DNA from: Alcanivorax sp. DSM 26293
GTDB taxonomy: Bacteria > Pseudomonadota > Gammaproteobacteria > Pseudomonadales > Alcanivoracaceae
Assembly (NCBI RefSeq): GCF_900107995.1
Contig: NZ_FNUM01000012.1
Coordinates: 1 to 64,000 of the forward strand
Direction of reading: 5' to 3'
DNA: 64,000 nucleotides
The notes below the pieces were generated by a model that saw only the letters and a list, made by a program, of their open reading frames with translations, was not told where the DNA came from and did no database searches. Positions within the stretch are counted from its first letter, which is position 1, and every line of letters begins with the position of its first letter. Below, one piece after another: positions 1 to 64,000 of this stretch. The position numbers and the translations under genes were made by a program.

Positions 1-335
<335 letters not shown>

Positions 336-512
336 GTAGGAGCACCTCTTGAGGTGAGAACCTTGCGAAGCAAGGCTGTTCATTGCAGAGAAGCCCCCCC
401 TACAGAGGGCGGAGTATTCATTTCGAGGAAGCGGGAGGCCACGGCCAACGCCGTTTCCTCGCTTGGGCTCGGATTCGCACCTCGAGAGGAGCTTCTACAG
501 CGGCTTCGTGAG
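336..512. repeat. REP-like inverted repeat interrupted at its left edge by the IS
   Basis: The left arm GTAGGAGCACCTCTTGAGGT (336-355) pairs with the right arm CACCTCGAGAGGAGCTTCTA (478-497), which is followed by the CAGCGGCTTCGTGAG tail seen in other copies in this window. An inner hairpin joins CGAGGAA near 424 with TTCCTCG near 455. An open frame at 324-566 across this repeat is not a believable gene. Confidence 0.7.
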
Positions 513-534
513 GCGGGTTGGGGGTTTGAAGTTT

Positions 535-566
535 TAGTTAGCTATTCATTATTAACGATGAATTAA
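535..566. repeat. Iterated word repeat, TTAGCTATTCATTATTAAC type
   Basis: This AT-rich stretch touches the stop codon of the leftward gene at 563-970. It resembles TTAACTATTCACTATTAAC at 36661-36679, another copy beside the end of a leftward gene. Confidence 0.45.
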
Positions 567-970
567 CTCTCTAACCAGACCTCTCTGGCCCACTGCCAGA
601 TAGAGCTCCATTCCTCATCCTCGTTGACGCCCTCGCCCGGTACCCAGAAAACGATCTGGCCGTCCTGGGCGATGGCGTAGAGGCCCTCTGCAGCCTGGCA
701 GACGGGGATCAGCGAACGGGGCATGCCCTGGTCCCAGGCCTGGGCGGCCAGCTCGGGAAGGAAGTTGTGGGCGTAGTCGTCCATGACGGTAGCCGGCTCC
801 AGGCTGCCGCAAAGAATGTCGCCGGTGGTGAGCAGGAATTCCTTGTACTCCCCCGGCAGCGGAATCAGCAGTTGCTCCTCGATTTCCACCAGCCGGTCTT
901 CGTTCGGCAGTTCCAGGGCTACCAGAGAGCCCTGGTGGCGTTCGCGCAGCAGGTCGATCAGGTCATCCAT
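563..970 (-). CDS. SMI1/KNR4 (SUKH) family protein
   Basis: A 135-residue acidic cytoplasmic protein of the SMI1/KNR4 fold. The family-typical LPGEYKEFL motif is at residues 38-46, after an N-terminal helix, and the protein ends in the Trp-rich helix WSSIWQWAREVWLE. SUKH proteins are often immunity proteins for nuclease-type toxins, but many are orphans of unknown role. No toxin gene, polymorphic-toxin repeat or secretion gene lies next to it, although an IS end sits about 230 bases downstream. The start is the ATG at 970. There is no signal peptide. Family placement is by motif; function is not assigned. Confidence 0.7.
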   Translation of the reverse strand: MDDLIDLLRERHQGSLVALELPNEDRLVEIEEQLLIPLPGEYKEFLLTTGDILCGSLEPATVMDDYAHNFLPELAAQAWDQGMPRSLIPVCQAAEGLYAIAQDGQIVFWVPGEGVNEDEEWSSIWQWAREVWLES

Positions 971-1008
971 TTACAGCGTTCCGGTTGGCATATTCGTTAA
1001 CGATATCC

Positions 1009-1071
1009 TGTAGGAGCCATGCTTGCATGGCGAACCCGAAGCTGGAGTTCGCCATGCAAGCATGGCTCCAA
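1009..1071. repeat. REP-like inverted repeat (GGAGCCATGCTTGCATGGCGAA type)
   Basis: TGTAGGAGCCATGCTTGCAT at 1009-1028 pairs with ATGCAAGCATGGCTCC at 1054-1069, with a loop of about 20 bases. The arms themselves contain the self-complementary core ATGCTTGCAT. The same version recurs at 15382-15441. It lies between two leftward genes and could end or stabilise transcripts. Confidence 0.75.
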
Positions 1072-1081
1072 CGATACAATG

Positions 1082-2212
1082 TTATTCTTGGCGGTGATCC
1101 CGACGGAACGGGAACAGAAACTGGTCGACCACGCCTTCCGGCACCTGGGTGCTGGCCCGGGTGCCGTATTCGGCAGCCAGGCGGTTGGGCATGATCAGGG
1201 TGCCAAACAGTTTATCGTAGATGGGCAGAAAGGCGGCGTAATTTTTGTCCACGGCCTCGTCTTCCGAGGAGTGATGCCAGTGGTGGAATTCCGGGGTGGC
1301 GATGAGCCAGCGGATGCCCGGAAACCGGAAGCGCACATTGGCGTGGATAAAGATGGCATGGAAAGACACGAACACCAGGTAGGCATACACCGCTGACGGC
1401 GAGAAGCCGAGGATGAAGATGGGCAGGTAGCCGACAAAGCGGTTGGCGATGATTTCCACCACATGCAGGCGCGAGGAGGCCAACCAGTCCATCTGGGTGG
1501 TGGAGTGATGCACGGCGTGGAATTTCCACAGCCACGGCACTTCGTGGAAGGCCCGGTGAATCCAGTAGCTGCCCAGGTCAATAACGATCAGAATCTGGAT
1601 GAACTGCAGCCACAGGGGCTGACTGGCGATGGCCTGCTGGAAGCCGATATTCACCTTGTCGTGGAGCACCACCTGGATGGGAATGATGGTGAAGAAGCTG
1701 ATCAGCTGCAGGCCCACATGGCTGAACAGGAAATACTTGATGTCCGTGACCCAGCCACCGCGCAGGGTTTTCTGGTCCGGGTCTTTGGGGAAGGCTCGCT
1801 CCAGCGGGATAAACACCAGGGCCAGCACCAGCAGGGTGAGGATGAAATAGTCCAGCCCGGCGTAAAGACTGCGGCCATCCACCGGGGGCACATCCAGGCG
1901 CCCGGAACCAATCAGCGCGGCCATGCAGGCCAGCACCATGCCGATGATGCCGTAGCGCTTCTCCTGGTGACGGAAAACGCTGAAGAAGCCACAGACAAAG
2001 CCGATACCGATGCCGATAAACAGGGCAATGCGCAGCACCTCCGCGTTATAGAAGGCTCGGAACTCCGGGGTGGTCAACAACTCCGGATAGAGAAAACAGA
2101 AGCTGCCCAGCAGCGCCAGGACACCCAATCCGATGGACACGCTGGCGGTGATCTTGCCCTGCCCCGGGGTCAGATCCACCTCTTCGTAGCGTTCCCGCAA
2201 AAAGTCTGTCAT
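1082..2212 (-). CDS. Sterol desaturase / fatty acid hydroxylase superfamily membrane protein
   Basis: A 376-residue integral membrane protein with the di-iron histidine pattern of the fatty acid hydroxylase superfamily: HRAFH at 219-223, HAVHH at 232-236, further His at 250, 285 and 290, and HHWHH at 310-314. These would hold two irons for O2-dependent hydroxylation or desaturation of a lipid. The N-terminal 140 residues add about four membrane segments (roughly 22-42, 58-80, 88-103, 120-136) not needed for the core fold. The start at 2212 has a strong ribosome site (AAGGAG). The substrate cannot be read from sequence; sterols are unlikely in this type of bacterium, so a fatty or isoprenoid lipid is the better guess. 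It is not AlkB-like in motif spacing. Confidence 0.85.
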   Translation of the reverse strand: MTDFLRERYEEVDLTPGQGKITASVSIGLGVLALLGSFCFLYPELLTTPEFRAFYNAEVLRIALFIGIGIGFVCGFFSVFRHQEKRYGIIGMVLACMAALIGSGRLDVPPVDGRSLYAGLDYFILTLLVLALVFIPLERAFPKDPDQKTLRGGWVTDIKYFLFSHVGLQLISFFTIIPIQVVLHDKVNIGFQQAIASQPLWLQFIQILIVIDLGSYWIHRAFHEVPWLWKFHAVHHSTTQMDWLASSRLHVVEIIANRFVGYLPIFILGFSPSAVYAYLVFVSFHAIFIHANVRFRFPGIRWLIATPEFHHWHHSSEDEAVDKNYAAFLPIYDKLFGTLIMPNRLAAEYGTRASTQVPEGVVDQFLFPFRRDHRQE

Positions 2213-2300
2213 GCATTGTTCTCCTTTGAGGGTCAGGCTGCCCGATGATCCCTTCAGACACCACTACAGGCTCGTAACAAGCTGCTACACTGCGCGTTCA

Positions 2301-2466
2301 GTTGAGATACCAGTTGAAAGTTCAAAGTTGAAACGCGGGCAAGCCTGGCCGCCATCCGGAAAACGGGGCGGACGCGATTACAGGCAGCCAAACGCGGGCA
2401 CGGCATTTGCCAGCAAAGCAGCCTCCCCTCCCGCGCTTTTGAACTTTCAACTTTACACTTTCAACT
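2301..2466. repeat. Paired iterated words (GTTGAAAGTTCAAAG / CTTTGAACTTTCAAC type)
   Basis: GTTGAAAGTTCAAAGTTGAA around 2313-2332 is mirrored by TTGAACTTTCAACTTTACAC around 2440-2459. Between them CGCGGGCA occurs twice (2334 and 2393 areas). The same architecture and words occur at 40468-40620. The region is otherwise empty between a leftward and a rightward gene, so it must also hold their promoters. Confidence 0.7.
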
Positions 2467-2534
2467 CATTCCAGAGCCGGTGAATATTGTCACACCGGCA
2501 ACCCATTATTCAAAACTTTGGTTATTCACACAGT

Positions 2535-4415
2535 ATGCCTCTGATTACCCTCCGCGACATTCAGCTCAGTTATGGGCAGCAGCCGCTGCTGGATCACGTC
2601 ACCCTGTCCATCGACCCGGGGGAGCGGCTTTGTCTGATTGGTCGTAACGGAGCCGGCAAGTCCACCTTGATGAAGGTGATTGCCGAGGAGATCCATGCGG
2701 ATGATGGCCAGATCGAGAAGACCCAGGGGCTGACCGTGGCGCGTCTGGAGCAGGAAGTCCCGGACGATCAGGACCACAGCGTCCATTTCATGGTAGCCGA
2801 GGGACTGGGCGAGCATGGTGCCCTGCTCAGCGAGCACGCGGAATTGGTCCACCATCTTGGCGATGGTGATGACAAGGTGCTGGCCCGTTTCGAGCAGCTG
2901 AGCAGCGAGATCGAGGCCTGTGGCGCCTGGCAGCTGTCCCAGCGGGTGGACACGGTGCTCTCCAAGCTGAAGCTGGATGGCGACCAGCCCTTTGCCGGCC
3001 TGTCCGGGGGCATGAAGCGGCGGGTGCTGCTTGCCCGGGCGCTGGTGCAGGAACCGGATATCCTGCTGCTGGACGAGCCCACCAACCACCTGGACATGGA
3101 TTCCATCCAGTGGCTGGAAGAGTTCCTGAAGAGCTACGGCGCCACCCTGGTGTTTATCTCCCACGACCGGGCCTTTATACGCTCCCTGGCCACCCGCATC
3201 ATCGAGCTGGACCGGGGCAAGCTGACCAGCTGGCCGGGCAGCTACGAGAAGTACCTGAGTGGCAAGCAGGCGGCGCTGGAAGCGGAAGAACGGGCCAACG
3301 CCGAATTCGACAAGAAACTCAGCCAGGAAGAGAAATGGATTCGCCAGGGCATCAAGGCCCGCCGCACCCGCAACGAAGGCCGGGTGCGTGCGCTCAAGGC
3401 CATGCGCGATGAGTTCGCCCAGCGCCGCAACCGCACCGGCACCGCCAGCCTGACCATCCAGAGCGGCGACAATTCCGGCAAGGTAGTGGTGGAAGCCGAG
3501 CATCTGAATTACAGCGTGGACGGCAAGACCATCGTGCGGGATTTCTCCGTGAACCTGCTGCGCGGTGACCGGGTGGGCATTCTCGGCCCCAACGGCTGTG
3601 GCAAGTCCACCCTGATCCGTCTGCTACTGGGCCGACTGGCCCCGGATAGCGGCACCGTGAAGCTGGGCACCCAGCTACAGGTGGCCTATTTCGATCAGTT
3701 GCGAGATACCCTCAACGAGGAAAAGAGCGTGATCGACAACGTGGCCGAAGGCTCCGATGTGGTCACCATCAATGGTCAGAACAAGCATGTGATCGGCTAC
3801 CTGCAGGATTTCCTGTTCGACCCGAGCCGGGTGCGCCAGCCGGTGAAATCCCTGTCCGGCGGGGAGCGCAATCGCCTGCTGCTGGCCAAGCTGTTCACCA
3901 ATCCCTTCAACCTGCTGGTCCTGGATGAACCCACCAATGACCTGGACGCAGAAACCCTGGAGCTGCTGGAAGAACAATTGATGAACTACCAGGGCACCCT
4001 GCTGCTGGTCAGCCACGACCGGGAGTTCATCGACAATGTGGTGACGTCCACCCTGGTGTTCGAAAACGGCGAGCTAAACAGTTATGTGGGCGGTTATCAG
4101 GACTGGTTGCGCCAGCGCCCGGAACCTGTGAAGGGAAAAACCGTCAAATCCGCCAAGCCGGTACTTGAACCGGCTCCGGCAGCACCGAAACGCAAAAAGC
4201 TGTCCTACAAGGATCAGCGTGAGCTGGAGCAATTGCCGGAGCGTATTGAACAACTGGAAGCGGCACTGGAGGCGGTACAGGCGCGCATGTCGGACCCGGC
4301 CTTCTTCAAGGGTGACCCGGCTGAGATCAGTGCCGCACAACAGCAACAAACCGAGCTGCAGGCGGAACTGGAAACCACCTTCGCTCGCTGGGACGAGCTG
4401 GATCAGCTTGGCTGA
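2535..4415 (+). CDS. uup: ABC-F family ATPase Uup
   Basis: A soluble twin-ATPase protein of 626 residues with no membrane segments. Domain 1 has the Walker A GRNGAGKST (36-44), signature LSGGMKRR and Walker B LLLDEPTNHLD. Domain 2 has GPNGCGKST, LSGGERNRL and VLDEPTNDLD. The charged linker between them and a C-terminal coiled coil (about the last 70 residues, rich in Glu and Gln) match Uup rather than EttA or YheS. Uup-type proteins act on ribosomes and in precise excision or replication-linked repair. The frame extends upstream to a TTG at 2487, but the ATG at 2535 begins with the family's usual MPLITL start, so it is preferred although no strong ribosome site precedes it. Confidence 0.9.
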   Translation: MPLITLRDIQLSYGQQPLLDHVTLSIDPGERLCLIGRNGAGKSTLMKVIAEEIHADDGQIEKTQGLTVARLEQEVPDDQDHSVHFMVAEGLGEHGALLSEHAELVHHLGDGDDKVLARFEQLSSEIEACGAWQLSQRVDTVLSKLKLDGDQPFAGLSGGMKRRVLLARALVQEPDILLLDEPTNHLDMDSIQWLEEFLKSYGATLVFISHDRAFIRSLATRIIELDRGKLTSWPGSYEKYLSGKQAALEAEERANAEFDKKLSQEEKWIRQGIKARRTRNEGRVRALKAMRDEFAQRRNRTGTASLTIQSGDNSGKVVVEAEHLNYSVDGKTIVRDFSVNLLRGDRVGILGPNGCGKSTLIRLLLGRLAPDSGTVKLGTQLQVAYFDQLRDTLNEEKSVIDNVAEGSDVVTINGQNKHVIGYLQDFLFDPSRVRQPVKSLSGGERNRLLLAKLFTNPFNLLVLDEPTNDLDAETLELLEEQLMNYQGTLLLVSHDREFIDNVVTSTLVFENGELNSYVGGYQDWLRQRPEPVKGKTVKSAKPVLEPAPAAPKRKKLSYKDQRELEQLPERIEQLEAALEAVQARMSDPAFFKGDPAEISAAQQQQTELQAELETTFARWDELDQLG

Positions 4416-4429
4416 ATCAAGGAGCTTTT

Positions 4430-5749
4430 GTGTATAAAACGTGGTCTTCGCTGGCTATCACGGCAATCCTGACCCTTTCCGGTCTGGCGACAACGCCAGG
4501 CTGGGCCAATGAAGTGGAAGACGAAGAGCGCGCAGTGGAACGCCAACAGGAAAGCGATGGCCTGGCCACTAGCAGCGCGGATACGAACAAAACCGACAAT
4601 CCCATGGCGGACGCCTCGGACCCGCCGGCGGAGGCCCCCTCTCCCCAGCCCTTGTCCCTGCTCGGAGAACAGGTAGCGCCGGGAAGCTTTGCCACCCTGC
4701 ACTGGACCCCGGATCAGTCCTTTGCGTCGATTGCCACCCCGGTACCGGTGCTGGTGGCCCATGGCGACAAGCCCGGGCCGCGGCTGTGTCTGACCGCGGC
4801 CATCCATGGTGATGAACTGAACGGTATCGAGATGGTGCGCCGTCTCATGTACGAACTGGAGCCGGACCAGCTGGCCGGCACGGTAATCGGTGTGCCCATC
4901 GTCAACCTAGACGGCTTTCGCAATGGTTCCCGGTATCTGAGCGACCGCCGGGATCTGAACCGCTACTTCCCGGGCAACAAGAAAGGCAGTGCTGCCAGTC
5001 GCGTGGCCCACTCCCTGTTCAGCAATATTGTTCGCCACTGCGATTATCTGGTGGACCTGCACACCGGTTCCCAGAAACGGGTCAACCTGCCCCAGCTCCG
5101 GGCGGATCTGGACAACCCGGACGTGGTGGCCTTTGCCAAGCACTTTGGCGGCATGACCGTGCTGCATAGCCCCGGTGTCACCGGCATGCTCCGCGACGCG
5201 GCAGTGAAAAAAGATATTGTGGCGGTCACCATGGAAGCCGGTGGTCCCAACCGGCTGGAAACCGAAGCTGTGAGCTATGGGGTGCAGGCCATCGATACTC
5301 TGCTGGAAAACCTGGGCATGCGGAAGGCCAGCCGTTTCTGGAGCGCCCCGCAACCGGTGTTCTATGAGTCGGAGTGGATTCGTGCTACCCAGGGCGGCAT
5401 TCTGCTTGCCGAGGTAGAATTGAATCAGAAGGTGAAAAAAGGCCAGGTACTGGGCACCGTCACCGACCCGATCAGCAATACCGGCAGCGCCATTATCGCC
5501 CCTTACAACGGTCGTATTCTGGGAATGGCAGTGAATCAGGTCGTCCACGCCGGCTTTGCGGCCTTCCGCATCGGCGAGGAAAAAACCACCGAGGAAGTGG
5601 AAGCCAAGGCAGAGAAAGCCACCCAGGAAAAAGAGGAACAGCGCCAGCATGAGGGCGACACTCCGGTTCAGGATACCCCGTCACACGAACCGGACCGAGT
5701 TGATGATCTCAGCCAGGCGGAAGAAGAGGAAAGTCATACGGAAGAATGA
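4430..5749 (+). CDS. Secreted succinylglutamate desuccinylase/aspartoacylase-family metalloenzyme
   Basis: A 439-residue zinc amidohydrolase of the AstE/AspA branch of the M14 fold. The start is a GTG at 4430 preceded by AAGGAG. Residues 1-26 form a signal peptide ending near GWA-NE, so the enzyme should be periplasmic, unlike cytoplasmic AstE. Zinc ligands are visible as H126 and E129 in AIHGDELNG and H211 in DLHTGSQK; the likely catalytic Glu is E269 in TMEAGG. Residues 27-75 and the last 70 or so residues are charged low-complexity tails (Glu/Lys-rich). The gene follows uup by 14 bases and is closed by a terminator. The substrate is unknown; an N-acyl amino acid is the family expectation. 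Confidence 0.8.
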   Translation: MYKTWSSLAITAILTLSGLATTPGWANEVEDEERAVERQQESDGLATSSADTNKTDNPMADASDPPAEAPSPQPLSLLGEQVAPGSFATLHWTPDQSFASIATPVPVLVAHGDKPGPRLCLTAAIHGDELNGIEMVRRLMYELEPDQLAGTVIGVPIVNLDGFRNGSRYLSDRRDLNRYFPGNKKGSAASRVAHSLFSNIVRHCDYLVDLHTGSQKRVNLPQLRADLDNPDVVAFAKHFGGMTVLHSPGVTGMLRDAAVKKDIVAVTMEAGGPNRLETEAVSYGVQAIDTLLENLGMRKASRFWSAPQPVFYESEWIRATQGGILLAEVELNQKVKKGQVLGTVTDPISNTGSAIIAPYNGRILGMAVNQVVHAGFAAFRIGEEKTTEEVEAKAEKATQEKEEQRQHEGDTPVQDTPSHEPDRVDDLSQAEEEESHTEE

Positions 5750-5774
5750 AACACTGACACCAGAAACAACACGC

Positions 5775-5803
5775 AAAAAGGCTTTCCGATGGAAGCCTTT
5801 TTT
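5775..5803 (+). terminator. Rho-independent terminator after the aspartoacylase-like gene
   Basis: AAAAAGGCTTTC and GGAAGCCTTTTTT form a short stem with a CGAT loop, followed by a T run, 26 bases after the stop codon. Confidence 0.85.
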
Positions 5804-5849
5804 GTGGGCGCGATTTCAAACCCGGCCCTTCCACTAAACTGACCAACCC

Positions 5850-5917
5850 CGTTGGAGCCTTGCTCACAAGGCGAACGTATCTGCTACCTCTTCGCTTTGC
5901 GAGCAAAGCTCCAACGG
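5850..5917. repeat. REP-like inverted repeat (CGTTGGAGC type)
   Basis: CGTTGGAGCCTTGCTCACAA at 5850-5869 pairs with TTGCGAGCAAAGCTCCAACG at 5897-5916. A related copy lies at 57652-57717. It sits between convergent genes. Confidence 0.75.
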
Positions 5918-5930
5918 GACCGGTGAAGGC

Positions 5931-6233
5931 TTACTGCACCACCAGGTTGTCCCGCATTTTTGCCAGGGTCTTTTCACCAATCCCCTTGATGGCAAGGAGT
6001 TGATCTACGCTGGTGAAAGGCCCCTGACTGTCACGCCACTGCACGATGGCTTCCGCGGTTTTCGGGCCTACGCCCTTGAGCTCCTGGAGCTGGGTCACAT
6101 CCGCGGTATTCAGGTTGATGCGGTTTTCCGTTTCGGTGTTAGCTGCCTCCTTTACTGCTTCGACTTCCACGGCCAGAGCCGGCAGGCTCAGCGCCAGCAG
6201 CAGGGACACCACAATCGCTTTCCAAGTTTTCAT
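5931..6233 (-). CDS. ComEA-like helix-hairpin-helix protein
   Basis: A 100-residue secreted protein with a signal peptide (residues 1-21, ending ALA-VE) and a single (HhH)2 domain from about residue 38: INLNTADVTQLQELKGVGPK and the second hairpin LLAIKGIGEKTLAKM. This is the size and layout of the small DNA-binding ComEA proteins that capture incoming DNA in the periplasm during natural transformation. Short proteins of this kind are also common in bacteria not known to be transformable. No other competence gene is near. The start at 6233 has a GGAG ribosome site. Confidence 0.8.
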   Translation of the reverse strand: MKTWKAIVVSLLLALSLPALAVEVEAVKEAANTETENRINLNTADVTQLQELKGVGPKTAEAIVQWRDSQGPFTSVDQLLAIKGIGEKTLAKMRDNLVVQ

Positions 6234-6325
6234 GGGGATCTCCGTTTTTATTTATTGGAGTCCACACCATAGAAAGTCCGTGGCAGGGAAGTTATCAGCC
6301 GGAGGTGACGGATTACGTAAGCGGC

Positions 6326-7021
6326 TCAGGCAAGACTCTGTAATATCTCGTCCACGACCGCTGTAGGCTTGGCAGCCTGGGTAATCGGTCGACCGATTAC
6401 CATATAGTCCACACCCGCATCCCGGGCCTGTAGCGGGGTCAACACGCGGCGCTGGTCGCCGGCGTCGGCGCCTGCAGGCCGGATACCCGGGGTAACGAGC
6501 TCAAATTGGCGGCCACAGGCATCCTTGAGCATGGCAGCTTCCCGGGCAGAGCACACCACCCCGTCCATGCCAGAACGTTTGGCCAGCTCGGCCAGGCGCT
6601 GCACCTGCACGTTGGGCTCGTCCATCACGCCGATTTGCTCCAGATCGGCCCCTTCCATGCTGGTCAGCACGGTCACCGCAATCAGGTGGGGGCGGCTGAC
6701 GTGGTTGGCGATGGCATTGGCGGCGGCCTCCATCATCCGCTGGCCGCCGCTGGCATGAACATTGACCATCCACACGCCCAGATCGGCCGCTGCCGCCACG
6801 GCACCGGCCACGGTATTGGGGATGTCATGGAATTTCAGGTCGAGAAACACCTCGAACCCTTTGCTGTGCAATCCCTCCACAATGGCCGGGCCACTGCGGG
6901 TAAAGATTTCCTTGCCCACCTTGACGCGTACCTTGGCCGGATCCAGCTGATCAGCCATGGCCAGCGCCCGGGCGGCATCGGGATAGTCCAGGGCGACAAT
7001 GACAGGGCTGGAGATGGGCAT
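6326..7021 (-). CDS. pyrF: Orotidine 5'-phosphate decarboxylase
   Basis: Converts OMP to UMP, the last step of de novo UMP synthesis. The 231-residue protein has the class I bacterial signature [10 protein letters not shown] at 61-70, with D61, K63 and D66 as the catalytic array, and the phosphate-binding end PGIRP...YMVIGRPIT. Length matches the family. It lies downstream of lapA-lapB in the same direction, as in Pseudomonas and E. coli, though a 326-base gap with a REP-like repeat separates it from lapB. Confidence 0.95.
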
Positions 7022-7123
7022 GGCGATTTCCTGAGTGGCGGGTGGGCGTGGGTATGGTAGGCGTTGGGTTAAGCGGGTTCAAGAATTGCCAGGGCACGCT
7101 TTGATCGTCATGCAAACGGTTCC

Positions 7124-7287
7124 TGTAGGAGCTCCACTCGAGGTGCGAACCGAACGTAGCGAAGCAACCCCAGGAAGATCACTCTTTAGCGACCTGTAGA
7201 GCCCGGAAATGCCTGATCGCCCTGCGGTCGATTCCGTGCTTCGCACGGTTCGTCCCTCAAGAGGAACTCCTACAGCGGCTTCGTGAG
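7124..7287. repeat. REP-like inverted repeat in the lapB-pyrF gap
   Basis: TGTAGGAGCTCCACTCGAGG at 7124-7143 pairs with CCTCAAGAGGAACTCCTACA near 7255-7274, followed by GCGGCTTCGTGAG. The inner part shares CCTGTAGAGCCCGGAAATGC-like DNA with the copy at 28676-28845. The rest of the gap 7022-7347 shows no gene. Confidence 0.75.
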
Positions 7288-7347
7288 AAATGACGAAGCC
7301 CTGGGAACTTCCAGACATTGCCAATCCAATCGAGGGTAGCTCGTAGC

Positions 7348-8517
7348 CTAGACTTCCTTCACCACCGGCTTGATGGACCCCCAGCGCTTGCAGCTTGGGC
7401 AGCGCCATTGCATCAAGGGGGTTTCGAAACCACAGCGGCGGCATTTGTAGAGACTCTTGTCGTTGAGCAGTTGCTCGGACAGTTGCTTGAGCACACCCAG
7501 GTGCTCGCGGGCCTCCCCTTCTGCACTGCCGGCCAGGCTCATGTCGATGATCCGGTTGAGGCCACGCACAGAAGGATTCGCTTTCATGTATTCAGCAATG
7601 AAATCCGCCGCTTCCTTGTCGCCGTAACGCTCCTTGAGCGCTTCCGAAAGCAGCAGGATGCGGCTGGTGCTGGGTTTTTCGGCACTGTAGTCCGCCAGCA
7701 TCTGAATAAATTCTTCGTCTTTCTCCTGCTGCTGGTAACAGGTGCGCAGCTTGTCGAGCACTTCATCGAAGAAGTCACTGTCCTGGACCCAGATGCGCTG
7801 CAGCCCCTGGATGGCGGCATCCCAATTCTGCTCGCCCATTTCCAGCTCGCCTTCTGCAATGCTGGCTCGTACGCACTGATCATCAAACGACAGGGCCCGG
7901 CGCAACAAGCGACGGGCTGGATTGATATCGCCGTCACGGCGCAGATTGTCCGCCTGCTCACAGCAATACTGGGCCAGTACCGGCCCCAACGCCGGGCGGC
8001 TTTTGATCAGCCGTTCGCCCATGCTGATGGCATTGACCCAGTCCCGCTCCTGCTCGTACAGGCCCATCAGTTGCTGACAGACTTCATCCTTGGCCTGACA
8101 GTCCTGATCCAGCATTTCCAGCAGTACCTGCTCGGCCAGATCGAAGATGCCACTGGCCAGATAATCCTGGGCCAGCTCCAGCTGAATTTCTTCCTGGACC
8201 GGGCGGCCATAGTCGCCATGTTCCAGCAGGTGGGTATGGAGCTGGGCCGCCCGGTCGAACTCGCCCCGTTTGCGGAACAGCTTGCCCAGGGCCAGGTGGG
8301 TATCCAGACCCTCCTCGCTCACATCCAGGCCCTTGAGCAGCGCCTCAATCCCCTTGTCGGGTTCTTCATTAAGAAAGAAGTTGATGCCGGCCACATAATC
8401 CTTGGACAGGGACGCCATGCGCCGACGTTGGCGGCGCTTGCTTTCACGCTTGCCGAGAAAAAAACCGGCCGCAATGGCAACAAAGAACAGTGGCAACAGC
8501 CAAAAGGATTCACTCAT
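7348..8517 (-). CDS. lapB: LapB (YciM), TPR regulator of lipopolysaccharide synthesis
   Basis: An inner-membrane-anchored cytoplasmic scaffold that, with FtsH, controls LpxC turnover. The 389-residue protein starts at 8517 (MSESFWLLPL), with a membrane anchor at about 4-21, a basic stretch KRESKRRQRRR, a run of TPR helices over 30-350, and a C-terminal rubredoxin-like zinc module with the pairs CRRC and CPSC. The start overlaps the lapA stop by four bases, so the longer frame to 8628 is rejected. Gene order and module content match E. coli LapAB. Confidence 0.92.
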   Translation of the reverse strand: MSESFWLLPLFFVAIAAGFFLGKRESKRRQRRRMASLSKDYVAGINFFLNEEPDKGIEALLKGLDVSEEGLDTHLALGKLFRKRGEFDRAAQLHTHLLEHGDYGRPVQEEIQLELAQDYLASGIFDLAEQVLLEMLDQDCQAKDEVCQQLMGLYEQERDWVNAISMGERLIKSRPALGPVLAQYCCEQADNLRRDGDINPARRLLRRALSFDDQCVRASIAEGELEMGEQNWDAAIQGLQRIWVQDSDFFDEVLDKLRTCYQQQEKDEEFIQMLADYSAEKPSTSRILLLSEALKERYGDKEAADFIAEYMKANPSVRGLNRIIDMSLAGSAEGEAREHLGVLKQLSEQLLNDKSLYKCRRCGFETPLMQWRCPSCKRWGSIKPVVKEV

Positions 8518-8744
8518 GAAAACAGGCTCTTGAGGCCACGCAGGCCGATACCGGCCAGCAGTCCCAGGAAAAGACCAATAGCCAGTACACCGATCACCAG
8601 CACACCCAGCGAGACCTCCCAGTGCCACTGGTAGAACAGCATATCCAGCATCACCAGGTCACGATTGCTGGTGACGAACAGAAAGGCAAAAAGAAAAACG
8701 GCCACAACGGCCAGAATTACCAGAATCCGGTACAGGTTTCGCAT
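8514..8744 (-). CDS. lapA: LapA family (DUF1049) membrane protein
   Basis: A 76-residue inner-membrane protein with two hydrophobic segments (about 5-25 and 43-68) and the DUF1049 feature of a short periplasmic loop with LVMLDMLFYQWHWEVSLG. It is translationally coupled to lapB by a four-base ATGA overlap. LapA modulates LapB action on LPS assembly. Confidence 0.9.
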   Translation of the reverse strand: MRNLYRILVILAVVAVFLFAFLFVTSNRDLVMLDMLFYQWHWEVSLGVLVIGVLAIGLFLGLLAGIGLRGLKSLFS

Positions 8745-8794
8745 CGAAAGGTTCCCTCTTTACTGGCCAGGACGCTGCCAGGCGATAACGGGGT

Positions 8795-9145
8795 TTAGTT
8801 AACCGCAGCCTGATTGCCGCTGGCGCCATTATCAACACCTTCACCACTGTCTTCATGCAGTGAATCGTTAACGCGCTCGCGCAGCTCTTTGCCGGGTTTG
8901 AAGTGGGGAACGTATTTGCCGTGCAGCTCGACGCTGGCACCGGTCTTGGGATTGCGTCCCACGCGGGGCGCACGAAAATGGAGGGAAAAACTGCCGAAGC
9001 CGCGTATTTCGATACGACCTCCGCCGGCCAGAGAATCGGCCATCTGTTCGATAAGCGTTTTGACTGCCAGCTCCACATCCTTGGGCGACAACTGGTTTTG
9101 CCGATCGGCAATCCGCTCAATCAATTCCGACTTGGTTAACGCCAT
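8795..9145 (-). CDS. ihfB: Integration host factor beta subunit
   Basis: A DNA-bending protein that pairs with IhfA. The 116-residue product starts [13 protein letters not shown] at 9145; the frame runs further upstream but this is the family start. The beta-arm motif RVGRNPKTG with the intercalating Pro is present. The last 20 or so residues are an acidic tail ([12 protein letters not shown]) longer than in the 94-residue E. coli protein. It follows rpsA as in most gammaproteobacteria. Confidence 0.95.
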
Positions 9146-9176
9146 TACAGCCTGCTCCCTGGGCTCCCAGCCCAGT

Positions 9177-9199
9177 GGGACCGGCACGATGCCGGTCCC
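9177..9199. other. Perfect hairpin between rpsA and ihfB
   Basis: GGGACCGGCA and TGCCGGTCCC form a ten-base-pair stem with a CGA loop. There is no T run, so it is more likely an RNA processing or stability element than a terminator. Confidence 0.6.
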
Positions 9200-9213
9200 C
9201 GGGAGGAGCCGTA

Positions 9214-10896
9214 TTATGACTCGTTGCTGCTTTCCATCTGCTTCTTGATCAGGTCACCGATGGTCTTCGGCGCATTGGCGTCCTGCTGTTCAGACAGTCC
9301 GTCAATGGCTTCACGCTCGTCGGCCTGGTCCTTCGCTTTGATGGACAAGCTCAGAACACGGTTCTTGCGATCAACGTTAGTGATTTTCGCTTCCACTTCG
9401 TCACCGACGTTAAGCACTTCGGTCGCATCGTTAACGCGGTCGCGGCTGATTTCGCTGGCACGCAGGGTACCTTCCACGTTCTCGGCAAGCTCAACGGTAG
9501 CTGCTTTCGCGTCTACCGATTTGATCACGCCCTTGACGATTGCGCCCTTGTCATTAGCAGCAACATACTGAGCAAACGGATCGTCTGTCAACTGCTTGAT
9601 ACCCAAGGAAATTCTTTCGCGCTCTGCGTCGATGGACAGAACCACGGTTTCCAGCTCGTCACCCTTGTTGAAGTTACGCACGGCATCTTCGCCCTGCTCT
9701 TCCCAGGAAATGTCGGACAGGTGCACCAGACCGTCGATGCCGCCTTCCAGACCGATGAAGATACCGAAGTCAGTGATGGACTTGATCTTGCCGGAAATGC
9801 GCTCGCCTTTCTGGTATTTCTGCTCGAAGGCATCCCACGGGTTGGACTGGCACTGCTTGATACCCAGGGAAATACGACGACGGTCCTGATCGATGTCCAG
9901 GATCATCACTTCCACTTCGTCGCCGATCTCTACAACCTTGGACGGGTGGATGTTCTTGTTGGTCCAATCCATTTCGGATACGTGAACCAGACCCTCTACA
10001 CCCTCTTCGATTTCGGCGAAGCAGCCGTAATCGGTCAGGTTGGTCACCTTCGCCTTCACGCGGGTGCCTTCCGGGTACTTGCCCACGATATCGTGCCACG
10101 GATCTTCGCCCAGCTGCTTCAGACCAAGGGAGACACGCATCTTCTCGCGGTCGAACTTGAGTACCTTGACGTCGATTTCCTGGCCAACTTCCACGATCTC
10201 GCTCGGATGCTTGATGCGCTTCCAGGCCATGTCGGTGATGTGCAGCAGGCCGTCGATGCCACCCAGGTCCACGAACGCACCGTAGTCGGTCAGGTTCTTC
10301 ACGATACCCTTGACTTCCATGCCTTCCTGGAGGGTTTCCAGCAGCTGCTCACGCTCGGCGCTGTGCTCGGCTTCCATCACGGCACGACGGGAAACCACCA
10401 CGTTGTTGCGCTTGGGATCCAGCTTGATGACCTTGAAATCCAGCTCTTTGCCTTCCAGGTGCGCCACATCGCGTACCGGACGGATGTCTACCAGGGAGCC
10501 CGGCAGGAACGCACGGATCGGGCCGATATCGACAGTGAAGCCACCCTTCACCTTGCCGGAAATCATACCTTTTACGATCTCGTCTTCGTCGAAAGCTTTT
10601 TCCAGCTCGCCCCAGACTTCGGCGCGCTTGGCTTTTTCACGGGACAGGCGGGTGAAGCCCATGCCATCGTCGATGGCGTCTACGGCTACATCAACTTCAT
10701 CGCCTTCAGCGATTTCCAGCTCGCCTGCCTCGTTAATGAATTCTTCGCGGGCAATAATGCCTTCGGATTTCAGGCCTGCGTTAACGGTTACCCAGTCGCT
10801 ATCGATGGATACAACAGTACCCTTGATGATGGAGCCACGGGCAACGTCCAGGTCCTTAAGGCTTTCTTCAAAGAGATCAGCAAAAGATTCGGTCAT
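9214..10896 (-). CDS. rpsA: 30S ribosomal protein S1
   Basis: The large RNA-binding ribosomal protein that helps load mRNA on the 30S subunit. The 560-residue product starts [13 protein letters not shown] at 10896, and carries six S1 OB-fold repeats with recurring GxVxxxxDYGxFVDL-type motifs (e.g. [20 protein letters not shown]). The TTG/ATG three codons upstream is not needed. Position between cmk and ihfB is the standard operon. S1 usually represses its own translation through its leader, which here spans 10897-11078. Confidence 0.97.
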
Positions 10897-11078
10897 GAAA
10901 TTCACTCTGTATTTAAGTCACATGCCAACCAGCAGACATGGGTTAGTCAACGAAAGCGATCCACCCTCCCCCAGCTGGCTTACTTTTTCAGGGTCGAGCA
11001 GATCAACCGCTTTTACACAAAATCAGAATCCCCCCTCGACACGGATTGCCGAAGGAGTTCGATGGCGTGTGTGCTGCC

Positions 11079-11762
11079 TTACACCAGTTGGCGGGCGGCA
11101 GCCTCATCAAGAATCCGGTCGACCACGTCATCAACCGACAGGGTGGTGGAATCTATCACCACGGCATCGTCTGCCGGGCATAGAGGTGCCACCTCACGGT
11201 TCATGTCACGGTCATCCCGGGTGCGGATGTCCTCAACGAGGGTCGCGAGGGTAGCACCAAAGCCCTTTTCCTTCAACTGCTCAAAGCGCCGTCTGGCGCG
11301 CTCTTCAGCGCTGGCGGTAAGGTAAATCTTGAGGGGGGCGGAGGTAAACACCACGGTGCCCATATCGCGGCCATCAGCCACCAGGCCGGGGGCTTCGGCA
11401 AAGGCACGCTGGCGGGCCAGCAGGGCATCACGGACCGGCTGCAGCACGGCAACCTGGCTGGCCAGCTCGCCGACGCTTTCCTGACGGATAATGTTGGACA
11501 CATCCTCACCGTCCAGAATCACCGCCGTATCCCCCTGCTGCTCCACAAAACGGACCGGCAGGGACTGGGCCATGGCCACCAGTGCCGCCTCATCATCCAG
11601 GGCAACCCCTTGATTTCTCGCGTGATAACCCAGCACCCGGTAGAGGGCACCGGAATCCAGCAGATGCCAGCCAAGGCGGGCCGCCACCAGACGGGCCACG
11701 GTCCCTTTTCCGGAGGAAACCGGTCCGTCGATGGTCAATACAGCGGTGGACGGAGCAGTCAT
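11079..11762 (-). CDS. cmk: Cytidylate kinase
   Basis: Phosphorylates CMP and dCMP. The 227-residue protein has a P-loop GPVSSGKGT at 13-21, DSGALYR for the nucleotide site and DGRDMGTVVF. The start ATG overlaps the aroA-part stop codon by four bases, indicating translational coupling. Length and position upstream of rpsA are standard. Confidence 0.96.
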   Translation of the reverse strand: MTAPSTAVLTIDGPVSSGKGTVARLVAARLGWHLLDSGALYRVLGYHARNQGVALDDEAALVAMAQSLPVRFVEQQGDTAVILDGEDVSNIIRQESVGELASQVAVLQPVRDALLARQRAFAEAPGLVADGRDMGTVVFTSAPLKIYLTASAEERARRRFEQLKEKGFGATLATLVEDIRTRDDRDMNREVAPLCPADDAVVIDSTTLSVDDVVDRILDEAAARQLV

Positions 11763-14026
11763 TTCACCTCCAGGTTCAGGCCCGCGTGGGCTGCCAGCTG
11801 GGCAAAGCCCGGGAAGCTGGTCGCCACATTGGCGCAGTCATTGATCGTAATCGGGCCAGAGGCGCGCAGGGACGCCATGGCAAAGCTCATGGCAATGCGG
11901 TGATCGCCGTGGGACTGGATCTCGCCGCCAGCAAAGGGGCCGCCGCTGATGCGAATGCCGTCCTCGAAGACCTCGTGATCCACGCCCAGCGCGGCCAGGC
12001 CGTCCGCCATGACCTGGATGCGGTCGGATTCCTTCACCCGCAGCTCTTCCGCCCCCCGCAGGATGGTATCCCCTTCGGCGCAGGCAGCAGCGATGAAGAT
12101 GGCGGGGAATTCGTCGATCGCCAGCGGAACCAGCTCTTCCGGGATGTCGATGCCCTTGAGCGGTGCGGATTTGACGACGATGTCAGCCACCGGCTCGCCG
12201 CCGGCATCTCGCTGGTTTTCCAGGCGGATATCCGCCCCCATCAGCTTGAGAATGTCGATCACGCCGGTACGGGTCGGGTTGATGCCCACGTGGGGTAGCG
12301 TCAGCTCACTGCCTTCGGCAATGGAGGCGCCCACCAGGAAGAAGGCCGCCGAGGAGATGTCCGCGGGCACCTCCAGCTTGCAGGCGGTGAGTGTGCCACC
12401 ACCGGTCAACGCGCTGGTGGCGCCGTCGCGGCGCACGTCATAGCCAAAACCACCCAGCATTCGCTCGGTGTGATCGCGGGTGGGGGCCGGCTCGGTGACC
12501 GAGGTTTCACCTTCCGCATACAGGCCACCCAGCAGCACGGCGGATTTCACCTGGGCGGAAGCCATGGGCAGGTCGTAATGGATGCCCTTGAGGGGCTGAC
12601 CACCGCGAATGCGCACCGGCGGCCGGCCTTCGTTACCCGTGGTGATCTGCGCCCCCATGTCACGCAGGGGGCGGGCCACCCGCTCCATGGGGCGTTTGGA
12701 CAGGGAGGCATCGCCGGTGAGCTCCACATCAAAGGCCTGTCCGGCCAGCAAGCCGGTGAGCAGGCGCATGGAGGTGCCGGAGTTGCCCATGTAGAGCGGT
12801 TTGCCCGGTGCCTTGAGACCGTGCAGACCCACCCCGTGAATGGTGACCTGGCCGTTGTGTGGGCCTTCGATAACCACGCCCATATCGCGGAATGCCTGCA
12901 GCGTTGCCAGGGCATCCTCGCCTTCCAGAAACCCTTCCACCCGGGTCACGCCCTCGGCCAGGGAGCCGAGCATGATGGAACGGTGGGACATGGACTTATC
13001 GCCGGGTACCCGTACCCGGCCAGTGAGTCGGCCACCCGGCGTCACCACAAAGGTGGGGTTGGCATGCTTGCTGTGAGAGGCACTGTGAATGGTGCTGTCT
13101 GTCATGGTTGTGTCGTCACCTGAATGATGGGCGCGGGTATAGGAGGTGCGCTCGTTCATGGCCAAAAAATGGGCCCGGGCCGAATTGGCGCGGGTCATGA
13201 TGCCCATCAGGGCATCGGAATCATCGTCGCTGACCGCCTGGCGGAAGCGGGAAATACCGTCGCTGAACAGGTCCAGGGACTGCAGCAGCGCGGCCTTGTT
13301 CTCACGAAAAATATCGTGCCACATCAGCGGATCGGAGCTGGCGATACGGGTGAAGTCGCGAAAACCGCCGGCAGCATAGCGGAAGATCTCCGTGGAGTCG
13401 CCCTGCCGGGCCAGGGTATCCACCAGCGAAAAGGCCAGTAGATGGGGCAAATGGCTGGTTTCCGCCAGGACCTGATCGTGGTAATCCGGCGCCATCTGCA
13501 GCACTTCCGCCCCCATGGCGGTCCAGATTGCCCGCACCCGGGCAGTGGCCGCCGGGTCCGTGGCCTCGGTGGGGGTCAGGATGACCCGGTGGTCCCGGTA
13601 CAGATCCGCATCGGCAGCACCAACGCCGCTCTTTTCCTTGCCGGCAATAGGGTGACCGGGCACGAAGCGGGAGACATGCTCACCCAGTGACTCACGGGCC
13701 GCGGTGATCACATTGCCTTTGACACTGCCACCATCCGTGATGATTGCCGTGCGGGACAGGCCCGGTTTCAGCGCACTCAACACCTTGCCCATGGCAGAAA
13801 CGGGCGTGGAGACAAATACCAGATCGGCGCCCTTGACCGCCTCAGCCAGATCCTGGCTGCCTTCGTCGACAACACCTAACGCAATCCCCTGCTCCAGCGT
13901 CCGTGCCGAGCGAGAACCGGCTACGATTGACGCGGCTAGTCCGTTTTTGCGGGCGGCGGCAGCAAAGGAACCGCCGATCAGGCCCAGGCCGATAACGGCG
14001 ATGCGGTTGAATAGGGGTTCAGGCAT
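11759..14026 (-). CDS. Fused prephenate dehydrogenase / EPSP synthase
   Basis: A bifunctional enzyme of the tyrosine and shikimate pathways (TyrA then AroA). Residues 1 to about 300 are a TyrA-type dehydrogenase with the NAD motif GLGLIGGS at 13-20; a short linker rich in Ser, Thr and His follows; residues about 325-755 are EPSP synthase, with GDKSMSHRS, GNSGTSMRLL, the RPMERV loop and the ESDR motif LRVKESDRI. The start at 14026 (MPEPLFNRIA) is preferred over an upstream ATG lying in a REP-like repeat. Such a fusion is known in Pseudomonas and relatives. Both halves look intact. The AroA half has the class I motifs, so glyphosate sensitivity would be expected. Confidence 0.93.
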   Translation of the reverse strand: MPEPLFNRIAVIGLGLIGGSFAAAARKNGLAASIVAGSRSARTLEQGIALGVVDEGSQDLAEAVKGADLVFVSTPVSAMGKVLSALKPGLSRTAIITDGGSVKGNVITAARESLGEHVSRFVPGHPIAGKEKSGVGAADADLYRDHRVILTPTEATDPAATARVRAIWTAMGAEVLQMAPDYHDQVLAETSHLPHLLAFSLVDTLARQGDSTEIFRYAAGGFRDFTRIASSDPLMWHDIFRENKAALLQSLDLFSDGISRFRQAVSDDDSDALMGIMTRANSARAHFLAMNERTSYTRAHHSGDDTTMTDSTIHSASHSKHANPTFVVTPGGRLTGRVRVPGDKSMSHRSIMLGSLAEGVTRVEGFLEGEDALATLQAFRDMGVVIEGPHNGQVTIHGVGLHGLKAPGKPLYMGNSGTSMRLLTGLLAGQAFDVELTGDASLSKRPMERVARPLRDMGAQITTGNEGRPPVRIRGGQPLKGIHYDLPMASAQVKSAVLLGGLYAEGETSVTEPAPTRDHTERMLGGFGYDVRRDGATSALTGGGTLTACKLEVPADISSAAFFLVGASIAEGSELTLPHVGINPTRTGVIDILKLMGADIRLENQRDAGGEPVADIVVKSAPLKGIDIPEELVPLAIDEFPAIFIAAACAEGDTILRGAEELRVKESDRIQVMADGLAALGVDHEVFEDGIRISGGPFAGGEIQSHGDHRIAMSFAMASLRASGPITINDCANVATSFPGFAQLAAHAGLNLEVK

Positions 14027-14048
14027 GACAAACGCCCCCGGTTCGCAT

Positions 14049-14130
14049 TGTAGGAGCACCTCTCGAGGTGCGAACCGAATCTGGCACGGCATGCCGCAAG
14101 CAGGTTCGCACCTCAACAGGTGCTCCTACA
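14049..14130. repeat. REP-like inverted repeat between hisC and tyrA::aroA
   Basis: TGTAGGAGCACCTCTCGAGG at 14049-14068 pairs with CCTCAACAGGTGCTCCTACA at 14111-14130, and GGTTCGCACCTC mirrors GAGGTGCGAACC. It lies in the only sizeable gap inside the hisC-tyrA::aroA-cmk run. Confidence 0.8.
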
Positions 14131-14154
14131 GCGGGCATTTCCAAGGTTTTGGCA

Positions 14155-15267
14155 TTACCCATCCGCCATTTCCTTCAACACATGTTTGAGGGCTTGCAAG
14201 AAACGCTCGTTCTCGCGGCTGGTGCCCACGGTCACGCGCAGGAAGTTCGGCATGCCGTAGCCTCCCAGAGGACGCACAATCACGCCTTCGCGCAACAACG
14301 CCTGGTACACCGGCATGGCGTCGCGGCCACAGTCGAAGGCGATGAAGTTGGCCACCGAGGGAATCTGCTCAAGATGCAGCTTTTGCAAGCCCTCCGCGAT
14401 TTGCACCAGGCCGCTGGTGTTTTCACTGCGGGAATTCTCAATGTGGTCGTCGTCGGACAAGGCGGCTTCGGCTGCCACCATGGCCGGAGTATTGACGTTG
14501 AACGGCTGGCGCACCCGGTTCAGCACATCGGCAATCTGCGGATTAGAGACGCCATAACCGATGCGCAGGCCGGCCAGGCCATGAATCTTGGAGAAAGTCC
14601 GCGTTACCACCAGGTTCGGGTATTTTTGCAGGCGCTCGATGCCATTCGGGTAGTGGCTTTCTTCCACATATTCGAAGTAGGCCTCGTCCAGCACCACGAT
14701 CACCCGCTCCGGGATGCGCGACAGGAACTCGTCCAGGGCGTGGGCGTTAAACCAGGTGCCCGTGGGGTTGTTCGGGTTGGCCACGAAAATCACCCGGGTG
14801 CGTTCGGTCACCGCCTCGGCCATGGCAGCCAGATCGTGGCCATAGAGATTGGACGGCACTGCCACCGGCCTGGCATTACAGGCCAGGGTCACCAGCGGAT
14901 ACACCGCAAAGGCATACTCGGAAAAAATCGCTTCATCGCCGGGCTGCAGGTAGGCCCGGGCGATCAGGTCCAGCACATCGTTGGAGCCGTTTCCCAAGGT
15001 CAGCTGACGGGTTTGCACCCCCAGCTTTTCCGCCAACGCCGCCTTCAGGGAAAAACCCGCGCCATCCGGGTACAGGTGCAGCTCATGCAGGTGTTTGAGT
15101 GCATGCAGGGCCTTGTGACTGGCGCCCAGAGGGTTTTCGTTGCTGGCCAGTTTGACGATGTCGGTGAGACCCAGCTCCCGTTCCAGCTCCTCGATGGGCT
15201 TGCCCGGCTCATAGGGCTTGAGCTGCTGAACGCCACTGTTGGCAAGTTCGATGTAGTCGCAAGTCAT
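14155..15267 (-). CDS. hisC: Histidinol-phosphate / aromatic aminotransferase
   Basis: A 370-residue PLP fold-type I aminotransferase. NPNNPTG at 164-170, DEAY at 194-197 and the PLP lysine K227 in RTFSKIHGLAGLRIGY are present. In this position, between pheA and tyrA, the enzyme (often called HisC2 or HisH-b) is thought to serve phenylalanine and tyrosine synthesis as well as, or instead of, histidine. The start at 15267 has an AGGAG site. Confidence 0.92.
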   Translation of the reverse strand: MTCDYIELANSGVQQLKPYEPGKPIEELERELGLTDIVKLASNENPLGASHKALHALKHLHELHLYPDGAGFSLKAALAEKLGVQTRQLTLGNGSNDVLDLIARAYLQPGDEAIFSEYAFAVYPLVTLACNARPVAVPSNLYGHDLAAMAEAVTERTRVIFVANPNNPTGTWFNAHALDEFLSRIPERVIVVLDEAYFEYVEESHYPNGIERLQKYPNLVVTRTFSKIHGLAGLRIGYGVSNPQIADVLNRVRQPFNVNTPAMVAAEAALSDDDHIENSRSENTSGLVQIAEGLQKLHLEQIPSVANFIAFDCGRDAMPVYQALLREGVIVRPLGGYGMPNFLRVTVGTSRENERFLQALKHVLKEMADG

Positions 15268-15381
15268 GATGACTCCTTTGCCTGCCTGAGCGGCACGCCT
15301 GGCGAATTCAATGGGTTCTATCTAACGCTTGGCGCTTGGTGCCATCCACGGGCATCTTCACCAAGCACGCCTCAAAACCAC

Positions 15382-15441
15382 TGTAGGAGCCATGCTTGCA
15401 TGGCGAATTACCGAAACCTTCGCCATGCGAGCATGGCTCCT
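15382..15441. repeat. REP-like inverted repeat (GGAGCCATGCTTGCATGGCGAA type)
   Basis: TGTAGGAGCCATGCTTGCAT pairs with ATGCGAGCATGGCTCCTACG. It is nearly identical to the copy at 1009-1071 and lies in the pheA-hisC gap. Confidence 0.8.
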
Positions 15442-15466
15442 ACGGTCACACTATCCTGAAGACGGG

Positions 15467-16549
15467 CTACAGCACTGCCTTGGGGTACGAGCCCAGCAGC
15501 TTGATGGTGTTGCCGGCCGCTTCCAGCTTGTCCAGTACCGGCTGCAGCTTGCCATCTTCCTTGTGCCCTTCGCAGTCCACGAAGAACACATAACTCCAAT
15601 TGGACGTCCGCGAGGGCCGGGATTCAAGGCGGGTCAGGTTGATACCTTCATCCCGGAATGGTGCCAGCACCTCATAAAGCAGGCCCGGGCGGTTCTTGCC
15701 GCTGATCATCAGGCTGGTCTTGTCGTTGCCGGACGGCGGTGTGTCCTGGCGGCCGATGATGATGAAGCGGGTGGTATTGTCCGGACGATCTTCGATGTTG
15801 CGCTGCACCGCTTCCAGGCCATACAGCTCTTCCGCCATTTCCCCGGCAATGGCCAGGGCATTCCACTCGTCCTTCAGGCGACGGGCCGCTTCCGCGTTGG
15901 AGCTGACGGCAATGCGCTCGACGCCCGGCATATGGGCATCCAGCCACTGGCGGCACTGGGCCAGGGTCTGCTGATGGGAATAGACCCGGGTCACCTTGTC
16001 ACGGCGGGTGTGTTCACCGGCCAACAGGTGATGGTGGATGCGCAGCTCCACTTCGCCACAGATTTTCAGGCTGGAGGTCATGAAGGTGTCCAGGGTGTGG
16101 TTGACCACCCCTTCGGTGGAGTTTTCCACCGGCACCACCCCGTAGTGAGCGGCCCCGGCTTCCACTTCCCGGAAAACCTCATCAATGGCACCGAGCGGGA
16201 CGCTTTCCACCGCATGACCGAAATGCTTGAGCGCCGCCTGCTGGGTAAAGGTGCCTTCCGGCCCCAGAAACGCCACTTTCATGCGCTGTTCCAGTGCCAG
16301 GCAGGCGCTCATGATTTCACGGAAAAACCGCGCCATGGTTTCGCCATCCAGCGGCCCCTGGTTGCGCTCTTTGACCCGGCGCAGCACCTGAGCTTCCCGC
16401 TCCGGACGGTAGAACACCGGGTTGGGATCCGTGGCGATCTTCACCTCGGCCACCTTGTGAGCCAGGGTGGCACGCTCGTTGAGCAGGTCCTGCAGCCGCT
16501 GGTCCAGCTGGTCGATCTGATCACGCAAATTTTCGAGAGATTCGGTCAT
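15467..16549 (-). CDS. pheA: Chorismate mutase / prephenate dehydratase (P-protein)
   Basis: Makes phenylpyruvate from chorismate. The 360-residue protein has an AroQ-type chorismate mutase helix bundle (1 to about 88), a prephenate dehydratase domain from FLGPEGTFTQ with the TRF motif in NTTRFIII, and a C-terminal ACT domain with the Phe-binding LESRP motif, so feedback inhibition by phenylalanine is expected. The start is 12 bases after the serC stop, so serC-pheA form an operon. Confidence 0.96.
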   Translation of the reverse strand: MTESLENLRDQIDQLDQRLQDLLNERATLAHKVAEVKIATDPNPVFYRPEREAQVLRRVKERNQGPLDGETMARFFREIMSACLALEQRMKVAFLGPEGTFTQQAALKHFGHAVESVPLGAIDEVFREVEAGAAHYGVVPVENSTEGVVNHTLDTFMTSSLKICGEVELRIHHHLLAGEHTRRDKVTRVYSHQQTLAQCRQWLDAHMPGVERIAVSSNAEAARRLKDEWNALAIAGEMAEELYGLEAVQRNIEDRPDNTTRFIIIGRQDTPPSGNDKTSLMISGKNRPGLLYEVLAPFRDEGINLTRLESRPSRTSNWSYVFFVDCEGHKEDGKLQPVLDKLEAAGNTIKLLGSYPKAVL

Positions 16550-16561
16550 GGCGGTCCCCGC

Positions 16562-17644
16562 TCAGCCGTTGCGTTTTTCGAAGTCCGCCATAAAGGCGAT
16601 CAGCGTATCCACTGCGGCTTCCGGTACCGCATTGTAGATACTGGCGCGCATGCCCCCCACGCTACGGTGGCCCTTCAGGTTCAACAGGCCGGCCTTGTCC
16701 GCTTCGCTGAGGAACTGTTTGTCCAGGTTGGCATCGGCCAGCACGAAGGGCACATTCATCCAGCTGCGGCTGATTGTCTCCACCGGGTTGCTGTAGAAGC
16801 CACTGTTATCAATAAAACCATACAGCTTTTCGGCCTTGCGCTGGTTGGTTTCTGCCATGTTGGCCACCCCGCCCTGCTTTTTCAGCCACTGGAACACCAG
16901 ACCGGCCAGATACCAGGCGTAGGTGGGCGGCGTGTTGTACATGCTGCCATTGTCCGCATGGGTCTGATAGTTGAGCATGGCAGGCACATGGGCACCGGCC
17001 TTGCCAAGCAGGTCCTTGCGCACGATGACCAGGGTCAGGCCAGCGGGGCCGATATTCTTCTGGGCGCCGGCATAAATGAGCCCGAACCGGTTCACGTCGA
17101 TGGGCCGGGAAAGGATGGTGGAGCTCATGTCTGCCACCAGCGGGCTGTCACCCACCTCGGGAATAAAGCTGTACTCCAGCCCCCCGATGGTTTCGTTGGG
17201 GCAGTAGTGCACATAGGCCGGGTTGGCAGACAGCTGCCAGCTGTCCTGGGGCGGCACGGTGGTGAAATTGGTGTCTTCGCTGCTGGCGGCTACGTTGATG
17301 TTGCCGTAGCGGCCCGCTTCCTTGATGGCCTTCTTCGACCACTGCCCGGTGTTGATGTAATCCGCGGTTTGCCCTTCGCCCAGCAGGTTCATGGGCACCA
17401 TGGCAAATTGTGTGGAGGCACCGCCCTGCAGAAACAGCACGGCGTAATCCTCGCTGATACCCATGAGATCGCGCAGATCCTGCTCTGCCCTTTCGGCAAT
17501 CTCCACGAACACCTTGTCCCGATGGCTCATTTCCATGATGGACAGGCCCATGCCCTGGTAGTCGAGCATTTCCTGACGGGCCTGCTCCAGAACGTCCGTC
17601 GGCAGCGCCGCGGGACCTGCGCAGAAGTTATAGGCGCGGGACAT
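16562..17644 (-). CDS. serC: Phosphoserine aminotransferase
   Basis: A PLP enzyme for serine and pyridoxine synthesis. The 360-residue protein begins RAYNFCAGPAALP, has the PLP lysine K196 in YAGAQKNIGPAG, and the STQF phosphate contact at 77-80. It is the first gene of the serC-pheA-hisC-tyrA::aroA-cmk-rpsA run, downstream of gyrA as in Pseudomonas. A CGGAG ribosome site precedes the ATG at 17644. Confidence 0.97.
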   Translation of the reverse strand: MSRAYNFCAGPAALPTDVLEQARQEMLDYQGMGLSIMEMSHRDKVFVEIAERAEQDLRDLMGISEDYAVLFLQGGASTQFAMVPMNLLGEGQTADYINTGQWSKKAIKEAGRYGNINVAASSEDTNFTTVPPQDSWQLSANPAYVHYCPNETIGGLEYSFIPEVGDSPLVADMSSTILSRPIDVNRFGLIYAGAQKNIGPAGLTLVIVRKDLLGKAGAHVPAMLNYQTHADNGSMYNTPPTYAWYLAGLVFQWLKKQGGVANMAETNQRKAEKLYGFIDNSGFYSNPVETISRSWMNVPFVLADANLDKQFLSEADKAGLLNLKGHRSVGGMRASIYNAVPEAAVDTLIAFMADFEKRNG

Positions 17645-17684
17645 GCATTTTCTCCGTGACTAGATTGAAAGTAGCAAACCGGTT

Positions 17685-17712
17685 AATCAAAGAAGCCCGG
17701 TAACACCGGGCT
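17685..17712 (-). terminator. Terminator-like hairpin after gyrA
   Basis: On the minus strand AGCCCGGTGTTACCGGGCT forms an eight-base-pair stem followed by TCTTTGATT. The T run is broken, so strength is uncertain. Confidence 0.55.
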
Positions 17713-17744
17713 CGGGTAATTCGTCGAATCATTGAGAAAACACC

Positions 17745-17772
17745 GTAGGAGCACCTCGAGAGGTGCTCCTGC
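17745..17772. repeat. Minimal REP-like palindrome
   Basis: GGAGCACCTCGAGAGGTGCTCC is a continuous 22-base near-perfect palindrome flanked by GTA and TGC. It is the bare core of the longer repeats, three bases after the gyrA stop codon. Confidence 0.8.
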
Positions 17773-17775
17773 AGG

Positions 17776-20532
17776 TTATTCCTCGGCGTCGTCGGAGGCG
17801 TCAGACTCCGGTGCTTCAGGGGTAACATCCCCCTCTTCCAGCACCTCACCTTCTTCGATGTCGTCCTCATCGCCTTCCAGCTCGGGAATGGTGGCCAGGC
17901 CACACAGTTTTTCGCCCTCGCCCAGACGAATCAGGCGCACGCCCTGGGTGTTACGGCCGGACGTACTGATCTGGTCCACACCGGTACGCACCAGGGTGCC
18001 CTGGTTGGAAATCAGCATGATGTCCTCGCCACCGAACACCTGGGTGGCACCGACCAGTTCACCGTTACGCTCGTTGATCACCATGGCAATCACACCCTGC
18101 CCACCACGGCCTTTGGTGGGGTACTCGGTGAGCGGGGTACGCTTGCCGTAGCCATTTTCGGAAGCGGTCAGGATCTGGCCCTCTTCCTGCGGCACGATCA
18201 GGGAAATCACGTCCACCCCTTCGGCCAGCTTGATGCCACGCACACCACGAGCCAGACGGCTCATGACGCGCACCTTGGACTGATGGAAACGCACGGCCTT
18301 GCCGTTGCGCGCCACCAGCATCACATCTTCATCGCCGTGGGTAATGGCCACATTCACGAGATGTTCGCCTTCCTGCAGCTTCACGGCGATCAGGCCGGAG
18401 CTGCGCGGACGGGCAAAGTTGGCCAGGGCAGTACGCTTGACGATGCCGCTGGAGGTGGCCATGAAAATAAACGGACCCGGCACGGTATCGACCACGGCCT
18501 CGGCCTCATCGCCGTCTACCGTCTCGTCGATCACCTCATCCGCATCAATCACATCGTCTTCGTCCGCTTCCGTTTCCACGCCGGCGGCTTTCTGCTGACG
18601 CACCATTTCCGCGTCCAGACGCAGGATGGCGGTAATGCGTTCATCATTGCCCAGGGCCGGCAGCAGATTGACGATGGGCTTGCCACGGGACGCGCGCCCC
18701 CCCTGGGGCAGCTCGAAGGTACGCAACCAGAACACCTTGCCCGCGTCAGTGAACAGCAACAGGGTGTCGTGGGTACCCGCCACCAGCAGGTGCTCCACGT
18801 AATCCTCATCCTTCAGCTGACCGGCGGACTTGCCGCGACCACCGCGCTTCTGGGCCCGGTAGGTGTCGATAGGCTGCATCTTGGCGTAACCCCCGTTGGA
18901 CAGGGTCACCACCACGGTTTCTTCAGCGATCAGGTCTTCCATGCTCAGATCGAGACGGGACGTGACGATTTCGGAACGGCGCTCGTCGGCATATTCCTCG
19001 CGGATCGCTTTCAGCTCGTCACGAATGACCTGCATCAGGCGCTGCGGGTCCGCCAGGATCAGCATCAGCTCGGCAATCTGCTCCAGCAGCTCCTGATAAT
19101 CACTGATCAGTTTTTCCCGTTCCAGGCCCGTCAGCTTCTGCAGGCGCAGATCCAGGATCGCCTGGGCCTGTTCCGGGCTCAGGTAATACAGGCCCTCACG
19201 CAGGCCGTACTGCTCGTCCAGGCCATCCGGACGGGCCGCATTTTCACCACCGGCACGCTCCAGCATTTGCATCACGTCGCCGGGAGTCCAGCCCTTGGCC
19301 AACAACTTCTCTTTGGCTTCCGCGCCGCTGGGAGAGCCCTTGATCAGCTCGATCACCGGATCGATGTTGCTCAGAGCGACCGCCAGACCTTCCAGCAGGT
19401 GGGCCTTTTCCCGGGCCTTGCGCAGTTCGAATACGGTACGACGGGTCACCACTTCCCGGCGGTGACGGATAAAGGCATCCAGCAATTCGCGCAGGTTCAG
19501 GGTCTTCGGCTGGCCATCGACCAATGCCACGGTGTTGATACCGAAAACCGTCTCCATCTGGGTCTGCTGATAGAGATTGTTCAGCACCACTTCCGCGTTT
19601 TCGCCACGGCGCAGCTCGATCACGATGCGCATGCCTTCCTTATCGGACTCGTCACGCAGCTCGGTGATGCCTTCGATCTTCTTGTCTTTCACCAGCTCGG
19701 CGATCTTCTCGATCAACCGTGCCTTGTTCACCTGATAGGGGATCTCGTGAACAATGATGGCTTCCTTGCCACTCTTGTCAGTCTGCTCGATTTCGGCGCG
19801 GGCGCGCATGTACACGCGGCCACGGCCGGTGCGGTAGGCCTGCACAATCCCGGCGCGGCCATTAATGATGCCGGCGGTGGGGAAATCCGGGCCCTTGATG
19901 TATTCCATCAGGTCGTCCGGCGTCAGGCTGTCGTCATCGATCAACGCCAGACAGCCATCCACCACTTCGCCCAGGTTATGGGGCGGAATATTGGTGGCCA
20001 TGCCCACGGCAATACCGGAGGAGCCGTTTACCAGCAGATTGGGCACCCGGGTAGGCATCACATCGGGAATCTTTTCCGTGCCGTCGTAGTTGTCGACGAA
20101 ATCCACGGTTTCCTTGTCCAGATCGGCCAGCAGTTCGTGGGCAATCTTGGCCATGCGCACTTCGGTGTAACGCATGGCGGCAGCGGAATCCCCGTCGATG
20201 GAACCGAAGTTACCCTGGCCGTCCACCAGCATGTAGCGCAGGGAAAACGGCTGCGCCATCCGCACGATGGTGTCGTACACGGCGGAGTCACCATGGGGGT
20301 GGTATTTACCGATTACGTCACCGACCACACGGGCAGACTTTTTGTAGGGCTTGTTCCAGTCGTTGTTCAGCTCGTGCATGGCGAACAGCACCCGGCGGTG
20401 CACCGGCTTGAGGCCGTCGCGCACGTCCGGCAGTGCCCGTCCCACGATCACGCTCATGGCGTAATCCAGGTACGACTGCTTGAGTTCGTCTTCGATGTTG
20501 ACCGGGGTAACTTCTCTGGCGAGATCCGTCAT
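17776..20532 (-). CDS. gyrA: DNA gyrase subunit A
   Basis: The 918-residue DNA-cleaving subunit of gyrase. The start at 20532 ([17 protein letters not shown]) is preferred to an in-frame ATG 51 bases up. The active-site tyrosine is Y122 in [10 protein letters not shown]. The quinolone region reads [11 protein letters not shown] with S83 and D87 unmutated, so no target-based quinolone resistance is indicated. The C-terminal pinwheel carries the GyrA-box QKRGGRGK and, between two blades, an acidic insert of about 35 residues ([15 protein letters not shown]...), with a second acidic tail at the end. Comparable inserts occur in Pseudomonas. Two hairpins in the 5' leader are listed separately. Confidence 0.97.
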
Positions 20533-20558
20533 AGCGATCCTTACTTTCCACAAGTATC

Positions 20559-20604
20559 GGAAAAGCCCCTGCGGCTTTCCCAAGCCGGCCCCGGATCGGG
20601 GCCG
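20559..20604 (-). promoter_or_regulatory. Two hairpins in the gyrA leader
   Basis: On the minus strand CGGCCCC/GGGGCCG (20586-20604) and GGAAAGCC/GGCTTTTCC (20559-20580) form consecutive stems just before the gyrA ribosome site. They could act in transcript stability or attenuation. The rest of the 326-base gap (20605-20858) shows no gene; it must contain the divergent promoters for gyrA and mtaD. Confidence 0.45.
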
Positions 20605-20858
20605 ATTTCACAGCGTGCCCATGGCACCCTGTGCAGTCTGTTCTTATAGCAGCCCGCTCGCTGCCGACAGCGGCGGACCGGGCGTACATTCCCGCTTCTG
20701 GCACGAAGCCCGGAAAAGCCCCGGATGATAGCACACCCGGAGGGCTTCGGCGCCATAGTCAGACGCCATTGATGCAGAGGCGACCAAACAAGGGCAAGAG
20801 CGCCTCTGACACGCTATACTGCGGCGAAAATTGCCCCACCCTCTTCAAGGAGTTGTGC

Positions 20859-22202
20859 ATGAGCGACAATCAGGCTGACCTGATCGTCCACGCCCGCTGG
20901 ATTGCCCCGGTTGCGCAGAATCAGGCGCCACATGCCGAGGTACTGGAACACCATGCCCTGGTCGTCCGTGATGGCCAGATTGTCGACCTGCTGCCCAGCG
21001 CCCTGGCCAATGAGAAGTGGCAGGCCGAGACAGTCCAGCGGCTGGACAGTCACCTGCTGATCCCGGGCCTGATCAATGCCCATACCCATGCGGCCATGAA
21101 CCTGCTGCGCGGCATCGCCGATGACCTGCCGCTGATGACCTGGCTGGAAAAGCATATCTGGCCGGCGGAAGGCCAGTTCGTCAGCGAACAGTTTGTCTTC
21201 GACGGCACCCGGCTGGCAGCGGCGGAAATGATCCGCTCCGGTACGACCTGCTTTGCTGATCAGTACTTCTTCCCGGCCAGCGCCGCCCGCGCCACCGTGG
21301 AAGCCGGGCTGCGCGCCAGCCTGTTTTGCCCGATCCTGGATTTCCCCACCCCCATGGGCGGCGGCCCGGAGGACTACCTGCGCCTGGCCACCGATGCCAT
21401 GGACGAGTGGCGCCATGATCCGCGCATTCAGATCGGTTTCGGCCCCCACGCGCCCTATACCGTGTCCGATGGCCCGCTGCAGAAGGTGCTGACCCTGGCC
21501 GAGGAACTGGACGTGCCGATGATGATGCACGTGCACGAAACCGCCGGAGAGATCCAGATGGCGGTGGGCAACACCAGTGAGCGGCCACTCACCCGCCTGA
21601 AGAATCTGGGCCTGCTCTCTCCCCGCCTGCTGGCGGTGCACATGACCCAGCTTACCGAAGACGAAATTGCACTGGTGGCAGAAACCGGCACCCAGGTGGT
21701 GCACTGTCCGGAATCCAATTTGAAGCTGGCCAGCGGTTTTGCGCCGGTGGAAACGTTGCGCAGGGCCGGTGTCAATGTAGCCCTGGGCACCGACGGTGCC
21801 GCCAGCAACAACGACCTGGACATGATCGGCGAGGCCCGCACCGCCGCCTTTCTGGGCAAGGGTGTGAGTCTGCAGGCAGATGCCCTGCCCGCCAGCGAGA
21901 TACTGCAAATGGCCACCCTGAACGGCGCCCGTGCCCTGGGCCGGGACGACCAGCTCGGTTCACTGGAAATTGGCAAGCAGGCGGATATGGTGGCCGTGGA
22001 TCTGAACCGTCTGGAGACCCAGCCGGTCTATGATCCGGTGGCACAACTGATCTATGCGGCCAGCCGCGATCAGGTAACCCATACCTGGGTGGGAGGCCGT
22101 TGCCTGATGGACAACCGCAAACTCACGACCCTGAACGAAGCCGTGATTCTCAAGAATGCCCAGCAGTGGCAGGAAAAAATTGCCGGAGCCAACAGTGACT
22201 GA
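20859..22202 (+). CDS. mtaD: TRZ/ATZ-family amidohydrolase, likely 5-methylthioadenosine/S-adenosylhomocysteine deaminase
   Basis: A cytoplasmic metal-dependent deaminase of 447 residues. The metal site is visible as H75 and H77 in NAHTHAAMN, then [13 protein letters not shown] and the Asp of [10 protein letters not shown]. The start at 20859 has an AAGGAG site; the frame is open far upstream, but that part is non-coding leader. It overlaps ubiG by eight bases. In Pseudomonas the order mtaD-ubiG-mupP-yciK is conserved and MtaD recycles methylthioadenosine and S-adenosylhomocysteine, the by-product of methyltransferases such as UbiG. Confidence 0.88.
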
Positions 22203-22914
22203 ACAACAACCGCAGATTCCCAATGTAGACGCTGGCGAGATCGCCAAATTCAACGCCCTGGCGGAACAGTGGTGGGATCCCAATTCCGAGTTCCGGCCGC
22301 TGCATGACATCAATCCGCTGCGATTGAACTACATCGACGAACGCGTCAGCCTGCCCGGCAAGAAAGTCATCGATATCGGCTGCGGTGGCGGCCTGCTTTC
22401 CGAGGGCATGGCCCGGCGCGGCGCCGAGGTGACCGGCATTGATATGGGGGAAGCGCCCTTGGCAGTGGCACGCATCCATGCCGAACAGGCCGGCGTGCCC
22501 GTGGAATACCGGCAGATTCCCGCGGAGCAGATCGCCCAGGAGCGGCCCGCCCAGTACGACGTGGTGACCTGTCTGGAAATGCTGGAACACGTGCCCGACC
22601 CGTCATCCGTGATTCGCGCCTGTGCGGCTCTGGTGAAACCCGGCGGACAGATTTTCTTCAGCACCATCAACCGCAATCCCAAGGCCTTCCTGTTTGCCAT
22701 CGTCGGTGCCGAATATGTGCTGCGATTGCTGCCTCGCGGTACCCACGAATACGCCAAGCTGATCAAACCCTCGGAGCTGGCGGGCTGGGCCCGGGACGCA
22801 GGCCTGGAAGTGAAAGACACCACCGGTATGGTCTACAACCCGCTGACCCAGGTGTACAAGCTGAACCGGGATGTGTCGGTGAACTACCTGATGCACGCTG
22901 TCAAAGGCGAATAA
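22195..22914 (+). CDS. ubiG: Ubiquinone biosynthesis O-methyltransferase UbiG
   Basis: Carries out both O-methylations of ubiquinone synthesis using SAM. The 239-residue protein has the SAM motif [16 protein letters not shown] and the family-typical N-terminal [19 protein letters not shown] and C-terminal [10 protein letters not shown]. The GTG at 22195 is chosen because GGAG stands six bases before it and because this gives the usual length; it overlaps the mtaD stop by eight bases. Confidence 0.95.
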
Positions 22915-22922
22915 ATGTCTCC

Positions 22923-23066
22923 CTGCAGGAGCGCCGCTTGAGGCGCGAAAAAACAGTTTCGAGGTACGAGTCACGAGTTGCGAAAAGCACAATCGGTTTG
23001 CTTTTCGCAACTCGAACCTCGTTACTCGCTTCGCTCGTTTCGCGCCTCAAGCGGCGCTCCTGCAGG
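22923..23066. repeat. Nested inverted repeat: REP-like arms outside, ACGAGT words inside
   Basis: The outer arm CTGCAGGAGCGCCGCTTGAG at 22923-22942 pairs exactly with CTCAAGCGGCGCTCCTGCAG at 23046-23065. Inside it, GAGTTGCGAAAAGC pairs with GCTTTTCGCAACTC, flanked by iterated ACGAGT/ACTCG words. It fills the ubiG-mupP gap. Confidence 0.85.
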
Positions 23067-23084
23067 GGGCTGTAGAGAGAATGT

Positions 23085-23765
23085 ATGAACAAGCTTGAAG
23101 CCGTTTATTTTGATCTGGACGGTACACTGATTGATACCGCACCGGATTTTTATACGGTGCTCAATACCCTGCTGAAACAACATGGCCGGCCTGAGGTCAG
23201 CTATTCTGCGGTACGCGCCAATGTGTCCAATGGCGCCCGTGCCCTCACCGAACTGGGATTCGGCGTGGGACCCGAGGATGCGGCATTCCCCCCGCTACTG
23301 GAGCAACTGCTGGACGCCTACGAACAGCACCTGGCCGTGGACACCTGCCTGTTTCTAGGCATGGCGGAAACCCTGGACTGGCTGGAGGCCAATGGCTTGC
23401 CCTGGGGCATTGTCACCAACAAGCCTTCACGGTTCACCGGGCCGGTGCTGGCCGGGCTTGGCCTGGCACAACGTGTCGGCGCGGTCATCTGCCCGGACCA
23501 TGTCAAACAGCGCAAGCCGGACCCGGAGGGTCTGTTAATGGCGGCCCGGCTGGACGGGGTCAATCCGGCCCATTGCCTCTACGTGGGCGATCACCTGCGT
23601 GACATCCAGGCCGGCCAGAATGCCGGCATGGCCACCGCCGTGGCAGCCTTTGGCTATATCGACGCGGACGATGACCCCCACGGCTGGCAGGCGGACTATT
23701 ATCTGGAACAGGGCAGCGATCTGCTGCCCCTGCTACAAACCATGAACACTGGGAGTACGGCATGA
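23085..23765 (+). CDS. mupP: HAD phosphatase, N-acetylmuramic acid 6-phosphate phosphatase (MupP) type
   Basis: A 226-residue HAD phosphatase with motif I FDLDGTLIDT (nucleophile D10, acid D12), TNKP as motif II, the lysine in KQRKPDP and motif IV VGDHLRDI. The Gph/phosphoglycolate branch includes MupP, which feeds cell-wall recycling to UDP-MurNAc in Pseudomonas; the position between ubiG and yciK is that of mupP there. A plain phosphoglycolate phosphatase remains possible. Its stop overlaps the yciK start by four bases. Confidence 0.8.
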   Translation: MNKLEAVYFDLDGTLIDTAPDFYTVLNTLLKQHGRPEVSYSAVRANVSNGARALTELGFGVGPEDAAFPPLLEQLLDAYEQHLAVDTCLFLGMAETLDWLEANGLPWGIVTNKPSRFTGPVLAGLGLAQRVGAVICPDHVKQRKPDPEGLLMAARLDGVNPAHCLYVGDHLRDIQAGQNAGMATAVAAFGYIDADDDPHGWQADYYLEQGSDLLPLLQTMNTGSTA

Positions 23766-24538
23766 GCGAGCTGTCATCCGTGAATGCACAGGCACTGGCT
23801 TACCAGTGCCCTGCCGATGCCTTCAAGGACCGCATCATTCTGGTTACCGGCGCCGGCGCCGGCATTGGGCGCTGCGCCGCCCTGACCCTGGCCCGCCACG
23901 GCGCCACTGTCATCCTGCTGGGTCGCACCCCGGAAAAGCTGGAAAAGGTCTACGACGAGATCAAGGCCGCGGGTGGCCCGGAACCGGCCCTGGCGCCAGT
24001 CAACCTGGCGGTGGCCCGGCCGGAGGACTTCCAGGAACTGGCGGGACTGTTCGACAAGGAATTCGGCCGCCTGGATGGCATCCTGCATAACGCTTCCGTG
24101 CTTGGCGACATCACTCCGCTGGAGCGCTATGGCGTCGGCACCTGGGACTCGGTCATGCAGGTGAATGTAAACAGTGCCTTCTACCTGACCCAGGCCATGT
24201 TGCCGCTACTGCGCGCCAGCGACGATGCACGCCTGCTGTTCACCTCCTCCAGCGTGGGGCGTAAGGGGCGGGCCTTCTGGGGCGCTTATGCGGTCTCCAA
24301 GGCCGCCACCGAAAACCTGGCCCAGGTCTTCGCCGAGGAGCTGGAAAATACCAGTAACATCCGCGTCAACACCGTCAACCCCGGTGGCACCCGCACGGAC
24401 ATGCGTGCCCAGGCCTACCCGGGCGAGGATCCTCAGACACTGAAAACACCGGACGAGATCATGGCCCCCTACCTGTTCCTGCTGGGCCCGGACAGCCGTG
24501 ATGTGAACGGGGAATCCATCGACGCACAGCCTAAGTAA
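23762..24538 (+). CDS. yciK: YciK-type short-chain dehydrogenase
   Basis: A 258-residue classical SDR oxidoreductase. TGAGAGIG at 29-36 is the dinucleotide site, NAS takes the NAG position, a serine precedes the catalytic YAVSK, and NPGGTRTDMR closes the site. The late GPDSRDVNGESIDAQPK end is typical of YciK. Substrate is unknown. It is translationally coupled to mupP. Confidence 0.9.
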   Translation: MSELSSVNAQALAYQCPADAFKDRIILVTGAGAGIGRCAALTLARHGATVILLGRTPEKLEKVYDEIKAAGGPEPALAPVNLAVARPEDFQELAGLFDKEFGRLDGILHNASVLGDITPLERYGVGTWDSVMQVNVNSAFYLTQAMLPLLRASDDARLLFTSSSVGRKGRAFWGAYAVSKAATENLAQVFAEELENTSNIRVNTVNPGGTRTDMRAQAYPGEDPQTLKTPDEIMAPYLFLLGPDSRDVNGESIDAQPK

Positions 24539-24555
24539 CAGGACGCCCTGTTGGC

Positions 24556-24697
24556 GCGTCGCTGGCGGCGCGATTGAAGAAGTGACGAGTCACGAGAAAC
24601 GAGTTCCGAAAGGCATAAACTCGACATTCGGGAAGGCCCGGTTTTCGCTTCTCGCAACTCGCACCTCGAAACTATGCTACGGGCCACCAGCGACGCT
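24556..24697. repeat. Nested inverted repeat with ACGAGT words
   Basis: The outer GCGTCGCTGGCGG pairs with CCACCAGCGACGC; inside, GTGACGAGTCACGAGAAACG (24582-24601) and CGCTTCTCGCAACTCGCACC (24646-24665) are inverted partners. It shares its inner words with 22923-23066. It occupies part of the 329-base gap after yciK. Confidence 0.7.
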
Positions 24698-24717
24698 GCT
24701 ACGGCAAACGTCTTACT

Positions 24718-24804
24718 TTATACCGAATAGATTTCCTTGCCACCATTGACCGTTTTGCCGTCGCTGGCCGTAACGCGGCCACCCCCTGCGCCAAAGCTCT
24801 CCCC
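24718..24804 (-). pseudogene. Possible gene remnant (C-terminal tail only)
   Basis: On the minus strand a frame ending in TAA at 24718-24720 reads GESFGAGGGRVTASDGKTVN and then GGKEIYSV. It looks protein-like but has no upstream gene body or start. It may be the leftover end of a deleted gene, or chance. Family not recognised. Confidence 0.25.
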
Positions 24805-24867
24805 TATTCTGCAAGCGCGTGTTAAACGTATTGCTCATAACAAGAATGCGGCATCAGGGAGATCACC

Positions 24868-26037
24868 ATGCGCAGCCCGATTACTCTTTTCTTTCTGCTT
24901 GGTCTGTTGTGCTCATCGCTGAGCGCAGCCAATCTGACCCAGGCCCAGAAACAGCAACTCCAGACCCTGTTACCCGGAGTGACGCTGAACGATTCCACTC
25001 TGGAAAAACTCGAGGACGTGTTTTACACCAGAGAGATGCCGGTTCGCAGCCGACTAAAAGCCATCAGCCAGATGGTGGGACTGGACCAGATGCCCGCCGG
25101 CAGCACGCTGAAACGCACTATCTGCATCTGGGACATTGCCGGACGCAACGGACCTGTGTTCAACGCGGCCATGGAACAGCGGGCCCTGGCCGTGGAATAC
25201 GGCATCAATCTGGACATGGTGCCCTATACCAACGAAACCGTGATGGTCGATGAATTCAAGGCCGGTCGTTGCGATGCTGCCCTGATGAGCGGACTGCGTG
25301 CCCGCCAGTTCAACCTGTACAGCGGCAGTGTGGATGCCATCGGCGCCGTGCCTTCCCAGAAGCATATGCAAACCCTGCTTCAGGTCCTGTCGCATCCGAG
25401 GCAGGCCGGCCATATGGTGCAAGGCGACTATGTGGTGATGGGAATCTTCCCGGCGGGCGCCGCGCATATTTTTGTCAACGACAGAAGCATCAGCTCCCTG
25501 GCCAAAGCCGCCGGCAAGCGGGTTGCGGTGCTGGATTATGATGAGACCCAGGCGGAAATGGTGGCGGCCATTGGTGCCACGCCGGTGACCACCGATATCG
25601 TCAGCGCCCCCAACAAGTTCAACAACGGTCAGATTGATATTCTGCCCGCTCCCCTGGTCGCGTATGAACTTCTGGAACTCTACAAAGGCATGAGCCCGGA
25701 TGGCGGTGTGGTGGACTATCCGCTGACGCAGCTGTCCATGCAGTTGATCGGCCGCCTGGACAAGTTTCCCAACGAAGTGGCACAACTGATTCGTGAAGCC
25801 TCCTTTGAGGCCTACCCGGAAGTGATCAAACGCATCGAACAGGAAACCCGCCGGGTTCCTGATCGCTGGATGATTGCCATTCCGGACAAGGACAAGCGGG
25901 AATACGAAGTGATGATGCAGGATGCCCGCGATGCATTGCGCGCCCAGGAATATTACAGCGCCGACATGCTCAGCCTGCAGCGCAAGATCCGCTGCAAGTT
26001 CGATCCCACCCGCTCCGAGTGCAGCATCACTGAATAG
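24868..26037 (+). CDS. Periplasmic TRAP-like solute-binding protein, paralog 1
   Basis: A 389-residue secreted protein; signal peptide at 1-21 (ending LSA-AN). Residues 22-80 are a helical extension, followed by the core shared with four other proteins in this window: KRTICIWDIAGRNGP, FKAGRCDAALMSGLRARQFN, PAGAAHIFVNDR, GKRVAVLDYDETQAEMV, APNKFNNGQIDILPAPLVAY, LELYKGMSPDGGVVDYPL, and a C-terminal pair of cysteines in RCKFDPTRSECS. The core resembles DctP-type two-lobed binding proteins and the paralog at 31541 sits beside a DctM-type permease, which supports the role. It is the first of three tandem copies. The ligand is unknown. Confidence 0.75.
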   Translation: MRSPITLFFLLGLLCSSLSAANLTQAQKQQLQTLLPGVTLNDSTLEKLEDVFYTREMPVRSRLKAISQMVGLDQMPAGSTLKRTICIWDIAGRNGPVFNAAMEQRALAVEYGINLDMVPYTNETVMVDEFKAGRCDAALMSGLRARQFNLYSGSVDAIGAVPSQKHMQTLLQVLSHPRQAGHMVQGDYVVMGIFPAGAAHIFVNDRSISSLAKAAGKRVAVLDYDETQAEMVAAIGATPVTTDIVSAPNKFNNGQIDILPAPLVAYELLELYKGMSPDGGVVDYPLTQLSMQLIGRLDKFPNEVAQLIREASFEAYPEVIKRIEQETRRVPDRWMIAIPDKDKREYEVMMQDARDALRAQEYYSADMLSLQRKIRCKFDPTRSECSITE

Positions 26038-26147
26038 GTAATGACGCGGCGTCATGTTGGCGCCGCGTACAATTGTCATACAGGCGGTAAAACTTCCCTT
26101 CTCTTTCGCATGCTATAAGCATCAAAACGAATGACAAAGGAAACGTC

Positions 26148-27230
26148 ATGGGGAAGTACCGCACATTTTTCGCCGCGCTTGCGGGCTCTGCACTGCTCAC
26201 TTTCGCCAGCACCAGTCAGGCCCTGACACTGACGCCCAAACAGCAGCAGCATCTGGCCGAGGCACGAGAGGAAATGGGACTGGGCCCGGATGAGATGCTC
26301 AAGCGTCACATCTGCTTGTGGGATCTGTCCGGCCGCTCCGGCCCCATTTTCAATGGCGCCACCAACCTGCGCCTGGATTTGCTGCGCTATAAAATTGATA
26401 TCAGCCTGGAAGCCTTCACCAACGAAGGTGCCATGGTCGCGTCATTGAAAAATGGTCAATGTGACGCCGCCCTGATGAGCGGTTTTCGCGCCCGCCAGTT
26501 CAATCGTTTCAGTGGCACCATTGATGCCATCGGCGCTCTGCCTTCACTGAAGCATATGGACATGCTGATGAAGTCCATCGCATTGCCTCAGCTCAGTGAA
26601 AACATGGTAAGCAATAAATATCTGACACTGGCCGTCACACCAGCCGGTGCCGCCTACCTGTTTGTCAATGACAACAAGCTGAATTCGCTGGAGCGGGTTG
26701 CCGGCAAAAAAATCGCCGTACTGGATTTTGATCCCGGCCAGTCGAAGATGGTTGCCCAGATCGGCGCCACCCCCGTGGCCACCACGCTTGCCACCGCCCC
26801 CAACCAGTTCAACAACGGTAGCGTGGACGTACTGCCCGCCCCCCTGGTTGCCTATCAGGTGCTGGAACTTTACAAGGGCATGGAGCCCGACGGCGGCATC
26901 GTTGACTACCCCATCGTGCAGCTCACCGCCCAGCTGATCGGCCATACCGATCGCTTCCCGCCGGCGTTCGCCGCTGTCATTCGTGAAGTGGCCGCCGACA
27001 GCTTTTCCTCTATCCAGAAGGCACTGGAAAAAGAAGCGGGCAACATCCCGGAAAAGTGGTGGATTCAGGTAGACCATGGCGAAAAACAGGAATACGACAG
27101 CATGATGCGTGCCGCCCGCATGAAACTCCGGGAAAGCGGGTACTACGACGCCACCATGTTGAGAATCATGAAGCGTATCCGCTGCAAGCTGGACCCCCTT
27201 CGCCCGGAGTGCAGCCAGGAGACGGAATAA
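26148..27230 (+). CDS. Periplasmic TRAP-like solute-binding protein, paralog 2
   Basis: A 360-residue secreted protein with a signal peptide at about 1-25 (SQA-LT) and a shorter helical extension (26-52) than paralogs 1 and 3. The core is the most divergent of the set: RHICLWDLSGRSGP, LKNGQCDAALMSGFRARQFN, PAGAAYLFVNDN, GKKIAVLDFDPGQSKMV, APNQFNNGSVDVLPAPLVAY, ending RCKLDPLRPECS. The conserved acidic pair of the YTNE segment is AFTNE here. An AAGGAAA site precedes the start. It is 110 bases after paralog 1, long enough for its own promoter. Confidence 0.75.
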   Translation: MGKYRTFFAALAGSALLTFASTSQALTLTPKQQQHLAEAREEMGLGPDEMLKRHICLWDLSGRSGPIFNGATNLRLDLLRYKIDISLEAFTNEGAMVASLKNGQCDAALMSGFRARQFNRFSGTIDAIGALPSLKHMDMLMKSIALPQLSENMVSNKYLTLAVTPAGAAYLFVNDNKLNSLERVAGKKIAVLDFDPGQSKMVAQIGATPVATTLATAPNQFNNGSVDVLPAPLVAYQVLELYKGMEPDGGIVDYPIVQLTAQLIGHTDRFPPAFAAVIREVAADSFSSIQKALEKEAGNIPEKWWIQVDHGEKQEYDSMMRAARMKLRESGYYDATMLRIMKRIRCKLDPLRPECSQETE

Positions 27231-27260
27231 CTCTCACCCAGCCCCCTCAGTTGGCATCGC

Positions 27261-27282
27261 GGCCAGCCACCCCGGCTGGCCA
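27261..27282. other. GC-rich hairpin between paralogs 2 and 3
   Basis: GGCCAGCC and GGCTGGCC form a stem. No T run follows, so it may be a stability or attenuation element. Confidence 0.5.
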
Positions 27283-27374
27283 GCCAGCGACTCACCGGTC
27301 ACGACTGTCACAATGGGCTATCAATCTGAAGTTGTCGCTTCGGAATCAAACAAGAAAATGCCCATGGAGGCCCC

Positions 27375-28550
27375 GTGACATTCTTTCGCCATCTGCTCAT
27401 TCTCCCACTGCTGATTGGCGCTTTCTCCGCCAACGCAGACAACGCCCTGAACCTGACGCCGGCGCAACAGGCCGAACTGGAAAAGTTCGCCCCGGGGGTA
27501 TCGCTCACCCCGGAACTGGCTGACAAGCTGCGTGCCATTGCCTACGACCAGGACCGCAGCCTGGACGATCGTATCCAGGCCATGCAGAAAGTGGCTGGCT
27601 TCAGTATGGGCGAACCCCTCAAACGACGTATTTGCATCTGGGATATTGCCGGCCGTGCCGGACCGATCTACAAGGCCGCCGAAGACCAGCGTACCCGCCT
27701 GCTCGAATATGGCGTGGATCTGGATATACAGGCTTACACCAATGAAAGCGTGGTGGCAGAAGATCTGAAAGCCGGCATCTGTGATGCAGCGCTGATGAGC
27801 GGTCTGCGTGGCCGCCTGTTCAACAAGTATACCGGCACCATTGATTCCATCGGCGGTCTGCCCAGCGACGAGCACATGAAGATTCTGCTGCAGGTGATGG
27901 CCAGCCCGAAATCCGCTGACAAGATGGTCAGCGGTGAATATGTCGTTCTGGGTCTCGCGTCTGCCGGCGGCGCCTACGTCTTCGTCAACGACAGGACCAT
28001 CAACACCCTGGCCAATGCTGCAGGCAAGCGGGTCGCGGTACTGGACTATGACCCCACCCAGGCGGAAATGGTGTCGCAGATCGGCGCCACGCCGGTTGCC
28101 TCGGATATCGTCTCTGCCCCCAACAAATTCAACAACGGGGTCGTCGATGTATTGGCTGCGCCGTTGGTGGCCTATGAAATCCTGGAATTGTACAAAGGCA
28201 TGTCACCGGACGGCGGCATCATCAATTATCCGCTGGCGCAGATCACCATGCAGCTGATTGGTCGCAAGGACAAATTCCCCAATGAAGTGGCCCAGCTGGT
28301 GCGCGAAGAGTTCTTCAACAGCTACCACCTGATCAAGGAACGCCTGGACCAGGAAGCGGCCAAGGTGCCCGATCACTGGTGGATCGAAATTCCCGCAGCG
28401 GATAAGCGCGAATACGAAACCATGATGCAGGAAGCCCGCCTGACCCTGCGCGAGAAAGACTATTACGATGCGGACATGCTGACGCTGCAACGCAAGATTC
28501 GCTGCAAACTCAATCCATCGAAAGGGGAATGTGCCAATCCGGTGGAATAA
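27375..28550 (+). CDS. Periplasmic TRAP-like solute-binding protein, paralog 3
   Basis: A 391-residue secreted protein starting at GTG 27375 with GGAGG four bases before it; signal peptide about 1-22 (NA-DNALN). The helical extension (23-82) aligns with paralog 1 (PGVSLTPELADKLRAIAYDQ). Core motifs: KRRICIWDIAGRAGP, LKAGICDAALMSGLRGRLFN, GKRVAVLDYDPTQAEMVSQI, APNKFNNGVVDVLAAPLVAY, LELYKGMSPDGGIINYPL, and RCKLNPSKGECAN at the end. It is closest to paralog 1, suggesting a recent tandem duplication. Confidence 0.75.
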   Translation: MTFFRHLLILPLLIGAFSANADNALNLTPAQQAELEKFAPGVSLTPELADKLRAIAYDQDRSLDDRIQAMQKVAGFSMGEPLKRRICIWDIAGRAGPIYKAAEDQRTRLLEYGVDLDIQAYTNESVVAEDLKAGICDAALMSGLRGRLFNKYTGTIDSIGGLPSDEHMKILLQVMASPKSADKMVSGEYVVLGLASAGGAYVFVNDRTINTLANAAGKRVAVLDYDPTQAEMVSQIGATPVASDIVSAPNKFNNGVVDVLAAPLVAYEILELYKGMSPDGGIINYPLAQITMQLIGRKDKFPNEVAQLVREEFFNSYHLIKERLDQEAAKVPDHWWIEIPAADKREYETMMQEARLTLREKDYYDADMLTLQRKIRCKLNPSKGECANPVE

Positions 28551-28576
28551 AGAATAGCTTCAAGTACTGGCTGCAA

Positions 28577-28614
28577 CGCGGGCAGGGTCGTGTCGGAATA
28601 GCTCCCTGCCCGCG
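28577..28614. other. Perfect hairpin after paralog 3
   Basis: CGCGGGCAGGG pairs with CCCTGCCCGCG across a 16-base loop, 26 bases after the stop codon. It has no T run. It carries the same CGCGGGCA motif found inside the repeats at 2301-2466 and 40468-40620. Confidence 0.6.
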
Positions 28615-28675
28615 AGATTGACTTCGAACCCGCGCTGGAGTGTCGCTCGCAGCGCGATTCGGACCTTGGCATTAA

Positions 28676-28845
28676 TGTAGGAGCACCTCTTGAGGTGCGA
28701 ACCGAGCGTAGCGAGGCAAAAGAGGGTGGTCGTCAGCCGTTCTTTCTGGGACCTGTAGAGCTCTGAAATGCCTGATCGCCCTGCGGTCGATGTCCGCGCA
28801 AGCGCGGTTCGCGGCTCAAGCGCCGCTCCTACAGCCGCTTCGTAG
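28676..28845. repeat. REP-like inverted repeat between paralog 3 and the ABC1 kinase gene
   Basis: TGTAGGAGCACCTCTTGAGG at 28676-28695 faces GGCTCAAGCGCCGCTCCTAC at 28813-28832, then the GCCGCTTCGTAG tail. The interior shares GACCTGTAGAGC and CTGATCGCCCTGCGGTCGAT with the copy at 7124-7287. The gap 28551-28912 holds only this and the hairpin before it. Confidence 0.75.
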
Positions 28846-28912
28846 TGAACATGGAGTTCAGGGAGCTTTTTGGCCTTTCCCAATCCAACCGGCTATGTAG
28901 TTGTAGCTGCCT

Positions 28913-30274
28913 TCAGTGCAGCAACCCGCCCGGCATATCATCAATTGCCCCGAACATATCCACACGGTTATCACTGAACATATCCATTTCCGGCGCCAGC
29001 ACCTGCACATAGCGATCGAAATAAAGGAATTGCTTGAGCAACAGGGCAAATTCGCGCGGGAAGCGAATCCCGTGGCCTTCACCAATCTTCACCAGATCCA
29101 TGAGCAGGCGGTTCACTTCCTTGTCATTGCGATCCGCCTGCACCAGAGCGGACGGGTCAACCTGGCCCAGTGCCCCTTGCAGGCTTTCGATATCCCGTGC
29201 CAGGGCGGCCACATCCACTTCCTCGCGGGTCATGCCGATGATCGCCATGGCCTCCGCCATTTGACGGATATCGCCTCGGCCGATGGCGTCAAAGAACTTG
29301 GCCATGCCGTCCCAGGCTTCTCGACGGATTCGACCGACAATCCCGAAGTCGATGAATCCGACCCGACCGTCCTCCAGTAACATCAAATTGCCAGCATGCA
29401 CATCCGCATGGAAGAAATCGCACAGCATCAGGCTGGAAAACCAGGTATTCAGGGCAGAGATCAGGGTTTCCGCCGGATCATCGGTATATTGCCGCAGGAC
29501 GTTCATGTCCGTCAGAGGCACCCCGAAGAAGCGCTCCATGGTCAGCACCTTGCCGGTGGTGTGGGTCATGACCGGGTCCGGTGCTACCGCTGACGTGTTG
29601 CCGGTATCTCGCAGGAACGCATTGAATGCCTGCAGGTTATGGGCTTCCTTGATGAAGTCGCACTCCTCCAGCATGCCGGCCTGCAACTCCTCGATTACCC
29701 CGGAAATGGCAGAGCGGGACAGCCCGGGAGCCAGACGTTCGGTAACCCGGGCCGCAAAGTAGAGGAAATTGAAATCGGTCAGCAGCACATTTCGCACACC
29801 GGGGCGCTGAACCTTGATCACCACATCCTGTCCGTTTTTGAGCTTCGCCGCATGAACTTGCGCAATGGACGCACTGGCCAATGGCTTGGGATCCACGGAC
29901 TGATAAAGCGACTCCAGGGGTTTCCCCAGCTCTTTCTCGATCGTTTCACGGATATAGTGAAACGGCAGTGCCGGGGTACGGTCCAGACAGCGCTGGAATT
30001 CCACCACATACTCTTCCGGGAAAATCGATGGGGAACTGGCAATAAACTGGCCCAGCTTGATGTACGTGGTACCCAGGGATTCAAAGGTAGTACGCAGCAA
30101 AGCCGGTACTGGCGGGCGATCGCCGAGCATCCAGTTAAGCCCCTGGCGCCCCACCACCCCGAGGGTTTCCAGGATGCGCAGGCCGCCACGGGCAGTATTC
30201 ATCGCCAGAGCGACGCCACTTCTCTCGCCCGCCAGCCAGCTTTTCATGTCTTTGATATCGGTATGATCAGTCAT
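28913..30274 (-). CDS. ABC1 (UbiB/ADCK-like) atypical kinase
   Basis: A 453-residue protein of the AarF/ABC1 kinase-like family. Family marks: KLGQFIASSP (the KxGQ motif), the Ala-rich loop PLASASIAQVHAA in place of a glycine loop, the lysine of VVIKVQRPGV, HADVHAGNLML and IDFGIVG. Family members support ubiquinone or other lipid metabolism as ATPases. This copy is not in the ubiEJB operon and lacks the two C-terminal membrane helices of UbiB, so it is probably a paralog (some are fused to or act with lipid pathways). It is transcribed against the binding-protein genes on both sides. Confidence 0.85.
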   Translation of the reverse strand: MTDHTDIKDMKSWLAGERSGVALAMNTARGGLRILETLGVVGRQGLNWMLGDRPPVPALLRTTFESLGTTYIKLGQFIASSPSIFPEEYVVEFQRCLDRTPALPFHYIRETIEKELGKPLESLYQSVDPKPLASASIAQVHAAKLKNGQDVVIKVQRPGVRNVLLTDFNFLYFAARVTERLAPGLSRSAISGVIEELQAGMLEECDFIKEAHNLQAFNAFLRDTGNTSAVAPDPVMTHTTGKVLTMERFFGVPLTDMNVLRQYTDDPAETLISALNTWFSSLMLCDFFHADVHAGNLMLLEDGRVGFIDFGIVGRIRREAWDGMAKFFDAIGRGDIRQMAEAMAIIGMTREEVDVAALARDIESLQGALGQVDPSALVQADRNDKEVNRLLMDLVKIGEGHGIRFPREFALLLKQFLYFDRYVQVLAPEMDMFSDNRVDMFGAIDDMPGGLLH

Positions 30275-30449
30275 AATAAAGTCTTACTTTCCCGGTGGGT
30301 GCGCAGCACAACGTTACGTATTCCATCATAAAGCAAATTTATTGTTTGTAATTGCTTGCAGGCTTTTTTGTAATTGCCACTTGTGCCAATTGGCGGACTT
30401 TCGTACCTTTGATCGCGCTAATCCGAGAACAATAACAAGGAGCTTTCGA

Positions 30450-31478
30450 ATGGGTTCTCTGACCTTGACAAAAATGCTACGACATTCCCGTCTGGCCCTG
30501 GTAGGGGGCGCCATCATGGCTCTGCAAGGCTGTGGCGTCATCTACAAGACAACCGGGGACGTGCTGATCAGCTTCGGCCGCTCCGAGATGCTTCCCTACA
30601 TGCTGACCTTCGACGATGTGCGCATGGCCTGTGTCACCGGCGAAGCGCAGACCCCGCTGCTGATGGCATTTGAACGCGTCGGCTCGCATCCCGAGAAGCT
30701 GGGCGCCATGGTTTACACCACTGCCGCCACCTGTGCAGAACAGATTGCCATTGACGCCGAGCTCCGCTACATGCGTGGCGTCAAGGATGGCAATGTGAAT
30801 GAAGCCCAGGACGCACGTATTGAACAGAAACGCTGGTCGGCCATTGCGGCCAAGCGCCAGTACACCGCCTACCAGAACATGAAGACCGCCTTCGGTGAAC
30901 AGAAAGAAGGCGAATGTCCCAAGCTGAAGACCGACTTCGACGAGCTGGTGTGGATGATCGGTAATATCTCCGGCGTCCAGGCCCTGCTCAATGATGGCGC
31001 ATCTGATGGGGCGGTGGGTGTCCCCCGCGATATCGCCGCCAAGGTTGAGCGCAACATGAAGTGCCTGGAGAACGACAAGTGGTGGGGTGTACCCCGTGGT
31101 ACCCGTGCCGCGGTCTGGAACCTGCTGCCGATGCTGGCTCCGCCCAACGCCGAGCCGTGGAAGGAACTGGAAGCCTCTGCCAAGGCCGGCTTCGATGGCG
31201 GTGTTCGACTGGGTAGCGCCCTTTACGCCATGAGCGCCTTCAGCAAGGGCGATGACGAGCGTATGCGCAAGGCCATCCGTGACTTTGCCGCCAACGACCA
31301 GAATCTGGATCCGGAGTACTCCATGATGGATGCCATTGCCGGCTTCATTGTCACGGGTATTTCCGACCGGGAATGGACAGAAAATACCGGTAAGCGCACC
31401 CCCATTGGTGGGCTCGGGACATTCTGGGATGACGCCGCCAAATCCGGGCCGGCGATCAATATTGACGATTTGCTGTAA
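30450..31478 (+). CDS. Lipoprotein, probable TatT-like component of the TRAP-type system
   Basis: A 342-residue lipoprotein. The start at 30450 has AAGGAG seven bases before it; the signal peptide ends in the lipobox LQGC, giving a lipidated Cys at residue 28, so the protein is membrane-tethered. The mature part is almost all helix and rich in Ala, with segments such as ELVWMIGNISGVQALLND and LGSALYAMSAFSKGDDERMR that recall the helical-repeat TatT (TRAP T-component) lipoproteins known from Treponema. It directly precedes a binding-protein gene and the DctM-type permease. The TatT call is inference from size, lipobox, helicity and context; no domain search was possible. Confidence 0.5.
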   Translation: MGSLTLTKMLRHSRLALVGGAIMALQGCGVIYKTTGDVLISFGRSEMLPYMLTFDDVRMACVTGEAQTPLLMAFERVGSHPEKLGAMVYTTAATCAEQIAIDAELRYMRGVKDGNVNEAQDARIEQKRWSAIAAKRQYTAYQNMKTAFGEQKEGECPKLKTDFDELVWMIGNISGVQALLNDGASDGAVGVPRDIAAKVERNMKCLENDKWWGVPRGTRAAVWNLLPMLAPPNAEPWKELEASAKAGFDGGVRLGSALYAMSAFSKGDDERMRKAIRDFAANDQNLDPEYSMMDAIAGFIVTGISDREWTENTGKRTPIGGLGTFWDDAAKSGPAINIDDLL

Positions 31479-31486
31479 GCCTGTTT

Positions 31487-31507
31487 GCGGCCCCTTGGGG
31501 CCGCTTT
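31487..31507 (+). terminator. Hairpin with short T tail after the lipoprotein gene
   Basis: GCGGCCCC-TT-GGGGCCGC is a perfect eight-pair stem followed by only TTT, so it may be a leaky terminator between the lipoprotein gene and paralog 4. Confidence 0.55.
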
Positions 31508-31540
31508 GAATTAGATTAAGAAGTAACCAGGAGACATGCC

Positions 31541-32554
31541 ATGCGCTATTTGAAGGCGTTTACCACAGCAGCGACTGCTGCACTTGCACTGACAATCAGC
31601 CCCGCCCAGGCCGCCGAGGAGCGGTCCATGTGCGTGTTCGATATCATTGGCGCCAACGGTGATATCTACAACATCATGAAGGACTACAAGACCGCCGCTC
31701 TTGGCTGGGGTGTAGACCTGGAGCTGAAGCCCTACACGGATGAGAAAATCGCCGCCGAGGACCTGAAAGCCGGCCAGTGTGATGCTGCCGTCCTGACAGG
31801 CATCCGGGGCCGCCAATTCAATAATTATACCGGCAGCCTGGATTCCATCGGGGCCATCCCCTCCTATGACGCCATGCGCACCGTGGTCACTGTTCTGGCC
31901 AGCGGCAACCCTTCCATCAACGAGAAGCTGGTTTCCGGCCCCTATGAAGTGGGTGGTATTGCCCCCATGGGTGCGGCCTACCTGTTCGTGAAAGATCGCA
32001 CCATCGATACCGTGGGCGAGCTCTCCGGCAAATCCATCGCCGTACTGGAATACGACAGCGCCCAGGCCAGCATGGCCTCCCGCGTAGGCATGTCTCCGGT
32101 GATGTCTGATATCACCAACTTCTCCGGCCGTTTCAACAACGGTTCCGTGGATATCTGCTTCGCTCCCATTGCGGCCTACTCTGCACTGGAACTGTACAAG
32201 GGCATGCAGCCGGATGGTGGCATGATCGATTACGTACTGGGGCAATTGACGGCCCAGGTGATCCTCAAAAAAGATCGCTTCCCGGACGGCTTTGCTGACA
32301 GCTCCCGCAAATACATGCTGGGTCAGTTCGATCGCGCCATGACCGTGATCGAGAACGCCAACAACGAAGTCGACAAGAAATGGTGGATCCGCATCCCCGA
32401 GGCCGACAAGCTGCGTTATGACGAAATGATGCGCGAGGCGCGTATCGCCCTGACCAACGACGGTGTTTACAGCAAGGACATGATGTCCCTGCTGCGCAAG
32501 GTGCGCTGCAAGGAAGAACCTTCCCGCGCCGAATGCGTTAATCCGGTCGAGTAA
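31541..32554 (+). CDS. Periplasmic TRAP-like solute-binding protein, paralog 4
   Basis: A 337-residue secreted protein without the N-terminal helical extension of paralogs 1-3: the signal peptide (1-24, AQA-AEE) leads straight into SMCVFDIIGANGDIY. Shared core: LKAGQCDAAVLTGIRGRQFN, MGAAYLFVKDRTID, GKSIAVLEYDSAQASM, FSGRFNNGSVDICFAPIAAY, LELYKGMQPDGGMIDYVL, and RCKEEPSRAECVN at the end. It is the copy physically linked to the permease and so its most likely partner. It is closest to paralog 5 (VFDI, EYD, ITNFS). A CAGGAG site precedes the start. The ligand is unknown. Confidence 0.8.
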   Translation: MRYLKAFTTAATAALALTISPAQAAEERSMCVFDIIGANGDIYNIMKDYKTAALGWGVDLELKPYTDEKIAAEDLKAGQCDAAVLTGIRGRQFNNYTGSLDSIGAIPSYDAMRTVVTVLASGNPSINEKLVSGPYEVGGIAPMGAAYLFVKDRTIDTVGELSGKSIAVLEYDSAQASMASRVGMSPVMSDITNFSGRFNNGSVDICFAPIAAYSALELYKGMQPDGGMIDYVLGQLTAQVILKKDRFPDGFADSSRKYMLGQFDRAMTVIENANNEVDKKWWIRIPEADKLRYDEMMREARIALTNDGVYSKDMMSLLRKVRCKEEPSRAECVNPVE

Positions 32555-32569
32555 GCGCAGTACTGACAG

Positions 32570-32593
32570 CGGGGCCCCAGTGGCCCCGTTTTT
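32570..32593 (+). terminator. Terminator after paralog 4
   Basis: GGGGCC-CCAGT-GGCCCC followed by GTTTTT, 16 bases past the stop. It would limit read-through into the permease gene. Confidence 0.75.
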
Positions 32594-32742
32594 CCCTAGC
32601 AACCTAATTTCTGTCACCCGGCGTCGCTCTGCCGGGTAGTCAAGGTGTTTACACTGCCATAGAATGCGGAGAACAAGGCCTGAGGGCCCGCGGGTAGCCT
32701 TTTCCCCGTAATCCAGGCGGTATAACAATAACCGGGTGCACA

Positions 32743-35073
32743 ATGGATAAAACTTCTTCTATGAAAATGGCAAACCGTTCTGTCGGTGAATGGTTGTCAT
32801 CGTTACCTACCCTGATTCTCCTGTTGCTGACGGTTTTTCTCGCATCTGGGGAAGTGATTCACTCCCAACTCCTGAAGATTGGCGAAAATACCTGGGAAGG
32901 CTATTTCCAGTTGCGGGGGGCCGGCATTCTTCAGGAGCCGACCTGTAACCCGGACGCCAATCTTGACGATCAACTGGAAGCCGCCGTCGCCAGGAAAAAA
33001 CAACAGATGGCGGACGACCCACTGGCCGGGATGTTCGGCACCGAGGTCAACGAGGACGCTCTGCGCCAATCCCTGGAAGCTTCCCAGCAAATCTGCCGTG
33101 AGAAGTGGGCCACCTACAACATGGTCCAGGAGAAGGTCACGCCCGGCGTGATTGCTTTCCGGACCCTGGAAGGCGGCGTAGCAAAGGTGGTCACCTCCCT
33201 GGGCCACTACAAACGGTTGCTGCTGTGTATTCTGGTGATTATCTGTGCCGCCACCGCCACCCTGACGCGCCACCATATTTCCCTGCGCCCGGCGCAAACC
33301 CGCAAGGACCATTTCGTATCCAGCCTTGGCCAGCTTTCCGCCAACGTGATGCTGCTGATGTCCGCCTGGGTTTATCGTGGCGAGGAAGTGAGCGCCATGG
33401 CTGACGGTGTACAGGTGAACCATTTCTACCTGCACCAATTCTGGATTGCCGGCTTTGCCCTGCTCTCCCTGGCCGCCCTCTGGCAGCTGATCAAACCGCC
33501 CAAGGATCTTGAGGAAGGTGGCAGCTGGGGCAAGGCCCTGCTGACCATTCCGCTGTACAGCTTCATGTGTATCACTGCCGGCATCCAGTTCGTCAGCCAG
33601 GGCTACTACCACGGGATCAGTGTCTACCTGGGCATGATGATGGAACTGTCTACCCTGTTCCTGAGCCTGGCCCTGTACATCTGGATCGGTATGATGCTGC
33701 GCCAGACCAAGATGGCCCACCTGGTGTTTGATGTACTGCGTCCGTGGAAGATGTCCCCGGAACTGATGTGTTTCGTGGTACTCGCAGTGACCGCGATCCC
33801 CACCGCCTACACCGGGGCATCCGGTATCTTCGTTATCGCGGCCGGTGCCACTATTTACAACGAACTGATCCGTGCCGGCGCACGCAAGCAACTGGCTCTG
33901 GCCGCTACCGCCATGTCCGGCTCCATGGGTGTGGTACTGCGTCCTTGTCTGCTGGTCGTGATCATTGCTGCCCTGAACAACTCGGTCACCACCGATGAAC
34001 TGTTCACCTCCGGCCTGAAGATTTTCGGTCTGTCACTGCTTCTGTTCTTTATCTACAGCCAGTTTGCCCGCACCGAAGCGGCCCGAATCGCGCCTTTCTC
34101 CGAGGCCGTACCGGCCAGCATCAAGCGCCTGGTACCGCTGCTGCCCTATGTGATCATCATGGGCACCGTCGTGGTATTCTTCCGTGACCTGCTGGATACC
34201 GAACTCAACGAAAACTACGCACCGATCATCCTGCCGGTGATGCTGCTTGCCATTCTCATCTTTGAGAAACTGAGCAATAAATCCGTGCATCTTTTCACCC
34301 TCGTATTGGTGCCTCTGCTGGCTTACTCCCTGTACAACCTGGTGGGTATCAATGCCGCGCTGGATGCGGGCAACATCCCCACCGGCACCTCTGCCGAGGA
34401 CCTTGAGGCCTTGTTCTGGGGCCTGCTGTGGAGAAACTTGCTGCTCGGCGCCGCGGTCGTGCTCTACTACGTGTTGAAACAACCCGAAGAAGATCCCGAT
34501 TACCGTGAGGAGCCCGGCGTCGGCGACAAGCTGGAAAACTCCCTGCGTTTTGCCACCAATGAAACCACCGGCCACATTGGCGCCCTGCTCATGCTGATGG
34601 CACTGTCTGTGAGTGTAGGCGGCATCATCGAGCGCTCCGGTGTGATGGAGAACCTGCCGGAAACCTTTGCCAACGTCTGGCTGGCCATGACCCTGCTGGT
34701 GGTGACCATGGTGATTATCGGCATGATCATGGACCCCTACGGGGCTGTGATCCTGGTCAACGCCACGATCGCCCAGATTGCCTTCGACAATGGCATCGCA
34801 CCATTACACTTCTGGATGATTACCCTGGTGGCCTTCGAACTGGGTTATCTGTCACCGCCGGTGGCATTGAACCACTTGTTAACACGACAAGTCGTGGGTG
34901 AGGCCGAAGTGGAGTCCGCCAAGCTCAAGGAAGGCAGCTTCTTCCGTCGCTATGAGAAGTTCCTGCTTCCCATCGCGGTCATGCTGACGGCCCTGCTGCT
35001 GGTCTCCTACGTACCGTTGCTGTCCGATACAGTGCACGAGTACATGTTCCAGAAGATCGAGATCGGCGGCTAA
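32743..35073 (+). CDS. TRAP-type permease, fused small (DctQ-like) and large (DctM-like) membrane subunits
   Basis: A 776-residue polytopic inner-membrane protein. TM1 at about 20-36 is followed by a periplasmic loop (37-150) with two cysteines (C68, C118). Residues 155-320 hold about five membrane segments in the place of a DctQ subunit. From 325 on it matches DctM: TAYTGASGIFVIAAGATIYN and SGSMGVVLRPCLLVV correspond to the conserved GxxSGSxxA and A-GTLG-x-PPS loops, and the end IAPLHFWMITLVAFELGYLS plus PPVALN is the DctM C-terminal signature. DctM alone is about 425 residues, so this is a fusion with an extra periplasmic loop. It should import an organic solute with Na+ or H+. The start at 32743 has only a weak ribosome site. 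Confidence 0.8.
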   Translation: MDKTSSMKMANRSVGEWLSSLPTLILLLLTVFLASGEVIHSQLLKIGENTWEGYFQLRGAGILQEPTCNPDANLDDQLEAAVARKKQQMADDPLAGMFGTEVNEDALRQSLEASQQICREKWATYNMVQEKVTPGVIAFRTLEGGVAKVVTSLGHYKRLLLCILVIICAATATLTRHHISLRPAQTRKDHFVSSLGQLSANVMLLMSAWVYRGEEVSAMADGVQVNHFYLHQFWIAGFALLSLAALWQLIKPPKDLEEGGSWGKALLTIPLYSFMCITAGIQFVSQGYYHGISVYLGMMMELSTLFLSLALYIWIGMMLRQTKMAHLVFDVLRPWKMSPELMCFVVLAVTAIPTAYTGASGIFVIAAGATIYNELIRAGARKQLALAATAMSGSMGVVLRPCLLVVIIAALNNSVTTDELFTSGLKIFGLSLLLFFIYSQFARTEAARIAPFSEAVPASIKRLVPLLPYVIIMGTVVVFFRDLLDTELNENYAPIILPVMLLAILIFEKLSNKSVHLFTLVLVPLLAYSLYNLVGINAALDAGNIPTGTSAEDLEALFWGLLWRNLLLGAAVVLYYVLKQPEEDPDYREEPGVGDKLENSLRFATNETTGHIGALLMLMALSVSVGGIIERSGVMENLPETFANVWLAMTLLVVTMVIIGMIMDPYGAVILVNATIAQIAFDNGIAPLHFWMITLVAFELGYLSPPVALNHLLTRQVVGEAEVESAKLKEGSFFRRYEKFLLPIAVMLTALLLVSYVPLLSDTVHEYMFQKIEIGG

Positions 35074-35094
35074 ACATTACGTCGGTTTCACCTC

Positions 35095-35124
35095 AAAAAA
35101 GGAGCCTTCGGGCTCCTTTTTTTG
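35095..35124 (+). terminator. Rho-independent terminator after the permease
   Basis: AAAAAAGGAGCC-TTCG-GGCTCCTTTTTTTT is a strong bidirectional-looking stem with a tetraloop and T run. Confidence 0.95.
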
Positions 35125-35259
35125 TCTGCCTTTTCGAGCCAATTCTGAGTAAGCCCCCCTCCCCCCGTAGCCCCTCAGGGATCAGCTGCAATACCAGTTT
35201 CCTATCGTCGATGAATAACTGATACTGTAAAGTATCCGGATGAAACAGGGAGATGGCTG

Positions 35260-35412
35260 ATGAATAAAACACAGGGGTCCCGGACTCCCCGTGAAACAGA
35301 ACCCTTGCCGAAAACGGTCAAACCCGCCCTGCTGTTTCTTCTGTTCCTGGCAGGGGTGGTCGCGACCATGGCGATTGCCGCCTACGCAGTCGACAGAATG
35401 ATTTACGGGTAA
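35260..35412 (+). CDS. Small single-pass membrane protein of 50 residues
   Basis: ATG at 35260 with GGGAG seven bases before it opens a 50-codon frame ending TAA at 35410-35412. Residues 1-21 are polar and basic (MNKTQGSRTPRETEPLPKTV), 22-43 are a membrane segment, and the tail is VDRMIYG. The stop is five bases before the PilZ gene, so the two are probably co-transcribed. Not recognised. It is supported by the ribosome site, the clean membrane segment and the spacing. Confidence 0.65.
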   Translation: MNKTQGSRTPRETEPLPKTVKPALLFLLFLAGVVATMAIAAYAVDRMIYG

Positions 35413-35417
35413 ATCCT

Positions 35418-35780
35418 ATGGCAACGGCAATGGACAATCGTCGCTTCCCCCGCACCAGCCGTGAAGAAAACCTGGCGCTAACCTTGCTGCCCAGCCAGTC
35501 CGGCTCGCTGGACCCGGCCGATCGCCTGTATTTGTCTACCCACGATATTTCCCTGGCCGGCATCAGTGTCGAGCTTCCTGCTCCAATCAAACCGAACACG
35601 GATGTGGAGCTGTGGGTGGCGTTGCTGGAAGACCATGGCACTTACCACCTCTACGGCACCGTCGCCTGGTGTGCGGCCCCGGAAGGCCAGCTGTTGGCTG
35701 GGATTGCACTGGATCTGGAACGGGCAGATGGCCGCCTGTGGGCCGCCCACTTCGATGACGACGGTTTCTTCAGTGACTGA
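35418..35780 (+). CDS. PilZ-domain protein
   Basis: A 120-residue cytoplasmic protein that is almost entirely one PilZ domain, the common c-di-GMP receptor. The arginine motif RRFPRTSR (8-15) and the second motif DISLAGISV (43-51, the DxSxxG pattern) are present, so binding is plausible. It could signal by contact with a partner; the adjacent small membrane protein is a candidate. The stop overlaps the next gene by eight bases (GTGACTGA). Confidence 0.85.
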   Translation: MATAMDNRRFPRTSREENLALTLLPSQSGSLDPADRLYLSTHDISLAGISVELPAPIKPNTDVELWVALLEDHGTYHLYGTVAWCAAPEGQLLAGIALDLERADGRLWAAHFDDDGFFSD

Positions 35781-36498
35781 ATCGCTGTTCCAGCGTGGCA
35801 GTCAGTACCAGCAGTTTCGTCCCACCTATCCTCCTGCCCTGTTCCAGTGGCTCGCTAACCAGTGCCCCTGTCGTGATCGTGCGATGGACCTGGGCTGTGG
35901 CAGTGGTCAGGCCAGTCGGGGTCTGGAGCCCTGGTTTCGGCAAGTAATAGGTGCAGATATCAGCCATCCACAGTTACTGGCTGCCCCACCCTCGTCGAGC
36001 CACTATCTGGTCAGCGTGGCCCACCGGCTGCCGCTGGCAGACGCCAGCCTGGACCTGATTACTGTTGCCCAGGCCTACCACTGGTTTGATCAAACCGCCT
36101 TTCAGGCAGAGGCGGAGCGCACCTTGCGCCCTGAAGGAGTGTTGGCCCTGATCAGTTATGGGATCTGCGAGGTTGCTGGGCTGGAAGGCATGATCCGGGA
36201 TTTTCATGACGGCCCGCTGGCTCCCTGGTGGCCTGCGCAGCGGGCCCAGGTGGTTGCCGGCTACCCGGATGCCTCCCTGCCCTGGCCGGCACTGACTTAC
36301 CCCGGCGACAGCATTACCCTCGACTGGTCCGCCACCGACATGCTCGGCTATCTGGACACCTGGTCCGCTCTCGTTCAGGCCGCCCGGGCCGGGGAGTCCC
36401 TGCTGGACGACTTCGCACCGAGATTGAAACAAGCCTGGGGGAAGACACAACGCACAGTACGCTGGCCCCTGCGGGTGCGGGCCTGGCGCAAACAGTGA
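35773..36498 (+). CDS. Class I SAM-dependent methyltransferase
   Basis: A 241-residue protein starting at GTG 35773 inside the PilZ stop region. It begins YQQFRPTYPPALFQWLA, has the SAM motif MDLGCGSGQASRGL, then GADIS, and the AQAYHWFD motif typical of type-11 methyltransferases of the yeast TMT1/trans-aconitate-like group. Substrate unknown. No ribosome site is clear, so coupling to PilZ translation is likely. The stop codon TGA lies within the first unit of the AACAGTG tandem repeat. Confidence 0.82.
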   Translation: MTESLFQRGSQYQQFRPTYPPALFQWLANQCPCRDRAMDLGCGSGQASRGLEPWFRQVIGADISHPQLLAAPPSSSHYLVSVAHRLPLADASLDLITVAQAYHWFDQTAFQAEAERTLRPEGVLALISYGICEVAGLEGMIRDFHDGPLAPWWPAQRAQVVAGYPDASLPWPALTYPGDSITLDWSATDMLGYLDTWSALVQAARAGESLLDDFAPRLKQAWGKTQRTVRWPLRVRAWRKQ

Positions 36499-36537
36499 AC
36501 AGTGAACAGTGAACAGTGAACAGTGAACAGTGAACAG
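36491..36537. repeat. Tandem heptanucleotide AACAGTG, about 6.7 copies
   Basis: AACAGTGAACAGTGAACAGT repeats without error over 47 bases. The first unit contains the methyltransferase stop codon. Loss or gain of units would not change the protein. An inverted partner-like word lies at 36661-36684. Confidence 0.95.
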
Positions 36538-36589
36538 TCTCAGGCTGCAGTCTGAGACAACGCCATCAAGTCTTTTTCTGCTTTTTCAA

Positions 36590-36625
36590 AAAAAGGCCGC
36601 ACCCACTGGGTGGGCGCGGCCTTTT
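36590..36625. terminator. Bidirectional terminator between convergent genes
   Basis: AAAAGGCCGCACCCA and GGGTGGGCGCGGCCTTTT form a long GC stem with A and T runs on both sides, serving the methyltransferase gene (+) and the HIT gene (-). Confidence 0.95.
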
Positions 36626-36660
36626 GCCTTTCAGATCAAACCCCGCAAACTCGCGACGCA

Positions 36661-36684
36661 GTTAACTATTCACTATTAACTGTT
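36661..36684. repeat. Iterated word repeat, TTAACTATTCACTATTAAC type
   Basis: TTAACTATTCACTATTAACT ends three bases before the HIT gene's stop codon region and resembles 535-556. Read on the other strand it gives AACAGTTAATAGTGAATAGT, related to the AACAGTGAAC word at 36491. Confidence 0.55.
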
Positions 36685-36686
36685 TC

Positions 36687-37142
36687 CTACTTAGCTGCTT
36701 CCGGAAAGTGCTCACCCAACAGTCCAGCCAGGCGGTCCAGCCGTTTGCGGCGGCGGGCCAGGCCGAAGACGTTGAGCAGTCGGGTAGCCCAGGTGAAGGC
36801 GGTAACCAGGGTGTCGCCACCGCGACGGGGGATCACATGCACGTGCACGTGGGGCACATGCTGATTGGCTTCACGGCCATCGTTGACCACGATATTGTGC
36901 GCCTTCACCGCCAGTCCGGCGCGTTTCTGGGCCATGATGGTACGGCGAGCCAGGTCCATAAGATGATGGGTCAGGCTGCTGTCCAGTTGCTCCAGCAAGG
37001 GGGCATGCTCCTTGGGAATCACCAGACAGTGGGCTTCGCGGATCGGGAACAGATCCAGGATCACCATGGCTCGCTGATCCTCATAGACCACACTGGCAGG
37101 TAATTTGCCGTCGCGGATCTGGCAGAAAATGCACTCGCTCAT
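36687..37142 (-). CDS. HIT-family nucleotide-binding hydrolase
   Basis: A 151-residue histidine-triad protein. The catalytic motif HVPHVHVHVIP is present with preceding NVVVNDG-like NIVVNDGREANQ, and the N-terminal CIFCQI pair (with a likely zinc site) is typical of the HinT/Fhit group. It should cleave nucleotide phosphoramidates or dinucleotides. The C-terminal 40 residues (TWATRLLNVFGLARRRKRLD...) are a basic extension. Its start overlaps the next upstream gene's stop by four bases. Confidence 0.9.
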   Translation of the reverse strand: MSECIFCQIRDGKLPASVVYEDQRAMVILDLFPIREAHCLVIPKEHAPLLEQLDSSLTHHLMDLARRTIMAQKRAGLAVKAHNIVVNDGREANQHVPHVHVHVIPRRGGDTLVTAFTWATRLLNVFGLARRRKRLDRLAGLLGEHFPEAAK

Positions 37143-37486
37143 TGGGGATCAGCCATGGCGGTCTGTTTGCGACGCTGACGCCACAACTCCAGCACGGCCG
37201 CAATCAGCGCCACCACCAGCATGGCCAACAAGGGCCCTCCGGCCCGCCACAGACTGACATCGTCCTGGGCCAGGCCATCAAACAGCGTCACCACCCATGC
37301 CGGGGCCCACTCATCGTGCTGGGGCGACACCGACCAGGGGGTCAGCAACAATGCCGTCAGCAGGATACGCAGCGGCACCTTGGCCCAGATTGCCAGCGGT
37401 CGGGTGAGCCACCACCAGACAAAAAGCACGCCTACGCAACCCAACAAATAGGCCAACCAGCCCCACATATACGCTTGTGTTGTCAC
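37139..37486 (-). CDS. Small membrane protein, unknown
   Basis: A 115-residue protein with three membrane segments (about 7-27, 35-52, 83-103) and a basic end RQRRKQTAMADPQ. Family not recognised. It is coupled to the HIT gene by a four-base overlap, so the two are probably co-expressed. Confidence 0.7.
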   Translation of the reverse strand: MTTQAYMWGWLAYLLGCVGVLFVWWWLTRPLAIWAKVPLRILLTALLLTPWSVSPQHDEWAPAWVVTLFDGLAQDDVSLWRAGGPLLAMLVVALIAAVLELWRQRRKQTAMADPQ

Positions 37487-37563
37487 AGTGACTCCCAGTT
37501 TGATGCTGACAGAGCGACCCGAAGTGGCGGGTAAAAGACCGCGCCTATTGGCTCAGGTCCATC

Positions 37564-38016
37564 CTACTCTATCCAATGAATAATATGCTCTTCCCAATCA
37601 TCTTCGTGCACAAGCTGCTCGGAGACGACCCGCCCGGCGACGCTGATGCCCGCCTGCCGGACGGTCCCCTCCTCCCCGCTGATCAGCGGATGCCAGTCCG
37701 CCAGCGGCTGACCATGAGCCCGTAGCCGGTAGGCGCAGCTGGAAGGCAACCAGTCCGTGTTGCGGGCCACCGCCTCGGTCACCTGGATGCAATCCGGCAC
37801 CTTGCGAAAGCGGCTATCGTACACCCGGCACTGACATTTCTGGCTATCCAGATAACGGCAGGCCAGATTGGTAAAGGCCAGCTCGCCGCTGTCCTCGTCC
37901 TGCAGTTTCACCAGACAGCATCGGCCGCAGCCATCACACAGCGCTTCCCACTCGGCTTTCGACAACTCCCCCAGGGGCAGTTCCCAGAAACGTGTGCGCA
38001 GACCGTTTTCAGGCAT
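37564..38016 (-). CDS. ycgN: YcgN family cysteine-cluster protein (UPF0260)
   Basis: A 150-residue cytoplasmic protein with the zinc/iron-chelating cluster CDGCGRCC and later cysteines in [17 protein letters not shown] and PDC, plus SCAYRL. The start at 38016 ([11 protein letters not shown]) matches the family; it overlaps the ycgL end by eight bases. Exact function unknown. The rnd-ycgL-ycgN arrangement is conserved in Pseudomonas relatives. Confidence 0.88.
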
Positions 38017-38314
38017 CCGGCCCTGCCGGTTTATCCGGGTGGCCGTCGGCCATGAACATGTCTTCATCCGGCGGCGGCGGCATTTGCAGATAGAACCCCT
38101 GATCACGGATCTTCTCCATCACCTGCGCCACGTCCGCCCGGGCAAGCGGCCGGTCCGGGGACAGGATCATGTCATTCACATGGATGGGGGTGCCGAATTG
38201 CTTGAGCAGCACCTCAGGGAGATCCTTGAGGCCTTTCTGGCGATCCACGAACAGATACATCCCCGCCTTCTTGCGGGTCTTGTAAATCGAGCAAAACAGC
38301 TTGCCCTTCAACAT
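38009..38314 (-). CDS. ycgL: YcgL domain protein
   Basis: A 101-residue protein beginning [20 protein letters not shown], the family's usual opening, with the Pro-rich [10 protein letters not shown] segment near the end. The ATG at 38314 overlaps the rnd stop in a TGATG, so translation is coupled. Function unknown. Confidence 0.88.
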
Positions 38315-39387
38315 CAAAGCAACTCCAGCAGGGGCTTGGTCACAATCTCGTTACGCCAGCCGGTGAGCGGCTCGGGCACCTGGTCCGGGTGACGAATCAG
38401 GGATTCCAGCCAGCGACGGCGCATCAGCACATCCGGTTTCATGTTCATGGATTCGGCAATCTCGCCGACCCGTTTACGCAGCATCTTGGCCCGTTTTTTC
38501 TGCTGGGCATCCGGCGGCCCCGGCAGGGGCTCAGGTGGCGTGCCACGCCGGCCCGCTTCGAGCAGTTCCAGCAGGGTATCACCATCCCGGCGGATCACCT
38601 TGGGGTGCAGACCCAGGTCAGAAAACAGGCCCCGGTCGCTGCGGGAGGAGCGGGCCAGATCCAGTAGCTGGGCATCCTTGAGGATAAACCCCTTGGGCAG
38701 GTCCCGCTCCCGTGCCATGCGATCCCGCCAGGGAGTCAGCACCGCCAGCACCGCCAGCGCCTGCCCCTGTAACAAGCCGGCACCTTTCACATTACGCCAG
38801 GCCTTTTCCGGAGCGGTCACCGTCCGTGCCTGTTCGAGCAGACGCTGACACTCTTCCCGCCACCAGCTCTCACGGCCCAGATTCACCAGCCGATCCCGCA
38901 GGATATCGGTCACCTCGGGCAGATATTTCACATCGTCCTCGGCGTAGAGCAACTGCTCCTGACTCAGAGGCCGCTTGAGCCAGTTGGTGCGGGTAGCGCC
39001 CTTGGGCAATTCCACCCCGAGCAACATCTGCACCACCTTCTGGTAGCCCAGTTGCATGTCCTCACCGGTGAGAGCAGCAGCGATCTGGGTGTCCTCGATC
39101 ACCGCCGGGTAATCACCAGTAAAGGCGGCGATGGCTTCCAGATCCTCGGAACAGGCATGCATCACCAGAGGGTGCTGCTGGAACAGGGGCGACAGCGTGG
39201 GGCCATTGACCTGCGTCGTGTCGATCAGCCGGATCTGCTCACCATCATGGACCTGAACCAGGGCCAGTTGTGGCCAGAAGGTGCGCTCGCGCATGAATTC
39301 CGTGTCCAGGTACAGGGGCGTTGCCGCCGCCAGTCCGGACTGCCAGGTGGAGATGTGGTCGCTGTTGTCGCACCAGAGGTAAGCCAT
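38314..39387 (-). CDS. rnd: Ribonuclease D
   Basis: A 3'-5' exoribonuclease that trims tRNA precursors. The 357-residue protein has the DEDDy active site: D28 and E30 in LDTEFMRE, D82 in CSEDLEAI, Y148 and D152 in YAEDDVKYL, then an HRDC domain at about 210-290. Slightly shorter than E. coli RNase D (375). Confidence 0.94.
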
Positions 39388-39622
39388 GAAGTCGCCTGAG
39401 TCTGAATTGGCGACGATTATACGGGCTCCGGGCAGCCTTTTTCAGCATCGCAGGCCGCCGATTGGCCATTTATCCCCCCTTCGCCCTGATAACCGCCGGC
39501 AACACTGTGAAAATTTGCACTCAAGGAGCCGATTAACCGTGAAATATCCTGGCCTGCGCTCAATTTCCCGGCACTTTTCTGCTACCCTTTGCGCCGCACT
39601 GAAAACCGCACAGGAATAACCC

Positions 39623-40369
39623 ATGAGCACGAAACTGGTACTGGTCCGCCATGGCCAAAGCGTTTGGAACAAGGAAAACCGTTTCACCGGCTGGAAAGAC
39701 GTGGATCTCACCGATCAGGGCCGCGAAGAAGCCCGCACAGCTGGCGAATTGCTGAAGGAAGCAGGCTTTGAGTTCGATGTGGCTTACACTTCCGTGCTCA
39801 AGCGCGCCATCCGTACCCTGTGGACCATTCTGGACAATATGGACCAGATGTGGATTCCGGTGATCCGCGACTACCGCCTGAACGAACGCCACTATGGCGC
39901 CCTGCAGGGCCTGAACAAGGCGGAAACCGCTGCCAAATATGGCGACGAGCAGGTGCATATCTGGCGCCGCAGCTACGATACCCCGCCGCCGAAGATGGAG
40001 CGCGACGATGAGCGCTATGCCGGCAACTTCCGGGTATACCAGGGCCTCAGCGACAGCGAGATCCCCCTGTCCGAAAGCCTCAAGGACACCGTAGACCGTT
40101 TCGTGCCCTACTTCGAAAGCGAGATCAAACCGCAGATCGAGGCCGGCAAGCAGGTGCTGATCTGTGCCCACGGCAACAGCCTTCGGGCACTGGTGAAGTA
40201 CCTGGGCGACATTTCCGACGAGGAAATCGTCAAGCTCAACATCCCCACCGGCGTGCCGATGGTGTACGAGCTGGATGACAACCTGAAGCCCATCAAGAAC
40301 TACTACCTGGGCGATGCCGAGGAAGTGGCCAAGGCGGCCGAGGCCGTGGCGAACCAGGGCAAGGCGTAA
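39623..40369 (+). CDS. gpmA: 2,3-bisphosphoglycerate-dependent phosphoglycerate mutase
   Basis: A glycolytic enzyme of 248 residues. The phosphohistidine is H10 in [10 protein letters not shown], with the second catalytic [11 protein letters not shown] and HGNSLR motifs. The insert after the core and the YYLGD end fit the cofactor-dependent enzyme. Start and AGGA site are clear. Confidence 0.97.
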
Positions 40370-40392
40370 GTCACACGGCAACGACCTGACGC

Positions 40393-40428
40393 AAAAGCCC
40401 GACCCGGGAAACCGGGTCGGGCTTTTTT
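40393..40428 (+). terminator. Rho-independent terminator after gpmA
   Basis: AAAAGCCCGACCCGG-GAAA-CCGGGTCGGGCTTTTTT, a strong stem with a GNRA loop and T run. Confidence 0.97.
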
Positions 40429-40467
40429 GTTTCTGAGGGCAGATTAAAGCCGGACAGGCTCTGACAG

Positions 40468-40620
40468 TCGAGTTGAAAGTTAAAAGTTCAAAGTTAAAAA
40501 GTGCGCGATGGGTTGATTTTGAGCGGCCATGCCCGCGCCATTAGCGTTAATCGCGGGCACACCATTCCTGCCTTTGACAACTTAGTCCGCGTTTCAACTT
40601 TAAACTTTGAACTTTCAACT
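40468..40620. repeat. Paired iterated words (GTTGAAAGTTAAAAGTTCAAAG type)
   Basis: GAGTTGAAAGTTAAAAGTTC around 40470-40489 is mirrored by GAACTTTCAACTACGC at 40609-40624. Inside, GCCCGCG (40531) pairs with CGCGGGC (40552). The right copy includes the stop codon of the RND permease gene. Same words as 2301-2466. Confidence 0.8.
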
Positions 40621-43600
40621 ACGCTGCTCAGACGTATCCCGGTCGCTACTCTGATCCTGCCGACCCGCCTCCCAGGCAGAAGCCAGGACGGCATCCTGGT
40701 AGGGGTTGCTGGTCACCCACCAGGCCGTCATGCGACCCCGCTCATAGGCCATGTCCACGCTGTCCTCCTCCGAGGCCTCCGGCGCCCGCCAGCGGGCCAG
40801 GCTACGCTGAACCAGGCTGCGCACATCATGGCTCACCACCAACAGACAGGGCACCAGCAGCAGGCTGACCAGGGTGGCAAACAACACGCCAAACGCCAGG
40901 GACACGGCCATGGGAATCAGGAAACGGGCCTGCACACTGGTCTCCAGCATCAGCGGCGCCACCCCGGCAAAGGTGGTCATGGAGGTCAGCATCACGGGCC
41001 GCAGGCGGCTGCTGACGCCTTCGATCACCGCATCACGAAGACGCATGCCATGGCTTCGCAAGGTATTGATGGCATCAATCAGTACCAGGTTGTCGTTGAC
41101 CACCACGCCACTCACCGCGATGACCCCCACCAGCGACCACAATGTCAGGCTGTAACCCAGCAGGAAGTGCCCCAGGAAGGCCCCCACCATGCCGAAGGGG
41201 ATTGCCGCCATCACCAGTAGCGGCTGGCCATAGCCGCCAAACAGCACGGTGAGCAGGAAAAATATGGCAGCCAGGGCAATCAGGTAGCTGATCGACAGAT
41301 GATCCAGGAAGTCCTGGATCGCCGCCTGCTTGCCGGCCACCGTCCAGCCCGCCTGGGAATCGGCGGACTCCATGGGGGCCAACACCTGTTGCTGCAGTGC
41401 CGCCATCACCTGGGCCGGTGACGTCACATGTTCATCTACGAAAGCACTGATGGTCGCACTGCGGCGGCCATCGTAATGGCTGATCATGGCCGGCACCTGG
41501 CGTCGCTGCAGGTCGGCCACTGCCGCCAGCACAGTGATCTCCCCATCCGGCAGTTGCACCGGCAACCGTTCCAGGTCACTGATATGGCGACTGTCGCGGC
41601 TGGCCAGACGCAACATCACCGGCACTTCCTGATCCTGTTCGAACCAGCGATCCAGCTCGATACCGTGGAACGCATTGCGGATCTGCAGTCCCAGCTGCTC
41701 CACCCGCAGGCCCGCCAGTTTGCCTTCTTCCCGCAGGCCGATATCAACCAGGGTGCGACGGGAAGACAGGTTGTTGGCCACTTCATGGACCCCCTCCATG
41801 TTCGCCAGGGCCTGCGCCGTCTGCGCACTCAAACGTTGCAAGGTGGCCAGATCCGGGTGGAACAGATTGACGTGAATATCCGGCTTCACCTGCATCAGGC
41901 TGGCATGGAATTTGACCGACAGGGCATCGGCAATGGGGCCATGCTGCCCCCGCCACAGACTGGCCAGCTCCCGGGGAGACAAGGCGCTGGTATCTCCGCC
42001 AATGGCCAGGGTCACCCGTACCCGGAAGCGGGCACCCGGGTCACGGGCATTGGAGGTTTTCTGGCGCACCCCCTGCTCGGCAAACACCGCATCCACGGTG
42101 ACCGGCTGCTGGTCAGCCTGCAATTGCGCTGATAGCTTGCGGGCGGAGCCTTCCAGGGCCTGCACCTCGCGCAGCAGCCGCGCCTCGCCGGTGCCCCGGG
42201 GGAACACCACTTCCGCCATCACCCGGTCGCCCTCCACCCGGGAAAACAACACCATGGTCAGCCAGCCGCTGTTGACCAGGGCGCAGCAGAAAATAAACAG
42301 CCCTACAAACACCACCACCAGCACATACCGCCAGCGCAGGGCCCGTCGCAGCAGTGGCCGGGCCCGGTATTCCAGCCAGCGATCCAGCCGGCTATTGATG
42401 CGCGTGGAGAGTTGCTCGGACTTTCGCCAGATCCCCCGGGCGGGGCGGTCATAGCTGAGGTGAGAGGGCAAAATCCACAGGGACTCCACCAAGGACAGCA
42501 CCAGAATGGCCATGGACACAATGGGGATCACCCGCATCAGCGCCCCTTCCGGGCCAGGCAGGAACAGCAGCGGCGCAAAGGCAATCAGGGTGGTCAGCAC
42601 CGCAAACAGGATCGGTCGCGACACCCGCTGGGCGCCGGCAATGGCGGCCTCCTGACCGGCCATGCCACCCTGGCGGCGCTGGTGATCAATACTCTCGCCG
42701 ACGATCACCGCATCGTCGACCACAATGCCCAGCACCAGGATAAAGGCGAACAGGGAGATGGTGTTGAAGGATTCGCCCAGCACCGGCAGCAAGGCACAGG
42801 CACCCAGCATGCAGACCGGAATCCCCAGTGCCACCCAACCAGCCAGACGCAGGGTGAGAAACACCCCCAGCATCAGGGTCAGCAACACCAGCCCCTGCAG
42901 CGCATTGCGCCACAACAGATGGGAGCGTTCGCGAAACTGGGCCGCATCGTCACTCCACACCTGCAAGGCGACGCCCGGCGGTAACTGCGCCTGCTGCAGA
43001 TAGCCGCTCACCGCCCCGGCCACGTCCAGCACGTTCTGGTCGCCGACCCGGTAGATATCCAGCGCTACCGCCGGCCGGCCGTCCAGCCAGGCGGCCTGAC
43101 TGTCTCGGGAGAAACCATCCTCAATGCGGGCCACGTCGCCGAGACGCAACAGATCGCCCTGCTCGGACTGGCGAATCACCAACTGTTGATAGGCGCTGGC
43201 CTCTCCCGGTTGCTGGCCGGTCTGTAGCAGCCAGTCACCCCGGTCGCTGCGCAACAGCCCCCCGGCAACCCGCTCCACGCTTTCACGGGCGGCGGCGGCC
43301 ATACCTTCCAGGGTGAGCTGATAGCGGTACAGATCATCCCGGGCCACGGTCAGCGCCATTTCCCGTTCCGGCAGGTTTTCGATATCCACACTGGATACCG
43401 CATCATGATTGAGCAGCTGCCGGCGCACCTGATGAGCCAGTTGATAGAGATCCTGGCGGGACAGGCTGCCACTGAGCAGCAGCCGCACCACCCGGTTTCG
43501 CACAATCAGTTCCTGCACCCGGGGGCGCTCGGCGTCGCCGGGCAAGGTATCAAGGGCTTCCAGGCGAGTGCGGATCTGCTCCAGCACGGCGCGGGTATCA

Positions 43601-43899
43601 TGCCCCTTGAGCACATCCAGCTGCACCGAACACAACCCCTCCCGGGCTTCACTGATCAGTTCGGTGCCCCCTTCCACATCGTCGATGGCGGTTTCCACTG
43701 GCGTGCAGACCAGGGCCTCCACACTTTCCGGTGTGGCCTGGGGCCAGGCCACATAGATACCGATGCGGTCCAGCGGCACGTTGGGCAGGGTTTCCTGGCG
43801 GGTGTGGGGGATGGCCATCAGGCCGGCCAACAGCAGGGTGATCATCAGCAGGTTGGCCACCGCGCTGTTGCGGGCGAACCAGGCAATACTGCGGTTCAC
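40615..43899 (-). CDS. RND-family efflux permease (AcrB/MdtB-like)
   Basis: A 1094-residue proton-driven exporter with the RND layout: TM1 at about 10-30, a large periplasmic porter domain, TM2-6, a second loop and TM7-12. The proton-relay Asp pair is in LGIVVDDAVIVGES. The N-terminus RNSAVANLLMI and TRQETLPNVPLDRIGIYVAW resemble the HAE/nodulation-type branch rather than metal pumps. A 40-residue polar tail follows TM12. It overlaps the adaptor gene by four bases. No outer-membrane factor gene is nearby, so a TolC-like protein encoded elsewhere is presumably shared. In this operon it probably exports the product of the upstream enzymes. Confidence 0.93.
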   Translation of the reverse strand: MNRSIAWFARNSAVANLLMITLLLAGLMAIPHTRQETLPNVPLDRIGIYVAWPQATPESVEALVCTPVETAIDDVEGGTELISEAREGLCSVQLDVLKGHDTRAVLEQIRTRLEALDTLPGDAERPRVQELIVRNRVVRLLLSGSLSRQDLYQLAHQVRRQLLNHDAVSSVDIENLPEREMALTVARDDLYRYQLTLEGMAAAARESVERVAGGLLRSDRGDWLLQTGQQPGEASAYQQLVIRQSEQGDLLRLGDVARIEDGFSRDSQAAWLDGRPAVALDIYRVGDQNVLDVAGAVSGYLQQAQLPPGVALQVWSDDAAQFRERSHLLWRNALQGLVLLTLMLGVFLTLRLAGWVALGIPVCMLGACALLPVLGESFNTISLFAFILVLGIVVDDAVIVGESIDHQRRQGGMAGQEAAIAGAQRVSRPILFAVLTTLIAFAPLLFLPGPEGALMRVIPIVSMAILVLSLVESLWILPSHLSYDRPARGIWRKSEQLSTRINSRLDRWLEYRARPLLRRALRWRYVLVVVFVGLFIFCCALVNSGWLTMVLFSRVEGDRVMAEVVFPRGTGEARLLREVQALEGSARKLSAQLQADQQPVTVDAVFAEQGVRQKTSNARDPGARFRVRVTLAIGGDTSALSPRELASLWRGQHGPIADALSVKFHASLMQVKPDIHVNLFHPDLATLQRLSAQTAQALANMEGVHEVANNLSSRRTLVDIGLREEGKLAGLRVEQLGLQIRNAFHGIELDRWFEQDQEVPVMLRLASRDSRHISDLERLPVQLPDGEITVLAAVADLQRRQVPAMISHYDGRRSATISAFVDEHVTSPAQVMAALQQQVLAPMESADSQAGWTVAGKQAAIQDFLDHLSISYLIALAAIFFLLTVLFGGYGQPLLVMAAIPFGMVGAFLGHFLLGYSLTLWSLVGVIAVSGVVVNDNLVLIDAINTLRSHGMRLRDAVIEGVSSRLRPVMLTSMTTFAGVAPLMLETSVQARFLIPMAVSLAFGVLFATLVSLLLVPCLLVVSHDVRSLVQRSLARWRAPEASEEDSVDMAYERGRMTAWWVTSNPYQDAVLASAWEAGRQDQSSDRDTSEQRS

Positions 43900-45059
43900 A
43901 GCGCTGTCTCAGTGGCAGAACGATCCGCCAGTCCGCTGGCAGGAGGACGGGGGTCGATACGCATGCCCTCCAGCAGCTGCAAGTCTCCGGCCAGCACTAC
44001 CCGGGAGGAAGCGGTCACACCGTCGTGCAGATACAGGGAGTCATCATCGTGGTGCAGTATCGCCACGGATTGACGTCGCAACCGCTTGTCCTCATCCAGG
44101 ACCCAGACAGCGTTCTCGCCAGCCTGGGCTGCCCGGGGCAGCACCGCCACATTTTTCGTCGGCGCGCCGCGCAGCTCCGCCTGCACCAGCACCCCGGGCT
44201 CCAGGGGCAAGCCGTCCTCGCTATTGGTGACCTGAACGATCAGGTGCATCATGCGGTTCTTGTTCAGGCCACCTTCGCGGCGCACCACCCTGCCCGACCA
44301 CTGGCCGTCCCGGCCGGCAAAGCGGCCACGCAGGGTAACGTTCACCGGCTCCAGGGTGCCTTCATCACCGGGCATGATGCCCAGCAGTGCCAGCCACTCA
44401 TCGCGAACCGGCAGCCGTACCTCCACCTGATCTTCCTGATACAAGCGAGCCAGAATGCTGCCGGCCTGTATCTGTTGTCCGGCCATGGCCTGGACGGCTT
44501 TCAGGCGACCACTGATCGGCGCCACCAGCTCCGTCTGTTCCTGATTCCGTTGGGCCTGGCGCAAGCCGGCACGGGCCGAGGCAAGACGGCTGTTGGCTTC
44601 GTCCAGTTGCGGTTCAAAGCGACCCAGCGCCGAGGAACGCTTGGCGGATCCCGAGACCCGTGCCCGCGCCCGGGTTTCCTCCAGATGCAGCCGCGCCGCA
44701 TGGACGGCGTTCTGCTGGGCAGTAACGTCCAGCGCAAAGGGCTCCGGATCCAGCTTCAGTAATACCTCGCCGGCCGTCACCCGCCCCCCGTCTGCCAGTA
44801 GCGGCGATACTTCCTGCACCCGGCCGGACACTTCCAGACTCAGCGGCAATTCATGACGGGCACGCACCAGTCCTTGACTGTGCACCGGAATGACCACGTC
44901 CTTCCATTCCACTTGCCAGGAGTCCAGAGCCAGAATCGTCTCTTCGCTTTTCACCGCCGGCGGTGACGGCGGCACCAGATACAGGGCCGCCACCGCCAAC
45001 GCCATGGCCAGGGCGGCCAGCAGAGCCACCAACGCGCGCAGACTCACAATCCGTTTCAT
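43896..45059 (-). CDS. RND periplasmic adaptor subunit
   Basis: A 387-residue membrane fusion protein: N-terminal membrane anchor (about 8-29), a lipoyl half-motif LSGRVQEVSPLL-like stretch at 77-100, a short helical hairpin (110-165), the second lipoyl half VAPISGRLKAVQAMAGQQ, beta-barrel and membrane-proximal domains. The helical hairpin is short, as in adaptors of the HAE1/NFE type. Both ends overlap neighbours by four bases. Confidence 0.92.
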   Translation of the reverse strand: MKRIVSLRALVALLAALAMALAVAALYLVPPSPPAVKSEETILALDSWQVEWKDVVIPVHSQGLVRARHELPLSLEVSGRVQEVSPLLADGGRVTAGEVLLKLDPEPFALDVTAQQNAVHAARLHLEETRARARVSGSAKRSSALGRFEPQLDEANSRLASARAGLRQAQRNQEQTELVAPISGRLKAVQAMAGQQIQAGSILARLYQEDQVEVRLPVRDEWLALLGIMPGDEGTLEPVNVTLRGRFAGRDGQWSGRVVRREGGLNKNRMMHLIVQVTNSEDGLPLEPGVLVQAELRGAPTKNVAVLPRAAQAGENAVWVLDEDKRLRRQSVAILHHDDDSLYLHDGVTASSRVVLAGDLQLLEGMRIDPRPPASGLADRSATETAL

Positions 45060-46015
45060 GCCGTCACTCCCAGTCCCTCAACCCAACATTGCAGACATTC
45101 GCGCACCGCTGACTCCGGGGCGCCCAGGGACGGGTGCAGCTTCAGCGCCAGGCTCAAGCTGCCATTCACAATGATCATGCCGTTGGCTACCGGATGGGTG
45201 GGACTCCCGGGGCCACAGCAGGCGAATACCGTGTCGGGAGCCAGGCCTCCTGAAACGAAATCCATCTGCCACTCTCCCAGGTTGGAGAAGGAGCCGCCGT
45301 GGCGGGCACCGTTGAGCAGACGGCCACATAGCCAGTCCACCCCCCGCTGGCCAATCAGCCGACCAATTCGGGCAAGGTGCCAGTAGCGCCAGTGAATATT
45401 GGCTTTCAGATAGCGACGAATGGTGTGGTCCAGATGAGTCAGCGAATCGTCACTGTCCACCGTCATGTAAAAAGCACTGGACAGATTCATATCCGGCTTC
45501 GCCATGGGCACCACGCCGCGCATGTTCACCGGGAAGCACCAGCTGATGGGCACTGCATGGGTCATCAGGGTTTGCACCACGGCCCGATGCAGGGCCTGCA
45601 ACAACAGGCTGTTGAGAGAGACCTGCAGCGCCTCGGCCCGCTGCCGCAGGGCAAGGGTTTGCCGTGGCGTCAGCCATTCCACCAGGGGCGCATCCGCCTG
45701 CTTTTCGGCCGTGGAGGTGAAGGCCCGCCAGGGGGGGGATTGCGGCTGGCGTCGCTCCGGCCGTGCCTGCCAGCGACGCCAGAACGCGGGCGGCCGGGTC
45801 TGGCGACTGAGGGGCATGGGCGGCTGACGCACGCCCATGCGCTTGAGGGATTCGGCGATGCCGCCCACCCCGTCATGGTCACGGTGCCGCAACGCCACGG
45901 TATGGCGCTTCCCAGACGCCGGATGGATGAAGATAAACTCAATCCGGTCATCAATACCGAGCCGGGCACGGGCTCGGTACCACATGCCGATATAGTCGGT
46001 TGCACTGGCACTCAC
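45056..46015 (-). CDS. Condensation / wax-ester-synthase-like acyltransferase
   Basis: A 319-residue protein of the CoA-dependent acyltransferase fold. The catalytic pattern HxxxDG is read as H44-D48-G49 in RHRDHDGVGG; later WCFPVNMRGVV and GSFSNLGEW resemble the conserved PVNxR and SN-loop motifs of WS/DGAT and condensation domains. It is about 130 residues shorter than WS/DGAT enzymes, mostly at the N-terminus, so the acceptor side may differ. It would join an acyl group to an alcohol or amine. The fold call is by motif only. Confidence 0.65.
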   Translation of the reverse strand: MSASATDYIGMWYRARARLGIDDRIEFIFIHPASGKRHTVALRHRDHDGVGGIAESLKRMGVRQPPMPLSRQTRPPAFWRRWQARPERRQPQSPPWRAFTSTAEKQADAPLVEWLTPRQTLALRQRAEALQVSLNSLLLQALHRAVVQTLMTHAVPISWCFPVNMRGVVPMAKPDMNLSSAFYMTVDSDDSLTHLDHTIRRYLKANIHWRYWHLARIGRLIGQRGVDWLCGRLLNGARHGGSFSNLGEWQMDFVSGGLAPDTVFACCGPGSPTHPVANGMIIVNGSLSLALKLHPSLGAPESAVRECLQCWVEGLGVTA

Positions 46016-47103
46016 AGGCGCGCGACCTCCACGTAGGGCAAACGCCCATCGAGCTGGTCACGAGGATCGCCATCGTAGCTGACCAGAAAATGCTGGCTCA
46101 GCAATAGCCGACGGCGATACCGGACCGGTACCTGCGCCAGTGGGTCCTGGGCAAAGAACCCGCAAACCAGCGCGTCATAGTGGCCATGGAAGCGACTGAT
46201 CACATCGTCGAGCAACAGCTGCAACAGCTCCGGGCGATTATCCTCGACCACCAGGCTGTGCAGTGTCAGGTAGGACAACACCCCACCCGGTGGCGGTAAT
46301 TTCATGCCGCCCCGCAGCAGGCTGTGTGTGTTGTATAGATGGCGCATGACTCCCATGCCACGGGCATAGCCCAGCACCCGGGTCTGCTTGATCCCCTTCT
46401 GATCCCAGAAACCCAGCAATCCTTTCAGAACGCCACCGATCCAGAGACCGATAAAGTTCCGCGGGCTGAGCCCGTAACAGTAGGCATCACCCCGCACCCG
46501 GGACACATCCCAGTAGGGGAAAAACTGTTTCTGTGCCCCCTGATATCGCAACAGCTGGGAAATGGCATCCAGGTCGGCCTCGCCGGTCTGGCGAATCACC
46601 ACGTCATCAGGCAATCGCCGGCGGCGGGCCCGGGTATAGAGCATGCTGGTTTCGATGGTGCCGGAGGGATAGTAGGTGGGCAGCCCGGCGCGGCCACTGG
46701 CCACGGTAGACAGGGATGCCAGGTTGTCATGCAGCACCGTGGTCTGCATCCACTCGCCGTTTGACAGTTGCTGGCGCAACTGACGAAACAGCCGGTGCAG
46801 GATCATGCCGTTGCGATATTGCGGCGCGATGCGCAGATCGTGGGCGTAACGCACCGGCCTGACCTGGCCGTTGACCCAAACATGGCGCCAACCCACATTG
46901 TAGACGGCCCCGATTTGTCCCTGACCATCCCGTGGCTCTGCCACCCACACATCCGGCTCTTCACAGGTCACCCGGGCGCCCCGAAAATAATCCGGGTTCC
47001 GTTCAAAATTCAGGGTAACCGCTCCTGCCTGGGGCGTACCTTGCAGCAAGGACAGGATGGCACCGTTATCTTCTTCCCGGGCCTGGCGAATACGGTAGCT
47101 CAC
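46012..47103 (-). CDS. GNAT-like acyltransferase
   Basis: A 363-residue protein whose first half has the GNAT pattern: REEDNGAILSLLQ, beta-strand VWVAEP...QIGAVYNVGW, then DLRIAPQYRNGMILHRLFRQ as the acyl-CoA loop. The second half repeats the pattern (VVIRQTGEADLDAISQLL), suggesting a double-GNAT architecture in which one half may be structural. A substrate cannot be assigned. Coupled by four-base overlaps on both sides. Confidence 0.65.
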   Translation of the reverse strand: MSYRIRQAREEDNGAILSLLQGTPQAGAVTLNFERNPDYFRGARVTCEEPDVWVAEPRDGQGQIGAVYNVGWRHVWVNGQVRPVRYAHDLRIAPQYRNGMILHRLFRQLRQQLSNGEWMQTTVLHDNLASLSTVASGRAGLPTYYPSGTIETSMLYTRARRRRLPDDVVIRQTGEADLDAISQLLRYQGAQKQFFPYWDVSRVRGDAYCYGLSPRNFIGLWIGGVLKGLLGFWDQKGIKQTRVLGYARGMGVMRHLYNTHSLLRGGMKLPPPGGVLSYLTLHSLVVEDNRPELLQLLLDDVISRFHGHYDALVCGFFAQDPLAQVPVRYRRRLLLSQHFLVSYDGDPRDQLDGRLPYVEVARL

Positions 47104-48716
47104 AACGCCACCTCCCGGGCCGATACCGGCGGCTCACGGAGCCACACCGGCAATGCACCCGGCCAGTACTGCAGGGACTCCATCTTGATATTGCCTTCAA
47201 TCATGCCCCGCTCACGGCACTGATGCAGGTAACGCTCGCGCATGTCCGGGCGAATGACGCAGCGCAGCGGTGCCAGCTGTTCCAGGTTACGGGCCAGCTG
47301 GTAGTGGAAGTGTTGCTGCAGCGCCGCATCAAGGGCCTTCGCCACGTTACCCGTGTTTGCACTCTCCCCCTCCAGCAACAGAAGGTACCCGGGAGTGCCG
47401 TCACCGGTATCTTCTACGGCCACGGTACATACCGGCAGGGTTTTCGGTGGCAACGTCACCTGCGACAGGGAGGCATCCAGCGCTGCCGCGGTAAGCTTCT
47501 CGCCAACCAGATCCGTGGTGCCGGCACGGCCGAGAAACGTCAGTGCCGGAATACCGCCTGGCAGCCCATCCACCCGCACCAGATCCTTGAGCCGGTAACG
47601 GAGCAGACCACTGCCGGTACTCAGCAGCGGCATCACCTCCTGCCCCTGCTCCAGTTCCCAGGGCGCATAAATGGTGCCATCAGAGGGGTCCTGGAATTCA
47701 TAGACATGGCTGCGATAAGCCAGCGCGTACTGGCCCTGATAGGGAATGGTGACGACTCCTTCCGTGGCCCACAGGCCCTTGCCCTGAAACGCGGCCTGCG
47801 GCAACAGACCGTGCAACTGCCGGGCCCAGGGGCTTGATGCGGCGGTATCCCAGGCGCTCACCAGTGCCAGCGACGGCCACAGAGTCATAAAGAAATCCGC
47901 ACTCAAGCGGCCATCCCACTGACGCAGTAACGCCGCTGCGCGCGGAGAGCGCGGGCAACACTCGGTATGACTTCCCTTCATGCGCTGGCCCCAGGAACCG
48001 CTCGCCAATACCTCCGCCAGTTCCTCTCGCCACAGGGCCATGGACTTGAGCAGACCCAGGCCAAAGGTGGGGCTCCAGATGGACATCATCGCCAGGGAGT
48101 CATCACTGACCAGGTAAGCCAGGGTGGCAAACAGGGAATCCTCGGAAGTCCGTGCCAGGGACACATCCTGAGGGACCGCCTGGGTGGCCCCGGCCAGCAG
48201 GCGCTTGCCCATGGACATGAGCTGAATATCGTCGTTGATGTCCTCGCGCATGTTGTCACGCAATGACGTGGGCACCCAGGACATGGACCAGTAATGGCGC
48301 CCCCCGCTCAGGCGGGGAAACTGGCGGTACAGGTCCACAATCCAGGGACTGATGGCGCTATCCAGTTCCGACAGAAACTGACGCGTGTAGGGAATCCACT
48401 TTATCGCCGAGGTGGAACCGCTGGTGGGCTGATAGCGAACCACCGGTGACTGAATCAGGGCATTGCCGCCGGACTCGCGGGCGCGATCGACCGGATCCCG
48501 CCAGTCGCCGTAGTCGCTCACCGGCATCTGCTCAGCAAAGGTTTCCCATTGCCAGTCTGCTGCGACACCCCGGCGCTGGCCGACCTCACAGGCCGCCACC
48601 TTGCGCAACAACAGTGCCAGCTTGTCTCTCTGAACATGCTCCAGGTTTTCCCGCCCGGCGGCAAAGCGCCGCTCACCCGGCCAGGCGGCCATTTTGAGCA
48701 AACGATGTCCGAACAT
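47100..48716 (-). CDS. GH3-family acyl-adenylating enzyme
   Basis: A 538-residue protein resembling GH3/JAR1 enzymes, which activate an acyl acid as the adenylate and couple it to an amine, usually an amino acid. The ATP motif 1 is PTSGSTSAIKWIPYT (97-111 by this start), with FFMTLWPSLALV, GLWATEGVVTIPY (the YxxTEG-like motif 2), and YRLKDLVRVDGL (motif 3). The start at 48716 (MFGHRLLKMAAW) follows GGGGTGA; the frame is open upstream but overlaps the preceding gene. GH3 homologs are scattered in bacteria with few known products. In this operon the adenylate could feed the downstream acyltransferases. Confidence 0.75.
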   Translation of the reverse strand: MFGHRLLKMAAWPGERRFAAGRENLEHVQRDKLALLLRKVAACEVGQRRGVAADWQWETFAEQMPVSDYGDWRDPVDRARESGGNALIQSPVVRYQPTSGSTSAIKWIPYTRQFLSELDSAISPWIVDLYRQFPRLSGGRHYWSMSWVPTSLRDNMREDINDDIQLMSMGKRLLAGATQAVPQDVSLARTSEDSLFATLAYLVSDDSLAMMSIWSPTFGLGLLKSMALWREELAEVLASGSWGQRMKGSHTECCPRSPRAAALLRQWDGRLSADFFMTLWPSLALVSAWDTAASSPWARQLHGLLPQAAFQGKGLWATEGVVTIPYQGQYALAYRSHVYEFQDPSDGTIYAPWELEQGQEVMPLLSTGSGLLRYRLKDLVRVDGLPGGIPALTFLGRAGTTDLVGEKLTAAALDASLSQVTLPPKTLPVCTVAVEDTGDGTPGYLLLLEGESANTGNVAKALDAALQQHFHYQLARNLEQLAPLRCVIRPDMRERYLHQCRERGMIEGNIKMESLQYWPGALPVWLREPPVSAREVAL

Positions 48717-48730
48717 GGTCACCCCGGTTT

Positions 48731-49504
48731 TTATTCGCAGGCCACAGCTGCAATTTGTGTTTTGGTTTTTCTGCGTTGTTTGCGCCACAGGGAAAACGGG
48801 TAACTCACCAGAAGGGAAAGATTGATTTCGCCGATACACGGTAATTCGGTACCGCGGTTCCAGGTTGGGTTACAGGTTTCGAAAAATTGAATTTTTTCGT
48901 TTTTCTGACGCATTTCTGCGGTAATGCCAGCCACATTGGATTTCAGATGGGTATAACCCTCACCGAAATCCAGTAATTTATTTTCTTCACAGTAAGCGTC
49001 GGAAAACAAACGGTCGCAGTAATAATCCACCAGATGAGCAAGCTCCGGATTCTTCCCGTCCGGATGCGGGTAGTAGGTATGGAAGTTATTCGCCATCAGC
49101 AAATATGTTTTATAGCCTTTTGATATCAGCAACCAGAAGAGCGGGCGGAACGGGTGGCGCAATTTCTCACGGATCATCCGGAAGAAGAATGTGACCTGTA
49201 AGGCCCGGCTACCCCAGTATTTTTCCTCTATGATGGTGTCGCCGCTAAAAACACCCTTTGCCCGGCGCCCACCCACATTCATATCCAGGGTTTTCATGGT
49301 GGAAAAACCAACCACGCGCTTGGTTGCTTTTTCCATCACCAGAATCACGCCGCTTTTTTCCACCATGTCTGTACAGAACACTTCGAGACTTACATTTTCG
49401 TAGTACCCGGAGTAAATCTCATACATTCTTCGCATTAAAGGAACTGATACTTTGGAAAGGGGTAGATAACGCGCTTTAAGGGTTTCAGTTTTTTCCCTTT
49501 GCAT
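48731..49504 (-). CDS. GNAT-like / autoinducer-synthase-like protein, first gene of the operon
   Basis: A 257-residue cytoplasmic protein. The start has a clear GGAG. The central part (VVGFSTMKTLDMNVGGRRAK, GVFSGDTIIEEKYWGSRALQ) has the strand-helix pattern of N-acyl amino acid synthases of the GNAT superfamily, but the match is weak. It is visibly richer in A and T than the genes downstream of it and ends 14 bases before the GH3 gene. Probably the acyl- or aminoacyl-transfer step that begins the pathway, though that is inference. Confidence 0.55.
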   Translation of the reverse strand: MQREKTETLKARYLPLSKVSVPLMRRMYEIYSGYYENVSLEVFCTDMVEKSGVILVMEKATKRVVGFSTMKTLDMNVGGRRAKGVFSGDTIIEEKYWGSRALQVTFFFRMIREKLRHPFRPLFWLLISKGYKTYLLMANNFHTYYPHPDGKNPELAHLVDYYCDRLFSDAYCEENKLLDFGEGYTHLKSNVAGITAEMRQKNEKIQFFETCNPTWNRGTELPCIGEINLSLLVSYPFSLWRKQRRKTKTQIAAVACE

Positions 49505-49566
49505 TTTTCTGCTCCATGATTATTTTTATGCACAAAAAAGCGGGGCTCATCATGTCCATGGAAGGT

Positions 49567-49600
49567 GACCGACTTAATAGTTAAATCGGCCATTTTTTTG
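49567..49600. promoter_or_regulatory. Palindrome with T run in the divergent promoter region
   Basis: GACCGA-CTTAATAGTTAAA-TCGGCC is a near-perfect palindrome followed on the + strand by ATTTTTTTG. It lies between the divergent biosynthetic operon and the AraC gene. Since no + strand gene precedes it, it is either an operator or a terminator that blocks antisense transcription. Confidence 0.45.
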
Positions 49601-49697
49601 TTAAAAAGGGCAAGCGGTGTTTAAAGTCCGAAAGATACACAGCCAAATGAGAGTCCCATCACACGAATAACAACAACTACATCAGGCATAATAAAAA

Positions 49698-50720
49698 ATG
49701 AAAAACGATGGAATGGCACTCGACGTTCCTCTTATCTCTGGCCGTTATGCCCGCCGCTTTTTGCGGTTCGTACAAAAACATGGAATAACTGGAACGATAG
49801 TGCTCGATGGTTCCGGCATTGACAGCGACATGCTCGATAATCCCGACGCCTATCTTTCCATGCGACAAATCCAGCATCTTCTTCATAACGGCAACCGACT
49901 GCTCAACGATCCGACCGCCCCGTTCCGCTTTGGGCAGGAGCTGGATCTGCACGGACATGGTCTTTTCGGTTTTGCGCTTCTTCGGCAACGGGACTACCGA
50001 AAACTGGTCACCATGGTGGTGCAGTATCTGCGTGTTTCCCTGCCACTGATGGATATGGAAATACACTGCACTGGCGAACTGATTTCCATCCGCCTGCATG
50101 ACAACTGGGATCTGAAAAAACTCAAACCCGTCGTTGCCAATATCTACATGGGCAGCATCCATGCCCTGGCATCCCTGGTTTGTCGAAAGTTCACGTTCGA
50201 ATTTGATTTTGACTGCCCCGGCAACAGCCTCGCCTGGCAAAGACTGGCCGACGGCGTGGAAGTGAAATTCAACCGCCCACATAATCAGGTTCTGATGCCA
50301 CTCTCCGGGCGTCAGGCAAAGGACGATGATGCCAGCGTGGCGACCTACCTGGCCGCCGCACGATCAAGGGAGCAGATTCAGGGCGACGCCAGCCTGAAGG
50401 TGGTCATCAAGGTACGTCACGAAATCATGAATTCTCCGGGTCGGGACAGCACCCTGGAGCGGGTATCCCAGAAGTTGGGAATGAGTCCCCGCTCGGTCAG
50501 GCGTCACCTGGGATTGGCGGGATTTGCCTTCAGCGGTATTCGCAATGACATTCGTGAAACGTTTGCCAGCCGCTACCTGTTGGAAACAGACATGCCCCTG
50601 GAAAAGATTGCCGACCAGCTTGGCTACAGCGATCAGGCCAGTTTCAGCAAGGCCTATCGGAGCTGGACAGGCCGCACCCCGGGGGAAGTTCGTCGCACCA
50701 GCCGCCCTGACCGCAACTGA
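49698..50720 (+). CDS. AraC-family regulator (OruR/ArgR-type, arabinose-binding-like N-domain)
   Basis: A 340-residue regulator. Residues 1 to about 190 look like the Arabinose_bd domain of the OruR group (ISGRYARRFLRFVQKHGI near the start, then LSMRQIQHLL). The last 100 residues are an AraC double helix-turn-helix, with STLERVSQKLGMSPRSVRRH and DQLGYSDQASFSKAYRSWTG, the recognition elements. The ATG at 49698 lacks a good ribosome site; an ATG five codons on (49713) is an alternative. It is divergent from the GH3/RND operon and 113 bases before binding-protein paralog 5, so it may control either or both. Confidence 0.9.
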   Translation: MKNDGMALDVPLISGRYARRFLRFVQKHGITGTIVLDGSGIDSDMLDNPDAYLSMRQIQHLLHNGNRLLNDPTAPFRFGQELDLHGHGLFGFALLRQRDYRKLVTMVVQYLRVSLPLMDMEIHCTGELISIRLHDNWDLKKLKPVVANIYMGSIHALASLVCRKFTFEFDFDCPGNSLAWQRLADGVEVKFNRPHNQVLMPLSGRQAKDDDASVATYLAAARSREQIQGDASLKVVIKVRHEIMNSPGRDSTLERVSQKLGMSPRSVRRHLGLAGFAFSGIRNDIRETFASRYLLETDMPLEKIADQLGYSDQASFSKAYRSWTGRTPGEVRRTSRPDRN

Positions 50721-50833
50721 TGGAAATTGACCTAATCGCTCCGGGGCAAGGCGCTAGGGTTTTTCCCTTTCAGGATCATTCCCTCTAGTATCGGGGTTGC
50801 CTCCATACAAGCAATAACAAGCAGGATACACCC

Positions 50834-51826
50834 ATGAAGAAGCTGATTACCGCCGTCACCACGGTTCTTGCTCTCACCGTTTCTCTGACTGCCCAGGCCG
50901 AACCGATTAAACGCAAGATCTGCGTCTTTGATATCGTCGGCAACGTTGGACCGGTCATGGGCGCCATGAAAGATTGGCAGGCCGCAGCCCTGGGCTGGGA
51001 CCTGGAAGTGGAACTGATTCCCCATACCAACGAAGCCATTGCCGCTGAGGATCTCAAGGCTGGCGTCTGCGATGCCGCCCTGATCACCGGCATCCGTGGC
51101 CGTAATTTCAATAAGTATGCCGGCACCATCGACTCCATTGGCGCCATCCCCTCCATGGAGCACATGGAAGTCGTATTGAAGGTACTGGCCCATCCGCAAA
51201 CTGCAGACAAACTTTCCCAGGGCTCCTATCAGATCATGGGGGTAGCCCCGGCCGGTGCCGCCTATGTGTTCGTGAACGATCGGGAAGTCAACTCCCTGGC
51301 CAAGGCGGCCGGCAAGCGTGTAGCAGTGCTGGAATATGATGAAACCCAGGCCATTCTGGTGTCCCAGGTTGGTGCTACCCCGGTGGGATCTGACATAACG
51401 AACTTCTCCACCAAGTTCAACAACGGCGTGGTCGATGTCATCGTCGCTCCGCTGGTGGCCTATGATGCGCTGGAACTCTATAAAGGCCTGAGCCCGGATG
51501 GCGGCATCATCGACTACCCTTTGGCCCAGCTGACCATTCAACTGGTTGCCAAGAAAGACCGTTTTCCCGCCGACATGGCGCAGAAATCCCGCGAGTATTT
51601 CTACAACAACCTGAACCGCATCACCGAGCAGCTCGACAAGGAGGCCGAAAAGGTCGACAAGCGCTGGTGGGTGCAAATCCCGGATGCCGACCAGAGAGAA
51701 TACGAAGTCATGATGCAGGAGGCCCGCGACCAGCTGCGTGACCAGGGCTATTATGATCCGGACATGCTCGGTCTGCTGCGCAAGGTGCGTTGCAAAGTGG
51801 ACCCGGCTCGGGCGGAGTGCACCTGA
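50834..51826 (+). CDS. Periplasmic TRAP-like solute-binding protein, paralog 5 (distant copy)
   Basis: A 330-residue secreted protein lacking the helical extension; signal peptide 1-22 (AQA-EP). Core: KRKICVFDIVGNVGPVMGAM, LKAGVCDAALITGIRGRNFN, PAGAAYVFVNDREV, GKRVAVLEYDETQAILVSQ, FSTKFNNGVVDVIVAPLVAY, LELYKGLSPDGGIIDYPL, and RCKVDPARAECT at the end. It is closest to paralog 4 but lies 18 kb from the permease and next to an AraC regulator. It could be a separately regulated binding protein for the same permease. The stop is followed at once by AGCTACAAGC words. Confidence 0.78.
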   Translation: MKKLITAVTTVLALTVSLTAQAEPIKRKICVFDIVGNVGPVMGAMKDWQAAALGWDLEVELIPHTNEAIAAEDLKAGVCDAALITGIRGRNFNKYAGTIDSIGAIPSMEHMEVVLKVLAHPQTADKLSQGSYQIMGVAPAGAAYVFVNDREVNSLAKAAGKRVAVLEYDETQAILVSQVGATPVGSDITNFSTKFNNGVVDVIVAPLVAYDALELYKGLSPDGGIIDYPLAQLTIQLVAKKDRFPADMAQKSREYFYNNLNRITEQLDKEAEKVDKRWWVQIPDADQREYEVMMQEARDQLRDQGYYDPDMLGLLRKVRCKVDPARAECT

Positions 51827-51827
51827 C

Positions 51828-51976
51828 AGCTACAAGCAGCAAGCTACAACACGGGATAGTGTTGGTGGTGTTTGAAACGCAAGAGGCCGCGTCCAAACCT
51901 ATGGACGCGGCCTCTTTGCTTTCATGCGGCTACCAGCTTCAATCGTGTTGTAGCTTGTAGCTTGTAGCTTGTAGCT
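51828..51976. repeat. Paired iterated words (AGCTACAAGC / GCTTGTAGCT type)
   Basis: CAGCTACAAGCAGCAAGCTA at 51828-51847 faces GTAGCTTGTAGCTTGTAGCT at 51956-51975. The left copy begins two bases after the paralog 5 stop codon; the right copy ends seven bases before the stop of the leftward acyl-CoA dehydrogenase gene. A terminator sits between them. Confidence 0.8.
51880..51919. terminator. Bidirectional terminator between convergent genes
   Basis: AAGAGGCCGCGTCCA and TGGACGCGGCCTCTTT form a 15-pair stem with a six-base loop. Confidence 0.95.
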
Positions 51977-51982
51977 CGCCCC

Positions 51983-53125
51983 TCAAAGTCCCAACTGCTT
52001 GGCGATCACCTCATTCATGATCTCGTGGGTGCCGCCACCGATGGAGAGGATACGGTTGTCACGGTACAGGCGTTCGACCACGGTGCCGCGCATGTAGCCG
52101 CTACCGCCGAACAACTGCACCGCGTCGTAGGTGACCCGGTCAGCGCAGCGGGTCGCCACGTTCTTGGCCATGGACACATCCAGCACGCAGTTTTCGCCGG
52201 CGGCAATCCTGGCCGCCACCCGATAGGTAAATTCCGTGCTGGCTTTCACATCCGTGGCCATCTCCGCCAGCTTGTGGCGGGTCACCTGGAATCCAGCCAG
52301 GGGACGACCAAAGGCTTCCCGCTCTTTCACGTAGCGCATGGCCTCATCCAGAGCCAGCTGGGCGGTACTGTTGGCGGTCACCGCCAGGATCAGGCGCTCC
52401 ATCTGGAAGTTGCTCATGATGCAGTAGAAGCCACCGTTCTCCGGACCGATCAGATTTTCCGCCGGCACCCGGCAATCCTCAAAAAACAGCTCCGCGGTAT
52501 CGGAGGCCCACCAGCCCATCTTCTTCAGCTTGCGGCCCACGGAAAAGCCCGGCGTACCTTTCTCGACCAGCAACAGGCTGATGCCACCATAGCCCTTGTC
52601 ACCGGTACGCACCGCCACCGTGTAATAGTCCGCGCGCACACCGCTGGTGATGAAAGTCTTGGCGCCGTTGACCACATAGTGGTCGCCATCGCGCACCGCA
52701 CGGGTGCGCAGGTTGGCCACATCAGACCCACCATTGGGTTCGGTAATGGCCAGGGCAGAGATCTTCTGCCCACCGATCACCTCCGGCACCACCTTCTGCT
52801 TCATGGCATCGCTGCCCCACTTCCAGATCGGCGGCAGACCAATATCCAGAGACCCCAGGCTGGCGCACAGCCCCCCGGACGAACACCGCACCAGCTCCTC
52901 GCAGGCAGCAATCTTCATGAACACATCTTCGCCGGTACCACCGAACTCTTCCGGGGCATTGATGCTCAGAATGCCGGCATCCGCGGCCTTGCGGTAAAGC
53001 TCGCGGGGGAACTCACCGGCTTCTTCCCAATCGTCCACGTGGGGCAGGATTTCCCTTTCCACGAATTTGCGAACGGTCTCACGCACCATCTGGTGGGTAT
53101 CATTGAAATAATCCAACGCGCTCAC
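51983..53125 (-). CDS. Acyl-CoA dehydrogenase, IVD/LCAD-type active site
   Basis: A 380-residue FAD enzyme that makes the first oxidation of an acyl-CoA. FAD and substrate motifs: ALAITEPNGGSDVANL and the end QLFGGSGYMRGTVVERLYRD. The usual catalytic Glu of MCAD-like enzymes (YEGT) is a Gly here (SIGGGTHEI), but helix G carries QMERLIL with E243 at the position used by isovaleryl-CoA and long-chain dehydrogenases. A branched or long-chain substrate, such as a leucine or isoprenoid intermediate, is therefore likely. The gene is alone, with a palindromic site 22 bases before its start. Confidence 0.9.
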   Translation of the reverse strand: MSALDYFNDTHQMVRETVRKFVEREILPHVDDWEEAGEFPRELYRKAADAGILSINAPEEFGGTGEDVFMKIAACEELVRCSSGGLCASLGSLDIGLPPIWKWGSDAMKQKVVPEVIGGQKISALAITEPNGGSDVANLRTRAVRDGDHYVVNGAKTFITSGVRADYYTVAVRTGDKGYGGISLLLVEKGTPGFSVGRKLKKMGWWASDTAELFFEDCRVPAENLIGPENGGFYCIMSNFQMERLILAVTANSTAQLALDEAMRYVKEREAFGRPLAGFQVTRHKLAEMATDVKASTEFTYRVAARIAAGENCVLDVSMAKNVATRCADRVTYDAVQLFGGSGYMRGTVVERLYRDNRILSIGGGTHEIMNEVIAKQLGL

Positions 53126-53146
53126 AGGGCCTCCTTCTCGTAGCTA

Positions 53147-53164
53147 ACCTAGCGCTTGCTTGGT
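53147..53164. promoter_or_regulatory. Candidate TetR-type operator before the acyl-CoA dehydrogenase gene
   Basis: ACCTAGCGCTTGCTTGGT is an imperfect palindrome (outer ACC/GGT and AGC/GCT match), nested in TAGCG...CGCTA. It is placed where a promoter would be. The matching regulator is not in the window. Confidence 0.4.
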
Positions 53165-53219
53165 CGCTAACATAACAGAGGTGGACCGCAGGGGGCCAGT
53201 CACCCGGCAACAATCCGCT

Positions 53220-53330
53220 TCACAGCATGATGGTTGTCTTTTTGCTGCCGTCGAACCCCACTTCCCAGGCAGCAGCCGCCTGCTGGCGATCCTCTTTCAG
53301 ACCACACGGTCTCCCTAGCCGGCAGGCTTA
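53220..53330 (-). pseudogene. Possible gene remnant (C-terminal tail) upstream of the acyl-CoA dehydrogenase
   Basis: On the minus strand a frame ending in TGA at 53220-53222 reads LKEDRQQAAAAWEVGFDGSK and then KTTIML. It has no start and is closed by a stop upstream. It looks like the end of a lost gene in the same direction as its neighbours. Family not recognised. Confidence 0.3.
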
Positions 53331-53361
53331 CGGGTATCTGTAACGGAGTAGCGGGAAAGGA

Positions 53362-53961
53362 TTACTGGAAAGGGCGTCGGCCACGCAGAGCCTGAGCCAG
53401 GGTCGCGCCATCCACGAATTCCAGATCGCCGCCCATGGGCACACCCTGGGCAATTCGACTGACGGTGACACCGGCTTCCTGGGCCAGATCCAGCACATAG
53501 TGGGCAGTGGCTTCCCCTTCCACGGTGGTGCCGGTGGCAAGAATCAATTCGTTGATCTCACCCTGCTGCAGACGCTGTTCGAGCACATCCAGTCCCAGTT
53601 CCCGGGGACCGATGCCGTCCAGGGGGGACAGTTCCCCCATCAGCACAAAGTACTGGCCCCGGTATTCACCGGACTGCTCGAAGGCCAGCACGTCCGCCGG
53701 GGTGGCGACGATACAGACCAGGGTAGAATCCCGGCGGCTATCGCTGCACACCGGGCAGAGTTCTTCTTCCGCGTAGTTACGGCAACGCTGGCAGTGCTGC
53801 ACCCCGTCCATGGCCGCGTGCAGGGCATCACCAAGCCGCCGCCCCTCTTCACGACCGCGATCCAGCAGCGCATAGGCCATGCGCTGGGCAGAACGGGGGC
53901 CAACACCGGGCAGGCAGGTAAAGGCGTGGATCAACTGGTCAACCAGCGGCGCATGCTTCAC
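53362..53961 (-). CDS. recR: Recombination protein RecR
   Basis: Works with RecF and RecO to load RecA on gapped DNA. The 199-residue protein starts at GTG 53961 ([14 protein letters not shown]), with an HhH motif [13 protein letters not shown], a C4 zinc module (CQRC and CPVC) and a Toprim domain with [17 protein letters not shown]. The frame continues to 54009 but that part overlaps ybaB. Order dnaX-ybaB-recR is standard. Confidence 0.95.
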
Positions 53962-53974
53962 AGACGAAGGCCCC

Positions 53975-54292
53975 TCAGGGTTTGAAGCCCGGCGGGAAGG
54001 GAAAACCACCGGCCATATTCTGCATGTTGTCCTGCTGCTGTTTTTCCACCCGGCGCACGGCGTCGTTGACGGCAGCCGCCAGTAGGTCTTCCAGCAATTC
54101 CTTGTCCTCGCTCATCAGCGAGGCATCAATGTCCACACTCTTGACGTCGTGGCGACCGTTCATGGTCACCTTGACCAGGCCGGCACCGGATTCACCGGTC
54201 ACTTCCGCGTTGGCGGCCTCGTCCTGCATCTTTTTCATCTTCTCCTGCATGGCCTGGGCCTGCTGCATGAGAGAGTTGATATCGAAATCCAT
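53975..54292 (-). CDS. YbaB/EbfC nucleoid-associated protein
   Basis: A 105-residue DNA-binding protein, [20 protein letters not shown] onward, with the usual long N-terminal helix and the Gly/Pro-rich end [11 protein letters not shown]. Two adjacent ATGs exist (54295, 54292); the second is six bases from GGAG and is chosen. The TTG at 54304 is rejected. Confidence 0.93.
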
Positions 54293-54308
54293 CATTGTCT
54301 CCAAATTC

Positions 54309-54328
54309 GCGTCTGACGTCTGACGTCG
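54309..54328. repeat. Iterated word GTCTGAC between dnaX and ybaB
   Basis: GCGTCTGACGTCTGACGTCG contains two and a half GTCTGAC units, also readable as the palindrome GACGTC twice. It lies just after the dnaX stop codon. Confidence 0.6.
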
Positions 54329-54335
54329 AGCCCGC

Positions 54336-56186
54336 TTATTCCACCGTTTCCTTGGGCATTATGCTGTCTTCGTCAAGCCGTCCATCAAAGGTACTCACCA
54401 GCTGCTGTACCACCGGATCCTCATGCAAGGTCCGGCTGGCATCGACCAGCAACTCCTGACGACGGGCTTCGGCCATGGCTTCCGGGGTGTCGCCAGCCTT
54501 ACGTTCGTACTCCACCTGGATCTGGATACGCCGTTGGAAATAATTCTCCAGTGCCCCGCTCAACTCGTCCAGCCGTTCCCGGTTGACCAGCACCTCGTGT
54601 CCGGTACTGATACGCAAGGTCCAGACCGGGTCTTCCCGGCTCACCAGCACCGCGTTGCGGGCGATGTTGCGCACCGTGCCGTCCAGGTCCAGGCGCAGCA
54701 GCAATGCGGCCCACCAGGTTGCCACCTCTGATTCGCTACGCGGCTCCGACAGGGGCGCCAGTGGCGGTTCGTCCGCCGCTTCCTGTTTCTGTGGTTCCAC
54801 GACCGGTTCCGGCATGGGCTCCGGTTCCGGCTCGGGCGCTTCGGTCTCGGGCGCGGCCTGCTGATTCGAGGGCGACGGCGAAACCTGCGCTTCCGCCCGG
54901 GACAGGGCGGCGGAAGCGCCCCCCCCTTGCGGCACCGGTTCCGTTACCGGGGTAGCAGCAGGTGGCTCCGGGGGTGGAGCAGAAGGTGTTGGCGGTGCCG
55001 AGGCAGCGGCAGGTCGATCCAGCAGAGCCCGCAAATCCGGTTTCCCGCCGGCCTCAGCCGACGACGCTGCCGCTTCAGACTTTTTTGCGCCGGCGTGTTC
55101 CCCCCCGGCCGGCAACACTCCTTTGGGGGTAAACAGCACCATACGCAGCAGCAGCATTTCCAGTGCTGCGCGGCTATCCGGGGCATCCTGCAGATCCCGG
55201 CGGCCACGTACGGCCACATCGTAATAGAGTTGCACCTGCTCGGCACTGAGGGCCGCCGCCAGCTGGGTCATGGTCTCGTCATGACTGCCCGGCACCGCCT
55301 GGCAGACCGCCAGCTGATGAAGCTGACTGATCAGCTCGTCCAGCAGTGCCAGTTCACCGGGGCAGTGCTCACTGACAGTGGCCAACGCCTGCAGAACGCC
55401 TGCCGGGTCCTGCTCCGCCAGCGCCACCAGCAGGGTGAGCACGTGGTTACGGTCCACGGTGCCCAGCATGGCATTCACGGCCTCGCTGCTGAGCTGCTCA
55501 CTGCCAAAGGCAATGGCCTGGTCGGTGAGGCTGAGGGCATCACGCATGGACCCCTGGGCCGCCTTGCCCAAGGCCAGCAGGGCGGGAGCCTCGTAGCGGA
55601 TCATTTCCTTGTCGAGCAGGGCCTGCAGATGGCCGGCGATCTGCTCCGCCGGCAATGCCTTGAGGCTGAACTGCAGACAGCGGGACAACACCGTCACCGG
55701 CAATTTCTGCGGATCGGTGGTGGCCAGCAGGAATTTCACATGGGGCGGCGGCTCTTCCAGGGTCTTGAGCAGCGCATTGAACGAATGCGCTGACAGCATG
55801 TGCACCTCATCGATGAGGTAGACCTTGTAACGGCCCCGTGTGGGCGCGTACTGCACGTTGTCGAGCAGCTCGCGGGTATCTTCCACCTTGGTGCGGCTGG
55901 CCGCATCCACCTCAATCAGGTCCACAAAGCGGCCTTCGCCGATTTCCACACAGGTGGGGCAAACCCCGCAGGGTCGGGCACTGACCCCCTGCTCGCAGTT
56001 CAGACAACGGGACAGGATGCGGGCGATGGTGGTCTTGCCCACCCCCCGGGTACCGGTGAACAGATAGGCATGGTGAAGGCGATCCTGATCCAGCGCATGC
56101 ATCAGAGCCCGCGAGACATGCTCCTGCCCCACCAGCTCATCAAAGGTGCGGGGACGGTATTTACGGGCAAGAACCTGATAACTCAT
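54336..56186 (-). CDS. dnaX: DNA polymerase III subunits tau/gamma
   Basis: The clamp-loader ATPase of 616 residues. The start at 56186 ([18 protein letters not shown]) follows GGAGTGCT. Walker A is [14 protein letters not shown]; a four-Cys zinc module is RCLNC...CGVC-PTC; Walker B is [10 protein letters not shown]; sensor 1 [18 protein letters not shown]. Residues about 375-480 are a Pro/Ala/Glu-rich linker and the rest is the tau C-terminal domain. Codons 367-369 (GCA AAA AAG) contain the slippery A AAA AAG, listed separately, predicting a 370-residue gamma-like product. Confidence 0.96.
55080..55086 (-). promoter_or_regulatory. Programmed -1 frameshift heptamer in dnaX
   Basis: On the minus strand A AAA AAG occurs in the correct phase (codons 367-369). 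After a -1 slip the next codons are GTC TGA, so translation ends one residue later. A G-run (GGGGGGAA) about ten bases before could act as the internal Shine-Dalgarno, and CGGC-TGAG-GCCG follows as a stem. This is the same heptamer and logic as in E. coli dnaX. Confidence 0.8.
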
Positions 56187-56336
56187 AGCACTCCAACCAA
56201 CAGGCATCGACACCGGTATTCAGCGGAAAAGGGGTGTCTCATGAAGGGCTTAATGCTAACGAAGTTCCCGCGGGGAAGACAGTGCAGAAGGCGAGTTCGG
56301 TAAAAGCAGCCGGGTATCGGCGGGAAGAAGATTGGA

Positions 56337-56446
56337 GGTCTTCCCGCCAGCCGCACCCCGGCACACGAGTCCACTGCTACCGTTGCTCCCTTCCGGGCCT
56401 GGCGGAGTTCACAGTCTGTCGTTGCGGGGGGACCGACGGGTCGACC
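56337..56446 (-). ncRNA. ffs: 4.5S signal recognition particle RNA
   Basis: The minus strand contains CAGGCCCGGAAGGGAGCA, the conserved tip loop of 4.5S RNA, flanked by complementary arms (CCCCCCGCAAC with GTGTGCCGGGG, and GGTCGACCCG with CGGGAAGACC at the ends). The RNA forms one long hairpin and binds Ffh to target membrane proteins. Ends were set by pairing of GGTC and GACC and are good to a few bases. It lies 150 bases upstream of dnaX in the same direction. Confidence 0.9.
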
Positions 56447-56609
56447 ATTACGCGCCTGCAACCGGGGCCGCAGAGCGAGGGCGCATTGTGGCCAAAGCGA
56501 CCGGCCATTGCAAGATACCCCCTGCCCATCTGCCTAAAGCTTGATCAGACTGGCCGAGATAGTCCCCCCGGGACTACACTGAAAGTCTATGGTGGACGGA
56601 GAGTGTGCC

Positions 56610-57626
56610 ATGACAAGCAGCAAGAAGATTCGCATTGCCATCAACGGTTTTGGCCGCATCGGTCGCTGTCTTGTCCGGGCGATCAGTGAGCATCCCGCCG
56701 GCGACCGTTTCGAGCTGGTCGCGATTAACGATCTGGCCGATTTTCACGTGCTCGCCCACTTGCTGGCGTTCGACACCACCCATGGACGCTGGCCACACTC
56801 CGTGCATTACGACGGCAGCCACCTGGAGATCAACGGCCACCGCATTCCCTGCTTTGCGGAAAGCCGACTGACGGACCTGCCATGGCAATCCCTGGGACCG
56901 GATCTGGTGATCGAATGCGCCGGCAAGTACAAAAGCCGGGACGCCCTGAAAGATCACCTGAAAGCCGGCGCCCCCCGGGTACTCGCCAGTTATCCGGTGG
57001 ATGATGCAGACGCCACCGTGGTCTACGGGGTCAATCATTCACTGCTGGGCAGCGACCACCAGATTGTCTCCAACGCCTCCTGTACCACCAACTGCCTGGC
57101 GCCCATGGTGGCCGTGCTCGACCAGGCCTTTACGGTTCGCCAGGGCCTGATGACCACGATCCACAGCTATACCAACGACCAGAATCTGGTGGATAAGGCC
57201 CACGGGGATCTGCTGCGTGCCCGGGCGGCGGCGGTGAACATGATTCCCACCAGCACCGGGGCGGCAAAAGCCGTGGGCCTGGTGCTACCTCATCTGCAGG
57301 GCCGGCTGGATGGCCTCGCGGTGCGCGTCCCCACACTCAATGTGTCGCTGGTGGATTTCACCGTCACCCTGGAACAGGTGGAATCCCTGGAGCAGGTCCA
57401 CGAGGCTCTGAGCAATGCCGCCCACAGTCATCTGCAAGGTGTCCTGGCGGTCAATCATCTGCCGCTGGTATCCAGCGACTTCAACCACCTGCCCTACTCC
57501 TGCGTGGTGGACACCAACCACAGCCGATTACTCGGCCAGCAACTGAAGCTGCTGGCCTGGTACGACAACGAGTGGGGATTCAGCCACCGCCTGCTGGATG
57601 TGGCAGCCTACTGGATGGATGCCTGA
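56610..57626 (+). CDS. Glyceraldehyde-3-phosphate dehydrogenase
   Basis: A 338-residue type I GAPDH. NAD motif INGFGRIGR at 11-19, the catalytic Cys in SNASCTTNCLAP, the histidine in TTIHSYTNDQN, and RARAAAVNMIPTSTGAAKAV. The TNDQN and STGAAKAV segments fit GAPDH rather than erythrose-4-phosphate dehydrogenase. The ATG at 56610 is preferred to 56589 because GGAGAG precedes it. It stands alone, so it may be a second, gluconeogenic copy. Confidence 0.92.
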   Translation: MTSSKKIRIAINGFGRIGRCLVRAISEHPAGDRFELVAINDLADFHVLAHLLAFDTTHGRWPHSVHYDGSHLEINGHRIPCFAESRLTDLPWQSLGPDLVIECAGKYKSRDALKDHLKAGAPRVLASYPVDDADATVVYGVNHSLLGSDHQIVSNASCTTNCLAPMVAVLDQAFTVRQGLMTTIHSYTNDQNLVDKAHGDLLRARAAAVNMIPTSTGAAKAVGLVLPHLQGRLDGLAVRVPTLNVSLVDFTVTLEQVESLEQVHEALSNAAHSHLQGVLAVNHLPLVSSDFNHLPYSCVVDTNHSRLLGQQLKLLAWYDNEWGFSHRLLDVAAYWMDA

Positions 57627-57651
57627 TCACAGGCATCAGCATTATCAGCCC

Positions 57652-57717
57652 CGTTGGAGCCTTGCTTGCAGGACGAAGGGTTCCGTCACGCCTTTCGCCT
57701 TGTGAGCCAGGCTCCAA
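57652..57717. repeat. REP-like inverted repeat (CGTTGGAGC type)
   Basis: CGTTGGAGCCTTGCTTGCAG pairs with CTTGTGAGCCAGGCTCCAAT. It lies between convergent genes and is related to 5850-5917. The right arm abuts the stop codon of the next gene. Confidence 0.75.
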
Positions 57718-58236
57718 TTAATCAAACGGACTGAAATGCTCCTCACGGCCGGCCTCTTCGGCTTCGTGACGATGCCCTTGCATGACCTTTTGCACCTTGC
57801 TGGCCTGCACCTCATCATCCGCGTCTACCATCATCAGGTAATCGCCCTGCTCCACCCGATCCAGATAGGGGGTGAGATGGTGGCTGCGGGAAGAGACCCC
57901 GCGCAGGCCACCCAGCCAGGCGCCAAAACAGGTACCAAAAAGCGTCACACCAATGATGGCGCCGGTGTCCAGCTGCATGCCCCAGGGGTCGGCACCGGCC
58001 AGCAGAAAGCCCAGCAGCAGGCCTATTGCCATACCGCCCAACGCACCCACAAAGCCGGAATGCATGATATCGGTTTCTTCCCAGGGCGTGGTGGTATGCA
58101 CATGGGCCCGGGCCATTGCCGAGCTGTCATTCCCCATCACATGCAGGCGATTTTCGCCGATGCCCGCCTGGCGCAGATCCGAGGTAATCCCCTGAACGGA
58201 GGTCAGTGATTTCGCGAAGTAATAAAGACGTTTCAT
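57718..58236 (-). CDS. Glycine-zipper membrane protein, unknown
   Basis: A 172-residue protein. Residues 1-50 form a small ferredoxin-like strand-helix unit (LYYFAKSLTSVQGITSDLRQ), then two Gly-rich membrane segments, about 63-84 and 92-112 (GALGGMAIGLLLGFLLAGAD; GTCFGAWLGGLRG), and a soluble end with DYLMMVDADDEVQASKVQK. The layout is that of small stress-linked membrane proteins with a glycine zipper. Family name not recognised. It sits downstream of hsp20 in the same direction, after a terminator. Confidence 0.7.
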   Translation of the reverse strand: MKRLYYFAKSLTSVQGITSDLRQAGIGENRLHVMGNDSSAMARAHVHTTTPWEETDIMHSGFVGALGGMAIGLLLGFLLAGADPWGMQLDTGAIIGVTLFGTCFGAWLGGLRGVSSRSHHLTPYLDRVEQGDYLMMVDADDEVQASKVQKVMQGHRHEAEEAGREEHFSPFD

Positions 58237-58407
58237 TGCATGCCGCTCCCTGTGGCTGATGACAATGGAGTTGAGGTTGCAGAGTTCCGGCCGTCCTGGC
58301 CGGGTTTAAGTACGACCCTGCGCTGATCCGGTGAGCATGATCAGTATCCGGTTAAGACCCTTTGGTTATATCGGGCCGATGCCGTCAGGCATCACCCCTA
58401 AATTAGC

Positions 58408-58433
58408 AAAAAGGGGCCTTATCGGCCCCTTTA
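58408..58433 (-). terminator. Rho-independent terminator after hsp20
   Basis: On the minus strand AAAGGGGCCGATAAGGCCCCTTTTT: a seven-pair GC stem with T run, 37 bases after the hsp20 stop. Confidence 0.92.
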
Positions 58434-58469
58434 CTATGTCACAGAAATCGCGTCACAAAGTGCAGCGAT

Positions 58470-58919
58470 TTAATTACGATTTGTTGGTGATTGTTCGCCT
58501 TCCACAGGGATGACGCGGGGCTTCTTTTCCTCGGGAACCACCCGGTTCAGGGTCACCGTGAGCAACCCATCGGTCAGACCCGCGCCGTCCACTTCCACGT
58601 GGTCCGCCAGCTTGAAGGTACGCTCGAAGGCGCGCCGGGCAATACCCTGATGCAGCCAGGTACGCTCGCCGTCATTCTGCGGCGGCAGACTGCCACGAAT
58701 GCGCAGCTCGTTTTCCTGGACCGTGATTTCCAGATCATCGCGGGAAAAACCGGCCACGGCCATCACGATTCGGTAGCGGCCATCACTCTCGCGAATGATG
58801 TCGTACGGCGGGTATCCATTGGACTGATCTGCACGCAGGGCGGCATCCAACAGTTCATCGAAGCGGTCAAAGCCCACGGAATGGCGAAACAGGGGCGCAA
58901 GGGAAAATCCGGTATTCAT
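58470..58919 (-). CDS. Hsp20 / IbpA-type small heat-shock protein
   Basis: A 149-residue holdase chaperone. The start at 58919 (MNTGFSLAPLFRHSVGFDRF) is the IbpA-type opening; the alpha-crystallin domain runs 35-130, with AVAGFSRDDLEITVQENELR, RGIARRAFERTFKLADHVEV-type segment and LTVTLNRVVPEEKKPRVIPV (the IxI-type tail is VIPV). The longer frame to 58967 is rejected. No sigma-32 promoter was clear. Confidence 0.93.
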   Translation of the reverse strand: MNTGFSLAPLFRHSVGFDRFDELLDAALRADQSNGYPPYDIIRESDGRYRIVMAVAGFSRDDLEITVQENELRIRGSLPPQNDGERTWLHQGIARRAFERTFKLADHVEVDGAGLTDGLLTVTLNRVVPEEKKPRVIPVEGEQSPTNRN

Positions 58920-59083
58920 CACACATATCTCCATACTCTTCAGCAGACCCACCACTGCGGCATCCACTGAAAAAAGGTTGATTGAATGGTGCGTGACAGG
59001 GAACCACTGTCATTCAGAATGCCAGCAAGGCTCCAACCGGCCGGGTCGTCACAGTGAAAGAAATGGGGATACTGGAAATACTT

Positions 59084-61135
59084 TCAAGACCCGGGAAGAA
59101 TTTTTACCGCGCTCTGCTGGGGCGTCATCACAAAGCCGGCAGGCCCATTGAGGGGCAGTGTGGTGGCCGTCACCGGAATGCGTGTTGGCTGGCCATCAAA
59201 ACGCACCGGCACCCTCACGCACAAACGCTCCCCGGCGGTCACCGGCCAGTCCGCATTCTGCCCACGTTGCCATTGCTCGCTATCACCGGAGCAAGCCCGA
59301 TCCATCAACAGCCCCCGCACCGCCGGGTGATCACTGTGGAAACGCACCTGGCCGGTGACCGGAGCCTGATATTCAAAAGCCAGCACGGCCGTACTGCCCG
59401 GCGCCAGCACGGTGTCGTCCGGCGCCTGCCAACCCGGTTCCGCGATCACGCCCAGTCTCAAGGGGCCTGTGTGACGATCGGGGACGGCCCGCACCGGCCA
59501 GCGAATCTGCTCGCCACGCAGTTGGCCTGGCTCCCCATTGAGTAACGGCAGCGTCGGCAATCGCCACCCCTCGGGCAACACCAGCGACAACCATAACGTC
59601 TGGCCACGGCTTTGCGCTTCCGACAAACGGAACTGGAAAGCCCCGGACGCACCGGTAAGGGTGTTTTTTTGCCAATCGCTGGCCGGGTCCTGAAGGGTCA
59701 CCGTGAGACCGGGCAAGGGCGACTCGTCACCCTCACGCCGCAGGTTGAATGCCTGCCCGCCACCGGCGCCGTTATCCTCAAACAGCACGCCGGTCAGCCA
59801 GTGACCGGCAGGGCGACAACGAAAGCCGGCCTCGGCCCCCGCCAACCGCAACGAATGAAACCCCGGCCAATCGCGCTGGCCCCTTGCCAGTCGTTGGCCG
59901 TCACCGCCCCGACCACCGTCTTTGGCACCGGCGCCCCCGGCATGCTCAATGGTCACTGCCAACGCATCGATGACCGGCAGATCCAGCCACAGAGTGCCAC
60001 CGCTACCGCCACCCCCGCCCACTTCGCCGGCCGGGCTGCCGGGCAGACCGCGCAGGTCCAGGGCCCCACCTTGCAGGCCCGCGGCCCTGATCAGCAGCAG
60101 ACCACCCCCGTCACCGCCCTGGCCGCCGTCTCCCTGGCGCCGTCCAGCGGCACCGCCGCCGCCGCCCAGCACCATGGCCCGTGGCGCGTCATGGCCGCCC
60201 CGGCCACCCCCTTCCTGTGGCAAGCCATGCTCCCCGGCGGAGCCGTTACCTCCTCCTCCGCCGTTGCCCAATCGCTGGTGGGCCAAATCCAGGCCATTCC
60301 CTCCACCGCCGGCGTTCGCCGGCGCACCGCGCCCCATGTCGCCACCGGGATACCCCTTGTCCGCTCCCAGCAACAGGGCCGGCGTACCGGCCAGCCCCTC
60401 CCCCTTGCTGGCATGGTGGCCATATCCCGCCTGCCGATCCTCAACCGTCGGTGCCGGATAGCGCCAATCTGTCGGCCGTCCCAGCGCGCCCAGCAAGGAC
60501 AGCGCCGGGCCACCACGAAAACCGGCACCCGCCACCGACAACCGGTGCCCGTTCAGGGTTACCTTGCGTCGCACATCCAGCGCCAGTACCCCACCGGTGT
60601 GACCATCCCAGGGCAGAGCCCGGGCATCCTGCTGTAATGAGAAATGCTCGTACTGGGGAACCCGCACCAGCTGCCAACGACGGCGCCCTTGCTCGCCACT
60701 GGCCGGGGCATTCACATAGTGGTAAATAAGCCCGCCGGCCGGACCGCCACCTTCAATCCATACCTGCTGACCTTCCACCCGGTCCACGCGCACCCATTCG
60801 GCCACCAGGTCATGCCCCTGGAGCTGGCCATAGCCGCTACGGTTGGTGGTATTGATGGAGGCACTCTGCACTTGCATCAGCAGGGCCAGATCGCCGGCAC
60901 GCAGTGGCGTCTCCCCCCGCTGGCGGGTCAGGGAAAAGGTGCGGCTGCCTGAGGAGAGCGTCTGGCTATCCGGGCCGGTGAAATAGCTGTTGAAGACAGC
61001 CTCGCTGCCACCCTGGCCATCGCGACCCGGGTTGGCACAGAGCGACGCCCACGCACCGCTCTGCCCCAGTAGCAGGACCAGAATCAGCGTGGCGGATCGA
61101 GCCAGTCGGCGGTGGTGTTGTTGCAGCGAAACCAT
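59084..61135 (-). CDS. Large glycine-rich secreted protein
   Basis: A 683-residue secreted protein. The start at 61135 gives a signal peptide (residues 1-29, WA-SLC). Residues about 30-190 are beta-rich, with repeated VxxxGxxVWIEGGG-type strands; 190-400 are very rich in glycine (runs of four or five Gly, low-complexity); about 430-500 resemble an SdrD/CnaB-like beta domain (LPGLTVTLQDPASDWQK, TGASGAFQFRLSEA). Such proteins are usually cell-surface or extracellular. Its start lies inside the 3' end of the oxygenase gene, an overlap of 52 bases, so the pair is co-transcribed. Function unknown. Confidence 0.7.
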   Translation of the reverse strand: MVSLQQHHRRLARSATLILVLLLGQSGAWASLCANPGRDGQGGSEAVFNSYFTGPDSQTLSSGSRTFSLTRQRGETPLRAGDLALLMQVQSASINTTNRSGYGQLQGHDLVAEWVRVDRVEGQQVWIEGGGPAGGLIYHYVNAPASGEQGRRRWQLVRVPQYEHFSLQQDARALPWDGHTGGVLALDVRRKVTLNGHRLSVAGAGFRGGPALSLLGALGRPTDWRYPAPTVEDRQAGYGHHASKGEGLAGTPALLLGADKGYPGGDMGRGAPANAGGGGNGLDLAHQRLGNGGGGGNGSAGEHGLPQEGGGRGGHDAPRAMVLGGGGGAAGRRQGDGGQGGDGGGLLLIRAAGLQGGALDLRGLPGSPAGEVGGGGGSGGTLWLDLPVIDALAVTIEHAGGAGAKDGGRGGDGQRLARGQRDWPGFHSLRLAGAEAGFRCRPAGHWLTGVLFEDNGAGGGQAFNLRREGDESPLPGLTVTLQDPASDWQKNTLTGASGAFQFRLSEAQSRGQTLWLSLVLPEGWRLPTLPLLNGEPGQLRGEQIRWPVRAVPDRHTGPLRLGVIAEPGWQAPDDTVLAPGSTAVLAFEYQAPVTGQVRFHSDHPAVRGLLMDRACSGDSEQWQRGQNADWPVTAGERLCVRVPVRFDGQPTRIPVTATTLPLNGPAGFVMTPQQSAVKILPGS

Positions 61136-61749
61136 CCGGCAATACTGTAGCGTTCCCGGGTAGCTGCCAAGACTTCGTGGGGAATTTTCTCGCTGAGAAA
61201 CGCCACCAGGGTGCCGGCACGGGGCTCCACCTCGGTGGCCACGCCTTGGGCATCGGGGTCCGGCCACAGACGCAAACGCCCGCCCCACTGGCTTTGCCAG
61301 CCTTCATTCAGGTACAGCACCACGGACAGCAGACGGCCGTTATTGCCATTGAAGGCATCCAGATGGCGCTGGTAATAGTCACCCGGCCCGTAAATGGCAA
61401 AATGGGATTCCAGCTCAAACAGTCCCATGAACAGGGACCGGTTCACCGCCACTCGCAGGCTTTCCAGCTCCTCCAGAAACTGGCACTGGGCCAGGGTTTC
61501 CCCTCTTAACCAGCAGGTTCGGTCGCTGCGGATGCGGGTATCTTTCTGATGCTCTTGCCGGCGACCGATACCGGCCAGCTGAAAGGCACCCTGCTGGTCA
61601 CGGTGCTGGGCCTCCTCACGCAGGGCACGGACCAGTGACAAGGGGAGATAACCGGGAGCAATGGCATAACCATGCTGAACCAGCCCGTCGATAAGGCCGT
61701 CCAGTCGATCGCCGCCGACGCCACCCAGTGAATCCGCATTGTCTTGCAC
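61084..61749 (-). CDS. 2-oxoglutarate/Fe(II) oxygenase, prolyl-4-hydroxylase-like
   Basis: A 221-residue soluble enzyme of the 2OG-Fe(II) superfamily. The iron site HxD...H is H129-x-D131 in YYQRHLDAF and H191 in KIPHEVL; R200 in RERYSIAGWF binds 2-oxoglutarate. The GGRLRLW strand and SVVLYLNEGWQ are typical of the P4H/SM-20 group. Its overlap with the gene of a Gly/Pro-containing secreted protein makes that protein a possible substrate, though hydroxylation of a translation factor or ribosomal protein is the commoner role of the group. Confidence 0.85.
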   Translation of the reverse strand: MQDNADSLGGVGGDRLDGLIDGLVQHGYAIAPGYLPLSLVRALREEAQHRDQQGAFQLAGIGRRQEHQKDTRIRSDRTCWLRGETLAQCQFLEELESLRVAVNRSLFMGLFELESHFAIYGPGDYYQRHLDAFNGNNGRLLSVVLYLNEGWQSQWGGRLRLWPDPDAQGVATEVEPRAGTLVAFLSEKIPHEVLAATRERYSIAGWFRCNNTTADWLDPPR

Positions 61750-61773
61750 CGCAGTGCCTCCCGAAGTGAATCG

Positions 61774-62241
61774 TTAGTGCAGCGCCTCTCCGGCACCGCT
61801 GTCCATCTCATCCGGCCAGATCAGCCAGTGATATTCCTGGCCCTCATCCAGCAATTGCACCGTGGCATCCACGGTGGCCTGGACAAAGTAGATGAACTGT
61901 TCGAAGGACACACCATGGCGGCTCAGCAACAGATCGCAGGCCACCAGCCGGGGCAGGGAATCGTCGCTCACATCCAGAAACAGCTTGATGGACGGGTACG
62001 CCATGTTAAGCCGGGTCAACTCTGCCTGCACCGCAAACAGGGCCGACGGACGCAATTCCAGCTCAGTGGTCAGCAGGATGCCATCCTCTTCCACGAACAC
62101 ACGGGCATCCACCACACCATCTCGCTCCTGCAGCTCGGACAGGTGCAGGCCGTGGCAATGCTCACAGATGTAATGTCGGATATTCGCTTGCTGGAGCCAT
62201 TGCTTTACCCGCTCCGCATCCGCATTGACGACGCCTAACAT
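61774..62241 (-). CDS. YbjN-like protein
   Basis: A 155-residue acidic cytoplasmic protein starting MLGVVNADAERVKQWLQQAN at 62241, preceded by GGAGAG. The two-layer pattern (DGVVDARVFVEEDGILLTTE, then LNMAYPSIKLFLDVSDDSLP, then SFEQFIYFVQATVDATVQLL) fits the YbjN/CesT-like chaperone fold. CHGLHL near residue 27 holds a Cys-His pair. Function unknown. Confidence 0.65.
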   Translation of the reverse strand: MLGVVNADAERVKQWLQQANIRHYICEHCHGLHLSELQERDGVVDARVFVEEDGILLTTELELRPSALFAVQAELTRLNMAYPSIKLFLDVSDDSLPRLVACDLLLSRHGVSFEQFIYFVQATVDATVQLLDEGQEYHWLIWPDEMDSGAGEALH

Positions 62242-62411
62242 GCTCTCTCCTCGCCTATTCCGCAGGGCGCGAATCATCTTCCATTGGAACACAAAAAGGA
62301 ATACCCGGAGTCGCGCCGGGCGGAAAAGTCATGCCGGCACCCGTTTCGGTCATTTGAGCCCCCGGCCAGGCTGGGTATGATCGGTTCATCCATGGCCTCA
62401 GGACTCGAATA

Positions 62412-63098
62412 ATGACAATACCGCATGTGGCTTTCCGTTCCAGTGATTCCCTGCACCGGAAAACCGATGGCTTTATCCGTCGCATGCAGGACGGCGCCAC
62501 CCGGCCGGAGCCGCAAGAGCTGGAGGCGATCATGAGCCTGTTTATTGATGAAGCGCTCACCGCTTTCCTGACCCGGGCCGCCGAGGCGGCCCAGCTATCC
62601 CCCGGCATGATGAAAGTGGTGGGCATGACCACCCAGACCATCAACAAGACCACCCACCTGGTGGTGAGTCGCAGCGTCAAGAAACTGGACCTGCAACAAA
62701 ACCGTGATGCGGCCAGTTACATGGATCAGGTCCGCCAGCCCGCCGCCGGCGAGGATTTCTGGTATGTGGCTTTCCCGGTGGATGAAGACATGGCCGCCCT
62801 GGGAAAAAGTCTGCCACACCTGTGCGAGGAGAATCCGGAAAAGGCGCGCAAGGAGCTGGTCCGCTACCTGCTGGCCCTGACCGATCAGGCGATTGAATGG
62901 TACTTCGAACGTCCCATGGCCCTGCTGCAATTTGGCCCGGTGCTTCGCAAAGTGGCAAGCATGGGGGTGGAAACCACCCGCAAGGCTTCACGCAGCCTGA
63001 TCAACACCCTGGTTCCCAAACTGAACGCAGAACAGCTCAAGGCTTCTGCCGAGTTTCAGGCCAGCCAGCTGATAGCCCTTCCTCCCCGATCCCACTGA
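62412..63098 (+). CDS. Conserved-looking helical protein, unknown
   Basis: A 228-residue protein, mostly helical, without signal peptide. It begins MTIPHVAFRSSDSLHRKTDG and contains MKVVGMTTQTINKTTHLVVS and a late FGPVLRKVASMGVETTRKAS. Family not recognised. The start is ten bases after a TAATG-like CGAATA; no strong ribosome site, so a later start is possible. It is followed by a strong hairpin. Confidence 0.6.
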   Translation: MTIPHVAFRSSDSLHRKTDGFIRRMQDGATRPEPQELEAIMSLFIDEALTAFLTRAAEAAQLSPGMMKVVGMTTQTINKTTHLVVSRSVKKLDLQQNRDAASYMDQVRQPAAGEDFWYVAFPVDEDMAALGKSLPHLCEENPEKARKELVRYLLALTDQAIEWYFERPMALLQFGPVLRKVASMGVETTRKASRSLINTLVPKLNAEQLKASAEFQASQLIALPPRSH

Positions 63099-63107
63099 CG
63101 GGCAAGC

Positions 63108-63144
63108 GGCCCGGCACCCTTCCCGGATCACGGGATGCCGGGCC
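63108..63144 (+). terminator. Strong hairpin after the unknown gene, no T run
   Basis: GGCCCGGCA and TGCCGGGCC make a nine-pair stem, extended inside by TCCCG/CGGGA. It starts ten bases after the stop. Without a T run it may stop transcription only with help from other factors. Confidence 0.55.
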
Positions 63145-63240
63145 AGTCTGCAATCCCTCAATCAATGTAATCCCGACAGAAACATTCTTTTCCTTTCTGC
63201 CCTTTTTGGCCAACAGAGTGCATCCCTTTTGATAACAATT

Positions 63241-63271
63241 ACTTACATTGCTCTTGGACTGTGGTGTAAGT
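63241..63271. promoter_or_regulatory. Candidate PadR operator
   Basis: ACTTACA and TGTAAGT form a perfect seven-base inverted repeat separated by 17 bases, about 107 bases before the padR start. PadR regulators often bind such sites in their own promoter. The rest of 63099-63377 shows no gene. Confidence 0.4.
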
Positions 63272-63377
63272 TCACCAAGTTTTTACAAAACTACTTATTC
63301 AACGGATTGCGCAGCAATAACACGGCTCTCTACTATCAAAATGGTATTGCATCACATAATAAAACGAGGAGTGAGCC

Positions 63378-63926
63378 GTGTCTTTGCGCCATGCCATACT
63401 TGTCCTGCTTCAAGATCAGGAAGCCAGCGGTTACGACCTCGCTCGCGAATTTGCTAACAGCATTGGGCTGGTATGGAACGCCACCCATCAGCAGATTTAC
63501 CTGGAACTGGGAAAATTGAATGACCAGAATATGGTGAAGTTTCGCCATATACCCCAGGATGGCAAACCGGACAAAAAACTGTACCGGATCACGGAAGAAG
63601 GCCGCGACGAGTTGATTCGATGGCTTCGAAAACCCGCAGCCCCACCGCGCATTCGCGATGCCTTTATGGTAAAAATTGCCGGTGGCGCCCTGTCAGATTC
63701 CTCGTCCATCCTGCGTGAGCTGGACGACCAGGCGGATCTGCGTCGTGAACGTCTGCATACCTTCGAGGCACTGGCCAGGAAACTGGATGAGCAGGGCCGC
63801 GACAAGGATCTGTTCACCTACCTGACCCTGCGCCGGGGCATCCTGGATCAACAGGCCTGGCTGCACTGGGCTGACGAGGTGAAAACCGCATTAAACAAAC
63901 GCGAGATTCTATCCACTTCAGCATGA
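63378..63926 (+). CDS. PadR-family transcriptional regulator
   Basis: A 182-residue regulator. It starts at GTG 63378, seven bases after GAGGAG. The winged helix (residues 1-75) reads SLRHAILVLLQDQEASGYDL, then NATHQQIYLELGKLN, the usual PadR opening; the last 90 residues are the Vir-type dimerisation helices. PadR proteins repress genes for aromatic or membrane-stress responses, often those next to them. The following frame overlaps by four bases (ATGA), suggesting it is regulated or co-expressed. Confidence 0.9.
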   Translation: MSLRHAILVLLQDQEASGYDLAREFANSIGLVWNATHQQIYLELGKLNDQNMVKFRHIPQDGKPDKKLYRITEEGRDELIRWLRKPAAPPRIRDAFMVKIAGGALSDSSSILRELDDQADLRRERLHTFEALARKLDEQGRDKDLFTYLTLRRGILDQQAWLHWADEVKTALNKREILSTSA

Positions 63927-64000
63927 CCTCACCTCCACCAGCCGGCCTGCTGCGCTGGCTGGTGGAGGCCCCTCCCCTGTTGCCTTGCCCTTCGCCTAGC
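63923..64000 (+). CDS. Start of an unknown gene, cut by window end
   Basis: ATG at 63923 overlaps the padR stop in ATGA and the frame stays open for 26 codons to the end of the window (MTSPPPAGLLRWLVEAPPLL...). Too short to assign. Confidence 0.5.
   Translation, partial: MTSPPPAGLLRWLVEAPPLLPCPSPS

Follow-up and report, generated by a model that had tools for sequence, protein, structure and literature searches.

A gene cluster in Alcanivorax encoding a candidate TPAT-like importer with a fused QM permease, several AdeT-type binding proteins and a putative T-component lipoprotein

The window analysed here comprises 64,000 nucleotides of the genome of Alcanivorax sp. DSM 26293, a marine oil degrader, and all genes that a first-pass annotation had named were found where it had placed them. 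Three genes for AdeT-type solute-binding proteins come first on the forward strand, encoding SBP1 (24868..26037; 389 aa, secreted, with an additional N-terminal stretch), SBP2 (26148..27230; 360 aa) and SBP3 (27375..28550; 391 aa). They are followed on the reverse strand by a gene for an ABC1/UbiB-like atypical kinase (28913..30274; PF03109, E 2.2e-58), which the first-pass annotation had left unmentioned and which is present at 35 of 73 named loci. The forward strand then encodes a lipoprotein (30450..31478; 342 aa), a fourth binding protein, SBP4 (31541..32554; 337 aa), which is the core copy adjoining lipoprotein and permease, and the permease itself (32743..35073; 776 aa). A GC-rich hairpin with seven G-C pairs (31487..31504, forward strand) lies between the lipoprotein and SBP4 genes and is a candidate attenuator or RNA end. 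The gene for a further AdeT-type protein, SBP5 (50834..51826, forward strand; 330 aa), starts 113 bp behind a gene on the same strand for an AraC-family regulator (49698..50720; PF12833, E 8.6e-18; PF12625, E 1e-16), which is likely to regulate SBP5. Terminator-like sites numbered 11 in the region versus 10.2 in shuffled sequences, so that this class was not above chance, and the promoter scan returned 3 sites, fewer than the 5.8 of the shuffles; operon borders were therefore placed by spacing only.

SBP1 to SBP4 match the Pfam profile AdeT1_2 (PF19582) with E values from 3e-77 to 4e-91 (SBP1, 1.3e-87; SBP2, 3.2e-77; SBP3, 2e-88; SBP4, 3.6e-91) at pairwise identities of 41-58%, and SBP5 matches it as well (E 5.6e-89). 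The first four had been recognized beforehand as paralogs sharing three motifs. Indeed, the first block reads LELYKG-x2-PDGG and the CDAA block occurs in all four; the C-terminal cysteine pair is likewise present, but its spacing is RCK-x6-EC and not RCK-x4-EC. The expansion of binding proteins is also genuine, but four was too low a count: with SBP5 and two proteins encoded elsewhere, the genome holds at least seven members of AdeT1_2. All 57 aligned homologs conserve cysteines C31, C80, C323 and C332 (SBP4 numbering), and the shared motif is therefore far from chance. According to the tree, SBP2 is the most diverged paralog (stem branch 0.89), while the SBP1 clade is almost confined to Alcanivoracaceae.

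Assignment of these proteins to a non-transport family would have spoken against an importer; AdeT1_2 is a binding-protein family near DctP. SBP2 matches the TRAP_S1 model below its cut-off (E 1.4e-10), Pfam matches of AdeT proteins to PF03480 are below cut-off too, and the canonical TatP of the same genome aligns with AdeT over 190 columns (hhalign 94.2%, E 1.2e-7). PDB profile searches gave weak TRAP matches, 4p1l at E 0.015 and, with the larger alignment, 4nn3 at E 0.15, among unrelated rows. Judged by sequence, the AdeT proteins represent the DctP- or TAXI-type binding protein of a TRAP transporter.

The name of the family derives from a different context, in which AdeT1 and AdeT2 of Acinetobacter baumannii are assigned to an RND pump for drug efflux. 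A genuine RND operon is located 5.5 kb downstream in the window (40615-45059); however, its adaptor matches TIGR01730 (E 7.2e-36), whereas SBP1 to SBP4 contain no HlyD or RND_mfp domain detectable with Pfam or NCBIfam. An earlier resistance report is cited in the consulted sections of PMC7687900, where AdeT1 propionylated at Lys280 is described to raise the erythromycin MIC fourfold, but the same sections report that wild-type AdeT1, whose expression was verified, conferred no resistance in E. coli. Moreover, the distribution of AdeT follows that of the TRAP permease (see below). We consider a role of these proteins in drug efflux very improbable, and the data suggest that proteins named AdeT as drug-efflux components instead serve importers of the kind described here as binding proteins.

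The permease had been proposed to be a fusion of DctQ and DctM. Its C-terminal part is DctM-like according to PF06808 (43.1 bits, cut-off 23.8) and aligns with the genome's own DctM through residues 264-761 (hhalign 98.9%, E 2.9e-17); a PDB profile search reached 9pym with E 1.2e-8, and the score against TIGR00786 was 62.7 bits, below the cut-off of 268. No sequence match was obtained for the DctQ part, neither with Pfam nor in a dedicated DctQ search, so that this half of the proposal is borne out by fold only. The AF2 model (pLDDT 87.1) superimposes with residues 7-775 on the fused SiaQM and IseQM structures (VIA Z 24-26; 522-529 residues aligned), and 524 residues align with fused QM versus 398 with a lone DctM chain. 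The predicted layout comprises a DctQ-like part (~1-260) with a helical insertion (~40-150) and a DctM part (~264-760) with inserted helices (514-577). Sequence and model together indicate a DctM-type permease, and the model points to an attached DctQ part.

The lipobox of the lipoprotein, LQGC, is as clear as had been described. The listed open reading frame begins with TTG at 30342, but the ATG at 30450 fits better since it is preceded by a GGAG motif and followed by the lipobox. The lipobox cysteine is conserved in 48 of 49 homologs, and residue +2 is Gly. According to the sorting rule for E. coli lipoproteins, absence of Asp after the lipid-bearing cysteine directs the protein to the outer membrane, where the lipoprotein would be expected to reside.

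Relationship of the lipoprotein to TatT, the lipoprotein of TPAT systems, was addressed by several sequence-based routes. Searches of Pfam and NCBIfam matched no family, TatT (PF16811) included, so the match expected with the TatT sequence model did not materialize. Profile-profile comparison with 11 TatT proteins yielded a probability of 3.8% (hhalign), and a PDB hmmsearch with 16 sequences did not reach TatT, the top row being a designed helical repeat (E 0.012). The AF2 model (pLDDT 89.1, pTM 0.83) had no Foldseek match under E 0.001. In VIA-align, the best four PDB rows are all T-components, namely 8g52 (Z 17.6), TatT (4di3, 17.4; 3u64, 17.2) and BstC (7t1s, 14.2), followed after a gap by unrelated rows at Z 11.9; superposition on TatT at Z 17.4 covers 248 residues at 3.8 A. 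As all sequence routes failed, it is the fold comparison that links the lipoprotein to TatT, and the model suggests a T-component with the TatT fold. By sequence the protein lies outside PF16811 and forms its own family; the system is therefore filed as TPAT-like rather than under PF16811.

A cassette of lipoprotein, AdeT and permease genes is present at 51 of the 73 named loci, a list in which close relatives and well-sampled hydrocarbon degraders are overrepresented; at 10 of the 73, no AdeT gene lies between lipoprotein and permease. The lipoprotein gene was found at 19 of 20 retrieved loci of relatives. AdeT and permease occur in the identical 26 of 37 relatives and in the identical 6 of 370 genomes of the class, 5 of which also encode the lipoprotein. 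Three Acinetobacter genomes combine 7-10 AdeT copies with lipoprotein and permease. Conceivably, AdeT proteins act mainly as periplasmic lipid carriers or sensors, most copies of which never meet the permease, akin to the orphan Bug proteins of TTT systems, which outnumber TctAB in Bordetella (PMC5812351, as far as its text was available). The surplus of AdeT proteins over the single fused permease in the genome, the 1 to 10 copies per genome in 12 genomes to which the named loci led, and two AdeT-lipoprotein pairs without nearby permease (L176, L177) would fit this idea. However, the co-occurrence survey that had been proposed as a check detected AdeT without permease in no genome, and the core AdeT copy shares a cassette with the permease. 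We therefore regard a carrier or sensor role as improbable, if clearly less so than drug efflux. With at least seven AdeT proteins to one fused permease in the genome, one permease may serve several related ligands.

The nature of these ligands was approached through Arg-147, the carboxylate-binding residue of TRAP binding proteins. The corresponding column in AdeT holds Ala (44), Ser (9), Val (2), Pro (1) or Ile (1), and Arg in 0 of 57 sequences. The system could still be an ordinary organic-acid TRAP importer, in which AdeT proteins bind carboxylates via other residues and the lipoprotein is a mere scaffold. Such acids also arise from alkane oxidation, the products of which include fatty acids and dicarboxylates. 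Permease and binding proteins are TRAP-like, and AdeT proteins possess invariant Arg residues of their own, e.g. R91 and R256. SiaP carrying R147A retains weak ligand binding and closes, but Arg-147 is kept in 96.8% of DctP proteins (both from PMC4646407, seen in part), and the T-component fold of the lipoprotein also argues against this explanation, which we judge unlikely while giving it more credit than the carrier role. The Arg is not strictly defining for TRAP transporters, since TPAT binding proteins mostly lack it too and Ala has been reported at this position (PMC5812351, same portion). Because Arg-147 is absent in 57 of 57 AdeT proteins, as it is in most TPAT binding proteins, we infer a hydrophobic cargo.

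Genomic neighborhoods provide a further hint. AdeT genes directly precede alkB with a gap of 34-71 bp in at least 6 of 26 relatives and with 335-380 bp in 2 of the 12 genomes reached through named loci, these pairs having been picked by eye among the matches listed. Both Alkanindiges genomes checked show this arrangement, with an AdeT gene immediately ahead of the gene for an alkane monooxygenase. Identity of the AlkB neighbors was corroborated by matches to 8f6t (E 2.3e-84 and 4e-114), and one whole cassette adjoins genes for an AlkB-like hydroxylase and a reductase. The AdeT-alkB adjacency and this cassette suggest a link to hydrocarbons. Most AdeT genes are not beside hydrocarbon genes, and the neighbors of solo AdeT genes, among those listed, include genes for FKBP and other uninformative ones. 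A proteomics study of Marinobacter TT1, which does not name AdeT, reports higher levels of TRAP proteins with Corexit than with hexadecane; if this bears on the matter at all, it speaks against a role restricted to alkanes. The available portions of an SK2 proteomics study (PMC6850023) and of an oil metatranscriptomics study (PMC7284936) contained nothing on these genes.

Taken together, the DctM match, the fused-QM fold, the AdeT1_2 family and the T-component fold support the earlier proposal of a TPAT-like importer with a QM fusion. On balance, sequence and models lead us to favor a divergent TPAT-like TRAP importer, in which the T-lipoprotein would charge several AdeT proteins with a substrate that is hydrophobic or derived from hydrocarbons, all of them serving one permease. 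The lipoprotein, presumably located in the outer membrane, would accommodate a hydrophobic or amphipathic substrate in its central pore before transferring it to any one of the several AdeT proteins, which would bring it to the single ion-driven permease. Likeliest substrates would be hydrocarbons or their first oxidation products, i.e. an alkane, an alcohol, a fatty acid or a similar lipid, and AdeT duplication could broaden the substrate range of one permease. The importer probably helps uptake of oily or alkane-derived molecules. More tentatively, the system may exemplify a second, unrecognized TPAT class with its own T-component family, through which hydrocarbons or the first products of their oxidation would cross periplasm and inner membrane in Gammaproteobacteria that degrade hydrocarbons; many interchangeable AdeT proteins, including one whose expression is coupled to that of AlkB, would serve each fused permease, and AdeT1 and AdeT2 of Acinetobacter would be importer parts rather than drug efflux proteins.

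According to the AupAB paper (PMC5989066), the genes behind hydrocarbon uptake are for the most part still to be identified. The present analysis offers a defined candidate gene set for the passage of alkanes and similar oily compounds through the envelope. It also points to a T-component family that escapes sequence models and possibly corrects the role of AdeT1/AdeT2, which clinical papers screen as efflux or resistance genes. Searches of open-licence papers revealed none that connects AdeT with a T-component or with the gene of a TRAP permease; nearest comes the placement of AdeT1_2 close to DctP, which it resembles (PMC11467057, seen in part).

Among known systems, AdeT1/AdeT2 of Acinetobacter belong to the same Pfam family, but PMC7687900 describes them as RND membrane fusion protein, a role that the present evidence does not support. 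AupAB, which serves alkane uptake in Marinobacter, resembles the cluster in being encoded by envelope genes of marine hydrocarbon degraders, often in multiple copies and co-occurring with alkB, but is a different pair of outer and inner membrane proteins, and the accessible text of PMC5989066 mentions neither 'TRAP' nor 'lipoprotein'. BstABC, which transports sterols in Methylococcus capsulatus, shares a T-component, BstC, to which the lipoprotein model aligns as noted; in contrast, BstC is partnered by an RND protein and a binding protein of the phosphonate type, with no TRAP permease named in the available part of PMC10942540. The fused permeases SiaQM and IseQM are alike in fold over the whole length, but identity is 13-16%, the window permease is longer owing to inserted helices, and the partner proteins differ. 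The TPAT of Treponema pallidum (TatT Tp0956, TatP(T) Tp0957 and TatQM) likewise combines a T-component lipoprotein, a TRAP binding protein mostly without the Arg and a QM permease; there, however, the lipoprotein is TatT, to which ours has no detectable sequence relation, and our binding proteins fall under AdeT1_2 instead of the DctP model and are multiplied. Finally, the organism has a separate canonical TPAT (locus L111) with genes for a rhomboid protein, TatT, TatP, DctQ and DctM. DctM and TatP from this locus are distantly related to the window proteins, and in TatP, too, the Arg is missing, with Trp at the aligned position, but DctQ and DctM are separate, TatT matches PF16811 (E 3.3e-85) and the binding protein matches DctP (E 4.6e-39). 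The system in the window is therefore a second, divergent TPAT-like system of this organism.

The genes of the putative importer lie together on the plus strand. A tandem trio encoding the secreted AdeT-type solute-binding paralogs SBP1 (24868-26037), SBP2 (26148-27230) and SBP3 (27375-28550) is followed by the genes for a lipoprotein (30450-31478), the fourth paralog SBP4 (31541-32554) and a permease of 776 residues (32743-35073). SBP5 (50834-51826, plus strand) is encoded in the same window apart from this cluster. In total, the genome encodes seven AdeT proteins, five in the window and two on other contigs, versus one fused permease. The paralog motifs described in the first-pass annotation are present, but the C-terminal cysteine pair reads RCK-x6-EC rather than having a spacing of four residues. 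A strong GC hairpin at 31487-31504, between the lipoprotein and SBP4 genes, could cause different expression of the genes downstream.

SBP1-SBP5 all matched AdeT1_2 (PF19582) far above the cut-off, and SBP1-SBP4 gave weak matches, below the cut-off, to TRAP binding-protein models (TRAP_S1, E 1.1e-6 to 1.4e-10). In profile-profile comparison (hhalign), the AdeT profile aligned with the canonical TPAT binding protein of the same organism over 190 columns (94.2%, E 1.2e-7), and according to an excerpt of PMC11467057, AdeT1_2 belongs to the clan of binding proteins, with DctP as its closest neighbour. All 57 AdeT sequences aligned share four cysteines, which suggests two disulphides of predicted pairing. 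A role of AdeT1 in drug efflux is favoured by two points of PMC7687900, the heading of one of its sections ('AdeT1 forms an active efflux pump in E. coli') and a fourfold increased erythromycin MIC reported for AdeT1 propionylated at Lys280; according to the same paper, however, wild-type AdeT1 conferred no resistance once expression was verified. Since, in addition, SBP1-SBP4 matched no adaptor domain, we consider such a role unlikely, a judgement drawn from genomes other than A. baumannii. Elsewhere in the window, at 40615-48839 (minus strand), five genes code for an RND permease, an RND adaptor, a protein resembling PapA_C at a score below cut-off, one of 363 residues without a match, and a member of the GH3 family; this group looks like an operon for lipid or acyl-conjugate synthesis and export.

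The DctM signatures noticed earlier in the permease were borne out by a match to the DctM profile (PF06808, 43.1 bits). PDB profile search detected IseQM (9pym, E 1.2e-8), and hhalign aligned the permease with the organism's own DctM (98.9%). When an AlphaFold2 model (55 sequences, pLDDT 87.1, pTM 0.83) was compared with known structures, fused QM proteins aligned across residues 7-775; alignments were obtained with 8y4w (Z 25.7, 5.4 Å, 524 residues), 9pym (Z 24.9, 4.6 Å, 524 residues), 8thj (Z 24.6, 5.7 Å, 522 residues), 8thi (Z 24.3, 5.5 Å, 526 residues) and 7qe5 (Z 20.8, 5.5 Å, 529 residues), and Foldseek concurred (9pym, E 1.7e-9). The lone DctM chain 7qha_B aligned with residues 266-776 only (398 residues). 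Sequence search for DctQ returned no match for the DctQ half, which is thus supported by fold and not by sequence, because the fused structures extend over residues 7-775. Many Alcanivoracaceae carry a second fused permease copy directly after the first (L019, L020, L021, L026, L027 and other loci) and some a further copy elsewhere in the genome; the genome of the window has one. Permease reading frames split at L061:10001-12330 and G016:C33:75112-77441 reflect frameshift or assembly error.

The proposed TatT-like nature of the lipoprotein stood at the level of fold, but not of sequence: TatT profiles gave no match, searches of Pfam and NCBIfam likewise none, and sequence comparison with the PDB revealed nothing of note. 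Among 49 homologs, the lipid cysteine is retained in 48 and never followed by Asp; another four cysteines are shared by all 49. The entirely helical structure model (49 sequences, pLDDT 89.1, pTM 0.83) was aligned to 984 PDB chains, and the top four rows were all T-components, namely 8g52 of the TPAT family (Z 17.6, 3.3 Å, 231 residues), the TatT structures 4di3 (Z 17.4, 3.8 Å, 248 residues) and 3u64 (Z 17.2, 3.7 Å, 244 residues), and BstC (7t1s, Z 14.2, 4.7 Å, 215 residues), of which the first three clearly exceed the level of ~13 that helical proteins may reach by chance according to the tool's warning. The next row was a designed barrel (Z 11.9). Foldseek returned nothing at E < 0.001 (3u64: E 0.40, probability 0.93), and structural convergence is a possible explanation of the likeness. 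Our reading of the model is that the lipoprotein probably represents a T-component family that has diverged beyond the reach of sequence methods.

Genomic linkage was assessed at 73 named loci from a permease-alignment search of genome contigs, which are the best of at least 553 relatives and biased to close kin; the order lipoprotein-AdeT-permease is retained at 51 of them. At ten loci (Acinetobacter, Alkanindiges, Oleiphilus and one Marinobacter MAG) no AdeT gene separates lipoprotein and permease, the Marinobacter MAG having AdeT upstream of the lipoprotein. Eight have neither gene upstream of the permease, four being stand-alone Alcanivoracaceae copies, and at four the contig ends too early. 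The lipoprotein was present at 19 of 20 relatives' loci fetched (exception: L033). AdeT was never found without the permease: the same 26 of 37 relatives carry both, as do the same six of 370 genomes in a class survey (5/273 genera). Five of these six also carry the lipoprotein; the sixth, G223, has a permease gene truncated where its contig stops. The distribution of canonical TatT, present in 28 of the 37 relatives, follows a different pattern; this genome encodes it on another contig, together with genes for a rhomboid protein, TatP, DctQ and DctM. The rhomboid-family gene adjoins tatT there (L111:10085-10906, minus strand), and in Acinetobacter and Alkanindiges one lies between the divergent T-lipoprotein and permease genes (L098:9263-9829 and L108:9089-9697, both plus strand). 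The cluster itself also contains a gene for an ABC1/UbiB-like kinase (28913-30274, minus strand); found at 35 of the 73 loci, it may simply be a conserved neighbour. Carriers among these loci include Alcanivorax, Alloalcanivorax, Oleispira, Thalassolituus, Bacterioplanes, Marinobacter, Oleiphilus, Alkanindiges, Acinetobacter, Limnobacter and one Methyloprofundus MAG. Most carrier genera are hydrocarbon degraders.

In a tree of 68 AdeT proteins (25 of the named loci plus this genome), in which long branches, chiefly L103 and L095, are possibly misplaced, the SBP4-type clade, whose genes adjoin those for lipoprotein and permease, spans all sampled families; the two solo AdeT proteins encoded in this genome also belong to it. 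SBP1, SBP2 (long stem, 0.89), SBP3 and SBP5 fall into a well-supported sister group, which was seen outside Alcanivoracaceae only in a single gammaproteobacterial MAG (L069). AdeT proteins number one to ten per genome in the twelve genomes that were reached through named loci; Acinetobacter junii has five tandem genes away from lipoprotein and permease (L139, G406:C3:1895000-1911000). One solo AdeT gene of this genome (L013:8228-9247), preceded by a divergent AraC regulator, is followed 56 bp on by a same-strand alkane monooxygenase gene (8f6t, E 2.3e-84). AdeT directly precedes alkB in six of 26 AdeT-bearing relatives (34-71 bp between matched ranges), all of one genus and hence counted as one event, and in both Alkanindiges genomes among the twelve (335 and 380 bp); by rough estimate, chance would yield 0.002 such pairs in this genome and 0.0008 in Alkanindiges. 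In G023, a whole lipoprotein-AdeT-permease cassette adjoins genes for AraC, a reductase of the Fer2/FAD type and a hydroxylase resembling AlkB (8f6t, E 4.5e-45), and in Limnobacter an AdeT gene follows AraC, GMC oxidoreductase and flavin monooxygenase-esterase fusion genes. SBP5 starts 113 bp after an AraC regulator; most other solo AdeT copies seen have no telling neighbour.

The data establish the importer's parts, their folds and their genomic linkage. By analogy with TPAT and TRAP work, the T-lipoprotein would receive substrate in the outer membrane and hand it to one of several AdeT proteins, which would deliver it to the single fused, ion-driven permease. We regard a TPAT-like architecture as highly probable, and slightly favour the joint view that it also serves hydrophobic or hydrocarbon-derived cargo. 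In DctP proteins, Arg-147 of SiaP binds the substrate carboxylate and is present in 5943 of 6142 (excerpt of PMC4646407). The AdeT residue in this column is Ala in 44, Ser in nine, Val in two, and Pro and Ile in one each of the 57 sequences; the organism's own TatP aligns Trp here, and TPAT binding proteins mostly have Ala at this position, as stated in a passage of PMC5812351.

Follow-up and report, generated by a model that had tools for sequence, protein, structure and literature searches.

A conserved GH3–GNAT gene triad joined to an RND pump in Alcanivorax sp. DSM 26293: a candidate cassette for the synthesis and export of an acylated compound

The analysed DNA of Alcanivorax sp. DSM 26293 (the window, i.e. 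the whole stretch of 64,000 nt taken from contig NZ_FNUM01000012.1) contains, according to its list of open reading frames, a block of six genes oriented in one direction on the minus strand (positions 40615–49504). The features of this region are as follows:

40393–40426, plus strand: terminator-like hairpin of 15 pairs between gpmA and the operon end (terminator search)
40615–43899, minus strand: RND permease, 1094 aa (PF00873, 460 bits)
43896–45059, minus strand: RND periplasmic adaptor (MFP) (TIGR01730, 123.8 bits; cut-off 94.9)
45056–46015, minus strand: predicted HxxxDG acyltransferase, 319 aa, short and condensation/PapA-like (PapA_C, motif, model)
46012–47103, minus strand: GNAT2, predicted tandem GNAT protein, 363 aa (GNAT Pfam families in orthologs)
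47100–48716, minus strand: GH3 acyl-acid amido synthetase-like enzyme, 538 aa (three GH3 Pfam domains, nucleotide motifs)
48731–49504, minus strand: GNAT1, predicted GNAT-fold protein, 257 aa, first gene of the operon (AlphaFold2 model)
49574–49613, no strand assigned: candidate operator/promoter, the conserved intergenic block TTAATAGTTAAATCGGCCATTTTTTTGTTAAAAAGGGCAA (intergenic conservation in Alcanivorax)
49698–50720, plus strand: divergent AraC-family regulator, Arabinose_bd + HTH_18 (domain profiles; syntenic in the genus)

A first-pass annotation of this DNA had proposed a six-gene operon, and the six reading frames were recovered at exactly the coordinates it gave. The arrangement it described was also reproduced: four overlaps of 4 nt each (at 43896, 45056, 46012 and 47100), a gap of 14 nt between the GH3 gene and GNAT1 (48717–48730), and a divergent AraC gene. 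The mechanically delimited GH3 frame extends to a GTG at 48839, but the alignment of orthologs favours the ATG at 48716. No sigma-70 consensus promoter was found in the operon/AraC intergenic region; the block TTAATAGTTAAATCGGCCATTTTTTTGTTAAAAAGGGCAA is strongly conserved across 12 Alcanivorax intergenic regions, and its flanks are less so. The terminator search returned two terminator-like sites, against 0.5 expected by shuffling.

The assignment of the 538-aa protein to the GH3 family, as originally annotated, is firm at the level of sequence comparison. The protein exceeds the cut-off for all three GH3 Pfam domains (N-terminal PF03321 with 121.9 bits, central PF23571 and C-terminal PF23572) and also matches plant GH3 structures. 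Judged against the motifs printed in PMC12493201, the nucleotide-binding motifs TSGSTSAIK, WATE and GLLRYRLKD are present, and residues T98, G100, S101, K106, T318, E319, R373, Y374 and D378 are invariant in 20 aligned sequences. An apparent GNAT1–GH3 fusion in locus L088 is an artefact that spans an assembly gap (XX), and the long GH3 frames of loci L106 and L124 are over-extended upstream, in another frame.

GNAT1 had been called a GNAT, although it matched no Pfam or NCBIfam profile, and sequence profiles searched against the PDB gave chance matches only. The fold was recovered through the AlphaFold2 model (pLDDT 86.5), which matches the GNATs AAC(2'), Eis and N-myristoyltransferase, with a TM of about 0.5 to single-domain targets; GNAT1 is thus predicted to have the GNAT fold. 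Its invariant columns are G88-D89-T90, W97-G98, K129-G130, E220 and C223. The 363-aa GNAT2, likewise annotated as a GNAT, is predicted to be a tandem GNAT, since GNAT families were detected among its 42 orthologs (PF13527 in 12 and PF00583 in 10; best value 6.3e-06), with a weak profile match in the protein of the window itself. FeeM is GNAT-related, as GNAT1 is; it was absent from the 50 fold matches listed for the GNAT1 model, and GNAT1 gave no sequence match to solved FeeM. FeeM-type N-acyl amino acid synthases, i.e. acyltransferases that make N-acyl amino acids, are cited in PMC6669457.

The 319-aa protein is most probably a shortened acyltransferase of the condensation/PapA type. H44, D48 and G49 of its HxxxDG motif are invariant in 18 orthologs, 14 of which match PapA_C at E ≤ 0.01, and the protein itself scores 28.1 bits, just under the gathering cut-off of 30. 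Its model (pLDDT 88.8) matches E, Cy and C domains of NRPSs, PapA5 and BAHD enzymes (E down to 9.2e-10, TM about 0.45–0.6), in agreement with the HxxxDG motif and condensation fold first ascribed to it. In contrast, the earlier WS/DGAT label had to be abandoned, because a search for WS/DGAT Pfam domains gave no match, PapA_C was the sole Pfam match, and PapA and C domains are nearer. Compared with PapA5-type, NRPS condensation and BAHD acyltransferases, which share its motif, modelled fold and PapA_C similarity, the protein has just 319 aa with HxxxDG near residue 44, which suggests that the N-terminal lobe is shortened.

The permease and adaptor assignments are firm on their profile scores, and the RND pump annotated at this site therefore stands. 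The operon shares both families with the tripartite AcrB/MdtB-class efflux pumps, but it differs from them in that its six genes include none for an outer-membrane channel (several OEP, i.e. outer-membrane channel, genes lie elsewhere in the genome) and in that the permease scores far below every named multidrug-pump cut-off.

A near full-length GH3 was present in 16 of 17 genomes of the genus (including that of the window), and in those whose flanks were read the genes keep their order and orientation, with neighbours that overlap or are separated by short gaps. This recurrence is far beyond chance, and the genes are not scattered among relatives, which agrees with the synteny expected earlier. 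A scan seeded with GNAT1 only identified 347 loci; among the 71 with enough flank, 70 carried GNAT1, GH3 and GNAT2 together. GH3 also adjoins GNAT1 in six of eight class-level genomes, drawn independently. The GNAT1-GH3-GNAT2 triad is the conserved core across bacteria, and the RND pump and the HxxxDG protein are lineage-specific additions. Thus, the six genes are real and their order recurs in the genus, but the unit conserved across bacteria is the triad only.

The export modules found with the triad were (i) RND type A (37 loci), (ii) RND type B (6 loci), (iii) HlyD+MFS (2 loci) and (iv) HlyD+ABC (11 loci). The MFS module occurs with or without a TolC-type channel, and an outer-membrane channel gene is present in Acinetobacter, where, on our reading of the sequences, genes for a LuxR-type regulator and an amidase precede the cluster. 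Fourteen Aquabacterium-type loci had no adjoining exporter of the tested kinds, and in some Alloalcanivorax loci the RND is a different one that points the other way. The HxxxDG protein is limited to RND loci (35 of 43 with RND versus 0 of 27 without), and in two Moritella it is fused to a membrane-anchored pump adaptor (801 and 837 aa). The exchange of exporters around one triad gives strong independent support to the idea, put forward in the first-pass annotation, that the operon makes and exports a product.

The operon is probably a small NRPS-free biosynthesis-and-export cassette for an acylated, presumably amino-acid-based compound, for which we infer the chemistry, the order of steps, the substrates and the export of the product. 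The GH3 enzyme would use ATP to adenylate a carboxylic acid, most likely a fatty acid, and couple it to an amine, for which an amino acid is the most likely candidate, to yield an N-acyl amino compound. The two GNATs and the short HxxxDG protein may then add or exchange further acyl groups (as amides or esters) to give an amphiphile. The RND adaptor and permease, together with an outer-membrane channel from another locus, would carry this amphiphile out of the cell under the control of the divergent AraC regulator. GH3 enzymes can also take non-fatty acyl acids. The N-acyl or ester-linked small lipid suggested earlier is a putative product.

GH3 enzymes are common in bacteria. The sole characterised one found in the literature search is OlsH of Singulisphaera acidiphila, which uses fatty acids for ATP-dependent N-acyl-ornithine synthesis in the OlsH/OlsI pathway (2025), and whose final product is a membrane lipid, ornithine lipid (PMC12493201); this precedent underlies the role proposed here for GH3. 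In both systems a GH3-like enzyme with three recognisable nucleotide-binding motifs opens a lipid-type pathway and a separate acyltransferase is encoded in the same operon. However, OlsI (an alpha/beta-hydrolase) and the OlsG methyltransferase are replaced in Alcanivorax by two GNATs, a PapA/condensation-type transferase and an exporter, and Pfam profiles detected no OlsI-type alpha/beta-hydrolase O-acyltransferase domain in the six genes. Plant GH3 acyl acid amido synthetases (GH3.15, JAR1, GH3.12) share the family and nucleotide motifs but, unlike the Alcanivorax enzyme, conjugate hormones and have neither operon nor exporter. As the first-pass annotation had surmised, the literature searched gave no description of this gene set in Alcanivorax or Acinetobacter, nor of its product or pathway. 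The cluster represents hundreds of linked cases in which two GNATs and an exporter accompany GH3, which makes the culture medium a place to look for the product.

More tentatively, the triad may define a widespread undescribed class of NRPS-independent pathways for secreted acyl-amino compounds with interchangeable exporters. The RND version would place the last acyltransferase on the pump adaptor, as the Moritella fusions suggest, so that synthesis and export are physically coupled, and in Alcanivorax it would yield lipoamino-acid surfactants. If true, these would be the genes, never found before, for surfactants long known from this genus.

Among the alternatives, a somewhat unlikely one is a non-surfactant signal or metal-binding molecule, in which GH3 would conjugate an amino acid with an aryl acid or a short acyl acid, the GNATs would acylate the conjugate and the pump would export the signal or metallophore. 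The occurrence of the triad in many bacteria without AlkB, the LuxR-type and amidase genes in Acinetobacter and the variety of exporter classes are consistent with it, but the PapA-like protein and the RND pump point to a lipophilic product, OlsH takes fatty acids, and domain profiles found no uptake receptor in the window operon. Members of the RND superfamily are known to carry lipids between membranes, which would suit an OlsH-like membrane aminolipid shifted to the outer membrane rather than released. Although OlsH makes such a membrane lipid (PMC12493201), this is rather improbable here, since the operon has no OlsI-type hydrolase, and the MFS with outer-membrane channel, or ABC modules, that stand in for RND in other lineages suggest true secretion. 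It is very unlikely that the RND is an unrelated multidrug pump merely adjoining a modification pathway, as its family-level similarity to such pumps, the missing channel gene and the differently oriented RND of some Alloalcanivorax loci are outweighed by the 4-nt overlap of adaptor and HxxxDG genes, a gene order recurrent across many genera, the Moritella fusions and independent substitution by other exporters.

Alcanivorax are marine oil-degrading bacteria. Within a sample of 369 gammaproteobacterial genomes, AlkB was found in 3 of 9 with the triad (2 of 8 when the genome of the window is left out), versus 17 of 360 others. This weak association indicates that an alkane-surfactant role cannot be general, and the hydrocarbon link was dropped as support. 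Alkane proteomics of Thalassolituus makes no mention of GH3 or acyltransferases.

The literature describes a proline lipid from A. dieselolei and glycolipids from A. borkumensis, and a 2019 review states that the biosynthesis of marine lipoamino-acid surfactants "was not described" (PMC6669457). The cluster is a concrete candidate for this biosynthesis. In Alcanivoracaceae the most plausible class of product would be a lipoamino acid or short lipopeptide serving as surfactant or signal. This is a doubtful guess, whose surfactant part leans on two genomes of presumed identity; the Alcanivorax "proline lipid" is a guess of a more specific kind. In one of these genomes, which we take to be that of the proline-lipid producer A. 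dieselolei B5, the locus is 94–96% identical to Alloalcanivorax and the four enzyme genes are present. In the other, presumably that of the glucolipid maker A. borkumensis SK2, just fragments of GH3 and AraC are left at the corresponding site.

The six genes proposed in the first-pass annotation constitute a real, conserved and modular cassette, of which no published description was found in the literature searched. The enzyme families are already known; the gene combination and the swapping of exporters are new to us. The open reading frames of the window (source genome, 3.71 Mb) match the layout originally described, i.e. six genes with overlaps and a divergent AraC gene:

40615-49504 (-): operon; from the 5' end GNAT1 (257 aa), GH3 (538 aa), GNAT2 (tandem GNAT, 363 aa), HxxxDG (short acyltransferase, 319 aa), RND adaptor, RND permease
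40393-40426: strong terminator-like hairpin beyond the operon 3' end
~49574-49613: intergenic block between GNAT1 and AraC, strongly conserved in 12 Alcanivorax genomes
49698-50720 (+): AraC regulator gene
50834-51826: AdeT1/2-like solute-binding protein adjoining AraC, kept beside the operon across the genus

The intergenic block is a candidate operator; a consensus scan of the GNAT1-AraC region revealed no sigma-70 promoter.

The reading of the 538-residue protein as GH3 was borne out by matches to all three Pfam GH3 domains and, in profile comparison, to plant GH3 structures; its motif residues do not vary in 20 sequences, including those of Acinetobacter, Citrobacter and Burkholderia. In the HxxxDG protein H44, D48 and G49 are invariant, and the matches of its model (pLDDT 88.8) to NRPS epimerisation, cyclisation and condensation domains, PapA5 and BAHD enzymes support the condensation fold ascribed to it. 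It is approx. 100 residues shorter than these proteins, which implies a reduced N-terminal lobe. GNAT1 gave no Pfam match above chance in 20 members; its model (pLDDT 86.5) matched GNATs (TM ~0.5 against single-domain targets, relative to which it has an additional C-terminal region). GNAT Pfam profiles matched up to 12 of 42 GNAT2 orthologs. The family-level assignment of the RND permease and adaptor from sequence is firm.

GH3 was found in 31 of the 57 genomes searched (every member of the genus, in one case as a fragment, plus the majority of the family). The genes are not scattered among relatives: in the loci read their order is preserved and AraC is divergent, and within the genus gpmA and AdeT flank the locus. 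In some Alloalcanivorax the four enzyme genes are retained beside a different RND pair in opposite orientation, and HxxxDG is absent from two family loci. In genome G015 (3,120,143 bp), which fits A. borkumensis SK2 in size, all that is left between gpmA and AdeT (L055:12124-12528), the site at which its relatives carry the whole operon, is a stretch of GH3 (residues 438-508) and a piece of AraC; this remnant looks like a deletion scar reflecting secondary loss. Since the AdeT1/2-like gene persists there, it probably lies outside the operon unit. Genome G029 (4,928,223 bp), which fits A. dieselolei B5 in size, carries the locus, 94-96% identical to that of Alloalcanivorax.

A genome-collection scan with GNAT1 as the only query yielded 347 loci. 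The best 80, which were read, came from Alcanivorax, Alloalcanivorax, Marinobacter, Thalassolituus, Bermanella, Moritella, Pleionea, Pseudomonas benzenivorans, Moraxellaceae, Acinetobacter, and many Aquabacterium and relatives. Among these 80, which are the closest relatives and non-independent samples, GNAT1, GH3 and GNAT2 occur together in 70 of the 71 loci with at least 7.5 kb downstream; this linkage is no search artefact, since GH3 and GNAT2 were outside the query. Of 369 genomes drawn evenly at class level, 9, including the window's own, contained GNAT1, and GH3 directly adjoins it in 6 of the other 8 (one of the two exceptions is a truncated locus). Pairwise distances, which are non-independent and compared descriptively, correlate more closely among the triad proteins (Pearson 0.90-0.96) than with RND (0.77-0.78), in keeping with a core inherited together and an exporter less tightly tied to it. 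More remote clusters holding all or part of the triad, with radical-SAM, PAP2 or desaturase genes instead, were detected in Burkholderia and on a Citrobacter plasmid (NZ_CP134684.1; L033:9262-21357), where triad relatives lie among five radical SAM genes, a PAP2 phosphatase and a fatty acid desaturase, apparently a different product line on the same core. At L056:5401-8890, from another member of the order, a GNAT1-GH3 pair precedes what reads as a Rieske-type oxygenase; no GNAT2 match was found at this locus. The 3.97-Mb Acinetobacter baumannii record NZ_CP064203.1 bears a plasmid label and is probably a mislabelled chromosome.

Exporter modules at 70 triad loci (from the best 80 of 347); types A and B are two kinds of RND module
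RND type A: 37 (one additionally with an ABC permease)
HlyD, ABC ATPase and ABC-2 permease: 11
RND type B: 6
HlyD and MFS: 2
No adjacent exporter of the kinds tested: 14

A secreted product predicts that different exporters should have joined one enzyme triad independently, and such attachments support the make-and-export idea. HxxxDG is present in 35 of 43 RND loci vs 0 of 27 others. In two Moritella loci (L129:12737-15142, 801 aa; L135:12774-15287, 837 aa) HxxxDG and the RND adaptor form one ORF, their parts separated by a hydrophobic segment. Acinetobacter carries a TolC-like gene between GH3 and GNAT2; in L032:3428-14038 (Acinetobacter baumannii) and L140 a single run comprises an EmrAB-like HlyD+MFS pair, GNAT1, GH3, the TolC-like channel and GNAT2; upstream of this run, L032 has genes for a LuxR-type regulator and an amidase.

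OlsH, from the ornithine-lipid pathway of Singulisphaera acidiphila, is a bacterial GH3 able to join fatty acids to ornithine using ATP (PMC12493201). By homology, the operon GH3 most likely forms an N-acyl amino compound, which the acyltransferases would then tailor and the RND pump would export. The donor of GNAT2 could be acyl-CoA or another compound; some tandem GNATs use donors other than acyl-CoA. In the literature, a proline lipid is described for A. dieselolei and glycolipids for A. borkumensis; since the locus is present in G029 and lost in G015, a correlation of two genomes, our guess is that the product in Alcanivoracaceae may be a surfactant. The co-occurrence of AlkB with the triad is weak, which counts against a general role in hydrocarbon use.
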